This document shows positions 1-53,486 of a stretch of 53,486 nt of DNA, in pieces. How positions within the stretch are numbered: the stretch's first letter is position 1; every line of letters begins with the position of its first letter. The translations under genes and the position numbers were made by a program. Source of the stretch: Rhizobiaceae bacterium (lineage in GTDB: Bacteria; Pseudomonadota; Alphaproteobacteria; Rhizobiales; Rhizobiaceae); contig JAHBYU010000021.1 of assembly GCA_019635775.1 (NCBI GenBank), forward strand, positions 1 to 53,486, given 5' to 3'. The notes under the pieces were generated by a model. The model was not told the DNA's origin, ran no database searches, and worked only from the letters and a program-made list of their open reading frames with translations.

Positions 1-153
1 ATGGCCAGACTGCGAAAGCAGGGCGTGGCAACAGTTAATGTTGTCCGGCGCAGGCAAGCAGCCCTTGCCTCGTGGCGCCGGTCGCGGCAAGTCTAGGCAT
101 GTCAACCGAAGCGGGACCGGTTTCGGAACGGGGACACGCGCGAAGATCGCGCG
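1..153. other. Left-edge segment, tail of an unidentified upstream gene
   Basis: No complete gene fits here. All three forward frames are open to the left edge. One ends at TAA 36-38, one at TAG 94-96, and one at TGA 155-157, the last overlapping the ATG at 154. The residues left are too few and too low in complexity to assign a family. CHASE2 cyclases in related bacteria often follow a FecR-domain gene, so a FecR tail is possible, but nothing in the sequence proves it. Confidence 0.2.
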
Positions 154-165
154 ATGAGGGGACCG

Positions 166-2388
166 ATGAGAAACTTCCTGACTCGTCTCTTGCACCGGGC
201 GCGACGCAGGCCGCACCTCGCCATATGGTCGGTCGGGTTGCTTGTCATCGCGGCTGTCGTCATCGGCGCATACTCTCCCGTCAGTCCGCTTGGCCGGTTG
301 GACGATCTCGTCTTCGATACCTACCAGAAGCTGCGTCCACGTCCGGCGACCGAAAGTGCGGTCGCCGTGGTCGACGTGGACGATGAAAGCATCCGGCGTC
401 TTGGTCAGTGGCCGTGGCCGCGTACGGTGATCGCCCGGATCATCGACCGGCTGACCGAGGAAGGTGTCGCGACCATCGGCCTTGACGTCGTGTTTTCCGA
501 GCCGGATCGCACGTCTCCCGCCTTGGCTGTTGCGCAACTGGAAGGGCAGGGGTTTCAGGTCAGCCATCCGGGTCCCACCGAGGATCTGGATCATGACAGG
601 GTGCTTGCCGCGAGCTTTGCCCGCTCTCCTGTCGTGGCAGGCCTTGTCCTTTCTGAAGGCGTCGATACGCCTCCGCCGCCGCCGAAGGCGGGTTTCGCAT
701 TCGCGGGCGACAACCCGACGCAATATCTGCCGTCGTTTCCCGGCGCCGTGCGCAACCTGTCGATCCTCGATGACGCCGCACCGGGCATCGGGGTCTTCAG
801 CTTTCCGCCCGCCGATGACGGGGTCGTGCGCCGCATTCCGCTCCTGTCGCGTTTCGGAGACAATCTTTATCCCGCGCTGTCGGTGGAATCGCTGCGTCTG
901 GCGCAGGGTGCCTCCACCATCATCGTGCGCAGCACGGGGGCCAGCGGCGAATTCGACACCGGACAGGCTGGGATGACCGCGATCAAGGTCGGCGACCTTG
1001 AGATACCCACCGGGCCCGAAGGCCGGATCTGGGTCTACTATACTGACAAGCACACGTCGCCCGTGATCCCCGCATACAAGCTGCTCGACACGCCTGACCC
1101 TGAGGTGCGCAACCAGATCGAGGGGCGCATCGCTTTGATCGGCACGTCGGCCGTCGGCCTGCGCGACCTCGTGTCGACGCCGCTTCGCGCCGGCTACCCC
1201 GGCGTGCTGGTGCATGCCGAGATCATCGATCAGGTCATCAACCAGAAGTTCCTCACCCGACCGGACTGGGCTCAGGGCTTCGAGATATTCCTTGCCATCG
1301 GGCTGGGGCTGGTCGTGCTCGCTTTCCTGCCCTGGTTGCCGACGTGGGCCAATGTCGCAGTGGCGGGGAGCGCGCTTGCGCTCAGCATAGCCGGCGGCTG
1401 GTTCGCATTCGCCGACCGCAGTCTGCTACTCTCCCCCATCCTGCCGGCACAGACCAGCCTTCTCGCATTCGGAGTGGCCTCGGGCATCCGACTGCTGCTG
1501 AGCGAAAGCGAAAGCCGCTACATACGCACGGCCTTCACCCACTATCTGTCGCCCCATATGGTCGAGCAGCTGGTTCACAATCCCGACGCGCTGGTACTCG
1601 GTGGGGAGAACCGCGAACTGACGATCCTCTTTTGCGACATCCGCTCCTTCACGAGTATTTCCGAAACGATGGAGCCGACCGAACTGACCGTCTTCCTCAA
1701 CAATTTCCTGACGCCCATGACCAACGTGCTGATGGAGCGGGAAGCAACGATCGACAAGTATATCGGCGATGCGATCATGGCGTTCTGGAACGCTCCGCTC
1801 GATGTGCCGGACCATCGCCAGAAGGCATGCGAGGGCGTTCTGGCGATGCTCGCCGCCCTTGACGAGCTCAACCGCACCCTGGAGAAGCCGGTGCAGATCG
1901 GGATCGGCCTTAACAGCGGCATATGCTGCGTTGGCAATCTCGGTTCACGCCAGCGCTTCGATTATTCGGCGATCGGCGACAGCGTCAACGTTGGCTCGCG
2001 CATCGAGGGGCTGACCAAGCAGTATGGTCTCAGCAACCTCATCGCCGAAAGCACGGCAAAGGGCGTCGAGGGCCTTGCCATGCTGGAGGTCGACAAGGTC
2101 ATGGTGGTCGGCCGCGACGAGGCGACTTCAATATACACCCTGCTGGGCGGGCGAGAGCGCGCCGCCCAGAAGGAGTTTCAGGAGTTGGCCCGGCTGCACG
2201 GGAGTTTCCTGGCCTCCTATCGCGCGGGTCGTTTCGCGGATGCGGCCGCCGAGCTTGCGCGGCTGGAGCAATCGTCACCGCACGAATTGCGCAAGGTCTA
2301 TGCCGAATACCGGCGCCGTGTGGAAGCCTATCTCGTCAGCCCGCCTCCCGCAGACTGGGACGGTTCCTGGCGCGCCGAACACAAGTAG
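166..2388 (+). CDS. CHASE2-domain class III adenylate cyclase, membrane-bound
   Basis: The 740-aa protein has an N-terminal membrane helix (about residues 19-36), a large extracytoplasmic CHASE2 sensor domain (about 45-365), three more helices (about 370-388, 393-415, 420-442) and a C-terminal class III cyclase domain. The metal-binding aspartates are D491 (FCDIRSF) and D535 (YIGD). Lys531 (IDKYIGD) and Asp599 (FDYSAIGD) occupy the two purine-specifying positions and point to ATP rather than GTP, so the product should be cAMP. I chose ATG 166 because GAGGGGACC lies just before it; ATG 154 in the same frame overlaps an upstream stop and has no clear ribosome site. The ligand is unknown. It probably links an envelope signal to a CRP-type regulator encoded elsewhere. 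Confidence 0.9.
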   Translation: MRNFLTRLLHRARRRPHLAIWSVGLLVIAAVVIGAYSPVSPLGRLDDLVFDTYQKLRPRPATESAVAVVDVDDESIRRLGQWPWPRTVIARIIDRLTEEGVATIGLDVVFSEPDRTSPALAVAQLEGQGFQVSHPGPTEDLDHDRVLAASFARSPVVAGLVLSEGVDTPPPPPKAGFAFAGDNPTQYLPSFPGAVRNLSILDDAAPGIGVFSFPPADDGVVRRIPLLSRFGDNLYPALSVESLRLAQGASTIIVRSTGASGEFDTGQAGMTAIKVGDLEIPTGPEGRIWVYYTDKHTSPVIPAYKLLDTPDPEVRNQIEGRIALIGTSAVGLRDLVSTPLRAGYPGVLVHAEIIDQVINQKFLTRPDWAQGFEIFLAIGLGLVVLAFLPWLPTWANVAVAGSALALSIAGGWFAFADRSLLLSPILPAQTSLLAFGVASGIRLLLSESESRYIRTAFTHYLSPHMVEQLVHNPDALVLGGENRELTILFCDIRSFTSISETMEPTELTVFLNNFLTPMTNVLMEREATIDKYIGDAIMAFWNAPLDVPDHRQKACEGVLAMLAALDELNRTLEKPVQIGIGLNSGICCVGNLGSRQRFDYSAIGDSVNVGSRIEGLTKQYGLSNLIAESTAKGVEGLAMLEVDKVMVVGRDEATSIYTLLGGRERAAQKEFQELARLHGSFLASYRAGRFADAAAELARLEQSSPHELRKVYAEYRRRVEAYLVSPPPADWDGSWRAEHK

Positions 2389-2500
2389 ACAATAGACGCG
2401 CTTGTACCCGGAGCGCGTGTTCGGGCTATACTGGGGCGAGAGCGAAAGCAGTGAGCACAGGTCGGTGAGCGCCAGCGGAGGAAGCAGGGACAGGAGAGGG

Positions 2501-3532
2501 GTGAAGCTGCGCACGCGCAGGGGAGGCGGGCGTCCGACCATCGCTGATGTCGCCAGGCTTGCCGGCGTCGGTGCTATCACCGTGTCGCGCGCCCTGCGCG
2601 AGCCTGAACGCGTCTCGGAAAATCTGCGCCAGCAGATCCAGCGGGCCGTTGACGAACTTGGCTATGTGCCGGATCACAACGCGCGCGCACTCGCCTCGGC
2701 GCGGGCGGAAGTCTTCGGCGTCCTCGTGCCCTCGCTCACCAACAACGTGTTCGCCGAGGTGGTGCGTGGCATTTACGACAGCCTGTCCGACAGCCCTTTT
2801 CGCGTCCAGCTTGCCAACACGCACTATTCCGGCCTCGAGGAGGAGCGTCTGCTGCAGCTTTTCCTCAGCCAGCGCCCCGCGGCGCTGATCGTGTCAGGCA
2901 TCGACCAGACCGCAAGCGCGCGCAAGCTTCTGGAAGACGCCGGTTGCCCGGTCGTGCAGATCATGGAAACAGGACCGGACCCGGTCGACATGATGGTTGG
3001 CTTCTCCCATCTGGAGGGTGGACGCGCGGCAACGGAGCACCTCATCGAATCCGGCTGCCGCCGCATCGGCTTCCTCGGTGCACGCATGGATCCGCGCTCG
3101 CAGCGACGTCTTGCAGGCTATCGCGCCGCGATGGAAGCGGCAGGGCTCTTCGATCCGCGTCTGGTGACCACCACGCCCGTGCCCTCGAGCGTCACGCTCG
3201 GCCGCGATCTCTTCCGCGATGCGCTTGCCAAGATCCCCTCGCTCGACGGGGTCTTCTGCAACAACGACGACCTCGCCCTCGGTGTGCTTTTCGAATGCCA
3301 CCGCGCCGCGATCGCGGTCCCGCAGACCATCAGCATCTGCGGCTTCAACGATCTCGACATGATGCAGGTCGCGTTTCCGTCGGTGACCAGCATCCGCACG
3401 CACCGATACGAGATCGGCCGGCAGGCGGTCGCTATGGCAATGGAGGCGATCGGCGGTTCATGGCCGCAAGACCGGGTCATCGACCTCGGTTTCGAACTAA
3501 GGCGCCGGGAAAGTACCGATCGAAGGCATTAG
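2501..3532 (+). CDS. gntR: LacI-family repressor, gluconate GntR type
   Basis: This 343-aa LacI-family protein has an N-terminal helix-turn-helix at about residues 13-33 (PTIADVARLAGV) followed by a periplasmic-binding-protein-like effector domain. Stretches such as GVLVPSLTNNVFAEV and LDGVFCNNDDLALG closely match my memory of E. coli GntR, the gluconate repressor. The start is GTG 2501 with AGGAGAGGG just upstream; GTG 2465 and TTG 2402 lie in frame but have poorer sites. It precedes a sugar ABC importer and gluconokinase on the same strand, and a 14-bp palindrome lies in the gap (3571-3584). The likely role is repression of that operon, relieved by gluconate or a related aldonate. The exact effector is inferred. 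Confidence 0.85.
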   Translation: MKLRTRRGGGRPTIADVARLAGVGAITVSRALREPERVSENLRQQIQRAVDELGYVPDHNARALASARAEVFGVLVPSLTNNVFAEVVRGIYDSLSDSPFRVQLANTHYSGLEEERLLQLFLSQRPAALIVSGIDQTASARKLLEDAGCPVVQIMETGPDPVDMMVGFSHLEGGRAATEHLIESGCRRIGFLGARMDPRSQRRLAGYRAAMEAAGLFDPRLVTTTPVPSSVTLGRDLFRDALAKIPSLDGVFCNNDDLALGVLFECHRAAIAVPQTISICGFNDLDMMQVAFPSVTSIRTHRYEIGRQAVAMAMEAIGGSWPQDRVIDLGFELRRRESTDRRH

Positions 3533-3570
3533 GGTTTTGGGGGGACTGAATTCCGCTTTACAGCAAATGT

Positions 3571-3584
3571 TGGTAGCGCTACCA
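3571..3584. promoter_or_regulatory. Perfect palindromic LacI-family operator
   Basis: TGGTAGCGCTACCA is a perfect 14-bp palindrome with the central CG step typical of LacI-family operators. It lies between the repressor gene and the substrate-binding-protein gene, 139 bp before the ATG at 3723, so it probably governs the transporter-kinase operon. I did not find a second full copy in the window. Confidence 0.75.
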
Positions 3585-3722
3585 TAAAAATGCTCGGGGT
3601 ATCGGAAGGTCGTTCGAGCAGGAGGATGCGCGGCCAGAAATGGCCGTCGGTTGCGTGGCCGAATTTTCACGCAGGAGGACTGCGGCGCCATCAGGCAGCC
3701 GCTTTTGTTATGGGAGGAATAC

Positions 3723-4847
3723 ATGTTCAAGATGCTTCTTGGCGGCGCTGTGGCCGCTACAGCCCTGACTATGCTTAGCACGACGGCCATGGCCGAGCCG
3801 GAAATCGTGGCCGGTCCTGCGGGAAACCCCGAGTGCTTCGTGCCGTGGACGGCAGAAACGAAATTCTTCCAGTTCCCGAAGAAGGAAGGTCCGTACCGGA
3901 TTGCGCTTGCCAATGGCTACATCGCCAACACATGGCGCATCCAGATGATCCAGACGGCAAAGGCCTACGCCGCGCAGCCTGAGGTCGCCGCGAAGCTCAA
4001 GGAATTCAAGGTTGTCTCGACCGGTGAGGACGTGCCGGCGCAGATTTCCGCGATCAACAACTTCATCGACTCCGGTTATGACGCGATCGTCGTCAACGCG
4101 CAGAACCCGACCGCCTTCGCGCCTGTCATCAAGCGCGCCAAGGACGCTGGCGTCGTTCTGGTTGCATTCGACAACATCCTCGACACCGAGGATGCGATCA
4201 ACGTCAACGTCGACCAGAAGGGTCTCGGCGAACTCTGGGGCAACTGGCTGATCGAGCACCTGCCCGACGGCGGCAAGATCCTCGAAGTGCGTGGTGTGGC
4301 CGGCACGTCGGTCGACACCGACCGCCACAACGGCATCCATGAGCGCTTCGACGCCAGCGGCAAGAACTGGGAAGTCGTCGAGGTGCTGGGCAAGTGGGAC
4401 GATCCGACCGCGCAGAAAGCGACGGCGGACGCGATCGCCGTTCACAAGAAGTTTGACGGCATCACCGTGCAGGGCGGATCCACCGGCACCATTCAGGCGG
4501 TGATCGACGCCAACCACCCGTTCGTCCCCGTGGGCGGCGAGACGGAAAACGGATTCCGCAAGTTCTGCGCGAAGCACGCCGGTGAAGGGCTGAAGTGCAC
4601 CTCGGCTGGTTCCGGTCCCGCACAGGTCGCCGTCGCCATCAAGACGGCCATCGCGGCACTGGAAGGCGAAGTGATACCGCAGACCGTGAAGCTGCCGCTC
4701 GCGATCGTTTCCGATCCGGACTTCAAGGAGGGCGTAGACTTCTTCCCGAACGAGTCCGACAACTTCTTCGTCGGCAATTCCTTCCCGACCTGCGGCATCA
4801 ACTTCACTGCCCAGGAAATCATGGGTCAGTCCAAGGAAAATCAGTAG
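3723..4847 (+). CDS. CUT2 sugar ABC transporter, periplasmic substrate-binding protein
   Basis: The 374-aa lipidless exported protein has a clear Sec signal peptide (residues 1-24, ending AMA before EPEIV) and the type I periplasmic binding fold of the ribose/galactose family (for example IALANGYIANTWR, ISAINNFIDSGYDAIVVNAQNP, DQKGLGELWGNWL). ATG 3723 is preceded by GGGAGGAA; longer in-frame readings would bury the signal peptide. It is the first gene of an operon with a double ATPase, two permeases and gluconokinase. The ligand is probably gluconate or an aldonate by context; family membership alone does not settle it. A 13-bp hairpin follows the stop and may raise its mRNA level relative to the downstream genes. 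Confidence 0.88.
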   Translation: MFKMLLGGAVAATALTMLSTTAMAEPEIVAGPAGNPECFVPWTAETKFFQFPKKEGPYRIALANGYIANTWRIQMIQTAKAYAAQPEVAAKLKEFKVVSTGEDVPAQISAINNFIDSGYDAIVVNAQNPTAFAPVIKRAKDAGVVLVAFDNILDTEDAINVNVDQKGLGELWGNWLIEHLPDGGKILEVRGVAGTSVDTDRHNGIHERFDASGKNWEVVEVLGKWDDPTAQKATADAIAVHKKFDGITVQGGSTGTIQAVIDANHPFVPVGGETENGFRKFCAKHAGEGLKCTSAGSGPAQVAVAIKTAIAALEGEVIPQTVKLPLAIVSDPDFKEGVDFFPNESDNFFVGNSFPTCGINFTAQEIMGQSKENQ

Positions 4848-4857
4848 GCATCTGCTG

Positions 4858-4891
4858 CAACCGGCGCCGCAAGGTTTCGCGGCGCCGGTTG
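4858..4891 (+). promoter_or_regulatory. Intercistronic 13-bp stem-loop after the binding-protein gene
   Basis: The arms at 4858-4870 (CAACCGGCGCCGC) and 4879-4891 are perfectly complementary, with the 8-nt loop AAGGTTTC. There is no T-tract, and the ATPase start follows 23 bp later. This looks like a processing or stabilising hairpin that lets the binding protein be made in excess over the membrane components, or a partial terminator. Confidence 0.65.
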
Positions 4892-4914
4892 TCCCGGAAC
4901 ATCAGGGAGGTTTC

Positions 4915-6471
4915 ATGGATACGGCTCCGGAGGAGACGAGGCCGCTCCTGCACATGCAGGGCATCTCCAAGCGTTACGGTGGCGTGCGCGCGCTGGAGGA
5001 TGCCGAACTCGTCGTCCATGCCGGCCGCATCCACGCCATCCTCGGCGAAAACGGCGCGGGCAAGTCGACGCTGATCAAGGTCATGTCCGGCGTTGTCGCG
5101 CCCGATCAGGGACGCATTGTGCTGGACGGCGCGGAGGTAACTTTCGACTCGCCAGCCGCCGCCAACAAGGCAGGCGTCGTCTGCATCTTCCAGGAGCTTT
5201 CGCTGATCCCCGAACTCAGCGTCGCCGACAACATCATGATCTCCGATCCGCCGACCCGGTTCGGCATGATCGACCGCAGGGCGCAGCGCAGGATCGCCGT
5301 GGAGGCGCTGGCGCGCGCCGGCGCATCTGACATTCACCCATCGGCGCTGGTCAAGGATCTGCCGCTGTCGCGCAGGCAGATGGTGGAAATCGCCAAGGCG
5401 CTCGCACGCAAGCCGCGCATCCTCATCCTCGACGAGGCGACATCGGCGCTTACCGCTGCCGACGTCTCCAAGGTGTTCGACGTGCTCAAGAGATTGCGCT
5501 CGGAGGGGCTGGCGCTGCTCTACATCTCGCATCGCATGCACGAGATCGCAGAGCTTGCGGATGACTGCACCGTCTTCCGCAACGGGCAGAAGATCGCGAC
5601 ATACAAGGCGGGAACGAAGAGCGACAATGAAGTCATCGAACTGATGATCGGTCGCGAATACCAGAACGTGTTTCCTCCCAAGCCGGCGCCGAACGCGGCT
5701 GCCAAGCCGATCCTCGAGTGCCGTGGCCTCACTTGGACCGACCGGCTCACCGACATCAATTTCACCGTCCGGCCCGGAGAGGTCGTCGGGCTCGGCGGGC
5801 TTGACGGTCAGGGCCAGCGCGAGCTTCTGCTCGCCCTCTTCGGCGTGCTTCGGGGCTGCACCGGCCAGATCGTCATCGACGGAGAGCCGGTCCGGCTCGC
5901 CAGTCCGGCGCAGGCGAGTTCCGGCAAGGTCGGCATGGCTTTGATCCCGGAGGACCGCAAGACGGAAGGCCTGATGCTGCCGATGACGGTTCGCGAGAAC
6001 CTTGCATTCGCGGCGATGGACAAGGTGTCGAAACACGGCATCATCGATCGCCAGGCCGAGGACCGGCTTCTCGATGAAATGGTCAAGCTGCTCGCCATCA
6101 AGACGGCAGGCCTCGAAATTCCGGTCGGGGCGCTGTCGGGCGGCAATCAGCAGAAGGTTGTCATCGCCAAGTGGCTGATGCGTCATCCGCGCATCATCCT
6201 CCTCAACGATCCAACGCGCGGCATCGACGTCGGCACGAAGCAGGAAATCTATCAGTTGCTTCGCCGGCTTGCCGACCAGGGCGCCGCAATCGTCTTCTAT
6301 TCCACCGATTACGATGAACTGATCGGCTGCTGCGACAGGGTGCTTGTACTGTATGACGGGGCGATCAAGCGCGAGCTGGTCGGCGATGAGATAACCGAGC
6401 ATGCGCTGATTGCCAGCGCGCTCAACATCGATGTCGCCGAAGCCGCGAAAATGGCGAGGGCGAACGCATGA
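4915..6471 (+). CDS. CUT2 sugar ABC transporter, double ATP-binding subunit
   Basis: This 518-aa protein contains two fused nucleotide-binding domains, as in RbsA and MglA. Domain 1 has Walker A at residues 44-52 (GENGAGKST), a variant signature (LPLSRRQ instead of LSGGQ) and Walker B LILDEATSAL. Domain 2 has the degenerate P-loop normal for the family (GGLDGQGQRE) and a normal LSGGNQQ signature. Its Walker B reads LLNDPTRGIDVG, with Asn-Asp where LDEP is usual, so one composite ATP site probably has altered hydrolysis. ATG 4915 follows CAGGGAGGTTTC. It overlaps the next permease gene by 4 bp (ATGA), indicating translational coupling. Confidence 0.92.
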   Translation: MDTAPEETRPLLHMQGISKRYGGVRALEDAELVVHAGRIHAILGENGAGKSTLIKVMSGVVAPDQGRIVLDGAEVTFDSPAAANKAGVVCIFQELSLIPELSVADNIMISDPPTRFGMIDRRAQRRIAVEALARAGASDIHPSALVKDLPLSRRQMVEIAKALARKPRILILDEATSALTAADVSKVFDVLKRLRSEGLALLYISHRMHEIAELADDCTVFRNGQKIATYKAGTKSDNEVIELMIGREYQNVFPPKPAPNAAAKPILECRGLTWTDRLTDINFTVRPGEVVGLGGLDGQGQRELLLALFGVLRGCTGQIVIDGEPVRLASPAQASSGKVGMALIPEDRKTEGLMLPMTVRENLAFAAMDKVSKHGIIDRQAEDRLLDEMVKLLAIKTAGLEIPVGALSGGNQQKVVIAKWLMRHPRIILLNDPTRGIDVGTKQEIYQLLRRLADQGAAIVFYSTDYDELIGCCDRVLVLYDGAIKRELVGDEITEHALIASALNIDVAEAAKMARANA

Positions 6472-7448
6472 GTGAGTGGCGTTACTGGTTCGCCGAGCAG
6501 AAGGGTACGTTGCTCGCGCTCGGCATATTCCTCGTCATGTTTATCATCTACACGTCGAACCATCCGGCCGGCTTCACGGCCAATGTGGTTCAGACGGCTT
6601 CCAACAAGGGCGTGCTGCTGGCCTTCGTGGCGATGGCGCAGACACTGGTGGTCATCACGGCCGGGATAGACCTGTCGGTCGGCATGATCTTCCTGCTAAC
6701 GAATTGCCTTGCCTCATGGCTCGTGGTCGGAGGACCTGTCGAGACAACCCTTGGCGTGATCGCGGTGCTGCTGGTCGGCGTGCTGTGCGGCGCGCTTAAC
6801 GGAGCTATCGTCATCTATGGCCGTTTGCAGCCGATCGTTGCGACGATCGCGACCGGAGCCATGTATTTCGGCATTGCGCTGTTGCTGAGACCATTTCCGG
6901 GCGGCTCGGTGAACGAGGACCTTGCCGACGCGCTGACCGGGCGTCTGTTTGGCGTTATCCCCGCCAGCCTCGTCACGTTGCTGGCTACGGTTCTCATTAT
7001 CTGGGTTCCGTTCAGCCGTTCGGTCTACGGTCGCGCGGCCTATGCCGCCGGTTCGTCCGAGGTTGCCGCCTACATGTCGGGTGTTCCGATCAAGCGCGGC
7101 AAGTTCCTGGCCTATGTGCTTGCCGGCCTGCTTGCCTCGTTCGGGGGTCTTTTCCTGACCTTCTTCACCTATACGGGAGAAGCGGCCTATGCGAGCGGCA
7201 ATGCCTACACGCTGTTTTCCATAGCTGCGGTGGTTCTCGGTGGAGTTTCGCTTTTTGGCGGCCGGGGCAGCGTCATCGGCGCGATCTTCGGAGCCTTTGC
7301 GTTCCGGACCATCGGTGACCTGCTTTTCGTGTTCGACCTCGATCCGCTGTGGCAGCCTCTGTTCCAGGGCGTCGTGCTCCTGCTTGCGGTCAGCCTCGGC
7401 GCCTTCGCGCTGTTCCGTGTCAAGAACCGTCTGGAGTGGTTCGGATGA
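6468..7448 (+). CDS. CUT2 sugar ABC transporter permease 1
   Basis: The 326-aa integral inner-membrane protein belongs to the RbsC/BPD_transp_2 family. It carries the usual family stretches VITAGIDLSVGMIFLLTN near the N-terminus and VLGGVSLFGGRGSVIGAIFG near the C-terminus. The ATG at 6468 overlaps the ATPase stop, and its own stop overlaps the start of the second permease, so three genes are translationally coupled. It would pair with the second permease to form the translocation pore. The sugar cannot be read from this subunit. Confidence 0.9.
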   Translation: MSEWRYWFAEQKGTLLALGIFLVMFIIYTSNHPAGFTANVVQTASNKGVLLAFVAMAQTLVVITAGIDLSVGMIFLLTNCLASWLVVGGPVETTLGVIAVLLVGVLCGALNGAIVIYGRLQPIVATIATGAMYFGIALLLRPFPGGSVNEDLADALTGRLFGVIPASLVTLLATVLIIWVPFSRSVYGRAAYAAGSSEVAAYMSGVPIKRGKFLAYVLAGLLASFGGLFLTFFTYTGEAAYASGNAYTLFSIAAVVLGGVSLFGGRGSVIGAIFGAFAFRTIGDLLFVFDLDPLWQPLFQGVVLLLAVSLGAFALFRVKNRLEWFG

Positions 7449-8434
7449 GCGATACCGTTACAGGCGGTGATACCGTGAGCCGGATGCCGAAATTCCTGCG
7501 CAGGGCCGATCCGGCGGTCGCGACGGCCTTCGCATGCATCATCGCGCTCCTCATCTTCGGCAGCCTCTATTCGTCGAGCTTCCTGTCGCCGGAATATCTG
7601 TTGCAGCAGCTCAAGGTGGCGTCCTTCCTTGGCGTGATAGCAACCGGGATGATGCTGGTCATTCTGCTCGGCCAGATCGACCTTTCGGTTCCGTGGACGG
7701 TCGCAACCGGCGCCATGATGGCGTCCGCCGCGGCTGCGTTCGGGCCGATGGGCGTGGCGCTCGCCATCCCCTTCGGCATTTTTTGCGGCATGATGATCGG
7801 GCTGGTCAACGGCATCGGGGTGGCCTATCTCCGCATCCCATCGATGATCATAACGCTGGCGACGAACGCGGTCGCCCAGGGTCTGATGGTTGTCTACACC
7901 GGCGGCTTCTCGCCGCAGGATTCCGCTTCAGAAGCCATGCGCTACCTCGCTACGGGTTCGCTTGTTCCCGGTGTGCCGAATGCCGTGATCGTATGGGCGC
8001 TGATCGGCGCCGGGACGGTCTTCCTGCTCACACGCACGACATTCGGGCGTTCCATCTATGCGATCGGGAATCGTGAGCGCGCAGCCTATCTGTCGGGCGT
8101 GGATACACGGCGGATCGTGATGATAACCTTTGCCATCGCCGGCGGACTTTCCGCTTTCGGTGGCGTCCTGCTTGCCGGCTATGCATCCAAGGCCGCCCAG
8201 TCGATGGGGGATGCCTACCTGCTTCCCGCCATCGCGGCTGTCGTTCTGGGCGGTACCTCGATCCTGGGCGGGCGCGGCTCCTATCTGGGCACCGTCGCGG
8301 GCGTCATTCTCATCACCCTTCTGCAATCGATCCTGTCGGTCATGCAGATGCCGGAGGCGGGCCGTCAGATCATCTATGGCGTCGTGATCGTCGTGATGCT
8401 GCTGCTTTACGGCCGCGCGCCGGCCAGCCGGTGA
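7445..8434 (+). CDS. CUT2 sugar ABC transporter permease 2
   Basis: This 329-aa RbsC-type permease starts at ATG 7445 (MSDTVTGGD), which overlaps the previous stop by 4 bp; a longer in-frame reading back to 7349 only runs through permease 1 in another frame. Family landmarks are ILLGQIDLSVPWTVATG and VLGGTSILGGRGSYLGT. Having two different permeases suggests a heterodimeric channel rather than the RbsC homodimer. It is followed 6 bp later by gluconokinase, which ties the transporter to that kinase. Confidence 0.9.
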   Translation: MSDTVTGGDTVSRMPKFLRRADPAVATAFACIIALLIFGSLYSSSFLSPEYLLQQLKVASFLGVIATGMMLVILLGQIDLSVPWTVATGAMMASAAAAFGPMGVALAIPFGIFCGMMIGLVNGIGVAYLRIPSMIITLATNAVAQGLMVVYTGGFSPQDSASEAMRYLATGSLVPGVPNAVIVWALIGAGTVFLLTRTTFGRSIYAIGNRERAAYLSGVDTRRIVMITFAIAGGLSAFGGVLLAGYASKAAQSMGDAYLLPAIAAVVLGGTSILGGRGSYLGTVAGVILITLLQSILSVMQMPEAGRQIIYGVVIVVMLLLYGRAPASR

Positions 8435-8440
8435 GCGGGC

Positions 8441-8986
8441 ATGCCTCAGACTAATCCCGAAGCTGGCGCGCCGCCCCCGGTCATCGTTGTCGTCATGGGC
8501 GTCAGCGGCTCGGGAAAGAGCGTCGTCGGTGCTTCACTCGCCGAGGCGCTTGGCGCCCGTTTTGCCGAGGGCGACAGCTTTCATCCACCCGAAAACATCA
8601 ACCGCATGTCTGCGGGCATGCCGCTGCGCGACGAGGATCGTTGGGGATGGCTGGACGCCATAGCCGTCGAAATCACCAATGCGGAACTCAAGGGTGAACC
8701 GCTTGTTGTCACCTGTTCCGCGTTGAAGCGTATCTACCGCGACCGGCTGAGGCTTGCCAGCCGGTATCTCCGGTTCGTGTATCTGGAACTTCCGCGTGAC
8801 GTCGCTGCCGCTCGGGTGGCGGCACGAAAGGGACATTTCATGCCGGCCAGCCTCATAGACAGCCAGTTTGCGGATCTGGAATCCCCTGCCGAAGACGAGC
8901 ATGCAATTGCCCTGGATGCGACAAGGCGTCCGGAAGACGTCGTGGCCGCGGCGATCTCCCGGCTCGGATTGGCCGCGACGGCATAG
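8441..8986 (+). CDS. gntK: Gluconokinase
   Basis: This 181-aa cytosolic kinase transfers phosphate from ATP to D-gluconate, giving 6-phosphogluconate for the Entner-Doudoroff or pentose-phosphate pathway. The P-loop is at residues 20-27 (GVSGSGKS). The family signatures AEGDSFHPPENINRMSAGMPLRDEDRWGWL, split here as EGDSFHPPENINRM then PLRDEDRWGWL, and the lid RKGHFMPASLIDSQF are all present, at the family's usual length. It is the last gene of the repressor-importer operon and the best clue to its substrate. A 6-bp hairpin without a T-run (8991-9008) follows the stop. Confidence 0.93.
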   Translation: MPQTNPEAGAPPPVIVVVMGVSGSGKSVVGASLAEALGARFAEGDSFHPPENINRMSAGMPLRDEDRWGWLDAIAVEITNAELKGEPLVVTCSALKRIYRDRLRLASRYLRFVYLELPRDVAAARVAARKGHFMPASLIDSQFADLESPAEDEHAIALDATRRPEDVVAAAISRLGLAATA

Positions 8987-9037
8987 CAGGCAAGGCTTTC
9001 ACGCCTTGGCATGGATCGTTAACCGGCCATGCTTGCC

Positions 9038-9056
9038 TTGCATAAATGCTATGCAA
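9038..9056. promoter_or_regulatory. Inverted repeat upstream of the DUF1127 gene
   Basis: TTGCATA and TATGCAA form perfect 7-bp arms around AATGC, 90 bp before the DUF1127 start. It contains the T-N11-A shape bound by LysR-type regulators. In Brucella and Agrobacterium, as I recall, the LysR regulator VtlR activates small DUF1127 genes, so this is a plausible activator site. No regulator gene for it is in the window. Confidence 0.4.
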
Positions 9057-9145
9057 AAGAGTCCATTTATTAGGCATGAGAAGATCACTATCTGGGCATT
9101 GTCAAAGAGAACAGCCTAAAGACGTTCAGATAGAAAGAGACGACA

Positions 9146-9289
9146 ATGAACCTGATCCGCAACTTCCGTAACTGGCGCCGCTATCGCGACACCGTGAACG
9201 AGCTGAGCCGCCTGTCCAATCGTGAACTCAACGACCTCGGCATCACCCGGTCGGAAATTCACGGCATTGCCCGCGGCGGCAATCGCTAA
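9146..9289 (+). CDS. DUF1127 small arginine-rich protein
   Basis: A 47-aa protein beginning MNLIRNFRNWRRYRDTV and containing LSRLSNRELNDLGITRSEI matches the DUF1127 family. ATG 9146 is preceded by an AGAAAGAGACGAC purine-rich site. Members of this family are abundant in Hyphomicrobiales; small arginine-rich DUF1127 proteins have been linked to phosphate, carbon and RNA-related regulation, but no biochemical function is firmly general. The gene stands alone, with an inverted repeat upstream and a strong terminator downstream. Confidence 0.88.
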   Translation: MNLIRNFRNWRRYRDTVNELSRLSNRELNDLGITRSEIHGIARGGNR

Positions 9290-9394
9290 AAGAGAATTCA
9301 CAGCGGCTTCTCCTCCCGGCCGCTGATGAGAGCGGGGAAATCCCGCTCCTGGCCGGCGCCCTCCTCCCCTCCCGGACGCTGGCCACCTGATCGA

Positions 9395-9429
9395 GAGCCC
9401 GTCAGTCAACGCTGACGGGCTCTTTTTTT
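9395..9429 (+). terminator. Rho-independent terminator of the DUF1127 gene
   Basis: The 11-bp perfect stem GAGCCCGTCAG / CTGACGGGCTC (9395-9405 and 9412-9422) has a 6-nt loop and is followed by seven T residues on the + strand. It lies about 105 bp after the DUF1127 stop, leaving a 3' untranslated region with no recognisable gene. Confidence 0.92.
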
Positions 9430-9466
9430 GTTAGCCAGATCGTTTGGCCGCATCGAATGATGCGGG

Positions 9467-9808
9467 TCAGGCAGCCGCGATTTCCGCCTGCAGGGCGTGC
9501 ATGTGCTGCCGTGCTGCCGATTCGGCGGCCCTCTCTATGGCGCGAAACCGGCTTACAATGGCAAGGCCGACATCCGTCAGCTGGGCACCCCCTCCGCGAC
9601 GGCCTCCGGTCTGCGCAGAAACCACGGGCTTCCCGAAGAGCGCGTTCATCTCCTCAACGAGATCCCATGCCCGCTTGTAGGACATCTCCATGTTTCGGGC
9701 CGCGGCGGATATCGACCCGAAGGCAGCGATCTGCTCCAGCAACTCGATCTTTCCAGGCCCTATCCGTCCGTCCGGATCGAGGTTGATCCTCAGGCTCAGC
9801 GAGGGCAT
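9467..9808 (-). CDS. modE: Short ModE-type molybdate regulator, HTH domain only
   Basis: This 113-aa protein (MPSLSLRINLDP...) has the winged helix-turn-helix of ModE: IELLEQIAAFGSISAAARNMEMSYKRAWDLVEEMN followed by the GGRRGGGAQLT wing. The C-terminal Mop/TOBE pair that binds molybdate in E. coli ModE is absent, as in many alphaproteobacterial versions. I prefer ATG 9808, with AAGGGAG five bases upstream; ATG 9850 (14 residues longer, just after the modC stop) also has a fair site. It is the last gene of modABC-modE and probably represses modA when molybdate is sufficient. How it senses molybdate without the Mop domains is not visible; ModC has a TOBE-like C-terminus. Confidence 0.85.
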   Translation of the reverse strand: MPSLSLRINLDPDGRIGPGKIELLEQIAAFGSISAAARNMEMSYKRAWDLVEEMNALFGKPVVSAQTGGRRGGGAQLTDVGLAIVSRFRAIERAAESAARQHMHALQAEIAAA

Positions 9809-9851
9809 TTGTCTCCCTTCCGTTTCGCTGCGACTACGCCTTCTGGCCATC

Positions 9852-10994
9852 CTAACCGACCCTCTCCGTTCTTGTCGCGTCCGCAGCCACAGCCGGCTCC
9901 CTTCCGAAATCCGCGATATTGGCGCGGTCGAAGCTCACAGACTTGATGATTGCAAAGACCGGCTGGCCCGGCCTGAGACCGAGCGTTTCGCTGGATTGCC
10001 GGGTGATGCGCGCGGAAACGCTCTGCCCGCCGCAGTTGATGAGGACATCGGCAAAAGGGCCGCCGCCGGTGCTTATCCCGGATATGACGCCGGAAAGGAC
10101 GTTGAGCGCGCTCAGCCCCTGCGGGCGAACTGTGGAGACGATAACGTCGCGGGCGCGGATACGGATGCGGACGGCGGAACGCGGTTTCATGTCCAGGCCC
10201 GCGACCTGTATCTCACCTGCCGGTGAGGTCAGGGTGGATATCCCGAAAGCCGCGTCGTGGCTGTCGACAATCATGTCCAGGACGACACCGCCTTCCGCCC
10301 GTTCCTCTTCAGGCAGGAGATCGAGCTGACGAAGGATATCGCTGGTGGCGCCCGAGGCAGCCACCCTGCCGGCATCGAGGACGACAACATCGGTTGCCAG
10401 CCTTGCGACTTCGGCAAGCGAATGGCTGACATAGACGATCGGAATTCCGGCTTCATCGCGAAGCTGCTCGACATAAGGCATGATCTCTGCCTTACGCTGG
10501 TCATCGAGAGAGGCCAGGGGTTCGTCCATGAGCAGGAGCCTGGGGCTTGCAAGAAGGGCGCGCCCGATCGCTACGCGCTGTTTTTCGCCACCCGACAGCG
10601 AGTTCGGTCTGCGCTCCAGCAGATGGCCGATCCCCAGAAGTCTGACCACGCCTTCCACGTCGCCGTAGCGTTCTGATGTCGGCACAAAAAAACGCCCGTA
10701 GCGCAGGTTCTGCGAGACCGTCATGTGGGGAAACAGGCGTGCGTCCTGGAAGACATAGCCGATGCGCCTTTTGTGTCTCGGAACGAAAATGCCTTTCCCG
10801 GTATCGACGAGGACACGGCCGTCTGCGGCGATCCTTCCCTCCTGCGGCTCCAGCAATCCGGCGATGAGGTTGACCAGCGAGGTTTTGCCCGATCCCGAAG
10901 GGCCAAACACGGCCGTCAGGCGTCCATTGCTTTCGAACTGGATGTCCAGTTCGAACGTGGCAAGGCGATGCCGTATGTCGACGGTGAGGCTCAT
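9852..10994 (-). CDS. modC: Molybdate ABC transporter ATP-binding protein
   Basis: The 380-aa ATPase has Walker A (FGPSGSGKTS), Q-loop (GYVFQDARLFPHMTV), signature LSGGEKQR and Walker B LLLMDEPLASLD, followed by a C-terminal Mop/TOBE-like domain from about residue 285 that can bind oxyanion. ATG 10994 overlaps the modB stop (ATGA). Reading the frame further upstream to 11282 is possible only because it runs antisense-free through modB and gives no family homology. It energises molybdate uptake with ModA and ModB for molybdenum-cofactor enzymes. Confidence 0.95.
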   Translation of the reverse strand: MSLTVDIRHRLATFELDIQFESNGRLTAVFGPSGSGKTSLVNLIAGLLEPQEGRIAADGRVLVDTGKGIFVPRHKRRIGYVFQDARLFPHMTVSQNLRYGRFFVPTSERYGDVEGVVRLLGIGHLLERRPNSLSGGEKQRVAIGRALLASPRLLLMDEPLASLDDQRKAEIMPYVEQLRDEAGIPIVYVSHSLAEVARLATDVVVLDAGRVAASGATSDILRQLDLLPEEERAEGGVVLDMIVDSHDAAFGISTLTSPAGEIQVAGLDMKPRSAVRIRIRARDVIVSTVRPQGLSALNVLSGVISGISTGGGPFADVLINCGGQSVSARITRQSSETLGLRPGQPVFAIIKSVSFDRANIADFGREPAVAADATRTERVG

Positions 10995-11704
10995 TCGATC
11001 GCCAGCCGCCTTGCAGCCCTTCTCGCCAGCACTTCCGAGGCGATCAACGCTGTCATTGCTATGATGATCGAGATGATCGTCAAACGCATCGCACCAGAGT
11101 TGCCACCCGGAATCTGGGTGAAGGTATAGATCGCAGACGGCAGCGTCTGCGTCTCTCCTGGAATATTGGAAACGAAGGTGATTGTCGCGCCGAACTCGCC
11201 CATCGCCTTGGCGAAGCAAAGGATCATTCCGGCGATAATGCCAGGCAGAATGAGAGGCAGCGTTATGGTCGCAAAAACCCATACTGGGTTCGCGCCAAGC
11301 GTTCCGGCAGCCGTCTCCAGCTTCCGGTCAACCGCTTCGACCGAAAGGCGGATGGCGCGTACCATCAGCGGAAACGCCATGATTGCGCAGGCAAGCGCCG
11401 CTCCCGTCCAGCGGAAGGAAAACACGATGCCGTAATACTGCTCCAGAAAAGCGCCTGCGGGTCCCCGGCGCCCGAAGGTAAGAAGAAGCAGATATCCGGT
11501 CACCACCGGCGGCAGAATCAGTGGAAGGTGAACGATGCCATTCAGCACCGACTTGCCCCAGAAGCGACCGCGCGCCAGCAGCAATGCGACCGCGATTCCC
11601 AGAGGCAGGCTGAAGATCATCGCAACGGTCGACACACGGATCGACAACCTGACTGCAGCCCATTCGTCCGGCGTCAGGTCAAGCAGCCATTGCAACGATT
11701 GCAT
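10991..11704 (-). CDS. modB: Molybdate ABC transporter permease
   Basis: The 237-aa inner-membrane permease has the binding-protein-dependent EAA motif (AAGTLGANPVWVFATITLPLILPG) and ends GEFGATITFVSNIPGETQTLP..., diagnostic of ModB. ATG 11704 (MQSLQWLLDL) gives the normal length; a longer reading runs through the end of modA in another frame. It starts 14 bp after the modA stop and overlaps modC by 4 bp. Confidence 0.94.
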   Translation of the reverse strand: MQSLQWLLDLTPDEWAAVRLSIRVSTVAMIFSLPLGIAVALLLARGRFWGKSVLNGIVHLPLILPPVVTGYLLLLTFGRRGPAGAFLEQYYGIVFSFRWTGAALACAIMAFPLMVRAIRLSVEAVDRKLETAAGTLGANPVWVFATITLPLILPGIIAGMILCFAKAMGEFGATITFVSNIPGETQTLPSAIYTFTQIPGGNSGAMRLTIISIIIAMTALIASEVLARRAARRLAIE

Positions 11705-11718
11705 GTGTCGCGTTATTC

Positions 11719-12519
11719 CTAGTTCGATATAACCGGCGTGAGGACGGTGAATCCCTGGGCCTCCAAGAGTTCCTTCGCCTTGGCGGTCTGCAGGCATTTC
11801 AGGAACGCCAGCGCTTCCGCATCCTTCGAATAGGCTGTCTGGGCGACAGGATAGATGATGGGCGGATGCGTACCATCAGGGAAGATGCCGATCACCTTGA
11901 CGTTCGGATCGGCTGCGGCATCGGTCTTGTAGACAATACCGAGAGGCGCCTCGCCAGTAGAGACGAGCGCAAGTGCGGCGCGCACGTTTTCCGCCTGTGC
12001 CACCTCATGCTCTACCGAAGACCAGACGCCGAGCGCCTCAAGCGCTGCCTTGCCGTACTTGCCTGCAGGCACTGATTGCACATTGGCCATGGCAAGCTTG
12101 CCGCCGCCGAGCAGACCGGCGAGGTCAAAGCCTTTCGCAATATCGGCCGGCACCGCCGAATCCGCAGGAGCGATCAGGACGATGCTGTTTGCGAGAAGTT
12201 TCGTCTCCGTCCCGGATTTGATGAGGTTCTTGTCGGCCAGGTACTTCATCCAGTCCAGATCCGCGGGCATGAATATGTCCGCGGGAGCGCCTTCTTCGAT
12301 CTGCTTGGCGAGTGCCGAACTTGCTGCATAGGACATCGTAGCGAGTTCGCCGACCTCGGCCTCGCAGGCCGCATTAACCGCGTCCATTGCATTCTTCAGA
12401 CTGGCGGCGGCAAAGACGGTGACTCTTTCCTCTGCAAGAGCGCTTGATATTCCGGTCAGCAGAAGCCCGACAAAACTGCCTGCCAAAATTGTTGCCCTAC
12501 CGGCCATCTGTCGTCGCAT
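11719..12519 (-). CDS. modA: Molybdate-binding periplasmic protein
   Basis: The 266-aa protein has a signal peptide (about residues 1-29, ending SALA before EERVTVF) and the ModA core: VFAAASLKNAMDAV, SSALAKQIEEGAPADIFMPAD and NSIVLIAP. It captures molybdate or tungstate in the periplasm for ModBC. ATG 12519 is preceded by AGAGGGGG. The 130-bp gap upstream holds a candidate ModE box, so this is the first gene of modABC-modE. Confidence 0.95.
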   Translation of the reverse strand: MRRQMAGRATILAGSFVGLLLTGISSALAEERVTVFAAASLKNAMDAVNAACEAEVGELATMSYAASSALAKQIEEGAPADIFMPADLDWMKYLADKNLIKSGTETKLLANSIVLIAPADSAVPADIAKGFDLAGLLGGGKLAMANVQSVPAGKYGKAALEALGVWSSVEHEVAQAENVRAALALVSTGEAPLGIVYKTDAAADPNVKVIGIFPDGTHPPIIYPVAQTAYSKDAEALAFLKCLQTAKAKELLEAQGFTVLTPVISN

Positions 12520-12561
12520 GAACGCCCCCTCTCATTGCATCGCCACTGCATACCGCGCCAG

Positions 12562-12586
12562 CGATATATCCATAGGAATATAACCG
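12562..12586. promoter_or_regulatory. Candidate ModE (Mo-) box upstream of modA
   Basis: The segment begins CGATATATCC and ends GAATATAACCG, two CG-flanked ATATA half-sites facing each other, which is the general form of ModE boxes (CGnTATAT ... ATATAnCG). It lies 43-67 bp upstream of the modA ATG, a suitable place for repression. The two arms are not perfectly matched, so the call is tentative. Confidence 0.5.
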
Positions 12587-12648
12587 GAAGTGCACATGGA
12601 GAGTCAAATCGAATGTGTCAGGCTGCGATGGCTGTTTGCGTCCGTCGA

Positions 12649-13359
12649 TCAGGGCCGGTCCGAGCAGATGGACGTGAAACTGTCCGCATTGGCGAAGAAC
12701 GCCGCGCGCACCTTGCCGAACTTGCTGGAATCGATAACGAGATGCGACTGGACTGCGCGTGCGATCGCCGCCTGCTTCACCGGCACCTCATGAAAGTGGG
12801 AGCATGTGACGCCCCGCTCGTCGTCCACGCCGCCGGCTGAAATGAACGCCTTGTTGATGTTGAGGCGGTTCAGTTCCTGCAATGCAACGTCACCCGAGAA
12901 CGAGGCGGCGCCCGGATGGAACATTCCGCCAAGCAGGATAAGCCGCGTGTTTTGGCGGCGGCTCAGGATGTCTGCCACGTTCAGCGAATAGCATATGGCG
13001 GTGAGCGAGAGTTCCTGCGGGATCATGGCCGCCAGGTGGGGCGTGGTCGTTCCGCAGTCGATGAAGATCGTATCGTCGTTTTCCACCAGTTCGGCCGCTC
13101 GCGCGCATGCTGTCGCCTTCGCCGCCGCGTGATGGTCTAGTTCCTCCTCGAGCACGTAATCAACGGTATCATTCTGTGCGCTGATGACATGGCCGCCCAG
13201 GCAAGTGAAGCGGCCAGCCGATTCCAGAATGTCGCGACGGATCGTCATTTCCGAGACGCCGAGGTCGGCGGCGACTGCACTCAGTCTCAGCGGGCTTTGC
13301 TTGGCAAGCATCAACCCCAGCTTTTCCAGCCTGTCGGCTTTAAGGCCTATCCTGCTCAT
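12649..13359 (-). CDS. DeoR-family transcriptional repressor
   Basis: The 236-aa protein has an N-terminal DeoR helix-turn-helix (RLSAVAADLGVSEMTIRRDIL, read as two parts RLSAVAADLGVS and EMTIRRDIL) and the sugar-phosphate-sensing C-terminal domain (IFIDCGTTTPHLAAMIP, LILLGGMFHPGAASFSG, DSSKFGK). I used ATG 13359 (MSRIGLKADR), at the normal family start; upstream in-frame starts lack a ribosome site. It is divergent from deoC-ALDH16, and a 36-bp inverted repeat lies between them, so it most likely represses that operon in response to deoxyribose 5-phosphate or a related sugar phosphate. The effector is inferred from context. Confidence 0.85.
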   Translation of the reverse strand: MSRIGLKADRLEKLGLMLAKQSPLRLSAVAADLGVSEMTIRRDILESAGRFTCLGGHVISAQNDTVDYVLEEELDHHAAAKATACARAAELVENDDTIFIDCGTTTPHLAAMIPQELSLTAICYSLNVADILSRRQNTRLILLGGMFHPGAASFSGDVALQELNRLNINKAFISAGGVDDERGVTCSHFHEVPVKQAAIARAVQSHLVIDSSKFGKVRAAFFANADSFTSICSDRP

Positions 13360-13446
13360 CTCTTTTCCGGAAACCTCTTTCCCTGTCTCCTCGCTTTTGC
13401 CGCAGCCATACCGACCTTGACAGTCCTTCATACAATGTGAGACGAA

Positions 13447-13482
13447 TGAAACATAATGTTGCACACGTAACATTATGTTTCA
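13447..13482. promoter_or_regulatory. Long inverted-repeat operator between deoR-type gene and deoC
   Basis: TGAAACATAATGTT (13447-13460) and AACATTATGTTTCA (13469-13482) are perfect 14-bp inverted repeats with an 8-bp spacer. Each arm contains its own near-palindrome, ACATAATGT and ACATTATGT, with centres 19 bp apart. It sits between the two divergent genes, 36 bp before the deoC ATG. This is almost certainly the operator of the adjacent DeoR-family protein, with room for two dimers. Confidence 0.88.
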
Positions 13483-13518
13483 CGGGTGTACAAGGTCAAG
13501 CGTATTGGAGGATCGGAC

Positions 13519-14514
13519 ATGCAGGGATCGGCAGTCGCTCTGGCCAAGCCGGACACTTTGCGGAATTCGAAGCGCAATGCAGGCACAGCGCTCAGGCCCG
13601 AAGCTTTCGAAAGCATCCAGATCAATCTAAGCGCGGTCGAACGTCGGGCGGCGAGCCTGCCCACTCGACGGAGTGTCAAGAAGGAATATCAGGCGGCCTG
13701 GCTTGTAAAGGCGCTTACCTGCATCGACCTGACCACGCTTGCGGGTGACGATACGCCTTCCCGTGTTCATCGCCTCTGTGCCAAGGCAATGCGTCCGTTG
13801 AGCGATGAACTGCTGAAAGGGCTCGGGCTGGAAGACGATCCGCCGACGGTCGGTGCCGTCTGCGTCTATCCGACCATGGTGCCGGCAGCGGTAAAGGCAT
13901 TGAAGGGCTCGGGCATCCCGGTCGCTTCGGTCGCCACGGGATTTCCCACCGGGCTTACGCCTCTGCCGCAGCGGCTTGAAGAGATACGGTATGCGGTTGG
14001 CGAGGGCGCAGGCGAGATCGACATCGTCATCAACCGGGCGCTCGTCTTCGATCAGGAATGGCAGGCGCTCTACGACGAAGTCGCGGCGATGCGAGAGGCA
14101 TGCGGCGAAGCGCATCTGAAAGCCATTCTCGCGACAGGCGATCTCAAGACCCTGCGCAACGTCTACAAGGCGTCGATGGTATCGATGCAGGCCGGGGCCG
14201 ATTTCATAAAGACTTCGACGGGCAAGGAGGATGTCAACGCGACACTGCCCGTCAGCCTCGTCATGATCCGTGCATTGCGCGACTATGTCGAGGAGACCGG
14301 CTACCGGGTGGGCTTCAAGCCGGCCGGTGGATTGAAGACTGCCAAGGACGCCATGAACTGGCTGATCCTTATGAAGGAGGAACTCAGCAGGCCGTGGCTG
14401 GAGCCGGACCTATTCCGGATCGGGGCGAGCTCCATGCTTGCCGACATCGAGCGCCAGCTCGAACATTTCGTCACCGGTCGTTATTCGGCCACCTACCGTC
14501 ATCCGATTGCCTGA
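13519..14514 (+). CDS. deoC: Deoxyribose-phosphate aldolase
   Basis: The 331-aa class I aldolase splits 2-deoxy-D-ribose 5-phosphate into glyceraldehyde 3-phosphate and acetaldehyde. Lys231 (FIKTSTGK) is the Schiff-base lysine; Lys267 (FKPAGG) and Asp168 (EIDIVIN) fit the catalytic lysine and aspartate of the E. coli enzyme. It has an N-terminal extension of about 80 residues relative to E. coli DeoC, seen in several alphaproteobacterial forms. ATG 13519 has GGAGG seven bases upstream; GTG 13486 in frame would touch the operator. The next gene, an aldehyde dehydrogenase, can oxidise the acetaldehyde released. Confidence 0.95.
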   Translation: MQGSAVALAKPDTLRNSKRNAGTALRPEAFESIQINLSAVERRAASLPTRRSVKKEYQAAWLVKALTCIDLTTLAGDDTPSRVHRLCAKAMRPLSDELLKGLGLEDDPPTVGAVCVYPTMVPAAVKALKGSGIPVASVATGFPTGLTPLPQRLEEIRYAVGEGAGEIDIVINRALVFDQEWQALYDEVAAMREACGEAHLKAILATGDLKTLRNVYKASMVSMQAGADFIKTSTGKEDVNATLPVSLVMIRALRDYVEETGYRVGFKPAGGLKTAKDAMNWLILMKEELSRPWLEPDLFRIGASSMLADIERQLEHFVTGRYSATYRHPIA

Positions 14515-14524
14515 GGGACGAGCT

Positions 14525-16909
14525 ATGGTTCACGTCAAGGACGTACTGAAAAGCATGGACTACGGCCCTTCACCGGAAGGCAATGAGCACGTCACGGCGT
14601 GGCTCGAGACCCATAAATCAGGCTTCGGCCATTTCATCGATGGCAAGTTCACCGACCCCACGGCCAACAAGAGTTTCAAGGTTACGAACCCCGCCGACGG
14701 CAAGCCGCTGGCACGCGTCGCGCTCGGGACCGCCGAGGATGTCGACCGGGCCGTTTCCGCAGCGAACAGGGCATTCAAGAGCTGGTCGAAGCTCTCTGGC
14801 CATGAGCGTGCGAAGTATCTCTACGCGATCGCCCGCAACATACAGAAGCGCGACCGGTTTCTCGCCGTGCTGGAAACGATGGACAACGGAAAGCCTATCC
14901 GTGAAACGCGCGACATCGACATTCCGCTGGTAGCCCGCCACTTCTACCATCATGCCGGCTGGGCCGAACTGTTGGAGAGTGAATTTCCCGGCTATCGTCC
15001 CGTTGGGGTGTGCGGCCAGGTCATTCCCTGGAACTTCCCCCTGCTTATGCTGGCCTGGAAGATCGCACCGGCACTTGCCGCCGGAAATACCGTCGTGCTC
15101 AAACCGGCCGAGCAGACGCCGCTGACCGCACTGGCCTTTGCGGAAATCTGCCGGGAGGTTGGCCTGCCCGCGGGCGTGGTCAACATCGTGACTGGCGAAG
15201 GCGAGACGGGTGCGGCGCTGGTCGCGCATGAGGACGTGGCGAAGATCGCCTTCACCGGATCCACGGATGTGGGCAAGGTCATCCGCAAGGCGACGGCCGG
15301 ATCGGGCAAGAAGCTGTCGCTGGAACTCGGTGGCAAGTCACCCTTCATCGTCTTTGATGACGCCGATCTCGACAGCGCCGTCGAAGGGCTCGTCGACGCG
15401 ATCTGGTTGAATCAGGGCGAGGTCTGCTGCGCTGGTTCGCGGCTGCTCGTGCAGGAAGGCATCGCGGAAAAGCTCTATGCGAAGGTCCGTCAACGCATGG
15501 AGAAGCTGCGCGTAGGCTCCCCGCTCGACAAGTCGACCGATATCGGCGCCGTCGTCTCGACTGAACAGCTGGAACGTATCAGTTCGCTGGTCGCGAAGGG
15601 CAAGGCAGAGGGTGCGGAAGTATTCCAGCCTTCGATCGACATTCCGGGAACCGGGACGTTTTTCGCGCCGACCCTGATGACCGGCGTGGAGCCGGCCTCC
15701 ACCGTGGCGGTTGTCGAGATTTTCGGGCCGGTTCTGGTCGCGATGACCTTCCGCACGCCGGACGAGGCCGTGACGCTCGCCAACAACACCCGTTTCGGTC
15801 TCGCTGCATCGGTCTGGTCGGAGAATATCAGCCGCAGCCTTGATGTCGCTGCGCGTCTTAAGGCCGGTGTCATCTGGATCAACGCCACGAACCTCTTCGA
15901 CGCAGCTGCCGGCTTCGGCGGCTATCGCGAGAGCGGGTATGGCCGCGAAGGCGGTCGTGAGGGCTTGTTCGAATATCTCGTGCTCGACAGCGTCAGGCAG
16001 AAGGCGGCTGATCACGTGAAGGCCTCCCTCGTCGCCGCGCCTTCCTCGACCAGCCAGGTCATTGCCGTCGACGCGGTGGACCGTACGGCCAAGCTGTATG
16101 TCGGCGGCAAGCAGGCACGCCCTGATTCAGGCTATAGCTATGCTGTGACGACTCCCGCCGGCAAGCAGGCAGGCCTTGCCGGCCTCGGAAACCGCAAGGA
16201 TATCCGAAACGCTGTGGAAGCCGCGACCAAAGCTGAAAGCTGGGGTGCGGCTACGGCGCATAACCGGGCGCAGATACTCTACTACCTCGCCGAAAACCTG
16301 TCGGCGCGCGCCGACGAGTTCGAGGCCAGGCTTCGCTCCATGTCCGGCGCGTCGAAGCGGGATGCTGCCGAGGAAGTCGAGACAGCGATCCGGCGTACCT
16401 TCTTCTATGCAGGCTTCGCGGACAAGCATGACGGCGCGGTGCATTCCACCAAGTCGCGGCACGTCACGCTGGCGATGAACGAGCCGTTCGGTATCATGGG
16501 CGTGCTCTGCCCCGAGGAAGCGCCGCTGCTCGGCTTCGTATCTCTGATCATGCCGGCTCTCGCCACCGGCAATCGTATCGTGGCGGTGCCCTCGTCGCGC
16601 TATCCACTTGCGGCGACAGATTTCTATCAGATCGTGGATACCAGCGATGTGCCCGCCGGTGTACTCAGCATCGTGACGGGCAATGCAGTGGAACTTGCGA
16701 AGACCCTTGCCGATCATGACGAGGTTGCCGCGCTCTGGAACTTCAATTCCGGGGTCGACGCCGCCCTGGTCGACAAGGCTTCCGCCGGCAACCTGAAGCC
16801 TGTCTGGAATGGCGGTTCGCGCGACTGGCAGGCTGAGGACGCTCAGGGCCGCGAGTTCCTGCGTCGCTCCACGCAGGTCAAGAATATCTGGGTGCCCTAC
16901 GGCGAGTAA
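14525..16909 (+). CDS. Two-domain aldehyde dehydrogenase, ALDH16 type
   Basis: The 794-aa protein is two aldehyde-dehydrogenase domains in tandem. Domain 1 (about 30-500) is complete, with Glu267 (ELGGKSP) and catalytic Cys301 (GEVCCAGSR). Domain 2 (about 525-794) keeps the fold landmarks (NEPFGIMGVLCPEEAPLLGF, PALATGNRIVAVPS) but lacks the catalytic cysteine and glutamate regions (LWNFNSG replaces the usual FTGS). This is the architecture of ALDH16, known from animals and a few bacteria. It begins 10 bp after deoC with GAGGGACGAG upstream. The likely job is NAD-dependent oxidation of acetaldehyde from DeoC to acetate; domain 2 is probably structural, helping dimer formation. Confidence 0.9.
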   Translation: MVHVKDVLKSMDYGPSPEGNEHVTAWLETHKSGFGHFIDGKFTDPTANKSFKVTNPADGKPLARVALGTAEDVDRAVSAANRAFKSWSKLSGHERAKYLYAIARNIQKRDRFLAVLETMDNGKPIRETRDIDIPLVARHFYHHAGWAELLESEFPGYRPVGVCGQVIPWNFPLLMLAWKIAPALAAGNTVVLKPAEQTPLTALAFAEICREVGLPAGVVNIVTGEGETGAALVAHEDVAKIAFTGSTDVGKVIRKATAGSGKKLSLELGGKSPFIVFDDADLDSAVEGLVDAIWLNQGEVCCAGSRLLVQEGIAEKLYAKVRQRMEKLRVGSPLDKSTDIGAVVSTEQLERISSLVAKGKAEGAEVFQPSIDIPGTGTFFAPTLMTGVEPASTVAVVEIFGPVLVAMTFRTPDEAVTLANNTRFGLAASVWSENISRSLDVAARLKAGVIWINATNLFDAAAGFGGYRESGYGREGGREGLFEYLVLDSVRQKAADHVKASLVAAPSSTSQVIAVDAVDRTAKLYVGGKQARPDSGYSYAVTTPAGKQAGLAGLGNRKDIRNAVEAATKAESWGAATAHNRAQILYYLAENLSARADEFEARLRSMSGASKRDAAEEVETAIRRTFFYAGFADKHDGAVHSTKSRHVTLAMNEPFGIMGVLCPEEAPLLGFVSLIMPALATGNRIVAVPSSRYPLAATDFYQIVDTSDVPAGVLSIVTGNAVELAKTLADHDEVAALWNFNSGVDAALVDKASAGNLKPVWNGGSRDWQAEDAQGREFLRRSTQVKNIWVPYGE

Positions 16910-16943
16910 CCGACAACATCTGAAATGTGGGAGCGGACGTCAT

Positions 16944-16974
16944 CCGCTTCCGCCCCATCTGGCGCAGGAAGCGG
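16944..16974. terminator. Stem-loop between convergent genes
   Basis: CCGCTTCC (16944-16951) and GGAAGCGG (16967-16974) form an 8-bp perfect stem, extended inside by GCC/GGC. It lies in the 69-bp gap between the convergent ALDH16 and aminopeptidase genes. There is no T-run on either strand, so bidirectional termination is only suggested. Confidence 0.35.
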
Positions 16975-16978
16975 TCGG

Positions 16979-18220
16979 TTATGCCCATTCTCCGCGCCTG
17001 AAGACCGGAACACGGCTGCCGTCAGCGTGAACGCCGTCGATGTCGATCTCGCCAGAGCCGATCATCCAGTCGATATGGATCAGGCTCTTGTTGCCACCCT
17101 GCGTCGCGATCTGTTCCGGGGTGAGCTTGTCGCCATCGACGAAGCACTTGGAATAGCATTGGCCAAGCGCGATGTGGCAGGATGCATTCTCGTCGAAGAG
17201 CGTGTTGTAGAACAGGATGCCGCTTTTTGAGATCGGTGAGGAATGCGGCACGAGCGCAACCTCGCCCAGTCGGCGCGCGCCTTCATCCGTATCGAGAACC
17301 TTGTTGAGCACCTGCTCACCGCGCGCAGCCTTTGCCTCGACGATCCGACCAGCCTCGAACCGCACCGCAATCTCGTCGATCAGCGTGCCCTGGTATGAGA
17401 GCGGCTTGGTGCTGGACACATGCCCTTCCACACGCTGCGCATGTGGTGTCGTGAACACCTCCTCGGTCGGGATGTTGGGGTTGCAGACGATGCCGTTCTT
17501 CGCAATCGAGGCTCCACCCTGCCATGAATGGCCTTCGGCAAGACCGATTCTCAGATCCGTGCCGGGGCCGGTGAAGTGGAGAGTCGAAAAACGTTGCACG
17601 TTCAGCCATTCGGTGCGGGCGTGAAGGGCCTTGTTGTGTTTGGACCATGCGGCCACGGGATCGGTCACATCGACCCGCGAAGCCGCGAAGATGGCCTCCG
17701 CGAGCTTTGCCACGGCAATGCTTTCCTCGTCGCCCTGAAAGACCTGCATGGCCCAGGCGGTGCCTGGAAAGGCGACAATGTTCCAGTTGATGTCGAAGCC
17801 GGCGATCTTCTCCAGTGCCGGCTGGTAGGCTGTGGAATTGGCCTTGTTGGCGCGGGCGACCTTCTGCGGGTCTTCCGCCGACAAAAGCATCGGATTGTCG
17901 CCGACGATGGCAAGCCGTGCCGTGTTGGCTGAAAAGGCCTTCGCCATCCCGTCGTAGAGCCAGCTTGCGGCACGGTCAAAGCTTGCGTCCGGCGCATTCC
18001 GATAGCGTGCGAGCGTGACCTCTTCGTCCGACAGGATCGGGGTGACCAGACCTGCTCCCGCGCTGTAGGCGTGTTTCGCGATACTGCGCACCAAGGGCAG
18101 CGCGGCGGCCGGAGCAGTCAGGAGAAGGTCCTGGCTGGGTTGCAGGTTGAGGCCAACCCTGACGGCCACCTCCCCCAACCTGTCGAGCTTGACTGGGTCG
18201 ATTGGGGAGGGGACGGGCAT
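16979..18220 (-). CDS. M29-family aminopeptidase
   Basis: The 413-aa cytosolic metallopeptidase matches the thermophilic aminopeptidase T/AmpS family (M29). The C-terminal catalytic half contains NIPTEEVFTTP (first metal glutamate), SGILFYNTLFDENASCHIALGQCYSKC (histidine and tyrosine) and SLIHIDWMIGSGEIDIDG (histidine and aspartate), consistent with an intact dinuclear site. ATG 18220 follows AGGATCATCGCC. It is divergent from an amidase and probably helps release amino acids from short peptides; link to the neighbouring amide-hydrolysing genes is by position only. Confidence 0.9.
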   Translation of the reverse strand: MPVPSPIDPVKLDRLGEVAVRVGLNLQPSQDLLLTAPAAALPLVRSIAKHAYSAGAGLVTPILSDEEVTLARYRNAPDASFDRAASWLYDGMAKAFSANTARLAIVGDNPMLLSAEDPQKVARANKANSTAYQPALEKIAGFDINWNIVAFPGTAWAMQVFQGDEESIAVAKLAEAIFAASRVDVTDPVAAWSKHNKALHARTEWLNVQRFSTLHFTGPGTDLRIGLAEGHSWQGGASIAKNGIVCNPNIPTEEVFTTPHAQRVEGHVSSTKPLSYQGTLIDEIAVRFEAGRIVEAKAARGEQVLNKVLDTDEGARRLGEVALVPHSSPISKSGILFYNTLFDENASCHIALGQCYSKCFVDGDKLTPEQIATQGGNKSLIHIDWMIGSGEIDIDGVHADGSRVPVFRRGEWA

Positions 18221-18357
18221 GGCGATGATCCTGACATAGGTTTCGGTGTGGTTTCACTGCTTGCGTCAGCGGGCGACATCGCGCAAGACATATTCCATGT
18301 GCATGTCGTTTCAACCGGGGAGCGCGGTTCTCGTCGCCGAGCGGAGCTTTTCCCAAT

Positions 18358-19812
18358 ATGAATGATCTGTATGAGAGCCATGATGCCGTGGGGCTGGCGA
18401 AACTGGTTGCGCGCGGCGAGGCAAGCGCTGCCGAATTGCTCGACGAGGCACTGAAACGGGTTGAGGCGCTAAACCCCTCCATCAACGCCGTCACGATGCT
18501 TCGGGAAGACGTAGCGCGCCGGCTCATCGAGCAGGGTCTGCCTGATGGCCCGCTGAAAGGTGTGCCGTTTCTGCTGAAGGATCTAGGCGCCGAGGCGGTC
18601 GACTTCCCGACGAATAATGGATCGAAGCTCTTCGAGAACAAGCGCTATGCGCGGGACTCGGCGATCTACGAACGTCTGAAGGCCGCGGGGCTGGTGACAT
18701 TCGGACGTACGACCTCGCCTGAAGGCGGTGTGGGCGTCGCCACCGAAGCGGCCGTCTACGGAGGCCCGACTCGAAATCCCTGGAATCTGGAACGGACGCC
18801 GGGTGGCTCATCCGGCGGCGCGGGTGCTGCGGTAGCGGCTGGAATCCTGCCGGCTGCGCACGGCTCGGATGGCGGCGGGTCTATCCGTATTCCCGCTTCG
18901 TGCTGTGGATTGTTCGGCTTCAAGGCGACGAGGGCGCGCCTACCCGACGGACCCTATGCCGGTGAGGGTTGGGCGGGGATGGCGATTGACGGCTTCCTGA
19001 CGCGCTCCATCCGCGACACGGCCGTGCTGCTTGATGCCACGCAAGGGGCCGATCTCGGCGCTCCCTATTTTGCTCCGCCGCTCAAGGACAGCTTCGTCAA
19101 GGCGATGGACTGGAACGGCCGCGGCTTGAGAATAGCATTCTCGACCAAATCGCTGACAGGCAAGCCGATTGATCCGGAATGTCGTGCGGCCGTAGAGAAA
19201 GCGGCTAGGCTTCTCGAGGAGATGGGGAATCATGTCGAGGAGGCTCTGCCCGCTGCCGACACACAAGGCATGATGGCTGCATGGACGAAGATCGTGGCTT
19301 GCGGCACGGCGCTCGCGATCGACACCGCGGTGCGGAAGCGGGGTTTCCCCTTGGTGGATGGCGAGGTCGAAGGCATCGCGCGTGGGGCCATCGCCTATGC
19401 CCGTTCTCTCAGCGGAGCGGACTATCTGGAAGCCGTCGGCGAAATCCATGCCTATGGCCGCGAGATGGCCGCCTTCTTCCAGCAACACGACATCCTTCTT
19501 ACCGCAACGCTCGCCGAGCCACCCGCCATGATCGGCCGTTTCGACCATCGGACGGAAGACTATGTCGACTACCGCATGGGACCGGGCCGGGTCTTCGACT
19601 ATTCACCTTTTGCCGCGCCTTTCAACGCGTCCGGCCAGCCTGCTGCATCAGTTCCGCTACACTGGACACCCGCCGGTCTGCCCGTCGGTATCCATCTCGC
19701 CGCGCGTTTCGGCGAGGACGAACTCCTGCTGGGGCTTTGCGCACGGATTGAAGAGGCCGCCCCCTGGTTCGCGCGGCGTCCGCCACTGCGCTATCAGGCG
19801 TCTCGCTCATAG
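18358..19812 (+). CDS. Amidase signature family hydrolase
   Basis: The 484-aa enzyme has the full amidase-signature triad: Lys74 (LLKD), cis-Ser151 ([10 protein letters not shown]) and nucleophile Ser175 ([10 protein letters not shown]). It hydrolyses a carboxamide to acid plus amine or ammonia. The substrate is not determinable; aryl/alkyl amides or 6-aminohexanoate-like compounds are known for close groups. ATG 18358 is the only start before the conserved N-terminal region. The 3' end overlaps the convergent amidohydrolase gene by 19 bp. No signal peptide is visible, so it acts in the cytosol. Confidence 0.9.
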
Positions 19813-21458
19813 GTGATCCTGCCGTCGCAGATCGTCGCCTGTACCTTCAGCTCGTCGATCCGTTCGGGAGAAGCCGCTTCGATATCGCCCGAAAGGATCA
19901 CGAGATCCGCCATCGCCCCTGTCTTTAGAACGCCTTTTCGTCCCTCGTTGAATTCAGTGAAGGCTCCGTCAGCCGTGAAGCCGGCGATGGAATCCATCAG
20001 GTTCTGTCGTTCATCCGGCGCTCCCTCGAACGCAGGCTTGCGGGACATGGCGTATTTGATGCCAAGCAGCGGATCGAGCGGCGCGACCGGCCAATCGCTT
20101 GCAAACACAACGCGTGCGCCGGTGTTGCGGATCGTCTGCCAGGCATAGCCCGTTTTCATGCGTTCGCGCCCAACCATCGAAAGGATGGGTTCCACAGGAT
20201 AGTATCCTCCGGGAGCATGAGTGGGCTGGATCGAGGCAATGACCCCCAGGGCGGCGAAGCGCGGCAGATCGGAGGGAGCCAGCATCTCTATGTGTTCGAC
20301 GCGATGGCGGCTGTCGCGTGGACCGTTCGCCTGCCGTGCCGCCTCGTATCCGTTCAGCGTGCGGTTTACTGCCGCGTCGCCGATGGCATGCACCGCGATC
20401 TGAAGGCCTAGTCTGTCCGTTTCAACGCAGATGGCGTCGAATTCTTCCTGTTCGAAAAATGAAAAGCCGCTGACACCGGGTGCGGTGCTGTAGTCCTCGA
20501 ACATGTCGGCTGTCGTGGACTCGATCACGCCGTCCATGAACATCTTCACGAAATCGGATTTCAGCCGATCCGATTGCCAGCGACTTCGCATCTCGACGGC
20601 CTTTTCGAGTTCGCCTAGCGCCATGCCCGGCAGCATGCGAAACGGTATCCGGCCCCGTACGGGAAGGCCTTCAGCCCGATTGATCTCCTCCAGCAGTTCG
20701 AGCTGGTAGAAATTGCCATCCATGTTGTGAAAGCTGGTTATTCCCAGCGACGCACAATAAGCGAGCCCTCGACGCATGATATCCCTGTCGACGTCCTTTT
20801 GTGCCGGCGTCGGTCGGATGCGCGGCTCGTGTCCCATCAGACCGAGCATTTCACGCCCACCTGTGGGCGTCAGGTCTGTTATCGGCGCGAAACCCTCGAA
20901 TTCGCGCAGTTCGCCGGTGGCGAGGCCATCCGCACCCATGACGATCTCGCTGCCGGGTGGAACTTCGCGCCCGTGCAGGATGCCCGCAGCTTTGAGCGCC
21001 GCCGTGTTCGCCCACATCGTATGATGGTCGCTTGCGAAGAGAGCGAGCGGTTGGTCCGGCAGAATGCGGTCGAGAAGCTGCCGGGTGATTGCAACGCCGT
21101 CGCCAAACATGAAATAGGCAGCCTGTTCGGCGACGAGTACGCCAGGATCGATCTTCCTCGCTGCCCGTTCGCGGATTGCGCCGGCAATGGCGTCGAAGCC
21201 GGTCAGTCCTGCAAGCGAAAGGCTGCGCAACTGCGCGCCCCCGGCAAAGAGATGAATATGACTGTCGATGAATCCGGGCAAGACTGTTGCGCCTGCGGCA
21301 TCGATCCGGCGGGTGTGTGACGCAAGCAGGCCGGAAAGGTCCGCCCGGTCGCCTACAGCCAGGATACTGCCGCCGCTCAACGCAATCGCGTTGGCGCGGG
21401 GAAGCGCTGCATCCATGGTCAGTATGCGTGCATTTTCCACGATGATGTCGGCGCTCAC
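19794..21458 (-). CDS. YtcJ-like metal-dependent amidohydrolase
   Basis: This 554-aa Amidohydrolase_3 family member has the HxH metal motif at His67/His69 (GFIDSHIHLF), FVKMFMDGVIES, a histidine in LQIAVHAIGDAAVN, HRVEHIEM and the late aspartate in FASDWPV, so the TIM-barrel active site looks complete. Relatives include N-substituted formamide deformylase and exoenzyme-regulatory aspC-like proteins; the substrate is unknown. It is divergent from a polyamine-type importer (137-bp gap) and convergent with an amidase, suggesting turnover of amide or formamide compounds taken up by the importer. That link is inference. Confidence 0.88.
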   Translation of the reverse strand: MSADIIVENARILTMDAALPRANAIALSGGSILAVGDRADLSGLLASHTRRIDAAGATVLPGFIDSHIHLFAGGAQLRSLSLAGLTGFDAIAGAIRERAARKIDPGVLVAEQAAYFMFGDGVAITRQLLDRILPDQPLALFASDHHTMWANTAALKAAGILHGREVPPGSEIVMGADGLATGELREFEGFAPITDLTPTGGREMLGLMGHEPRIRPTPAQKDVDRDIMRRGLAYCASLGITSFHNMDGNFYQLELLEEINRAEGLPVRGRIPFRMLPGMALGELEKAVEMRSRWQSDRLKSDFVKMFMDGVIESTTADMFEDYSTAPGVSGFSFFEQEEFDAICVETDRLGLQIAVHAIGDAAVNRTLNGYEAARQANGPRDSRHRVEHIEMLAPSDLPRFAALGVIASIQPTHAPGGYYPVEPILSMVGRERMKTGYAWQTIRNTGARVVFASDWPVAPLDPLLGIKYAMSRKPAFEGAPDERQNLMDSIAGFTADGAFTEFNEGRKGVLKTGAMADLVILSGDIEAASPERIDELKVQATICDGRITYERDA

Positions 21459-21595
21459 TCTGAAACCTCCGTTTTCCGGAACTACTTAGCGAGGCACCTT
21501 GCCGTAAGCCAAGTCGTCAAATACGCTGGCATCACAATTAACCTTACGCCGGACACCGATGTCGGGCGACAGGGCTGCAAGGGGAACGATATCGA

Positions 21596-22711
21596 GTGCA
21601 AGGTATGCCGGAGTCGGCCGGAGCAAGTGAGAAGCGTGTCGCGATAGAGGCAAGGGGCATTGTCAAGACCTTCGGACAGGGGGCCAACGCGTTACGCGCA
21701 TTGGACAATGTATCGATCGTCATCCGGGAGAACGAGTTTTTCACGCTGCTGGGGCCATCCGGTTGCGGAAAAACCACACTTCTCAGGCTGATTGCCGGCT
21801 TCGAATATCCCACTGAAGGGGCGATCCTGCTTTATGGCGAGGACATAGCCGGTCTGCCGCCCTTCAAGCGGCCAGTCAACACCGTCTTCCAGAGCTATGC
21901 GCTCTTTCCGCATCTGACTGTTGCGGAGAACGTGGCCTTTGGCCTTCAGATGCTTGGCAGGTCCAAGGCTGAGATCGACGCAAGGGTTTCCGAAGTGCTT
22001 GCCCTGGTGCGCATGCAAGAACTCGCGGCACGCCGCACAGACCAGATATCCGGCGGCCAGGCGCAACGCGTGGCGCTGGCGCGCGCGTTGGCTCCCAGCC
22101 CCAAGGTGCTTCTGCTTGACGAGCCGCTTTCCGCGCTGGACTACAAGCTTCGCAAGGAGATGCAGATCGAGCTGAAACGCATGCAGGCGGAGACGGGCAT
22201 CACATTCGTTTTCGTGACGCACGATCAGGAAGAGGCGCTCACAATGTCCGACCGCATCGCGGTTATGTCGAAAGGCAGGGTGCTGCAGATCGGCTCGCCG
22301 TGGGACATATACGACAAGCCGGCAGACCGCTTCGTGGCTGATTTCATAGGCGAGACGAATTTCCTGTCCGCAATCGTTCTGGGCGTGGCCGATGGCGTGG
22401 CGAAGGTCCGTTTGACGTCAGGAGCTGAGATTAGTGCGACCCTCGCCGAAGGTGGCGTCGCGGAGGGAGAGGCAACCGTCGTCGTCAGGCCGGAGCATGC
22501 GCGTGCGGTCAAGGATGGCGGCCAGATTGCCGGCGTGGTGGAAAATGTCGTGTATTTTGGAACGGACACCCACATCCACGTCCGGCTCGACGACGGAGAG
22601 ATGTTCATCGTGCGCCAGCAGAACAGCCGTACGCAGTCTTGCGGGTTCGAGGTCGGGGATCGTGCCGGCGTCGAGATCGATGCTGATGCCGCCCAGGTTC
22701 TGAAGGACTGA
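21596..22711 (+). CDS. potA: Polyamine-type ABC transporter ATP-binding protein
   Basis: The 371-aa ATPase has Walker [10 protein letters not shown], signature [15 protein letters not shown], Walker [12 protein letters not shown] and a C-terminal TOBE domain, and matches PotA/PotG. GTG 21596 has AAGGGGAA nine bases upstream; ATG 21605 would also work. It leads a four-gene operon (ATPase, two permeases, binding protein). Substrate is probably putrescine, spermidine or a related cation. Confidence 0.9.
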
Positions 22712-22713
22712 GG

Positions 22714-23637
22714 ATGGCGAGCGCCGCCGAGATCGCGAGTCAGGCACGGCGTACGGAAGTGCGTGATCGCTGGCTGCTCTCCGCACCGGCGCTGCTGATC
22801 ATTTTCGTGGCCGCTATAGGACCGCTCTTCGTCATGCTCGCCTACTCCTTCATGGTGAAGGGCGACTATGGAGACGTGAAGTTCGGCCAATATTCGCTCG
22901 ACGGCTGGTTCTCCGTGTTCCTGCAGCGCGACATCTTCGACGACACGCTCACCTTCGCGGACGCGCATCTTTCGATCTTCTGGCGATCCATAAAGCTCTC
23001 TTTCCTGACGACCGTGTCCACGCTTCTGCTTGGTTTCCCCACCGCCTATTTTATCGCCACACGTCCGCGCCACACGCGCGAGATCTGGGTTTTCCTGGTT
23101 ACCATTCCATTCTGGACCAATCTGCTGATCCGGACGTTCGCGATGCAGCAGGTGATCCGCAACGAGGGCATCGTCAATTCGCTCCTGCGCTGGGTCGGTG
23201 TCATCGATGAGCCATTGCAGATCATGCATACGGACTGGGCGATCCTGTTCGGCATGGTCTATGTGTACCTGCCGCTCATGGTTCTCCCGCTCTACGCCAG
23301 CATGGAGAAGCTCGATTTCCGTCTGGTCGAAGCCGGATACGATCTCTATGCTGGCCGGCTGCAGGTGCTTCGCCGCATCATCATCCCGCTCGTGAGCCCA
23401 GGTATCATCGCGGGATCAATCCTCGTCTTCATCCCCTCGCTTGGTGCCTATGTCATCCCCCGTGTGCTGGGCGGCGGCAAGAACATGATGCTTGGCAACC
23501 TCATCGAGCTTCAATTCGGCGCAGGGCGAAACTGGCCACTCGGCGCGGCGCTGTCGATCACGCTGATGGTGCTCGTGATGGTGGCGCTGCTCTTCTATGT
23601 CCGCAACGCGTCCCGCTCGGGGGCGACACATGGCTAG
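22714..23637 (+). CDS. potB: Polyamine-type ABC transporter permease 1
   Basis: The 307-aa permease has about six membrane helices and the EAA loop AGYDLYAGRLQVLRRIIIPL. GAYVIPRVLGGGKNMMLGNLI is typical of PotB/PotH. It starts 2 bp after the ATPase stop and overlaps the next permease by 8 bp. Confidence 0.9.
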   Translation: MASAAEIASQARRTEVRDRWLLSAPALLIIFVAAIGPLFVMLAYSFMVKGDYGDVKFGQYSLDGWFSVFLQRDIFDDTLTFADAHLSIFWRSIKLSFLTTVSTLLLGFPTAYFIATRPRHTREIWVFLVTIPFWTNLLIRTFAMQQVIRNEGIVNSLLRWVGVIDEPLQIMHTDWAILFGMVYVYLPLMVLPLYASMEKLDFRLVEAGYDLYAGRLQVLRRIIIPLVSPGIIAGSILVFIPSLGAYVIPRVLGGGKNMMLGNLIELQFGAGRNWPLGAALSITLMVLVMVALLFYVRNASRSGATHG

Positions 23638-24433
23638 GCGGCATTTCGAGATCCGGACGCAACCCGGTTTCGGGCTCGTCGCGCTGTTCACCTTCGCGAT
23701 CCTTTACCTGCCGATCGCCGTGCTCGTCGTCTATGCGTTCAATGCCAGTGAGTCCGTCACCGTCTGGGGCGGGTTTTCCGTGAAATGGTTCGCGGAAGCA
23801 TGGAACAATTCCGCGGTCCAGGATGCAGCGTGGCGCTCGCTTGTCATCGCCGTCTTCGCGGCGGTGATCGCCACGTTCGCCGCGACCATGGCCGCCATAG
23901 CCACGACGCGCACCGCACCCTATCCCGGTCAGGGTTTCCAATATGCCTTCATCAACCAGCCACTGATGGTGCCGGAAATCGTGACCGCGGTCGCATTGCT
24001 CATCGTGTTTTCCCGGCTGAAAGTCTGGACCGGCTATTCGGGGCTCGGCTGGCTGATCCTTGCGCACACAGCCTTTTGCATCCCCTTTGCCTACCTGCCC
24101 ATTCGTGCGAGGCTGGAAGGAATGGACCTGACGCTCGAGCGCGCCGCAGCCGATCTCTACGCCACGCCGTGGCAGGCGTTCCGTCGCGTGACGCTGCCGC
24201 TTCTGCGGCCGGGCATCATCGCCGGCTTCATGCTTGCTTTCGTGATCTCGCTCGACGATGTCGTCATCACAGAATTCGTCAAGTCGGGTGGGCAGGATAC
24301 GCTGCCTACCTACATGCTCGGACAGATCAGGAGGACGGTCACGCCGGAGGTCAACGCCATAGCCACCGCGTTCCTGGCCCTGTCTATCATACTGGTCACA
24401 GGCTTCTTCTTAATCAACCGACGAAAGACCTGA
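23630..24433 (+). CDS. potC: Polyamine-type ABC transporter permease 2
   Basis: The 267-aa permease starts at ATG 23630 (MARRHFEIR), inside the 3' end of permease 1. The EAA loop AAADLYATPWQAFRRVTLPL and SLDDVVITEFVKSGGQDTLP, the latter nearly diagnostic of PotC/PotI, are present. It would pair with the first permease in the inner membrane. Confidence 0.91.
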   Translation: MARRHFEIRTQPGFGLVALFTFAILYLPIAVLVVYAFNASESVTVWGGFSVKWFAEAWNNSAVQDAAWRSLVIAVFAAVIATFAATMAAIATTRTAPYPGQGFQYAFINQPLMVPEIVTAVALLIVFSRLKVWTGYSGLGWLILAHTAFCIPFAYLPIRARLEGMDLTLERAAADLYATPWQAFRRVTLPLLRPGIIAGFMLAFVISLDDVVITEFVKSGGQDTLPTYMLGQIRRTVTPEVNAIATAFLALSIILVTGFFLINRRKT

Positions 24434-24457
24434 GTTCAACAGCAACGGGAGTACGAA

Positions 24458-25492
24458 ATGACGTTGAAATTGAAGGCTGCCCTGGCAGCCATGTCGATTT
24501 TCGCTTTTGCCGGGAGCGCTGCGGCGGAAGGAGAACTCAACATCTACAATTGGGGTGACTACACCAGTCCCGAGCTGATCAAGAAGTTCGAGGATACCTA
24601 CAAGGTCAAGGTCACCATCACCGATTACGATTCCAACGATACCGCGCTGGCCAAGGTGCGGGCAGGCGGCCATGGCTTCGACATCGTCGTTCCTTCGGCG
24701 AACTACGTTCCGATCTGGGTGAAGGAAGGGCTGCTTCTGGAGGCAAGGCCGGACCAGATGGAGAACTTCAAGAACGTCGATGAGCGTTGGGTGGATGTCC
24801 CCTGGGATCCGGGCCGCCACTATACGGTTCCGTGGCAGTGGGGCCTGACGGGCATAGGGGTCAACAAGAAGGTCTATAGCGGTGACGCCAATACCTCCGC
24901 GATCTTCCTTGATCCGCCTGCCGAACTCGTTGGCAAGATCAATGTCGCCCCGGAAATGAACGACGTGCTTTTCGCAACCATCAAATATTTCGGCGGCGAG
25001 TGGTGCACCGATGACAAGGAGCTTCTGAAGAAGGTCCGCGACAAGCTGGTCGAGGCAAAGCCGAAGTGGCTGGCGATGGACTACAGCGTGACCGAGAAGC
25101 TGCCGGCTGGCGACTATTCGGCTGTCTATTACTGGAACGGCGCGATCATGCGTTCACGCCTCGCGAATCCCGACATCGCGATCGGCTATCCGAAGGAAGG
25201 CTTTCCCTTTTTCATGGACAGCATCGCGATCCTGAAGGATGCGAAAAACACGGAGAACGCCAAGCTGTTCATGAATTTCATCATGGAGCCGGAGAATGCC
25301 GCGCTGATCTCGGCATTCGCCAAGTATGCCAACGGCATCAAGGGATCGGAACAGTTCATGCCTGCCGAGATGAAAGATGCGCCCGAACTGGTCATTCCGG
25401 CCGAGTTCCAGGGCGCGGGCGAATTCCTGACGACCTGTGCGCCTGAGGTAAGCGAACTCTACACGCGCATCTGGACCGACGTGAACAAGTAG
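24458..25492 (+). CDS. potD: Polyamine-type periplasmic binding protein
   Basis: The 344-aa exported protein has a signal peptide (about residues 1-23, ending SAAA before EGELNIYNWGDY) and the PotD/PotF core, including LNIYNWGDYTSPELIKKFE, YDSNDTALAKVRAGG and GFDIVVPSANYV. ATG 24458 follows ACGGGAGTACGA. The ligand-pocket aromatic residues (W in NWGDY, W in YTVPWQWG, WNGAIM) favour a polyamine or similar extended amine. A GC-rich hairpin follows the stop, before the aminotransferase gene. Confidence 0.9.
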   Translation: MTLKLKAALAAMSIFAFAGSAAAEGELNIYNWGDYTSPELIKKFEDTYKVKVTITDYDSNDTALAKVRAGGHGFDIVVPSANYVPIWVKEGLLLEARPDQMENFKNVDERWVDVPWDPGRHYTVPWQWGLTGIGVNKKVYSGDANTSAIFLDPPAELVGKINVAPEMNDVLFATIKYFGGEWCTDDKELLKKVRDKLVEAKPKWLAMDYSVTEKLPAGDYSAVYYWNGAIMRSRLANPDIAIGYPKEGFPFFMDSIAILKDAKNTENAKLFMNFIMEPENAALISAFAKYANGIKGSEQFMPAEMKDAPELVIPAEFQGAGEFLTTCAPEVSELYTRIWTDVNK

Positions 25493-25499
25493 CAACCGC

Positions 25500-25525
25500 G
25501 GCGGGGACGGCACGCTGTCCCCGCC
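25500..25525 (+). promoter_or_regulatory. Stem-loop after the binding-protein gene
   Basis: GGCGGGGAC (25500-25508) and GTCCCCGCC (25517-25525) form a perfect 9-bp stem with an 8-nt loop, 8 bp after the stop. No T-tract follows. It may stabilise the upstream message or weaken read-through into the aminotransferase, 105 bp on. Confidence 0.45.
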
Positions 25526-25629
25526 ATTCGTCGCGGTCTGTGCCAACGTTCCGGCAGAGCCGTCCTGCTGCATTCCTGATCATGATCGAGTAAGTACCTG
25601 CCGATAGCACTCGGAAGGGGTCGTTCTTC

Positions 25630-26988
25630 ATGCCCAATCGAACAGACGCGCCGTCGTCGGTCAGCAGCTTTGGCGTCGAGCAATTGCCTAAGATCGCCTA
25701 CGGACGGGGCAGCTATCTATACGATGCAAAAGGCAAGCAATATCTGGATGGTTCGGGCGGTCCGGCCGTCTATTCCGTTGGGCACGCCAACGCGGAAGTG
25801 AACGATGCCATCAAGGCGCAGCTCGATCGCATCGCACACGGATACCGATACACGTTCACGAGTGATGCGGCGGACGAACTTCAGGAGATAATCTTCAGGC
25901 GCACTGGTGGCGGGTTCCAGAAGCTGGTTTTCGTGTCCAGTGGTTCGGAGGCGGTCGAATCCTGCATGAAGATCGTCCTTCAATACTGGTCTGCGGTTGG
26001 CCGGCAAGGCAAGCGCCGCTTCATCGCACGCCGTCGTTCATGGCACGGCAACACGCTGGGCGCGCTTTCGGTATCTGATTTCAAGTCGAGGCGGGCGGCG
26101 TTCGAGGGAAGCCTTCTCGACGTGTCCTTCGTCTCCGCTGCGAATGACTACCGGCGTCCCGCGGGTGTCTCCCCGGACGAACTGGGCCAGCATCTTGCCG
26201 GCGAACTGGAAGAGGAAATTCTTCGTGTCGGCTCCGAAAAGGTGGCCGCCTTCATCTTCGAGCCGGTGGTCGGCGCGGCAGGCGGCGTGGTGCCTGCCCC
26301 GGAGGGATATGCCAAGGCCGTGCAGGAAGTTTGCCGCAGGCACGATGTCCTTCTCGTCGCAGACGAGGTGATGTGTGGTTCCGGGCGCGTCGGAACCTGG
26401 CGCGCCCTGGAGCATGACGGCGTGATGCCCGACATCATGTCGATCGCCAAGGGGCTGGCCGGAGGTTACATTCCGCTTGGCGCCGCGCTTTACAGCGGTC
26501 GCATAGGCGATGCGCTTCAGAACGCGCATGGCGGCGTCCAGACCGGTCATACCTTCACGGGCCATACGGCCGCCTGCGCTGCCGGGGTCGCCGTTCAGAA
26601 GATCATAGACCGTGATGGCCTTGTCGAACGGGTGAGGGAACGAGGAGCGATACTACAGGACGAACTGCGCGCCGCTCTGGCGAATGTCCCCGAAGTCGGC
26701 GACGTGCGTGGCCGTGGCTATTTCATCGGGTTGGAACTGGTTTGCGACCCGGCGACGAAGACGCCATTCGCGGCCGACCTGAAGCTTCATGCACGGATCG
26801 GGGCGAACGCCTTCGAACGTGGCCTGATCGTCTATCCGTGCGCAGGAAATGTGGATGGTGTTTCCGGCGACACGATCATCGTCGCGCCGCCTTACAACGC
26901 AAGCGAGGCGGAGCTTTCCGAGATCGTCGAAAAGCTGGCCCACGCCATAACTGAGGAAGTGGGCAAGGTACGCGGTCGCAGGACATAG
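25630..26988 (+). CDS. Class III PLP-dependent aminotransferase
   Basis: The 452-aa omega-aminotransferase carries the PLP lysine K274 (SIAKGLAGGY) and Asp245 (LVADEVMCG), with the GSEA glycine-serine motif (VSSGSEAVES). Start ATG 25630 has GGAAGGGG upstream. Downstream of a polyamine importer, it may transfer the terminal amino group of putrescine or a related diamine to pyruvate or 2-oxoglutarate. Other omega-amino donors (beta-alanine, GABA, taurine-like) cannot be excluded. The gene ends 26 bp from the convergent rhamnonate dehydratase. Confidence 0.88.
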   Translation: MPNRTDAPSSVSSFGVEQLPKIAYGRGSYLYDAKGKQYLDGSGGPAVYSVGHANAEVNDAIKAQLDRIAHGYRYTFTSDAADELQEIIFRRTGGGFQKLVFVSSGSEAVESCMKIVLQYWSAVGRQGKRRFIARRRSWHGNTLGALSVSDFKSRRAAFEGSLLDVSFVSAANDYRRPAGVSPDELGQHLAGELEEEILRVGSEKVAAFIFEPVVGAAGGVVPAPEGYAKAVQEVCRRHDVLLVADEVMCGSGRVGTWRALEHDGVMPDIMSIAKGLAGGYIPLGAALYSGRIGDALQNAHGGVQTGHTFTGHTAACAAGVAVQKIIDRDGLVERVRERGAILQDELRAALANVPEVGDVRGRGYFIGLELVCDPATKTPFAADLKLHARIGANAFERGLIVYPCAGNVDGVSGDTIIVAPPYNASEAELSEIVEKLAHAITEEVGKVRGRRT

Positions 26989-27014
26989 CGCCGCTTCTTT
27001 CTAGCTCGTTTGCG

Positions 27015-28199
27015 TCAGGAAACGGGTTCGAGGGCTGAGCGGTCAGCAAGCGTCATCCCGAATCCCGGCGCCTCCGAAAGCTTCAGCTTTCCGTTCTCGG
27101 GCATCTGCTCGCCGTCGAATAAATCCCCGAAAACCGGTGTTATCGAGCGCCCGTCCGGGCTGGCGGCAACATATTCGCAAAAGGCCGGTCCCGTCTGGCT
27201 TGCTATGAAATGGTAGGAATAGGGACCGCTACCGTGGGGCACGACCGGTATGTCGTAGGACGAGGCGTGCGCCGCTATCTTGAGCAACTCGGTCAGCCCG
27301 CCAACCCACATCACGTCCGGCTGGACGATGTCGATCGTGCGTTCCTCGATCAGCTTCCGGAAGCCGTAGCGGGTGTACTCATGTTCTCCTGTCGTCCATT
27401 TGATGGCCGGATGCGCCTGCTTGATCAGACGGAAGCCCTCCACGTCCTCAGGCGATAAAACTTCCTCCCACCAGAAGATGTTCAGGGGCTTGCAGGCTTC
27501 CGCGAGACGAATGGCATAGTCGACCGTCAGCGACATGTAGCAATCCACCATCAGCGGGAAGTCGGGTCCCACAGCGTCGCGATGCTGCGTCAGGAACGCA
27601 ACGTTGGCGGCTAGTCCGGCCTCGCCCTCGAACGGGCCGTGAGGAAGAGGTACCTTCGCGCCCCAGAAGCCGAGTTCCTTGATGGCCGCAGCTTCGGGAG
27701 TTGTGCAATAGAAAGTGATCTCGTCGCGCGCCATGCCGCCGATCAGGTTGTAGACCGGTTCGCCGCGTACCTTGCCGATCAGGTCCCACAATGCCAGGTC
27801 GATCGCGCTGATCGCCATGAGCGGAACACCCTTGCGGCCGTAGGGCAGCGACGCGCGATAGAGCTGATCCCACAGCATGTTTGTCTTGCGCGCGTCCTCT
27901 CCGACCAAGAAACGCGCGAAATGGTGCTTTATCATCCATGCGGCAGGTACGCCGCCAGAGCCGGTGGCCACGCCGATGACGCCGTCTTCCGTTTCGATTT
28001 CAACGACGATCGCGCCCAGCACGCCGATGCCCCAGCTGGACCGCTTGTCCCTGTAGCGGGCGTAGCCCGACATGGGATTGGAGATCAGCGTATCGACCAG
28101 CCAGTGCCTGCTTTCGCCGGGCTTGAAATAGGTCCCCGCCTTGTCGCTCGGCTTCACGTTGTAGGCGCGAACCTCCTTGATGCGGAACACTGTGTTCAT
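27015..28199 (-). CDS. rhmD: L-rhamnonate dehydratase-like enolase superfamily enzyme
   Basis: The 394-aa protein has the enolase-superfamily fold and the stretch SNPMSGYARYRDKRSSWGIG, typical of L-rhamnonate dehydratase. Metal ligands are in MVDCYMS (Asp), WWEEVLS (Glu) and TTGEHEY (Glu), and the general-base His is in PHGSGPYSYH. It dehydrates L-rhamnonate (or a related 6-deoxyaldonate) to the 2-keto-3-deoxy acid. ATG 28199 overlaps the mutarotase stop (ATGA). Last gene of a four-gene operon with lactonase, regulator and mutarotase. Confidence 0.9.
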   Translation of the reverse strand: MNTVFRIKEVRAYNVKPSDKAGTYFKPGESRHWLVDTLISNPMSGYARYRDKRSSWGIGVLGAIVVEIETEDGVIGVATGSGGVPAAWMIKHHFARFLVGEDARKTNMLWDQLYRASLPYGRKGVPLMAISAIDLALWDLIGKVRGEPVYNLIGGMARDEITFYCTTPEAAAIKELGFWGAKVPLPHGPFEGEAGLAANVAFLTQHRDAVGPDFPLMVDCYMSLTVDYAIRLAEACKPLNIFWWEEVLSPEDVEGFRLIKQAHPAIKWTTGEHEYTRYGFRKLIEERTIDIVQPDVMWVGGLTELLKIAAHASSYDIPVVPHGSGPYSYHFIASQTGPAFCEYVAASPDGRSITPVFGDLFDGEQMPENGKLKLSEAPGFGMTLADRSALEPVS

Positions 28200-28513
28200 G
28201 GGAGATAGAAGACGCGCTTGAGGGGCACCTGGACGGGTACGTTGTCCGGGTGGGTTTCGATGATGTCGCGCATGTGTTTCCACCAGCGCTTCATCACTTC
28301 CGTGTCGGGCAGGCCAGCCATCGTGTGGTCGTCGCTGCGGGTCAGGATCCCGAACAGGTGATTGGTCTCGGGATCGAGCCAGATCGTGTAGTCGGAAATG
28401 CCCGCGTCCTTCAGCGCAACGACAAGGTCGGGAAATATCTCGTCGTGCCGCTTCTCGTATTCGGCGGCCTGACCCGGAAACAGGTTCATGCGGAAGGCAA
28501 TCCGTTCTGGCAT
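28196..28513 (-). CDS. rhaM: L-rhamnose mutarotase family protein
   Basis: The 105-aa protein (MPERIAFRMNLFPGQ...) matches RhaM/RhaU. His23 (KRHDEIF) corresponds to the E. coli RhaM catalytic histidine, and WWKHMRDI near the C-terminus is also conserved. It interconverts alpha and beta anomers so that the aldose dehydrogenase or downstream enzyme has its preferred form. AGGAAACC precedes ATG 28513. It is coupled to the dehydratase by a 4-bp overlap. Confidence 0.92.
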   Translation of the reverse strand: MPERIAFRMNLFPGQAAEYEKRHDEIFPDLVVALKDAGISDYTIWLDPETNHLFGILTRSDDHTMAGLPDTEVMKRWWKHMRDIIETHPDNVPVQVPLKRVFYLP

Positions 28514-28524
28514 CTGAAGGTTTC

Positions 28525-29334
28525 CTACGTTCGCTTGTTGAACGCGATGATCGTTGTATCGCGCACATGTTCGAGATGGGCGCGATAAGCTGCCACCGCC
28601 GCTGTAGCGTCTCTGGCTAGCAGCGCCTCGGCAACAGTGACGTGCTGGGCCACGCTCTTGGCAATCACCCCCGGCAGTTCGCTGGCGGTCCGTCGCACGT
28701 CGAGGCCGAGATCGTAGAGCAGTTGAGCCAGCGCCGAAAGCAGGTCGTTTCCCGCGCCTGCGTTGATCGCCTGATGGAATTCGATGTCGAGGAGCCGGAA
28801 GGCGACCGGGTCCTGCTCGAAAGCGCGGCCGTCCACCGCGAGCTTGAAGATGCGTTGCCGCATGTCGTGCGATGCGCGTTCGGCGCAAAGCCGGACAAGC
28901 TCCAGATCGACCACGGTGCGGGTCTCGAACTGCTGGTGCACGTCGTAGTCGGCAACGGACAGCATCGTGTTGAAGGGAGCCACAAGGCGGCTGGGCGACA
29001 GGTCCGTCACCATGTAGCGTCCGCCTTGCCTGCTGGTCAGTACGCCCATCAGGGTCAGCGCCTTGAGCGCCTCGCGCAAGGGCGGCCGAGAGATTCCGAA
29101 CGCGATAGACATCTTCTGTTCGGTGGGCAGCCTGTCACCGGACTTGAGGTTGCCCGATTTGATCATCGCCAGGATTCGTCTGGACACCTGCTCGGCGATC
29201 GGCCGGCGATCCGGAACGCCCCCCGCCAGATTATCGCCATGCTTTCCGCGTTCGGCCTCGACCGCTTCGGAGAAGGCATCCCTGAAGGGCATGTCGCTCA
29301 AGGCCGTTGCCGGGGCTTCGCGTTTCATCGCCAT
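28525..29334 (-). CDS. GntR-family regulator with FCD domain
   Basis: The 269-aa protein has a GntR winged HTH (RPIAEQVSRRILAMIKSG, LPTEQKMSIAFGISRPPLREAL, VLTSRQGGRYMV) and a C-terminal all-helical FCD effector domain (EFHQAINAGAGNDLL, VAQHVTVAEALLARD) that usually binds a metal and a sugar acid. The start ATG 29334 has no strong ribosome site; ATG 29328 and 29292 are alternatives. It sits inside the sugar-acid operon, and a cluster of TTGTCA boxes lies in the divergent promoter region at 30272-30345, the natural target. Confidence 0.88.
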   Translation of the reverse strand: MAMKREAPATALSDMPFRDAFSEAVEAERGKHGDNLAGGVPDRRPIAEQVSRRILAMIKSGNLKSGDRLPTEQKMSIAFGISRPPLREALKALTLMGVLTSRQGGRYMVTDLSPSRLVAPFNTMLSVADYDVHQQFETRTVVDLELVRLCAERASHDMRQRIFKLAVDGRAFEQDPVAFRLLDIEFHQAINAGAGNDLLSALAQLLYDLGLDVRRTASELPGVIAKSVAQHVTVAEALLARDATAAVAAYRAHLEHVRDTTIIAFNKRT

Positions 29335-29340
29335 TCGCTG

Positions 29341-30219
29341 CTACAATCCGAGGCGATAGAATGTGTTGGCATTGTCGCGGTATATTTTCCGCGTTTCGCT
29401 CTCGCTGAGCCCAAGGGCCGCGAACGCATTGTCGAGCACTTGCACCCACTGCGTCATGGTGGTCGATTGCAGCAGGATCGGATAGTCGCCGGCATAGATG
29501 GTCCGCTCCGGTCCGAAAGCATCGAGCGTGGCTTCGATATAGGGGCGCAGTTCCTGTTCGGTCCAGTTCTCGCTGGCATATGGCGGCAGGTCGGAAAGCT
29601 TGACCCACATGTCAGGATGCTTCGCGAGATCCTGCATATCCTCCCGGAATTGCTCGATCCTGCCCTGCCTTATGCCGGGCTTGCCGCAGTGGTCGAGGAT
29701 CATGGGTACGCCACGGATTTCGCGGACGAACTCGCGGATGAAATCCATCTGCGTATAGTTGGGGTTTATGTCGAACGACCAGCCGTAATCCCCAAGCAGG
29801 TTGACGCCTTCGATGAAGCCCTCGCTCATCGTCAACTGGCGCGGGTTGGCGTCGAATTCCATGATGCGGCGGATACCCCGCACGCTCGGATGCTCGTCGC
29901 GCATCCTGTCCAGCACGGGACGGACCCGGCTGCCCCATTCTAGCGGCGCCATCGGTATGATGGCCCTTATCCGAGGGTCGCGCTCCTGCTCATCCTCAAC
30001 GAACTTGATCTCGTCGATATATTGCCCGCCGCCTTCCCAGAAGTCGGCATAGCATTCCAGGAAAACCATCGCCTCGACCTGCAGCAAACCGCAGTCCCGC
30101 CGGTAATCCTCGACGTGATAGGGGTGGCCGAACAGCGGATGTCCCTCAAAGGCGCTGTAGCGCAGCCGCGTCTGATCCCAGACGTGCAGATGCGTGTCGA
30201 TGACCGGAAAGCCTGGCAT
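29341..30219 (-). CDS. Amidohydrolase_2 family sugar lactonase
   Basis: This 292-aa TIM-barrel hydrolase begins PVIDTHLHVWD, with the HxH pair, and later has MILDHCGKPG and IYAGDYPIL, matching the COG3618 L-fucono/L-rhamnono-lactonase group. It would open the lactone made by the aldose dehydrogenase to the acid used by the dehydratase. ATG 30219 is the first gene of a minus-strand operon. A strong GGAGGAGGA lies about 27 bases upstream, which is further than usual, so translation initiation is atypical. Confidence 0.88.
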   Translation of the reverse strand: MPGFPVIDTHLHVWDQTRLRYSAFEGHPLFGHPYHVEDYRRDCGLLQVEAMVFLECYADFWEGGGQYIDEIKFVEDEQERDPRIRAIIPMAPLEWGSRVRPVLDRMRDEHPSVRGIRRIMEFDANPRQLTMSEGFIEGVNLLGDYGWSFDINPNYTQMDFIREFVREIRGVPMILDHCGKPGIRQGRIEQFREDMQDLAKHPDMWVKLSDLPPYASENWTEQELRPYIEATLDAFGPERTIYAGDYPILLQSTTMTQWVQVLDNAFAALGLSESETRKIYRDNANTFYRLGL

Positions 30220-30271
30220 TCTTGCTCGCTCGTGTTGCGGAATTCCTCCTCCCGAGAGGGCATCCGACCGC

Positions 30272-30345
30272 TTGTCAGCAATGTCCGCGATCGAAAATTT
30301 GTCAAACTAATTTTCCAACTTGTCAAACTAATTTCGGTCTGACAA
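30272..30345. promoter_or_regulatory. Cluster of four TTGTCA regulatory boxes
   Basis: TTGTCA occurs at 30272-30277, 30299-30304 and 30320-30325, and inverted (TGACAA) at 30340-30345. The middle two extend to identical TTGTCAAACTAATTT repeats exactly 21 bp apart, two helical turns. FCD-GntR operators often have a TTGTCnnACAA form. The region separates the lactonase operon from the aldose dehydrogenase-importer operon, so cooperative control of both by the GntR-family protein is likely. Confidence 0.72.
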
Positions 30346-30401
30346 GACAATCTCAGGGCGATCGTGGAGGAGCGCGTTTTCGCCAACAGGGGAGGAATTC
30401 G

Positions 30402-31427
30402 GTGACCTTTTCCATTTCCACTCGTCGTCCCGTTGGCAAAACCGCTCTGGAGCTGCCGGTTCTGGGACTGGGCACGGCTCACCTTGGCGAACTCTACGGC
30501 AAGGTCGAGGAGTCGGCGTCTCGTGCCACCATGGATGCGGCCTGGGCGGCTGGTGTCCGTTTCTACGATACCGCTGCATGGTACGGGCGGGGCCTTTCCG
30601 AACACCGGCTGGGCGGTTTCCTGCGTACTAAGGCGCGCAACGAGTTCCAGATCACCACCAAGGTCGGACGCACGCTCCATCGCCCCTCCGATCCGAGGAC
30701 TTTCGATCGCTCGCCGTGGACGGGCGGACTGAATTTCGAGGTCAACTTCGACTACACGTATGACGGCATCATGCGCTCCTATGAGCAGGCGCTGCAACGT
30801 CTGGCTTTGGACACGGTCGACGCGCTGGTCATCCATGACCTCGACACAGGCTTCCACGGCGACAAGCAGGCCGGGTACGAGCGGCAACTGGTTGAATCCG
30901 GTATGAAGGCGCTCGTCGAGCTCAAGAAGTCCGGCGATATCCAGGCCTATGGCATGGGCACCAACACCAATCAGGCGCTGGAGGAGGTCGCGACCCGCGT
31001 CGACCTCGATTTCTGCCTCGTCGCCATGCCGTACACGCTGATCGACCAGGAGAGCCTTACACGCGGCATGAAGGCCTGCCTCGATCGCGGAATTTCGGTG
31101 ATCATCGGTGCGCCCTTTGCTTCAGGCATTCTGGTCACGGGATCGGGCGCCGGCGCAAAATATGCTTACGGTGCCGCATCGCCTGAAGTTCAGGCCAGGG
31201 TGCAAGGCATCGAGGAAGTCTGCAAGGCGCACGATGTCTCCTTGCCGGTCGCCGCGCTGCAATTCGTGCTGGCACATCCTGCCGTTGTGTCGGTCATTCC
31301 GGGTGCTGCACGGCCGTCCGAGGTGGAGGCCAACGTAGCGGCCCTCAGCGTGACGATACCGCCTGCGTTCTGGTCCGACCTGAAGTCGCGTGGGCTTCTG
31401 CATCCAGAAGCGCCCGTACCGGCATGA
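30402..31427 (+). CDS. Aldo/keto reductase, L-fucose/D-threo-aldose 1-dehydrogenase type
   Basis: The 341-aa NAD(P)-dependent enzyme has the AKR tetrad: Asp and Tyr in FYDTAAWYG, Lys in TTKVGR and His in VIHDLD. The sequence pattern LGLGTAHLGELY and ISVIIGAPFASGIL places it near bacterial aldose dehydrogenases that oxidise the C1 of L-fucose, L-galactose or similar sugars to the lactone. Start is GTG 30402 with GGGAGGA six bases upstream; no nearby ATG gives a complete N-terminus. It overlaps the ATPase gene by 4 bp. First gene of the plus-strand operon. Confidence 0.87.
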   Translation: MTFSISTRRPVGKTALELPVLGLGTAHLGELYGKVEESASRATMDAAWAAGVRFYDTAAWYGRGLSEHRLGGFLRTKARNEFQITTKVGRTLHRPSDPRTFDRSPWTGGLNFEVNFDYTYDGIMRSYEQALQRLALDTVDALVIHDLDTGFHGDKQAGYERQLVESGMKALVELKKSGDIQAYGMGTNTNQALEEVATRVDLDFCLVAMPYTLIDQESLTRGMKACLDRGISVIIGAPFASGILVTGSGAGAKYAYGAASPEVQARVQGIEEVCKAHDVSLPVAALQFVLAHPAVVSVIPGAARPSEVEANVAALSVTIPPAFWSDLKSRGLLHPEAPVPA

Positions 31428-32938
31428 CCGAGAGCGCCCCCCTGCTTTTAGCTCGCGGCGTGACGAAGGCGTTTGCGGGCGTGACTGTATTGCGGGATGT
31501 CGATCTCGATCTGCACAAGGGCGAGATACATGCGCTCCTGGGAGAAAACGGCGCCGGAAAATCGACGTTTGCCAAGATCGTCGCCGGTGTCCACAGGCCG
31601 ACACGCGGGAAGCTAAGCCTGAACGGGCGGCAGGTGGACATCTCCAGTCCCCTCGTTGCCCAGAAGCTCGGTGTCACCCTTATCCATCAGGAGCCGATTT
31701 CTTTCCCGGATCTTTCCGTTGCGGAAAATCTGGTCCTTGGCCAGGGCGAGCAAGGTTGGTTCAGCCGTGTGCCGTGGGCAGAAATGACGCGCGAAGCGCG
31801 CCGGCAGATGGACCAGCTTGGTGTCAGTATCGACGTCACGAAGCCGATGCGAGGCCTTTCGATTGCAGACCAGCAGATGGTCGAGATAGGTCGTGCACTC
31901 GCGTCGGGCAGCCGTCTCATCATCATGGACGAACCGACAGCTCCACTGACGCCGAAGGAGGTCGATACGTTGTTCGGCATCGTTCGCCGGTTGCGAGGTG
32001 AAGGCCGCACAATCATCTTCATCTCCCACCGCCTTGAGGAGGTGAGGGCTCTGTGCGACCGCGTCACCATATTCCGCGACGGTAGCAAGGTCGCAACCGA
32101 CGCGATCGAAAATCTGGACGATGCCGAGATCATTCGCCTGATGATCGGCAGGCCGCTCAAGGAATACATGCACAAGCACAACGCCTCGATCGGCGAGGTC
32201 GCGCTGGAGGTTGAGGGACTGACGTTGCCCGGCCGTTTCCAGGATGTCAGTTTTCAGGTCCGTCGTGGCGAGATCGTTGGCCTTGGTGGACTCGTCGGAG
32301 CCGGCCGCACCGATGTCGCCTGCGCCATCTTCGGCATACAACCTGCCGAAAGCGGTTCGCTGAAGGTAAACGGAAAGACGGTCGATATCCGACAACCCGA
32401 CGACGCCATCGCGCTCGGGCTGGCTTTCGTGCCCGAGGATCGTGCAGTCTCGGGTATCTTTCGCACGCTGTCGGTGGAGCAGAACATCACGGCGGCAATA
32501 CCTGGCAGGATCGCCCCGCGCGGTTTCATCAGACGTGCCATAGAGAAATTGCTCGCCGCCGATTCCGTCCGCAAGCTTCGCATCCGCCTCGCTTCGGTCA
32601 ACCAGCCAATCGGAGAACTGTCGGGAGGCAATCAGCAAAAGGCGATTCTCGCGCGTTGGCTGCTAGCAGAGCCCGGCATCCTCATTCTGGACGAGCCGAC
32701 CCGCGGCATCGATATCGGGGTCAAGGCCGAGTTCTATGACATTATCGGAGAGCTGGCAGAGCAGGGCCGGGCAATCCTGCTCATCTCATCGGAACTTCCC
32801 GAATTGCTGGCGCTTTGCGACCGGATCCTCGTGATGGCCGAAGGACGCTTGACCGCCGAGATTCCGCGGGCCGAGGCCACTCAGGAGAAAGTGATGCAGG
32901 CTGCAGTTCCGCGCCAGCAGGCCGGTATAGCCGCATGA
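31424..32938 (+). CDS. CUT2 sugar ABC transporter, double ATP-binding subunit
   Basis: The 504-aa protein has two ABC domains. Walker A of domain 1 is at residues 40-48 (GENGAGKST); the signature is LSIADQQ and Walker B is IIMDEPTAPL. Domain 2 has GGLVGAGRTD, LSGGNQQKAILARW and LILDEPTRGIDIG, so unlike the first importer in this window its Walker B is canonical. It is coupled by ATGA overlaps to the aldose dehydrogenase before it and the permease after it. By context it powers uptake of L-rhamnose, L-fucose or a related 6-deoxyhexose. Confidence 0.92.
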   Translation: MTESAPLLLARGVTKAFAGVTVLRDVDLDLHKGEIHALLGENGAGKSTFAKIVAGVHRPTRGKLSLNGRQVDISSPLVAQKLGVTLIHQEPISFPDLSVAENLVLGQGEQGWFSRVPWAEMTREARRQMDQLGVSIDVTKPMRGLSIADQQMVEIGRALASGSRLIIMDEPTAPLTPKEVDTLFGIVRRLRGEGRTIIFISHRLEEVRALCDRVTIFRDGSKVATDAIENLDDAEIIRLMIGRPLKEYMHKHNASIGEVALEVEGLTLPGRFQDVSFQVRRGEIVGLGGLVGAGRTDVACAIFGIQPAESGSLKVNGKTVDIRQPDDAIALGLAFVPEDRAVSGIFRTLSVEQNITAAIPGRIAPRGFIRRAIEKLLAADSVRKLRIRLASVNQPIGELSGGNQQKAILARWLLAEPGILILDEPTRGIDIGVKAEFYDIIGELAEQGRAILLISSELPELLALCDRILVMAEGRLTAEIPRAEATQEKVMQAAVPRQQAGIAA

Positions 32939-33921
32939 ACATCGTCCGCGGCATCCTGATGAGGCGCGAGACGGGCATCGCCCTGATGATCCTGCTGCTC
33001 TGTCTCGCCGTGGGTCTCTACAAGCCGCAGTTCCTGACGATGAACCAGTTGCGGGTGATCATGCTGCTCGTGCCGCTGGTCATGATCGTCGCCATGGGAC
33101 AGATGCTCGTCCTGGTGGCGCGGCATGTCGATCTCTCCGTTGGCTCCATGCTGGGTCTTTCGGCGATGCTGACCGGCATGATGTTCCGCGACCTGCCGCA
33201 GATCCCATGGGGCGTCGGCTTCATTGTCGCGATCGGAACCGGTGCGCTGCTCGGCCTTGCCAATGGCGCGTTGGTCACGATCTTCAAGCTGCCCGCGATC
33301 ATCGTGACGCTCGGCACGCTCAACCTTTATCGCGGGCTGACGTTCATCGTGTCGGATGCGCGTCAGGTGGACCGGCAGTTCGTGCCTTCCGCGGTAAAGG
33401 CAATGAGCCAGACATCGCCGATCTTCGGCATACCCTGGATCATCTTCATGGCGCTTGGCGTCGTCCTCGCCACCTACTGGTTCACCCTTCATACGCGCGT
33501 CGGCCGACAGATATTCGCACTGGGATCGAACCCTTCTGCCGCGGCCTTGCGCGGCGTGAAGGTCAACCAGATCACCCTGCTTGTCTTCAGCATCTCGGGC
33601 GCGCTCTCCGGCTTGGCGGGGATCATGTATGCGAGCCGCTGGGGTTTCGTGAATCCCTCGAATACGGGTGCCGGTTTCGAATTCCAGGTGATCGCGGCCG
33701 TCGTGATTGGCGGGGTCTCGATCAACGGCGGGGTGGGCACTGTGCCGGGCGTCATGCTGGGCGTCCTGCTGCTCGGCTGCGTGGCGGCGGCGCTGCCGCT
33801 GCTCGGCATACCCGGGACCGCGCAAGGCGCCATCTACGGGGCCATCATCCTGATCGCGCTGCTGATCGACCGTTCCGTCAGGCAGCAAGGCATCGCCAGT
33901 CTCAAATGGATGCGAGCATGA
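32935..33921 (+). CDS. CUT2 sugar ABC transporter permease 1
   Basis: This 328-aa RbsC-like permease starts at ATG 32935 (MNIVRGILM), overlapping the ATPase stop. It carries VLVARHVDLSVGSMLGLSAM, the usual N-terminal family motif, and VVIGGVSINGGVGTVPGVML near the C-terminus. The rhamnose importers of rhizobia (RhaP/RhaQ) have this two-permease arrangement, which supports but does not prove the substrate. Confidence 0.9.
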   Translation: MNIVRGILMRRETGIALMILLLCLAVGLYKPQFLTMNQLRVIMLLVPLVMIVAMGQMLVLVARHVDLSVGSMLGLSAMLTGMMFRDLPQIPWGVGFIVAIGTGALLGLANGALVTIFKLPAIIVTLGTLNLYRGLTFIVSDARQVDRQFVPSAVKAMSQTSPIFGIPWIIFMALGVVLATYWFTLHTRVGRQIFALGSNPSAAALRGVKVNQITLLVFSISGALSGLAGIMYASRWGFVNPSNTGAGFEFQVIAAVVIGGVSINGGVGTVPGVMLGVLLLGCVAAALPLLGIPGTAQGAIYGAIILIALLIDRSVRQQGIASLKWMRA

Positions 33922-34922
33922 GCGCGTCGCAAACCACAAACCCGGCGGGCTCATCCATGCAGGAAGTCACGCCTGCGCGGCCGCTGTGGCACGTCATCCT
34001 CGTCCGGCCTGAAACGATGACGTTCGTGTTGCTGATTGCCGCCGTCGTCGTCGCGAGCCAGTTGTCGCCATATTTTCTCGACATCAGCTATATCCTCCGC
34101 AGCTTCACACTTTCGGCTGAGTTCGCCATTGTCGCGCTGGTTTTGACGATGGTCATCATCGCCGGAGAGATCGATCTTTCGCCTGCGGCTAACATGGCGC
34201 TGTCGGCGTGCCTGTTCGCTTGGGCTCAGGCCTCCGGGATTCCAATGCCGGTCGCCATCGGAATAGGTCTCCTGGCTGGCCTTGCCATGGGTGCGCTCAA
34301 CGCGTTCATGGTCATCGCGCTCCAACTGCCTTCCATCATTGTCACGATCGGGACGTTGACGCTTTTTCGTGGGCTCGCGCAGATTATCGCAGGCGACAAG
34401 TCTATCCGGGTGCCGGACTGGTTCATTGGTATCGACAAGATTCTGGTGTTCGGCATTCCCATGCCAGTCGTCATCTTCGTTCTCGCGGCGTTCGTGCTTG
34501 GTCTCATCCTCGCGGGCACGATATTCGGCAGGCAGATATACCAGGTCGGCACAAACGAGGTGGCGGCCCGCTATGCGGGCATACGCACCCGGCGCATAAA
34601 GCTTGTCCTTTTCCTGCTGATGGGGCTGGTCGCGGCCGTTGCCGGCATGATGACGGCTTCACGTCTCGGTTCGGTCCGATACGATCTCGGGTTGGGGGGC
34701 GAGTTGCAGATGGTGCTTATGGCGATGCTGGGCGGCACCTACATTTTTGGCGGCCGCGGAACCATTCTCGGTACCTTCCTTGCCGCATGGCTTCTCGTTG
34801 TCGTCTCCACCGGCATGACGGTCGCAAATCTCCTGCCGGCGATTCAACTCACGGTGCTTGGCGTGCTTCTTATCGTCGCCATCATCGCCACCAATTTCAT
34901 CTATTCCCGCACGCAAAGGTAG
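33918..34922 (+). CDS. CUT2 sugar ABC transporter permease 2
   Basis: The 334-aa permease starts at ATG 33918 (MSASQTTNPAG), overlapping the previous stop by 4 bp. Family motifs are VIIAGEIDLSPAANMALS and MLGGTYIFGGRGTILGT. It has a longer hydrophilic N-terminus of about 35 residues before the first membrane helix. It should form a heterodimer with permease 1. Confidence 0.9.
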   Translation: MSASQTTNPAGSSMQEVTPARPLWHVILVRPETMTFVLLIAAVVVASQLSPYFLDISYILRSFTLSAEFAIVALVLTMVIIAGEIDLSPAANMALSACLFAWAQASGIPMPVAIGIGLLAGLAMGALNAFMVIALQLPSIIVTIGTLTLFRGLAQIIAGDKSIRVPDWFIGIDKILVFGIPMPVVIFVLAAFVLGLILAGTIFGRQIYQVGTNEVAARYAGIRTRRIKLVLFLLMGLVAAVAGMMTASRLGSVRYDLGLGGELQMVLMAMLGGTYIFGGRGTILGTFLAAWLLVVVSTGMTVANLLPAIQLTVLGVLLIVAIIATNFIYSRTQR

Positions 34923-34981
34923 CGGGCAACGTCCCCGGTCCCACCGGGTCATTCAACAGGACTGAGTAAGGAGGATATGAA

Positions 34982-35974
34982 GTGCTGAAGAAATCTCTGA
35001 TAGCCCTGGCGACGGGCCTCGCCCTTTCCACCGGCGCATTCGCGCAGGACAAGATCGACATCGTCTTCATCGGCAAGAACACCGGCAACCCGTATTTCGA
35101 CTCCCTGACCAAGGGCTTTGTCGAGGCCTGCCAGAAGATTGCCTGTAACTTCGAGTTCGTCGCGCCGGCGACTGCTGAAGCCACCTCGCAGATTCCCTTC
35201 ATCGAGGCCCAGATCCAGCGTGGCGTTGACGTCATCGCCATCTCGCCGAACAGCCCGGATGCGCTGAACCAGGTGTTCGACTCCGCTCGCGAGCAGGGCA
35301 TCCTCGTTATGACCGTCAACGGCGACATCACCGGCAACGAGTCGCATCGCGATCTCACGATCCTGCCGACGGACTTCACGAAGGTTGGTGCCGACCAGGT
35401 GGAGATGGTCGGGTCGCTGATTGGCTATGAAGGCGAGATTGCCATCCTATCGGCAACAACGGAGGCTCCCGACCAAAACTTCTGGATCGAGGGCATGAAG
35501 GAAGCCCTCAAGGATCCGAAATATTCCAAGATGACTCTCGTTGCGACGGTCTATGGCGACGACCAGCCTGAGAAATCCACGACGGAGATGGAAGCGCTGC
35601 TTTCCAACTATCCCGACCTCAAGGGCGTGATCGCGCCGACCACCGTTGGCGTGGCCGCGGCCGCGCAGGTCGTGCAGTCACGCGGCATCGCCGAGCAGGT
35701 CAAGGTGACCGGCCTTGGGCTTCCGAGCGAGATGCGCGACTTCGTCAAGGACGGAACGGTCGAGGCCTTCCAGCTATGGTCGCCTTACAATGAAGGCTGG
35801 CTGGCTGCGCACTTCGCAGTTGACCTAAAGGCAGGCAAGGCGAAGAACGAGGTCGGTTCGACGTTCGAGGTTCCGAACCTTGGAACCATCACGATCAACG
35901 AGGGCAACTCGATCAACACGCAGTCCGCGCTGACCACGTTCAACGCGCAGAACATCGACGAATTCGATTTCTGA
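34982..35974 (+). CDS. CUT2 sugar ABC transporter, periplasmic binding protein
   Basis: The 330-aa exported protein has a signal peptide (about residues 1-22, ending GAFA before QDKIDIVF) and a type I sugar-binding fold (IDIVFIGKNTGNPYFDSLTKG, split at GKNTGNPYF). Start is GTG 34982 with AAGGAGG about eight bases upstream; ATG 34977 is in another frame and stops at once. It resembles rhamnose/autoinducer-2 type binding proteins. Placing it last, after the permeases, with a strong terminator, completes the operon that begins with the aldose dehydrogenase. Confidence 0.88.
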   Translation: MLKKSLIALATGLALSTGAFAQDKIDIVFIGKNTGNPYFDSLTKGFVEACQKIACNFEFVAPATAEATSQIPFIEAQIQRGVDVIAISPNSPDALNQVFDSAREQGILVMTVNGDITGNESHRDLTILPTDFTKVGADQVEMVGSLIGYEGEIAILSATTEAPDQNFWIEGMKEALKDPKYSKMTLVATVYGDDQPEKSTTEMEALLSNYPDLKGVIAPTTVGVAAAAQVVQSRGIAEQVKVTGLGLPSEMRDFVKDGTVEAFQLWSPYNEGWLAAHFAVDLKAGKAKNEVGSTFEVPNLGTITINEGNSINTQSALTTFNAQNIDEFDF

Positions 35975-35989
35975 TCTGCAATCAGCGAG

Positions 35990-36020
35990 AAGCGCCGGCT
36001 GACAGGCCGGCGCTTTTTTT
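35990..36020 (+). terminator. Rho-independent terminator of the second sugar importer operon
   Basis: AAGCGCCGGC (35990-35999) pairs perfectly with GCCGGCGCTT (36006-36015) around a TGACAG loop, followed by a run of T to 36020. It lies 15 bp after the binding-protein stop. Confidence 0.93.
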
Positions 36021-36051
36021 GTGGACTGCTATTATGGCGGGCTGCCCTGCC

Positions 36052-37053
36052 TCAGGCGAAAGCCGGGATAACCTCTCTGCCGTAGCCTGCGATGATCTCT
36101 TCCTCCATGCCGCTGTCCAGGTAGACGTTGAACTGCGTCACGCCGGCGTCCTTCAGCTTGTGGATCTTGGCGACGTGTTCATCGGGCTCTCCGAGCACGC
36201 AGAAGTTCTCCACCACATCCGGCGTTATGAAGTCGAGGTAGGGATTGCTACTCTGTCCATGCTTTGAATAGTCGTAGCCACGGCGCTTCTCGATGTAGCT
36301 GGTCAGGCTCGCCGGCACGATGCTGGTGTCCTTGCCGTACTTCTCGACGATATCCGCGACATGGTTTCCGACCATGGCGGGGAACCATTTGGTCGCCTCG
36401 ATGGCCTTGTCCTTGGGGCCGAAATAGGCCGGTGCGCATGACATGGAGCGGAAGCCCGACATGTCGCGCCCCGCCGCCTTGCCGGCATCCAGGCACTGGT
36501 CGGTGAACCACTTGCAAAGTCCCGGCTCGGCGATCTGAAGCACCACACCGTCGGCATGCTCGCCAGCCGTCTTCAGCGCCAGCGGGCCGTAGGCCGCGAT
36601 CCAGGCCGGCATCTCGTGACCCACAGCCCATGGGAATTTCACTGGTTCCGGCGACTCGCCGTAGACGACCTCTTCGCCGCGCACCATCGCTTTCGATTTG
36701 TGGATGAACTCCGCAACACGCGCCAGCGTTGCCGGCTTGAAACCCATGACCCGGCGGGATGAATCGCCTCGCCCGACGCCGAGGTCGAAGCGTCCGCCGC
36801 TCTGCTTGGCGAGCGACCCGAAGATCGAGGCGGCAACCGACCAGTCGCGTACGTCCGGGTTGGTGACCAACGGTCCGAAGCGCATATCCTTGGTATGCTC
36901 CATGCACATGGCGATGGCCGCATAGCAATCGCGCCAGAGGATGTGCGAGTCGTAGAACCAGCAATAGGTGAAGCCGGCATATTCCGCTGCCCGCACGAGG
37001 TAGCGCGCGCGCTCGGGCTCTACGACGCCCTTGAAGGTAATTCCGAATTCCAT
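36052..37053 (-). CDS. LLM-class F420-dependent oxidoreductase
   Basis: The 333-aa luciferase-like TIM-barrel protein has the family's ITFKGVVEPERARYLVRAAEYAGFTYCWFYDSHI opening, FGPLVTNPDVRDWSVAASIF and FDLGVGRGDSSRRVMG. It is the last gene of the F420 operon, 36 bp after the FGD gene, with AAGGGGAGAC before ATG 37053. Relatives are annotated as F420-dependent reductases of unknown substrate (methylene-H4MPT-reductase-like). Its place in the F420 operon makes F420 the likely cofactor rather than FMN. The electron acceptor is unknown. Confidence 0.87.
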   Translation of the reverse strand: MEFGITFKGVVEPERARYLVRAAEYAGFTYCWFYDSHILWRDCYAAIAMCMEHTKDMRFGPLVTNPDVRDWSVAASIFGSLAKQSGGRFDLGVGRGDSSRRVMGFKPATLARVAEFIHKSKAMVRGEEVVYGESPEPVKFPWAVGHEMPAWIAAYGPLALKTAGEHADGVVLQIAEPGLCKWFTDQCLDAGKAAGRDMSGFRSMSCAPAYFGPKDKAIEATKWFPAMVGNHVADIVEKYGKDTSIVPASLTSYIEKRRGYDYSKHGQSSNPYLDFITPDVVENFCVLGEPDEHVAKIHKLKDAGVTQFNVYLDSGMEEEIIAGYGREVIPAFA

Positions 37054-37089
37054 GATCTGTCTCCCCTTATTGTCCTTGCTTGCCTGCCA

Positions 37090-38097
37090 TCAGCCGAATG
37101 CCTTGCGCAGACGCGGCAGTACCTGTTCCGAATAGAGTTTCAGGAAACGCTTCTGGTCGTGTCCCGGCGCGTGGAACACCAGATGATTGAAACCGAGCTC
37201 CACATAAGGCCTGATCTTCTCGACATGTTCGTCCGGGTCGGTCGATACGATCCATCGTTTCGCTGCGCGTTCTATTGGCAGCGCGTCGGCAAGCCTTTCC
37301 ATTTCCAGCGGGTCCTCGACCGACATCTTCTCCTCGGGCGAGAGCGACAGTGCCGCCCAGAAACGCGTGTCCTGCATGGCGCGATCGTGGTCGGTGTCGA
37401 ACGACACCTTCATCTCGATCATGCGGTCGATTGCGTCGGGCGCGCGGCCTGCCGTCTCCAGCCCGGCGGCGACATTGGGCAGCAGCGTTTCGCTGTAGAG
37501 TTCCGGTGCCTTGCCGCTGGTGCAGATGAAGCCGTCCGCCATTCGTCCTGCATATTTTGCGATCATCGGTCCCGCGCCGGCGACATAGATCAGCACCGGG
37601 TGCTCCGGCCTGTCGTAGATTGTCGCGTTCTCTGTCTGGTAGAACTGACCCTCGAAGCTGACGCGTTCCTCGGAGAGAAGCCTGCGCATCAGTTCCACGG
37701 ATTCGCGCAGGCGCGCGAACCGCTCCTTCAGTTCCGGCCAGACGACTTTTGTAGCGGGCACTTCGTTGAGCGACTCGCCCGTGCCGATGCCGAGGATGAG
37801 CCTGCCGGGAAAAAGCGAACCCAGCGTACCGAAGGACTGAGCCACGATTGACGGGTGATAGCGAAAGGTCGGGGTCAGAACGCTGGTCCCCATCATGATG
37901 CGCGATGTCTTCGCGCCGAGCGCGCCGAGCCAGGACATGGCGAACGGCGCATGGCCGCCCGTATGCCGCCACGGCTGGAAATGGTCGCTGATGAAGACGG
38001 AATCGAAGCCTGCCGCCTCTGCCGCCACGGAATTGTCGAGCAGTTCGGTCGGGCTGAACTGTTCGGCCGATGCCTTGTAGCCAAGCCTGAGTTCCAT
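37090..38097 (-). CDS. fgd: F420-dependent glucose-6-phosphate dehydrogenase (FGD type)
   Basis: The 335-aa protein matches mycobacterial FGD1 along its length from memory: [88 protein letters not shown] and [12 protein letters not shown]. Active-site residues known from FGD1 (His in SDHFQPW, Trp, Glu in GTGESLNE, Lys in SGK, Arg in KRWIV) are all kept. It oxidises glucose 6-phosphate and reduces F420 to F420H2. ATG 38097 has GGAGGAG eight bases upstream. It follows the CofC-CofE gene by 19 bp. FGD is best known from actinobacteria, so transfer is possible. Confidence 0.88.
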
Positions 38098-38116
38098 CAC
38101 GCCATCTCCTCCATCC

Positions 38117-39475
38117 TCACAGGAACAGCTCCTGATCAATCGGCCGCAAGACCTGCCCGGCGCTCGCCTGCCCGTCTTCTTCCCACGCTATCCCGCGCGC
38201 GATGACGGCCGGCAGGCCGGCATCCTTGCCCATCAACAGTCCGGCGGCGGCCGCGACCTCGTCGGCGAAGGCCGGCAGCGTCGCCTTCAGCCCGCGGCCA
38301 TAGGCGTCGGTGCGTGTCGTCCAGTCGATCAGCACCGGCACGCCGGCCACGCCGATCGCAATGTTGACAAGCCCGTTGCGCCAGGGTCGCCCGAATGTGT
38401 CGGAAACGATGACGCCGATCGGCTTGCCGTAGCGCTCCTCGAGACCTGAGCGGATCGTTCGCGCGCTGGCGTCGGGGTCTTCGGGCAAAAGCAGCAGCAT
38501 GCCATCTCGACCTTGTCCAAGGTTCGATTCGTCGATGCCCGCGTTGGCGCAGATCCAGCCATGCCGGTGTCGCGTGATGATGAGCCCGTCAGGCGGCTGC
38601 CTGCGCGCGCGGATGACGGCGCTCGATTCCCGCAGGATCGCCTCTACCTTGCGGGCGTCCTTGCCGATCTCGTCCGCCAGTCTGATCGCTTCGTCTGATG
38701 GCGTGAAGTCTGTTAGGGCTACTAGTCGTCCCTCGCTCTTGGAGACGATCTTCTGGGCGACGACCACGACATCGCCCGGCGCGAGCGTGAGCCCGGCCGC
38801 TTCTGCGGCTTCGGCGATCGCGGAAGCCAGGTCTTCGCCGTCCCCGATCTCGCCCATGCCGGGCACCGCGAGAAGCTGCAGGCCATCGATGGGCAGGCGG
38901 ATGGCTTCTCCGAGATCTGCTGGCCGGTCCACGTCGCGCGACAGGTGAGGAAGCAGAAGGCGTTCGACGCTCAGGCCTGCCCCGGCTGCGGCGGCCTCAT
39001 GCGTCTTTGCGGATTGTGGGCCGAAGCAGAAAGGGATCGCGTTCGGAGGCGAAACCAGAAGCGCATTGGTGCCGCCGTCATGCGACTGTGCGATGACGAC
39101 CGGCGCGCGCCAACCTGCCGCAAGCAGCGCGTTCCACTCGTCAACGTCCAGCGTCGGTATGTCGGCATGCAGAACCAGAAGAGCATCCGCTCCTGTTTCA
39201 ATTGCCCATGCTGCCGCCAGCCCGGCTGCCGCGTTGAGGTCGCCGCCGTCTGACTCCGCGATGACCGTGGCGCCCCGGGTTGCCGCGCGCTCCGCGATCA
39301 GGGGCGAGCGTGTCACGACGCCGACCGGCCCGTCATGTCGTGCGATCAGAAATGCAAGCGTGTTGTCAAAGAGCAGAAGTGCCAGGCTTTCGCGCGCATC
39401 GTTCGCCAGAGCGGGCTTGAGACGGGACTTCGCCTCGGCCGGATCCTTCATCATGATGGCAGCGGCGACTTTCAC
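38117..39475 (-). CDS. cofCE: CofC-CofE fusion: guanylyltransferase and F420 gamma-glutamyl ligase
   Basis: One 452-aa protein carries two F420 enzymes. Residues 1 to about 205 are CofC ([48 protein letters not shown]), which activates a phospho-acid (2-phospholactate, or 3-phosphoglycerate in some proteobacteria) with GTP. Residues from about 205 are CofE ([46 protein letters not shown]), which adds glutamates to F420-0. Start is GTG 39475, overlapping the cofD stop; a longer reading to 39787 only shadows cofD. There is no FMN-reductase domain like that of actinobacterial FbiB, which argues against the phosphoenolpyruvate/dehydro-F420 route. Confidence 0.92.
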
Positions 39476-40452
39476 CCCCTGCGACGCTCCCCGGCGATGG
39501 CAACTTTGCCGGCGAAGGCAAGCAACTCGCGCGCCAGCCGCTCTGCCCCTTCCGGTCCACCCATCAGTATCTCCGTGGCGGCGACGGCAAGCCCCGATGC
39601 CCGGAGCGCCTCGGCGTCCTCCACGTCGCCTGTATCCACGATGAAACCGTCGAGCAGGCCTGCGTAGCGGCCAGCGACTGCGCGTGTCGTCGCTTCGATG
39701 CCAAGATCCTGCATCAGCCGCGCCAGCGGTCCCTTGACCGCCTTGCCGCCGATCAGCGGCGAAACGCCGACACGTGGCGCGCGGCATTTCTCGATAGAGT
39801 CCCGCAGCCCGGGAATGGCAAGAATAGGCTCGATGGAGAGAAGCGGATTGCTCGGCGCGAACGCGATCAGGTCTGCTGAGGCGATCGCCGCCGAAGCAGA
39901 TACTGCGGGCTTTGCACTTTCAGCGCCCTCGTAGCGCAACTCCGACACCTTCGGGATGCATCTCCTTCCAACAAACCAGGGCTGAAAGTCCATCCAGCCT
40001 TCGTCCGTATTGAGTTTCGTGCGCACCCTTTCGTCCGTCGCTGGAACGATGTCTGCGCGAGCACCCCATTGCCTGGCGGCTTCCGCAACAATGGCAGACA
40101 GGCTTGCGCCCTCGGCGAGGCGCCAGCTTCGCCAGATGTGCAGTCCGAAATCGGCATCGCCGAGCTTCATCCAGACAGGCGCGCCAAGGTCGCGCAACAC
40201 GTCCAGCGCCTTGACCGTGTCGTAGGCAACGCCCCAGCCCTGGGAGCGGTCAATGCGGTCGGAAAGCGTGTAAAGCAGCGTGTCGACGTCCGGACATACC
40301 CGGAGCCCATAGAACTCCTCGTCGTCGCCGACATTGGCGATGACGGTGAGCGCACCGGCAGGCAGTGCGCGCGCAAGACCCTCCGCCATGCGAGCGCCGC
40401 CAACGCCACCTGCGAGAAGCACGACGTGCTGAAAGTCCCCGGTCATGCTCAT
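39472..40452 (-). CDS. cofD: 2-phospho-L-lactate (or 3-phosphoglycerate) transferase
   Basis: The 326-aa protein transfers the activated phospho-acid from the CofC product to FO, forming F420-0. Family motifs are LLAGGVGGARMAEGL, NVGDDEEFYGLRVCPDVDT and APSNPLLSIEPIL. ATG 40452 overlaps the cofH stop; Met3 (40446) is an alternative start. It is coupled to both neighbours by 4-bp overlaps. Confidence 0.95.
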   Translation of the reverse strand: MSMTGDFQHVVLLAGGVGGARMAEGLARALPAGALTVIANVGDDEEFYGLRVCPDVDTLLYTLSDRIDRSQGWGVAYDTVKALDVLRDLGAPVWMKLGDADFGLHIWRSWRLAEGASLSAIVAEAARQWGARADIVPATDERVRTKLNTDEGWMDFQPWFVGRRCIPKVSELRYEGAESAKPAVSASAAIASADLIAFAPSNPLLSIEPILAIPGLRDSIEKCRAPRVGVSPLIGGKAVKGPLARLMQDLGIEATTRAVAGRYAGLLDGFIVDTGDVEDAEALRASGLAVAATEILMGGPEGAERLARELLAFAGKVAIAGERRRG

Positions 40453-41720
40453 TCCGCCGCGACGGGGTGAGGTGCAGGCCGTTTGAGGAAAGCCAGCGGA
40501 TCGGCGCCCTGCTTGCGGCTCACCAAAGGCGCGATCTCGTCGGGATCGCTCTCGGAGTAGTCGGCCACCATGCCATAGAGGGTGTTGCGCTGTATTGGTA
40601 TGCGACCTGCAGAGCGGATGATGCGCACCATCTCGGCAGGCGTGATCTCCTGGCCGTGAGAGGAACCGGCAGCGCGGCTGATACTCTCGTTCATCAGCGT
40701 ACCGCCGAGATCGTTGACGCCGCAGTCGAGCATGAAGCGCGCCGCCTCCGGCCCGAGCTTCACCCAGGAAACCTGGATGTTGTCGATGAAGCCCGCCAGC
40801 ATGAGCCGTGCCACCGCATGCATGCGGATGTTTTCAGTTATCGTAGGACCGGGTCTGGCTTGGGGATGATCCCGGAAGAGCCGCGTCTGTTCGTGGACAA
40901 ATCCAAGGGGCACGAACTCCGTGAAGCCGCCGGTGTCGATCTGGATGGACCGTATCCGGTCGATGTGGGCTGCCCAGTGTGCTGGCCCGTCGATGTGCCC
41001 GTACATGATGGTCGCGGTCGTACGGATGCCGGCTTCATGCGCCGCGCGGATGATCCTTTCCCATTCGTCGGCCGAGAGCTTGTTGCGCGTAAGCTGCAAA
41101 CGGATTTCCGTATCGAGTATCTCCGCCGCCGTTCCAGGCATCGAACCCAGGCCAGCCGACTTCAACGCTGTGAGATAGTCTCGAAGCGGCTTTCGGCTTT
41201 TCTTCACCCCGTACCATATCTCGAACGGCGAGAAGGCATGCACATGCATCTGCGGCACGCGCGTCTTCACTGCGTCGAGAAGCCTGAAATAGTGGTCGCC
41301 GGGAATATCAGGATGTAGTCCGCCCTGTATGCAGACTTCAGTCCCGCCGCGCTGCCACGCTTCCTCCGCGCGGTTGGCGACCTCGTCAAGTGACAGCAGT
41401 TCTGCGCTCTTGGCCTCCTTGCGAACACCGAAATTGCAGAACTGGCATGCCATGTAGCAGACGTTGGTGAAATTGATGTTGCGCACCGTGACAAAGGTGA
41501 CGCGGTCGCCGATGCGTCGCCGCCTGATCTCGTCGGCTGTCGAAACCAGGGCATCGAGGTCCGTAGCCGACGCAGAAAACAGTATCTCCCCTTCCTGGCG
41601 CGATATCGTTCGTCCTTCGATTGCGCGGTCAAGAATGGCCCGGATGACCGGGCTGGCGCTGGCCAGTGCAGCCTCTACTGGCTTGCGATCGATTTGCACG
41701 GGGTTGGGGGTGTCGGGCAT
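40449..41720 (-). CDS. cofH: FO synthase subunit 2 (radical SAM)
   Basis: The 423-aa radical SAM enzyme has the cluster motif CYMACQFC and the family stretches TEVCIQGGLHPDIPG, HAFSPFEIWYG and CGVNDLGGTLMNESISRAAG. It couples tyrosine to the ribityl-pyrimidine. ATG 41720 lies 5 bp after the cofG stop, with no obvious ribosome site, so translation may depend on coupling. Confidence 0.95.
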   Translation of the reverse strand: MPDTPNPVQIDRKPVEAALASASPVIRAILDRAIEGRTISRQEGEILFSASATDLDALVSTADEIRRRRIGDRVTFVTVRNINFTNVCYMACQFCNFGVRKEAKSAELLSLDEVANRAEEAWQRGGTEVCIQGGLHPDIPGDHYFRLLDAVKTRVPQMHVHAFSPFEIWYGVKKSRKPLRDYLTALKSAGLGSMPGTAAEILDTEIRLQLTRNKLSADEWERIIRAAHEAGIRTTATIMYGHIDGPAHWAAHIDRIRSIQIDTGGFTEFVPLGFVHEQTRLFRDHPQARPGPTITENIRMHAVARLMLAGFIDNIQVSWVKLGPEAARFMLDCGVNDLGGTLMNESISRAAGSSHGQEITPAEMVRIIRSAGRIPIQRNTLYGMVADYSESDPDEIAPLVSRKQGADPLAFLKRPAPHPVAAE

Positions 41721-41725
41721 TGTAG

Positions 41726-42868
41726 TCAGGCCACGAATTGGTCGCGAGCGAGCCCGTCGGCACGCGCCATGTTGGCGAGCGTTGAATGAAGTGGCGCGGT
41801 CTCGATGCCGAGATAGGCCGGATAAACGGTCAGCCGTTCGACGAGCCTGTAGCCTCGCGCCTCGGTTCGTCTGGCAAGTTCGGCGATCGCAGGCCACGCT
41901 CGCTCGGGGTTGATGTGATCTGCCGTCAGTGGCGAGATTCCGCCCCAGTCATTGATGCCGCAGTCCAGATACGCCTCGAAATCCTCTTCCAGGTTCGGTG
42001 GTGCCTGCAAGCTTATCGAAGGATCGAGCACGAGCCTCGCCATGACCAGCGTGCGCAGCATCTCCTCGCGTGACGGCTCCATCCAATTGGCCATGGCGGT
42101 GCCAGGCTTGGCACGGAAATTCTGGACGATCACCTCCTGAACATGACCGTAGCGGCGACGCAGATCATTGATCGCGACGAGGCTGTCGACGCGCTCCTCC
42201 CACGTTTCGCCGATGCCGATGAGTATGCCGGTCGTGAAGGGGACACCAAGCCGCCCGGCCGCCTCGATGGTCCGCAGCCTGAGCAGCGGGGTCTTGTCCG
42301 GGCAGGCATGATGTGCCATGCCGGGTTTTCCAAGGCGTCGGCTCACATTCTCAAGCATCATGCCCATCGAGCCCGAGACTTCGCGCAAGCGCGCAATCTC
42401 GTCCTGGGTCAGCGTTCCGGCATTGACATGCGGCACCAGTTTCGTGTGCTCAAGGACCAGCCTGCACGCGTCGACGAGGTAGTCCACCGTGGACGCATGG
42501 CCGAGTCGCGCTAGCGCATTCCTCGCCTCCGCGTAGCGTCGTTCAGGCCGCTCGCCAAGCGAAAACAGCGCCTCCTTGCAGCCGAGCTGTTCCCCCTTCA
42601 TGGCCACGGCCAGCACCTCTTCCGGCGTCATGAAGTTCGCGCCCGGGTCGCCCGGGTGCTTGACGAAGGTGCAGTAGCCGCAGGTGTTGCGGCACATGGT
42701 GGTCAGTGGGATGAACACCTTGCGCGAGTAGCTGATCGTCTTTCCCCAATGACGGTCGCGGAGTTCCGACGCCCTTTTTGCAACCGGAGCGAACTCGGCA
42801 TCAGTCAGACCCACCAGAGCCTTGGCCTCGGAAGGCTCGGTTGCTTCCCAGATTTGCTCGACGGGCAT
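41726..42868 (-). CDS. cofG: FO synthase subunit 1 (radical SAM)
   Basis: The 380-aa radical SAM enzyme has CRNTCGYC and continues FVKHPGDPGANFMTPEEV, CKEALFSLGERPE and CGINDWGGISPLTADHINPE. With CofH it makes FO (7,8-didemethyl-8-hydroxy-5-deazariboflavin), the chromophore of F420 and of some photolyases. The two subunits are separate here, as in archaea and unlike the fused actinobacterial FbiC. First gene of the cof operon; it lies 203 bp downstream of the CFA-like gene on the same strand. Confidence 0.95.
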   Translation of the reverse strand: MPVEQIWEATEPSEAKALVGLTDAEFAPVAKRASELRDRHWGKTISYSRKVFIPLTTMCRNTCGYCTFVKHPGDPGANFMTPEEVLAVAMKGEQLGCKEALFSLGERPERRYAEARNALARLGHASTVDYLVDACRLVLEHTKLVPHVNAGTLTQDEIARLREVSGSMGMMLENVSRRLGKPGMAHHACPDKTPLLRLRTIEAAGRLGVPFTTGILIGIGETWEERVDSLVAINDLRRRYGHVQEVIVQNFRAKPGTAMANWMEPSREEMLRTLVMARLVLDPSISLQAPPNLEEDFEAYLDCGINDWGGISPLTADHINPERAWPAIAELARRTEARGYRLVERLTVYPAYLGIETAPLHSTLANMARADGLARDQFVA

Positions 42869-43071
42869 CGTCGGTTTGTTCCCGTTTCGGCTTCTTTACC
42901 GTTTGGTCAAATTTTGAACGTTTGCGGCTCCGTGTCAATGGATGCGTGGGTTCAATCGCACCAGCCTATTGAGGACATGATTTGCGACTGAAGCGCGGGA
43001 CTGATGAACGAGAATTTGGCAGCCGTCCAATAGAGGCGGCTAACCCTCCAGCATGTCGGATAGACGATACC
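42869..43071. other. Gap between the lipid operon and the F420 operon
   Basis: No gene is visible. A weak imperfect stem (43021-43027 with 43035-43041, one G-T pair) is not followed by a T-tract on the minus strand, so there is no convincing terminator. A TTGACC-like -35 (minus strand, near 42916-42911) may give cofG its own promoter; no good -10 was found. Read-through from the lipid operon into cofG is therefore possible. Confidence 0.35.
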
Positions 43072-44301
43072 CTACCGGCTTGTCGGCCTCAGCTTGATCA
43101 TCACGACATCAGTCGCGTTGGCCCTGAATCCGGCCTCGCAATATGCAAGATAGTAGTCCCACATGCGGCGAAAGCGTTCGTCGAACCCGCGTTGCCTGAT
43201 CTCGGGCCACGCTTTCCGGAATCGGGTGCGCCACTCGGCCAACGTTCGCGCATAGCCGTTGCCGAACGATAACTCCGACACGATTTCAAGGCCTGCGGCC
43301 GCCGCCAACGTGTGCAGGTGTGTCTTCGTCGGTAGCATGCCGCCCGGGAAAATATAGCGCTGGATGAAGTCAGGCGACCGGCTATAGTTCTCGAAACGTG
43401 TTTCCGCGATGGTGATCACCTGAAGCACGGCTATGCCATGTTCCACGAGCCGCTGTTTGAGGACGTCGAAGTAGCGACGCCAGTAGGCTTCCCCGACGGC
43501 CTCAAACATCTCGATGGAGACGATCCGGTCGAACTGGCCACCCACGTCGCGATAGTCCTGCAGGCGTATTTCAGCCTCGTTGGCTTCGATTTCGGGACGC
43601 AGCCTGTCCAAGGCATATGCAAACTGCTCTTCAGAGAGCGTAACGCCGGTCACATGACAGTTCTTCGTCCGGACAAGGTCTTCGGCCACCGCTCCCCAGC
43701 CGCAGCCAATCTCGAGCACGCGCTCCCGGCCCTTGAGTTCAAGGAGCCCGGCCAGATGTCGGATCTTGTTCCGCTGCGCTTCTTCCAGAGTTTCGTCGCC
43801 GGTGAACATGGCCGCCGAATAGGTCATGCTGCTGTCGAGCCAAGGCTGGTAGAAGTCATTGCCCAGGTCGTAGTGTTCCGCGATATTGCGCTTGCTGCCG
43901 GATCTGGTGTTGCGGCGCATGCCGTGATGGACCCTGCCCGACAGGCGAGCAAGCCGTGAGAACCTGCGGAACGGCAGCCGCATCGTCTCGTTAAGCATCA
44001 CGAGTTCGAACAGGCGCAACAGGTCGGGCGTCGACCAGTCCCCGTCCAGGTAGGAAGCCGCGAAACCAACTTCGCCGCCAAGTACGAGCCGGACAAGCGC
44101 GCGCCATCGATGCACCGTGATCGAGACTTCCGGGCCGGGTGCCGTCCCGATACGCTCGATCCGGGCGCCGGTGGGCAGTTCGACGACCAGCCTGCCGGCT
44201 GCGATGTCGCGGATGAACTTCGAGACAAGCCTCGCTGCAAGGCTCGCGGATTCGTCGCGGTCGACGATGCCAGCTTCGTGGTTTGCCGATTCAATGGTCA
44301 T
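43072..44301 (-). CDS. ufaM: CFA-like SAM-dependent fatty-acyl methyltransferase (UfaM candidate)
   Basis: The 409-aa protein belongs to the cyclopropane-fatty-acid synthase family: SAM motif VLEIGCGWGAVAEDL, NIAEHYDLGNDFYQPWLDSSMTYS (in parts), IVSIEMFEAVGE, FIQRYIFPGGMLP. It is the third gene of an operon with a FAD-dependent oxidase and a DUF1365 protein, next to rpoE-chrR. In Rhodobacter sphaeroides the corresponding set makes furan fatty acids; UfaM methylates a vaccenoyl phospholipid chain without closing a cyclopropane ring. That function rather than true CFA synthase is inferred from context. ATG 44301 overlaps the DUF1365 stop. Confidence 0.85.
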   Translation of the reverse strand: MTIESANHEAGIVDRDESASLAARLVSKFIRDIAAGRLVVELPTGARIERIGTAPGPEVSITVHRWRALVRLVLGGEVGFAASYLDGDWSTPDLLRLFELVMLNETMRLPFRRFSRLARLSGRVHHGMRRNTRSGSKRNIAEHYDLGNDFYQPWLDSSMTYSAAMFTGDETLEEAQRNKIRHLAGLLELKGRERVLEIGCGWGAVAEDLVRTKNCHVTGVTLSEEQFAYALDRLRPEIEANEAEIRLQDYRDVGGQFDRIVSIEMFEAVGEAYWRRYFDVLKQRLVEHGIAVLQVITIAETRFENYSRSPDFIQRYIFPGGMLPTKTHLHTLAAAAGLEIVSELSFGNGYARTLAEWRTRFRKAWPEIRQRGFDERFRRMWDYYLAYCEAGFRANATDVVMIKLRPTSR

Positions 44302-45071
44302 GAGGATGCCCGAACGGGAGTTGTGGATTGCCGTGGCGGCGGCGGTTTGCGATGCACCCTGATGCCTTTCAGCCAAAGTCGTAACGCATGCCAGTGGATT
44401 GCAGCCGTCACCTTGAACGGCAGCAGGGGATAAAGCATCAACCCGCGCAGGAGATTTGTTGCGTTGAACGGTCTGGCCACGCCTGCCATCGAGGCGTGGA
44501 TCAGTGTGTCGGTTGCGTCGAAACCCCGAATGGCGATCAAGAATCGCTCACCGGGCACAAGCGTCCTGAATTCGTACCCCATGCCCATGCCCATGAAGGG
44601 AGAAACGTGGAAGCGCTTGTCGCACTGGTGAGAAGGTGTGGGCGTCACGCGGCTGGCGTCGAAGACATAGCTGTGCCGCTCGCCGAAGGTATTGTGTACC
44701 TCGTAGACTATGGCCGAAAGCCGCCCGTCCCTGAGATGGCAGAAATAGATGCTGATGGGGTTAAAGACGTAGCCCATCAGACGGGGCATGCAGATCAGGC
44801 GGATGGCGCCGCCGTCGAAGTCGATGCCATGCTCTGCAAGCGTATTTGCGATCTGACGTCGAAGAGTCAGTCCGCTGCCGTCACCATGGTCCTCGTTGTG
44901 AAAGCTGAGCACGTTGAACCGGTTATACGAAAAAAGGAAGCTTTTCCTTGCCAGTTCCGGCAGTTCGTCGAGGTCAAACAGAGCCCAGAACATTCGGTAG
45001 CGAAGCCGGTGCACGCGCGGACGGAGCCTGCGATGCATGACGTTGCCGAAATAGAGCTGCGAGCCGCTCAT
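44298..45071 (-). CDS. ufaO: DUF1365 protein (UfaO candidate)
   Basis: The 257-aa DUF1365 protein has the family's LYFGNVMHRRLRPRVHRLRY opening, FNPISIYFCH and HVSPFMGMGMGYEF. As I recall, the R. sphaeroides member of this locus, UfaO, is needed for inserting oxygen to form the furan ring on a methylated diene fatty acid. ATG 45071 and the stop overlap both neighbours by 4 bp, so all three genes are coupled. No signal peptide; it probably associates with the inner face of the membrane. Symbol is by synteny. Confidence 0.82.
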   Translation of the reverse strand: MSGSQLYFGNVMHRRLRPRVHRLRYRMFWALFDLDELPELARKSFLFSYNRFNVLSFHNEDHGDGSGLTLRRQIANTLAEHGIDFDGGAIRLICMPRLMGYVFNPISIYFCHLRDGRLSAIVYEVHNTFGERHSYVFDASRVTPTPSHQCDKRFHVSPFMGMGMGYEFRTLVPGERFLIAIRGFDATDTLIHASMAGVARPFNATNLLRGLMLYPLLPFKVTAAIHWHALRLWLKGIRVHRKPPPPRQSTTPVRASS

Positions 45072-46426
45072 GCGGCAACCTCCGACGGCGCCTGAGCGAC
45101 GGAAACTGGCCAGGATTTGGGCAGCGTAATCCGAGACGACTCGTCCGCAACCACCCAGGGGCGCTTGACGCCGCCAAGCGCCTCGGCCACGGCAAGGCCG
45201 GACTGCAGGCCGTCCTCGTGGAAACCTGCGCCGAAATGGGCACCGCAATACCAGGTGCCTTTCTGTCCCTGCAGCGTCCACAAGAGCTGCTGCGCCTCAA
45301 TGGCCGCGCGGTCGAATAGTGGATGGTGGTAGGTTTCGCGATGCAACACCAGGTCGTTGCGTATCGGCTTTTGCGGGTTCAGCGTCACCAGCATAGGCTG
45401 GCGCGTGTCGAGCCCTTGCAGGCGGTTCATCCAGTAGGTCACCCCGACTTCCTCCGCGCCCGGGCTGCCTTCCACGTGGTTCCAGCTCGACCATACGGAG
45501 CGGCGGCGCGGCATCGCGGTGATGTCGGTATGTAGCACAGCTTCGTTGCGGCTGTAGCGGAACGCACCAAGCAGTTCGCGTTCAATGGCGGACGGTTCGG
45601 CAAGCAGCCGGAGCGCCTGGTCGGCATGGGTGGCGATGACAACGTCATCAAAACGTTCTGTTCCGTGCTTTTGGTCATGCACTGCCACGCCGCCTACATG
45701 CCTTTCGATCGATCCGATGTCGGCTCCCAGGCAAATCCGCCCGTTGAAGTCTTCTGCCAGACGCCGCACGTAGGCGATGCTGCCGCCTTCGACGGTGCGC
45801 CACTGCGGACGCCCGCTGAGCAAGAGAAGGCCGTGGTTGTGGAAGAAGCGGATGAAGGCGCTGGCCGGATAGTCGAGGATTGCCGAACAGGGTGCCGACC
45901 AGATCGCGCCGGCCATGGGCAGCAGGTGGTCGTCACGGAACGCTGGGCCATAACGGTGCCTGTCTAGATAGTCGCCAAGCGTATGGGCTGGCGGCAGCGA
46001 AGCTAGATCGCCAGCTGCGGATTTATAGAAACGCACGAGATCGCGCAACATTGACCAAAAGCGCGGATTTGCGATGTTTCGTTTCTGCGCAAACAGGCCG
46101 GCGAGGCCGGCGCCGCAATACTCCAGCCGGCCCTCATCACGCGACACGGCAAAGGACATCTCCGATTTCCTGGTGCGTACGCCAAGATGATCGAACATCG
46201 CCGTCAGGTTGGGGTAGGTGGACTCGTTGTAGACGATAAATCCGGTGTCCACGGGCACTGGCGTGCCATCGGTTTCGACCTGAATAGTGTTCGAATGCCC
46301 ACCGAGCCTGTGATCGCGCTCATAGAGCACGACGTCTTGGCGCTTAGACAACAGCCAGGCCGCCGATAGCCCGGAGATACCCGCTCCCACCACCGCGATC
46401 CGTCTTCTTTTTTGCTGCAACTGCAT
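45068..46426 (-). CDS. ufaD: FAD-dependent amine-oxidase-like desaturase (UfaD candidate)
   Basis: The 452-aa flavoprotein has an N-terminal dinucleotide fold (RIAVVGAGISGLSAAWLL) and the conserved E(R)DHRLGGHSNT motif, VDTGFIVYNESTYPNL and MAGAIWSAP, typical of COG2907. The homologue beside rpoE in R. sphaeroides acts as a fatty-acyl desaturase (UfaD) in furan fatty acid synthesis, to my recollection. ATG 46426 is at the usual distance from the dinucleotide fold. First gene of the operon, read from an RpoE-type promoter at 46499-46471. Confidence 0.84.
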   Translation of the reverse strand: MQLQQKRRRIAVVGAGISGLSAAWLLSKRQDVVLYERDHRLGGHSNTIQVETDGTPVPVDTGFIVYNESTYPNLTAMFDHLGVRTRKSEMSFAVSRDEGRLEYCGAGLAGLFAQKRNIANPRFWSMLRDLVRFYKSAAGDLASLPPAHTLGDYLDRHRYGPAFRDDHLLPMAGAIWSAPCSAILDYPASAFIRFFHNHGLLLLSGRPQWRTVEGGSIAYVRRLAEDFNGRICLGADIGSIERHVGGVAVHDQKHGTERFDDVVIATHADQALRLLAEPSAIERELLGAFRYSRNEAVLHTDITAMPRRRSVWSSWNHVEGSPGAEEVGVTYWMNRLQGLDTRQPMLVTLNPQKPIRNDLVLHRETYHHPLFDRAAIEAQQLLWTLQGQKGTWYCGAHFGAGFHEDGLQSGLAVAEALGGVKRPWVVADESSRITLPKSWPVSVAQAPSEVAA

Positions 46427-46470
46427 TATTCGCCCCGGGCTGCTGCGTTGGGAACGCCACAATTTGCCTT

Positions 46471-46499
46471 GGTTACGGACGAAAAATGAAATCGGATCA
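46471..46499 (-). promoter_or_regulatory. RpoE-type promoter of the furan-lipid operon
   Basis: On the minus strand, TGATCC (46499-46494) is followed by exactly 18 bases and TAACC (46475-46471), 45 bp before the FAD oxidase ATG. The R. sphaeroides RpoE consensus is TGATCC with a TAA-type -10. Its -35 faces the sigma-factor promoter's -35 across 8 bp. Confidence 0.85.
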
Positions 46500-46507
46500 C
46501 GCAGGAA

Positions 46508-46536
46508 TGATCCAAACTGCACGCACCGTCGTAAAG
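46508..46536 (+). promoter_or_regulatory. RpoE-type promoter of rpoE-chrR
   Basis: TGATCC (46508-46513), 18 bases, then TAAAG (46532-46536), 80 bp before the sigma-factor ATG. Same architecture as the divergent promoter, implying autoregulation. Confidence 0.85.
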
Positions 46537-46616
46537 CTCTTTTGAAATCACTGGAAAGAGGCGTTGAAGTGTCTTTCTTGCCAGCCGGTGCTCGTTTGAA
46601 CGTATACTGCACAGCA

Positions 46617-47168
46617 ATGGTGGAATTCGATCCAGTCCGGCTGATCGCGCGCGTAGCGTCAAAACAGGACCGCGGGGCGTTCGCGGAGCTGTTCCAGCAC
46701 TATGCGCCGCGCGTAAAGGCAATGATGATGCGAAGGGGGGCAAGTTCCGATCGCGCCGAGGATCTGGCCCAGGAGACATTGTTGCGGCTTTGGCGAAAGG
46801 CGGGGCAATTCGATCCACGCCGTGCCAGCGCCTCAGCCTGGGTCTTTGCCATCGCGAGAAATGTCAGCGTCGACCTGGCAAGGCGCGACGGCCGTGCTGC
46901 GGCATGGCTTCTGGAACAGGACGTACCTGATGAAGAGGACCCCGATGAACCGGAGCAACACCTGATCGTGGCCGAACGGGAGGAGATCGTCCGATCGACG
47001 ATCGCGACGCTGCCCGACGATCAGCTACGTGTGATCCGGATGTCTTTCTTCGATGGTTTGGCACATGCGGAAATATCGGAAGTGCTGGGCATACCGCTAG
47101 GAACCGTGAAGTCACGGATCAGGCTTGCCCTGCAACGAATGCGAGACGGACTTGGTGACTTGAGATGA
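46617..47168 (+). CDS. rpoE: ECF sigma factor RpoE (ChrR-controlled)
   Basis: The 183-aa sigma factor has region 2 (LFQHYAPRVKAMMMRRG, EDLAQETLLRLWRKA, ASAWVFAIARN) and region 4 (LPDDQLRVIRMSFFDG, IPLGTVKSRIRLALQRMR). With the cotranscribed ChrR it matches the singlet-oxygen-response group. I chose ATG 46617 (MVEFDPVRLI); the longer reading begins before the promoter. It overlaps chrR by 4 bp. It should recognise the TGATCC-N18-TA elements found here. Confidence 0.92.
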   Translation: MVEFDPVRLIARVASKQDRGAFAELFQHYAPRVKAMMMRRGASSDRAEDLAQETLLRLWRKAGQFDPRRASASAWVFAIARNVSVDLARRDGRAAAWLLEQDVPDEEDPDEPEQHLIVAEREEIVRSTIATLPDDQLRVIRMSFFDGLAHAEISEVLGIPLGTVKSRIRLALQRMRDGLGDLR

Positions 47169-47788
47169 CCAACGCAATTACCCATCATCCCTCTGAAGAG
47201 ACACTTGCCGAATATGCGGCGGGCACGCTGGATGAGGCGCGCCGGCTGGTTGTCGCGATGCATGTTACGCGCTGTTCTGTTTGCGCAGACGAAGTCCGTC
47301 GCTGTGAAGCTGTCGGCGGCGTGTTTCTGGAGCGTGCACACTCTGTTGCTCTTCGCCCAGGCTCACTGGAAGCGGCCTTGCGGCGGATTGACGAGCGCGG
47401 GTCTTCAGAGAAAGACCTGCAGGCCAAGGACCCTTTGGCAGACTATGCGCTGGGTCCATGGCGCTGGGTCGGGCCAGGTGTTCGTCAGCGCTCGGTGTCC
47501 GTCCCCGAGGTGGACGGCATGAAGGTCTTTATGTTGCGGGCCGCGCCCGGAACCAGGCTGCCGCATCACAAGCACGTTGGTTACGAATGGACCTGTGTGC
47601 TTGAGGGTGCCTTCGAGCATGAGTTTGGGCGCTATGGCGCTGGTGATTTTGACGAGGCTGACGAGACGATGGAACACCGGCCGACCGTGTGCCAAGGTGA
47701 GCCATGCATATGTATCGTGGCACTGCAGGGCGGCATTGAGCTGCAAAGCAGGCTCGGTCGTTTCCTGCAGCCAATAATCCGGCTTTGA
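47165..47788 (+). CDS. chrR: ChrR-type zinc cupin anti-sigma factor
   Basis: The 207-aa protein has the N-terminal zinc-anti-sigma motif, His8, His33, Cys37 and Cys40 (AMHVTRCSVC), the same pattern as R. sphaeroides ChrR (H6, H31, C35, C38). The C-terminal cupin has LPHHKHVGYEWTCVLEG and a later His (EHRP), giving a second metal site. It sequesters RpoE until singlet oxygen triggers release or proteolysis. Translation is coupled to rpoE. Confidence 0.92.
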   Translation: MTNAITHHPSEETLAEYAAGTLDEARRLVVAMHVTRCSVCADEVRRCEAVGGVFLERAHSVALRPGSLEAALRRIDERGSSEKDLQAKDPLADYALGPWRWVGPGVRQRSVSVPEVDGMKVFMLRAAPGTRLPHHKHVGYEWTCVLEGAFEHEFGRYGAGDFDEADETMEHRPTVCQGEPCICIVALQGGIELQSRLGRFLQPIIRL

Positions 47789-47798
47789 CGAGCGGCAG

Positions 47799-48611
47799 GT
47801 GACGACCACCGCCTTCCTCACAACGGTTCTTTGCGTGGCAGTTGCGTTGGCAGTCGGAATGACGGTTGCGTGGCTTGCCTGGCGAAACACGCGCAATTCC
47901 GGCTGGGTCGACACGGTATGGACCTTCAGTGTCGGCCTGGTTGGCGTGGTGGCGGCAATCGTCCCCCCGACCGGCGATGCGGCACTTTTCGAGAGGCGTC
48001 TGATCGTCGCCTTGCTCGCCGGAGCCTGGGCGCTTCGGCTTGGAATGCACATCGCGCGCCGTACCCGCGGCATTACAGACGATCCCCGCTATGCAAGGCT
48101 GCTTGAGGGTTGGGGCGCTGATGCGTCGCGGCAAATGTTCTTACTCCTGCAGAAACAGGCGCTGGTCAGCATCCCGCTTGGGCTGGCCATGGTTCTCGCC
48201 GCGGCAAACCCCGATGCGCCGTTGCGCATGCAGGACTGGCTGGCGTTGATCGTGATGGCGACTGCGATTGTGGGCGAAGCGACGGCGGATCGCCAGCTAC
48301 GTCGCTTTGCTTCCGATCCGGGCAACGCCGGCAAGGTATGCGATGTCGGCCTATGGCGCTGGTCGCGCCATCCGAATTACTTCTTCGAATGGCTGGGATG
48401 GCTTGCCTATCCGCTTCTGGCGATCGGCATTTGGCCGTGGGGCTGGTTCGCCCTTCTCGCGCCTGTTTGTATGTATTGGCTTCTGGCCTACGTTTCGGGA
48501 ATTCCGCCCCTCGAACAGCATATGGTTGCCACGCGGGGTGACGCCTACCGTGCCTATCAGTCGCAGACCAGTGCGTTTTTTCCGCTACCGCCGAGACAGA
48601 AACAGGAATGA
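47799..48611 (+). CDS. DUF1295 membrane protein (5-alpha-reductase/ICMT-like)
   Basis: The 270-aa protein has about six to seven membrane helices and the family motif LWRWSRHPNYFFEWLGW. DUF1295 proteins resemble steroid 5-alpha-reductases and isoprenylcysteine methyltransferases; their substrates in bacteria are not established. GTG 47799 is 10 bp after the chrR stop. It is cotranscribed with rpoE-chrR and followed 4 bp later by a CFA-like gene, so a lipid substrate is likely. Confidence 0.85.
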   Translation: MTTTAFLTTVLCVAVALAVGMTVAWLAWRNTRNSGWVDTVWTFSVGLVGVVAAIVPPTGDAALFERRLIVALLAGAWALRLGMHIARRTRGITDDPRYARLLEGWGADASRQMFLLLQKQALVSIPLGLAMVLAAANPDAPLRMQDWLALIVMATAIVGEATADRQLRRFASDPGNAGKVCDVGLWRWSRHPNYFFEWLGWLAYPLLAIGIWPWGWFALLAPVCMYWLLAYVSGIPPLEQHMVATRGDAYRAYQSQTSAFFPLPPRQKQE

Positions 48612-48615
48612 TCGG

Positions 48616-49653
48616 ATGGGACTGATTGATAGCGCAGCACGCCTTGGTGAATCTTTGCCTTGGCCCGACCCTGTCCTGCGCGGTGCGATAGAGATTCTGG
48701 TGTCGCGAACTGATCGCCGGCTGGCAGCCTTGCCGTCAACCCAGACTTCACACTTCGCCCGAACGATGACCGATCTCCCGGTGGCCGTACACACTGCTGA
48801 TGCGAATGCTCAGCATTATGAGCTGCCGGAGCGCTTTTTCTCGCTGATCCTGGGGCCGCGGCGAAAGTATTCCTGCTGCCTCTTTGCGACAGCTGAAACC
48901 TCGCTGGCACAGGCCGAAGAGGATGCGCTCGCCGAAACCGCGAAACATGCCGATCTCCATGACGGCCAACGCATTCTCGAACTCGGCTGCGGCTGGGGCT
49001 CATTGTCATTGTGGATGGCCGAGCATTTCCGCGATGCCCGGATCACGGCATTGTCCAACTCACATTCCCAGCGTGCGTACATTATCGGCGAGGCAGCCAG
49101 GCGCGGACTTACCAATCTCACCGTCGTAACCGCTGACATGAACGACTTTTCGACTGATCAGGCCTTTGACCGTATCGTTTCGGTCGAAATGTTCGAGCAC
49201 ATGGCGAATTGGCGGGCCCTTCTGAGGCGTATGAGGAACTGGGTTGTTCCTGATGGTCGTGTCTTCATCCACGTTTTCAGTCACATAGTGTCGCCTTACC
49301 GCTTTGATCACGACAACCCGGCAGACTGGATCGCCAAGCACTTCTTCACCGGTGGTCTCATGCCGAGCCACGGCCTGATCCAGGAATTTCCTGAAAGCTT
49401 TACTGTCGAGCAGGATTGGCGCTGGAGCGGCGAACACTATCGACGCACTGCGGAAGCGTGGCTGGTCAACTACGACGCCAACGCCGACGAGATCGGCGCT
49501 ATCCTGGACGACGTCTATGGGAGGGATGCTGCGCTATGGCGCCGCCGTTGGCGTCTGTTCTTCCTGGCAACGTCGGGATTGTTTGGACATTCAGGCGGGA
49601 AGGTTTGGGGCATCAGCCACTATCGGCTTTCTCCGTCTTCGCGGTCGGACTGA
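48616..49653 (+). CDS. Second CFA-like SAM methyltransferase (possible FufM)
   Basis: The 345-aa protein has the SAM motif ILELGCGWGSLSLWM and IVSVEMFEHMANWR, with the family C-terminus FFTGGLMPSHGLI. It is shorter than the first CFA-like protein and lacks its long N-terminal domain. In Rhodopseudomonas palustris a SAM methylase, FufM, adds a second methyl to the furan ring; this gene is a positional candidate, unproven. ATG 48616 lies 4 bp after DUF1295, with AGGAATGATCGG upstream. Fourth gene of the rpoE operon. Confidence 0.83.
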   Translation: MGLIDSAARLGESLPWPDPVLRGAIEILVSRTDRRLAALPSTQTSHFARTMTDLPVAVHTADANAQHYELPERFFSLILGPRRKYSCCLFATAETSLAQAEEDALAETAKHADLHDGQRILELGCGWGSLSLWMAEHFRDARITALSNSHSQRAYIIGEAARRGLTNLTVVTADMNDFSTDQAFDRIVSVEMFEHMANWRALLRRMRNWVVPDGRVFIHVFSHIVSPYRFDHDNPADWIAKHFFTGGLMPSHGLIQEFPESFTVEQDWRWSGEHYRRTAEAWLVNYDANADEIGAILDDVYGRDAALWRRRWRLFFLATSGLFGHSGGKVWGISHYRLSPSSRSD

Positions 49654-49657
49654 TCTC

Positions 49658-50059
49658 TCAGCCCGCGAACCAACGTGCGGCATAGTAAGCCGCGGCCGAG
49701 GTCAATGCAGCAACGATCGTGCCGTATGCCAGATCGATGAGCGTGATCTGGAGGGTCCAGTTTCGCAGCGTCGCGTAGTTCGTCAGGTCGTACGTGGCGT
49801 AGGCAAGCAATCCGAACAGCGCCCCATAAGCCAACGCCGTGCCAACCGACCCGCTTCGCAATGCCGGCATGGCAGCGAATACAACCAGGCCGATTGGATA
49901 GAGGAAGTAGAAAACGAGCGCCGGGGCAAACCTCAAATTCTCTAGCAGGATGTCGCCAAGTACAGGCCTATAGAGCCTGCTCGCCATGGTCGTCAGCCAG
50001 ATGGCGTCGAGGATGCCGAAGACCAGCAGGGCGGCAAGATAGGAGACAATATATGTCAT
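49658..50059 (-). CDS. DUF2177 membrane protein
   Basis: The 133-aa protein has about four membrane helices and the conserved LVFGILDAIWL, VFYFLYPIGLVVFA and YATYDLTNYATL of DUF2177. ATG 50059 has AGGAAG ten bases upstream; the TTG three codons earlier is less likely. Its function is unknown. It is preceded by an RpoE-type promoter and convergent with the CFA-like gene (4-bp gap), so it belongs to the same stress regulon. Confidence 0.83.
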   Translation of the reverse strand: MTYIVSYLAALLVFGILDAIWLTTMASRLYRPVLGDILLENLRFAPALVFYFLYPIGLVVFAAMPALRSGSVGTALAYGALFGLLAYATYDLTNYATLRNWTLQITLIDLAYGTIVAALTSAAAYYAARWFAG

Positions 50060-50084
50060 TGGCGGCAACTTCCTCGTTTTTCTC

Positions 50085-50113
50085 CGTTACGCCCGAACAG
50101 ACCCATTGGATCA
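50085..50113 (-). promoter_or_regulatory. RpoE-type promoter upstream of the DUF2177 gene
   Basis: On the minus strand TGATCC (50113-50108), 18 bases and TAACG (50089-50085), 26 bp before the DUF2177 ATG. Identical spacing to the rpoE-locus promoters. Confidence 0.82.
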
Positions 50114-50210
50114 CGCGGCGTCCGGGACCGGAGCGGCTGCAAAGGGCGGGTCTTCCCGTAAACGAAGCGGCCGGTTCGTATCACATCCGTGATAGAGGCA
50201 GCTGCTCAGC

Positions 50211-50582
50211 TTATTCTGACGCAGTCCAAGATACGTTCCTGCAGACCAGCCCTCCGATGAAGCAGCCCCGTGTTGTCAAGCGTCCATTTCGCGCTGTGAC
50301 AACGACCGAATAGCTCAGCTTCCGCTTCGGGTCGTAGGCGGTGCCCGAATAGGAGGCTGGAGAGTCCGCCTTTAGCGACATTACAAGCCGATCGCCGACC
50401 TGTTCTCCCTTGCTGGTATCGCCGATCCACAAATTCGTCGCGCAGATTTTGGATCCGCATGGCGCTATGCGCACCACTGCATTGCCATCCCCGCGCGTCC
50501 ACTTTCCCTCGATAGGCATTTCGCCCGAAATGGCAGGAGCCGAAAATACTAATGAAACCGCGATTGCGAAAAACGAGCGCAT
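50211..50582 (-). CDS. DUF2147 secreted protein
   Basis: The 123-aa protein has a signal peptide (about residues 1-20) and the DUF2147 pattern IEGKWTRGDGNAVVRIAPCG...ICATNLWIG, with four cysteines. ATG 50582 has GGAGG seven bases upstream; GTG 50585 is one codon earlier. Its periplasmic role is unknown. An RpoE-type promoter lies directly upstream. Confidence 0.82.
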   Translation of the reverse strand: MRSFFAIAVSLVFSAPAISGEMPIEGKWTRGDGNAVVRIAPCGSKICATNLWIGDTSKGEQVGDRLVMSLKADSPASYSGTAYDPKRKLSYSVVVTARNGRLTTRGCFIGGLVCRNVSWTASE

Positions 50583-50601
50583 CACCGTACCTCCTGCGGC
50601 G

Positions 50602-50630
50602 AGATACGACCACGGTTCGATTCTGGATCA
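50602..50630 (-). promoter_or_regulatory. RpoE-type promoter upstream of the DUF2147 gene
   Basis: On the minus strand TGATCC (50630-50625), 18 bases and TATCT (50606-50602), 20 bp before the ATG. The -10 differs from the other three but keeps TA and the spacing. The -35 lies just inside the gap after the M42 peptidase gene. Confidence 0.72.
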
Positions 50631-50641
50631 CCGAAGCGTTC

Positions 50642-51790
50642 CTACTTCGTTGGGCCAGCTATCGGTAATTGCCTGGTAAAGCCGTCGAGGCCTGGCGCAA
50701 CTTCCTTGGCGTCACGTTCTATTTCGACCGGACTTACGACGTAGCTTGCCACCAGGCGCGCCACAGACATGAGCGCATCTACATGGATGCGCTCGTAACC
50801 ATGCGAAGCATCGACGCCAAAGGTTACAAGCGCGGTGCGGACGTCGTGCCCCGCCTCAATAGCCGACGCAGAATCTGACCGGTAATAGCGAAAGATGTCT
50901 TTCTGAAACGGTATCCCATGCGTACGGCACAAGCCGACAAGCTTTTTCGTTAGGTGGTAATCGAATGGGCCTGACTGGTCGGCCATTGAGATAGTCACCC
51001 CGAACTCTTGGGAATTCTGCCCGGGAGCTGTCGTTCCGTTGTCGATGGTCACCATTGAGGCAATCTCCGGCGTCATTATTGCCGCCGCCCCGACGCCAAC
51101 CTCCTCCGCGATCGTGAAGAGCCAGTGGATGTCAACGGGAGTCTGGGCCTGCTCCCTCTCCAGGGCCTCGATCACCGACAGAGCAATGGCGACACCCGCC
51201 TTGTTGTCGAGATGCCGAGAGTTGATAAACCCGTTTTCAAGAAACTCCGGTTGGGGATCGATCGCGACGTAGTCGCCGACATCGATACCGAGTGCCAGCG
51301 AGTCCGCTTTCGTAGAAGTTCGAGCGTCGACGCGCAACTCGATGTGATCCCATCCGACGGGAAGCGTGTCGATCTCATCGTTGAACGTATGCCCCGACGC
51401 CTTCAGGGGCAGTATCGTGCCTCTAAAGCTGTCTGTCTCCGAAATGAGTGTTACGCGGGCGCCTTCAGCGAACCGGGCCGACCAATGCCCCACGGGGACC
51501 AGTTGAAGGCGTCCGTTCTCCCGGATGTTCTTGACTTGGGCCCCGAGCGTATCGAGATGCGTCACGATAGAGCGCGCGGCGCGTCGGCGGCTGCCTTGGC
51601 GTACTGTGCGAACCGCGCCGCGGCGGGTCAGTTCCGGCACAAGACCCAGCCGCTCCAGCTCCAGGGCGCAATGACGCACGATCTGGTCCGTGTAACCGGT
51701 CGGGCTCGGGATCGAAAGCAATTGCTTCAGTTGCTGCAGCAGATACGTCTCGTCGATCACCAATGGGGCGGTGAGATCACCTGAATGCAC
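50642..51790 (-). CDS. M42-family peptidase, NAGGN osmoprotectant type
   Basis: The 382-aa metallopeptidase has IPSPTGYTDQIVRH, THLDTLG, ASGHTFNDEIDTLPVGWD, NSRHLDNKAG (metal Asp), TIAEEVGVGAA (Glu), NGTTAPGQNSQEFG and DASHGYERIH. These fit the subgroup paired with N-acetylglutaminylglutamine amide synthesis. I start at GTG 51790, nine bases after GGAGG; TTG 51799 lies directly on that site. No synthetase or amidotransferase partner is in the window. It hydrolyses peptides; its role in osmoadaptation is by family only. Confidence 0.8.
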   Translation of the reverse strand: MHSGDLTAPLVIDETYLLQQLKQLLSIPSPTGYTDQIVRHCALELERLGLVPELTRRGAVRTVRQGSRRRAARSIVTHLDTLGAQVKNIRENGRLQLVPVGHWSARFAEGARVTLISETDSFRGTILPLKASGHTFNDEIDTLPVGWDHIELRVDARTSTKADSLALGIDVGDYVAIDPQPEFLENGFINSRHLDNKAGVAIALSVIEALEREQAQTPVDIHWLFTIAEEVGVGAAAIMTPEIASMVTIDNGTTAPGQNSQEFGVTISMADQSGPFDYHLTKKLVGLCRTHGIPFQKDIFRYYRSDSASAIEAGHDVRTALVTFGVDASHGYERIHVDALMSVARLVASYVVSPVEIERDAKEVAPGLDGFTRQLPIAGPTK

Positions 51791-52135
51791 TTCCTTCAAC
51801 CTCCGCTTCTATTGCCGTGTGCGCCGCCGGCTCCATCGGCCGGCTATCCAGTGGGCGCTGGAAGCCCACACACCAGCATCACAGATACCGCACAGCGTGC
51901 CATCGGAAATATTTAGGGTTCTAATGATTTGAAATCAAAAGAGTGCAACGAATCGACGATTTTCGACCGATGGAACCGAAGACGAAACGGCGACTGATAT
52001 GCGCAATTCCTGTGCTATCATGCCGATCACGCGTTTGAATTTTGCGGACGCAGAGGTAGGGTCATGGCGACACATTGTGCATGTTGACCAAAATTGAACG
52101 CTACGGACGACAACAGGCACTCCTTGGGAATCTCA
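51791..52135. other. 345-bp divergent intergenic region
   Basis: It separates the M42 peptidase from the FGE homologue. I see no gene. An odd palindrome, TGATTTGAAATCA (51925-51937), in an AT-rich stretch may be an operator, and the region probably contains both promoters, but no consensus I trust is present. Confidence 0.4.
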
Positions 52136-53101
52136 ATGAATCTGGCCTCGAGCACCAACGTCCCCGGCAAGGCGCCCCATGGGCGTGACATGGTCTGGAT
52201 TGCGGGCGGAAACTTCATGATGGGTTCGGACCATCACTATCCCGAGGAGGCTCCCGCGCACCCTGTATCCGTGGACGGTTTCTGGATCGATCGCTTCACC
52301 GTTTCGAATCGCGACTTCGACAGGTTCGTCAAGGAGACAGGATACGTCACCCTGGCCGAGCGGCCGGCAGACCCAGATAATTATCCAGGCGCGCAGCCGG
52401 GCATGCTCGTTCCTTCATCGACGGTGTTCCGCAAGCCCAAAGGTCCCGTCGACATGAACAACCACTACAATTGGTGGACCTATGTTCCAGGAGCCAACTG
52501 GCGTCACCCGCGCGGACCCGCCAGTTCCATCGCCAAGCTCGGCGACCATCCGGTGGTGCATGTCTCTCTACAGGACGTCGAAGCATATGCTCATTGGGCA
52601 GGGCTGGAAATTCCGACCGAAGCCGAGTGGGAATATGTCGGACGCGGAGGACTGGAGGGCGCCGAATTCGGATGGGGCGACGAGATGACACCGGGCGGTG
52701 TCCACATGGCCAACACATGGCAGGGCGATTTCCCCTGGCGCAATTCGATGGAGGACCGCTTCGAATACACCGCGCCGGTTGGTTCCTATCCACCAAACGG
52801 CTACGGCCTCTACGACATGATCGGCAACGTCTGGGAGTGGACAAGCGACTGGTATCAGGATCACGGCGCCATCGACAGCCCATGCTGCACCGTCGCCAAT
52901 CCCCGCGGCGGCCAACGGGACGGGAGCCGCGATCCTCGCGACCCGGCGGGCATTCCCCGCAAGGTGACCAAGGGTGGCTCGCATCTTTGCGCGCCGACCT
53001 ACTGTCGTCGCTATCGCCCCGCCGCCCGTATGGCGCAACCCGTGGACACCTCAACATCGCACTTGGGTTTTCGGCTCATTTTCCGCCCCAAAACACGATA
53101 G
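52136..53101 (+). CDS. Formylglycine-generating enzyme (FGE/sulfatase-modifying) homologue
   Basis: The 321-aa protein has the FGE fold: MVWIAGGNFMMGSD, DGFWIDRFTVSNRDFDRFVKETGY (in parts), PVVHVSLQDVEAYAHWAG, LPTEAEWEY-like IPTEAEWEY, GNVWEWTSDWY and GGSHLCAPTYCRRYRPAARM. Cys285 and Cys290 match the reactive Cys336/Cys341 pair of human FGE, so it could convert a sulfatase cysteine to formylglycine. ATG 52136 is preceded by TTGGGAAT; a TTG at 52094 is a weaker alternative. No sulfatase gene is in the window. Confidence 0.88.
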   Translation: MNLASSTNVPGKAPHGRDMVWIAGGNFMMGSDHHYPEEAPAHPVSVDGFWIDRFTVSNRDFDRFVKETGYVTLAERPADPDNYPGAQPGMLVPSSTVFRKPKGPVDMNNHYNWWTYVPGANWRHPRGPASSIAKLGDHPVVHVSLQDVEAYAHWAGLEIPTEAEWEYVGRGGLEGAEFGWGDEMTPGGVHMANTWQGDFPWRNSMEDRFEYTAPVGSYPPNGYGLYDMIGNVWEWTSDWYQDHGAIDSPCCTVANPRGGQRDGSRDPRDPAGIPRKVTKGGSHLCAPTYCRRYRPAARMAQPVDTSTSHLGFRLIFRPKTR

Positions 53102-53308
53102 CTGGCGCATGCAAAAGCGGCCTCCGCCTTCATAGAAGCGGCAAGCTATCAGGAAACCCACGTCTCGCTTTGGATACGCCGGGAGATCTCTGAGGTGACT
53201 GAGCATCTCTCCGAAGGCGGACACTAGATCCGCAGATTGAACCTGTTTTCCATAAGATTTGTCAACCTTCGCAAGCTAGGGTTACTTTGGACGCGCGATG
53301 AGTACCGA
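53102..53308. other. Intergenic region before the MHYT gene
   Basis: 207 bp with no recognised gene, repeat or RNA element. A promoter for the MHYT gene is expected here but I could not identify one. Confidence 0.4.
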
Positions 53309-53486
53309 ATGCTGAATGTATGTGACAGCATCGTACATGAGCATGACCTGCGCTTTGTTGCGCTGGCCGCAGGCATCTGTGCGCTCTCGACGCTGACGGG
53401 AGCCGCAATCGCGCAATACAGCATGAAGGCCGACGTTGCCAAGCGAGGCGGGTGGCTGATGCTTGCCGGCCTCGTCACGGGGCTAG
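53309..53486 (+). CDS. N-terminus of an MHYT-domain sensor protein, cut by the right edge
   Basis: ATG 53309 opens a frame still open at the window end (59 residues visible): MLNVCDSIVHEHDLRFVALA, then ALSTLTGAAIAQ, and RGGWLMLAGLVTGL. This is the usual start of MHYT integral-membrane sensors, which often continue into GGDEF-EAL or histidine-kinase domains. The visible part includes the first membrane helix and the start of the second; the output domain lies beyond the edge. The reverse-strand frame over this segment is a shadow. Confidence 0.78.
   Translation, partial: MLNVCDSIVHEHDLRFVALAAGICALSTLTGAAIAQYSMKADVAKRGGWLMLAGLVTGL

Follow-up and report, generated by a model that had tools for sequence, protein, structure and literature searches.

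Within the window analysed here, a stretch of 53,486 nucleotides from a Rhizobiaceae bacterium (contig JAHBYU010000021.1 of assembly GCA_019635775.1), lies a locus that we judge likely to respond to singlet oxygen and to direct the synthesis of dimethyl furan fatty acids, with companion genes in the same regulon. Furan fatty acids are little-understood antioxidants of microbes, plants and fish (PMC7380195, in excerpt); their pathway has already been described in R. sphaeroides, R. palustris and Halomonas (PMC7380195, in excerpt; PMC12089945). The core of the locus is ordinary and of this known type; the companion genes are the interesting part. The genes are as follows.

43072..44301, minus strand: ufaM-like SAM methyltransferase, 409 aa; CMAS match at 1.1e-81 in the longer ORF; substrate probably vaccenoyl chains
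44298..45071, minus strand: ufaO-like DUF1365 oxygenase candidate, 257 aa; DUF1365 match at 6.4e-82 in the longer ORF
45068..46426, minus strand: ufaD-like FAD desaturase candidate, 452 aa; Amino_oxidase and NAD_binding_8 in the longer ORF
46617..47168, plus strand: rpoE, ECF sigma factor, 183 aa; Sigma70_r2 9.6e-19 and r4_2 2.5e-14 in the longer ORF from 46464
47165..47788, plus strand: chrR, zinc anti-sigma factor with cupin domain; TIGR02451
47799..48611, plus strand: DUF1295, steroid-reductase-like membrane protein, 270 aa
48616..49653, plus strand: MT2, FufM-like methyltransferase, 345 aa
49658..50068, minus strand: DUF2177, four-helix membrane protein; Pfam match at 6.1e-42
50211..50585, minus strand: DUF2147 protein, N-terminus signal-peptide-like by eye; Pfam match at 1.1e-12

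Every family named in a preliminary description of this DNA is present, with Pfam matches far above chance on the longest ORFs (DUF1365, 6.4e-82; CMAS, 1.1e-81 and 3.4e-41; DUF1295, 7.7e-63; Amino_oxidase, 1.7e-18; NAD_binding_8, 4.8e-18; ChrR cupin, 3.3e-18; sigma-70 regions 2 and 4). Likely start positions are 46426 for ufaD, 45071 for ufaO, 44301 for ufaM, 46617 for rpoE and 48616 for MT2. On the minus strand, ufaD, ufaO and ufaM are coupled through ATGA overlaps. On the plus strand, rpoE and chrR share 4 bases, DUF1295 follows after a gap of 10 nt, and MT2 starts 4 nt past DUF1295. DUF2177 and DUF2147, which the preliminary description omitted, also lie within the span. Neighbouring F420 genes were considered as a further part of the system and rejected, as they had no match in 107 other loci (E<=1e-30; many of these loci are short).

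The gene order had been likened to that of R. sphaeroides, which needs correction: there ufaM (RSP2144) lies outside the ufaD-ufaO operon, and the present order matches R. palustris RPA2571-2570-2569, a gene set sufficient for the monomethyl furan acid (PMC7380195, in excerpt). R. sphaeroides (RSP1091-1087 and RSP2144) shares the sigma factor, anti-sigma factor, promoter, ufaD and ufaO with our locus, but its ufaM is unlinked and RSP1089-1087 come after ufaO, where ufaM stands here. The three genes are likewise consecutive in Halomonas (PMC12089945). By family and order, the UfaM, UfaD and UfaO homologues of the window are adjacent as in R. palustris, and they would be orthologues of the tested R. 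sphaeroides and R. palustris enzymes, judging from order, families and reported identities. R. palustris CGA009 also has a distant second methylase, fufM (RPA0924), which makes the dimethyl furan acid; as far as the excerpted account goes, locus numbers place fufM at a distance from ufaDOM, whereas MT2 sits here in the rpoE-chrR operon with DUF1295.

This gene arrangement recurs in many Alphaproteobacteria. Of the 240 alphaproteobacterial genomes sampled, 117 carry a ufaD-like gene (E<=1e-60), and a ufaO-like DUF1365 gene adjoins ufaD in 20/20 ufaD loci, hand-picked at about every sixth entry down the list of ufaD genomes. Four sampled genomes (G043, G118, G194 and G242) have a ufaD stretch without ufaM; none of them is an MT2 genome. 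The host had been described as a heterotroph with a furan pathway. The first part stands, in that the reaction-centre family PF00124 has no member in the genome and the organism seems to be non-photosynthetic; but the Halomonas trio and the 117 genomes above give no support for calling the combination unusual.

Four matches to a sigma-E-type promoter flank these genes.

46473..46499, minus strand: promoter of ufaDOM, TGATCC-N16-CGTAA
46508..46534, plus strand: promoter of rpoE-chrR-DUF1295-MT2, TGATCC-N16-CGTAA
50087..50113, minus strand: promoter of DUF2177, TGATCC-N16-CGTAA
50604..50630, minus strand: promoter of DUF2147, TGATCC-N16-CGTAT

They equal the promoter consensus of RpoE in the sigma-E/ChrR system (PMC5507510, PMC5036791). 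Only 8 exact copies of TGATCC-N16-CGTA occur genome-wide, including these 4. ChrR scores 182 bits against TIGR02451 (cut-off 124.5), and its N-terminal part carries H-x3-C-x2-C, read from the sequence. The locus thus has what marks sigma-E/ChrR (ECF11) systems: a ChrR with zinc motif and cupin, a sigma gene upstream of it, and the TGATCC-N16-CGTA promoter.

We scanned for TGATC-N17-CGTA within 250 bases upstream of genes, with the reversed motif as control, in three sets of loci: the window plus 7 relatives, the best 80 named MT2 loci listed, and the 20-locus ufaD sample. In that order of sets, the motif precedes rpoE in 5/5, 32/46 and 12/12 cases, ufaD in 3/5, 24/62 and 7/20, and DUF2177 in 4/6, 11/58 and 1/1. 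DUF2147 has it in 2/4 and 3/20 cases. Across the three sets it was found upstream of neither ufaO (0/81) nor ufaM (0/57), and the reversed motif preceded no gene. Its absence upstream of 38/62 ufaD genes among the best 80 MT2 loci listed counts against our model. Families, ufaDOM order and promoter matches agree, so far as sequence can tell, with the earlier proposal that sigma-E/ChrR controls furan fatty acid genes here. Stenotrophomonas maltophilia offers a parallel: smlt2375-2367, beside rpoE-chrR-chrA, is likewise divergent, controlled by sigma-E/ChrR and equipped with an FAD oxidoreductase and two CFA-type genes, but it comprises nine genes, including a desaturase and a lipocalin, and is tied to superoxide tolerance (PMC11832516). 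Singlet oxygen tolerance was unaffected by that rpoE-chrR system with its lipid cluster, which also counts against the model (PMC11832516).

The UfaM-like protein and MT2 both match CMAS, and one reading would make both of them cyclopropane synthases, so that the locus would produce cyclopropane lipids under stress. Residues C139, E239, H240, H266 and Y317 are what we take to be the active site of E. coli Cfa. The UfaM-like protein keeps E239 and Y317 and has C139 replaced by A, H240 by A and H266 by Q; it therefore lacks the residue set of a cyclopropane synthase. In the tree, UfaM-like proteins form one clade (55/55, support 0.987), throughout which C139 is S or A, H240 is A and H266 is Q (55/55). 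The same replacements occur in 3/3 extra UfaM proteins encoded away from ufaD. One of these ufaD-distant genes adjoins a DNA photolyase gene, just as RSP2144 adjoins phrB. Three CFA paralogues in the window's own genome, 35-36% identical to the UfaM-like protein, retain C, H and H, so the genome has further CFA genes with intact sites, and MT2 is distant from CFA synthases in both matches and tree. Together, the active-site residues and the tree speak against the cyclopropane reading, which we reject as very improbable; the UfaM-like signature fits a methylase that does not form cyclopropane. A point against our model is that E. coli carrying Halomonas ufaM contained cyclic fatty acids besides the methyl-branched product (PMC12089945), although E. 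coli has its own cfa. For these analyses, CFA homologues L017 and L019 were removed from the tree as wrongly extracted, 3/58 UfaM hits were dropped as cut or short, and L175 and L184 were left out of the residue reading in an 11-locus follow-up; the L181 and L185 proteins keep C, E, H, H and Y, and L178 and the L149 UfaM, being one gene, were counted once. In E. coli Cfa numbering, A240 and Q266 split all UfaM-type proteins from all cyclopropane synthases readable here, a difference obscured by the family names.

MT2 matches plant coclaurine N-methyltransferase at 1.9e-57 versus CFA synthase at 3.8e-25. The solved structures closest to it are alkaloid N-methyltransferases, which counts against our model, as does the modest support (0.667) for the single clade that holds all MT2 proteins (89/89). 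These proteins keep E239, H240, H266 and Y317 (89/89) but are nearer to another family than to CFA synthases. Arabidopsis LIME1 is, we presume, a member of the coclaurine N-methyltransferase group. FufM is 38% identical to LIME1 (PMC10940516), and since MT2 is nearer to the same group, MT2 is probably of the FufM type, the dimethyl-furan enzyme. Identities between MT2 and UfaM-like proteins are 25-30% (28% for the window's own pair); the corresponding R. palustris identities to UfaM are 26% for FufM and 38% for a CFA-type protein (PMC7380195, in excerpt). Affinity and identity thus favour the earlier suggestion that the second methyltransferase is a FufM equivalent.

Alternatively, the pathway could end at the monomethyl furan, with MT2 methylating a lipid head-group amine, a small amine or the like. 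N-methyltransferases being the nearest solved structures points that way, and so does the weak association between MT2 and ufaD across the 240 genomes sampled (7/8 versus 110/232, p=0.028), which counts against our model; the exception at the cut-off used, G065, is 86% complete. We consider this alternative unlikely: FufM itself shows the likeness to a plant methyltransferase noted above, MT2 lies within the sigma-E operon here, and ufaD is nearby in 63/80 of the best MT2 loci listed (none in the fetched stretch in 17/80). These 80 describe close MT2 relatives; R. palustris is outside them, and two, L068 and L078, belong to genomes G011 and G020. A FufM-type MT2 is also expected in a subset of ufa organisms, and MT2 is found in 8/240 genomes, ufaD in 117/240.

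In our model, built on published homologues for every enzymatic step, ChrR would silence the sigma factor, and singlet oxygen or organic peroxides would bring about the loss of ChrR, as established in R. sphaeroides. The released sigma factor would read the four promoters. UfaM would methylate the cis-vaccenoyl chains of phospholipids without forming a cyclopropane, UfaD would yield a conjugated methyl-diene, UfaO would close the furan ring using O2, and MT2, as a FufM-type enzyme, would add the second methyl. The furan lipids would act as singlet-oxygen scavengers, perhaps with feedback on the turnover of ChrR. DUF1295, DUF2177 and DUF2147 would belong to the same regulon; for the latter two, any role is a guess.

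DUF1295 directly adjoins MT2 on the same strand in all 66 loci that have it among the best 80 MT2 loci listed; 14/80 lack it in the fetched stretch. Close DUF1295 homologues (E<=1e-50) occur in 6/240 genomes, all with MT2 (6/6; p=1e-10, kinship ignored), and distant ones (E 1e-50 to 1e-30) in 8 more, none with MT2, the latter a point against our model. RPA0923, the neighbour of fufM, is among the deletions in Lemke 2020 (PMC7380195, in excerpt) and may be the DUF1295 gene of R. palustris. FufM alone, added to R. sphaeroides, gave the dimethyl acid (PMC7380195, in excerpt). The protein had been likened to lipid reductases or methyltransferases; it does appear to fall within that membrane superfamily, nearer to the reductases. 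Our guess is that DUF1295 is most likely an NAD(P)H-dependent reductase acting on the dimethyl-branch product. That it is instead an ICMT/PEMT-kind membrane methyltransferase adding a further methyl to lipid is unlikely.

On trapping singlet oxygen, a furan opens to an ene-dione, and a 1,4-dione can lose water to give a furan. As a steroid-5-alpha-reductase-like enzyme, DUF1295 might then regenerate the scavenger by reducing the enone double bond of the ene-dione to the 1,4-dione, which would return to the furan; we hold this specific role to be improbable. It would tie DUF1295 to FufM because DUF1295 would serve the dimethyl product. If true, the dimethyl furan would be a rechargeable membrane antioxidant, and DUF2177 would take part in that cycle too, in bacteria as in algae.

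DUF2177 keeps company with the pathway as well, with ufaD present in 22/23 genomes that have it. Its model predicts four long helices; no hit from the fold search was better than E=1.9, and a profile search of PDB sequences nothing at E<=1. Among open-licence PubMed Central papers, no title on furan lipids was found for either DUF1295 or DUF2177. In Chlamydomonas, two CFA-type genes, DUF1365, DUF1295 and DUF2177 are all singlet-oxygen-induced and SAK1-dependent (PMC4067076, in excerpt); there the genes are scattered under SAK1, whereas here they are clustered under a sigma factor. That paper's main text does not use the word furan (PMC4067076). The locus thus points to two membrane families, DUF1295 and DUF2177, travelling with the furan pathway, and since both accompany it and, by the excerpted account, have singlet-oxygen-induced relatives in an alga, their function is directly testable.

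The gene families named in the preliminary description were found at the positions it gave, in the following layout:

46426-45068, minus strand: ufaD, at the start of the ufaDOM run
45071-44298, minus strand: ufaO, ATGA overlap with ufaD
44301-43072, minus strand: ufaM, ATGA overlap with ufaO
46617-47168, plus strand: rpoE, overlapping chrR
47165-47788, plus strand: chrR, overlapping rpoE
47799-48611, plus strand: DUF1295 gene, beginning 10 bases past chrR
48616-49653, plus strand: MT2, the second CFA-like methyltransferase gene, 4 bases past DUF1295

Genes for DUF2177 and DUF2147 also lie within the span, both on the minus strand. ChrR scored 182 bits against the subfamily model TIGR02451 (cut-off 124.5) and did not pass the narrower equivalog NF051881 (212.9 bits versus a cut-off of 300). 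No match to the reaction-centre family PF00124 was seen in the genome, rated 99.92% complete, in line with the earlier view of the host as a heterotroph. Directly downstream of ufaM (36052-42868) are coenzyme F420 genes, encoding CofH, a CofC-CofE fusion, two luciferase-like monooxygenases and a radical SAM protein that, by position, we take to be CofG-like; these genes had no match in the other loci compared. A formylglycine-generating-enzyme-type (FGE-sulfatase) gene lies close to the window end (52094-53101).

The ufaD-ufaO-ufaM order is identical to that of R. palustris RPA2571-2569, genes described as enough for R. sphaeroides to form the monomethyl furan acid (PMC7380195). Its initial attribution to R. 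sphaeroides needs correction, because ufaM there (RSP2144) is unlinked, whereas in the window it follows ufaO. A ufaD-like gene (E<=1e-60) occurs in 117 of 240 alphaproteobacterial genomes. In 20 ufaD loci hand-picked down this list, ufaO was adjacent in all 20, and the stretch held ufaM in 16, chrR in 14 and rpoE in 12; DUF1295, MT2 and DUF2177 were each present in just one, the same locus for all three. A furan route is indicated in Halomonas too, whose ufaM yields a methyl-branched intermediate in E. coli, as reported in PMC12089945.

Could the UfaM-like protein be an ordinary cyclopropane synthase? In 55 UfaM proteins from ufa loci aligned to E. coli Cfa, E239 and Y317 are retained throughout (55/55); all 55 have A at 240 and Q at 266, and residue 139 is S in 45 and A in 10. 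Three more UfaM proteins encoded apart from ufaD (genomes G043, G118 and G194) have the identical pattern, and C139, H240 and H266 are retained in all three CFA paralogues of the window's own genome. In Cfa, the residues at the positions altered in UfaM (139, 240, 266) presumably bind bicarbonate as the base. A tree of 150 sequences recovers the UfaM clade as monophyletic (support 0.987). Given this residue pattern and clade, an ordinary cyclopropane synthase is very unlikely; the missing ring-closing residues agree with the reported product, in which a methyl branch accompanies a shifted double bond. In G194 the ufaM gene adjoins a DNA photolyase gene, much as RSP2144 is recorded beside phrB (RSP2143).

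The proposal that MT2 is equivalent to FufM, the dimethyl furan methylase of R. palustris, gains support from its likely relationships. Among proteins of solved structure, coclaurine N-methyltransferase (1.9e-57) and pavine N-methyltransferase come closest to MT2, CFA synthase being a distant match (3.8e-25). Arabidopsis LIME1 is, we assume, grouped with the coclaurine N-methyltransferases. This protein (LIME1/AtFUFM1) reportedly shares 38% identity with published FufM (PMC10940516), and tables in PMC4067076 label Chlamydomonas Cre09.g398700 both CFA2 and CPLD27 'coclaurine N-methyltransferase'. Identity between MT2 proteins and the UfaM-like protein is 25-30%, similar to the 26% given for FufM and UfaM in R. 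palustris (PMC7380195). In the alignment with E. coli Cfa, F replaces I268 in 89/89 MT2 proteins, and 77/89 have Cys at position 140.

MT2 is carried by 8 of the 240 genomes; eight have a distant DUF1295 but no MT2. Within the fetched stretches of the best 80 loci listed for the MT2 profile, we counted DUF1295 in 66, ufaD in 63, ufaO in 62, DUF2177 in 59, an rpoE-like gene in 47, ufaM in 39, a chrR-like gene in 37 and DUF2147 in 20. DUF1295 adjoins MT2 on the same strand in all 66 loci that have it, including three Bradyrhizobium loci (L069, L114, L127). Close MT2 relatives thus commonly share this arrangement, which is not peculiar to the window's genome. DUF2177 is present in 23/240 genomes, 22 of which also have ufaD (p=6e-7, kinship ignored); in G044 and G180 it adjoins ufaD without MT2.

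One R. sphaeroides RpoE promoter is given as TGATCC-N15-GCGTA (PMC5036791), and TGATCC-N16-CGTA as the P. syringae consensus (PMC5507510). Scanning the 4.95 Mb genome for TGATCC-N16-CGTAA (<=1 mismatch) returned 68 sites, versus 13 for the reversed motif. Four are exact: three at the locus, upstream of ufaD, rpoE and DUF2177, and a sole one off-locus, upstream of a fasciclin-domain gene (G000:C2:96279-96305; L051, L028). Among the scan-listed sites, eight match the published TGATCC-N16-CGTA exactly. A 4.2 kb stretch of the furan locus accounts for four, the fourth being 22 bases upstream of the DUF2147 ATG. Those off-locus include the fasciclin site, one that falls within a mannitol dehydrogenase-like gene, and one upstream of a Ferric_reduct-family gene. 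The last is 71 bases from the gene (region L161:1501-2452), whose product we take to resemble MsrQ/YedZ. In related loci, the motif precedes operon heads, never ufaO or ufaM. It is upstream of 24 of the 62 ufaD genes in the best 80 listed MT2 loci, and since many lack it, the motif in its present form is not universal. In two stretches without nearby rpoE it lies upstream of DUF1295-MT2 (L102:5807-5889, L129:4585-4682), as if this module had its own sigma-E promoter; in L129 it is also divergently upstream of ufaD.

The SAK1-dependent singlet oxygen genes tabulated for Chlamydomonas include CFA1, CFA2, DUF1365, DUF1295 and DUF2177 (PMC4067076, Table 5), and a fasciclin-like gene is likewise in the SAK1 list of that paper. 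This algal recurrence is the strongest outside support for the idea that the companions share in furan-locus biology. It is well supported that the locus belongs to an already known type of furan locus, and it probably has a dimethyl branch, via MT2. The three companion genes (DUF1295, DUF2177 and DUF2147) merit testing.
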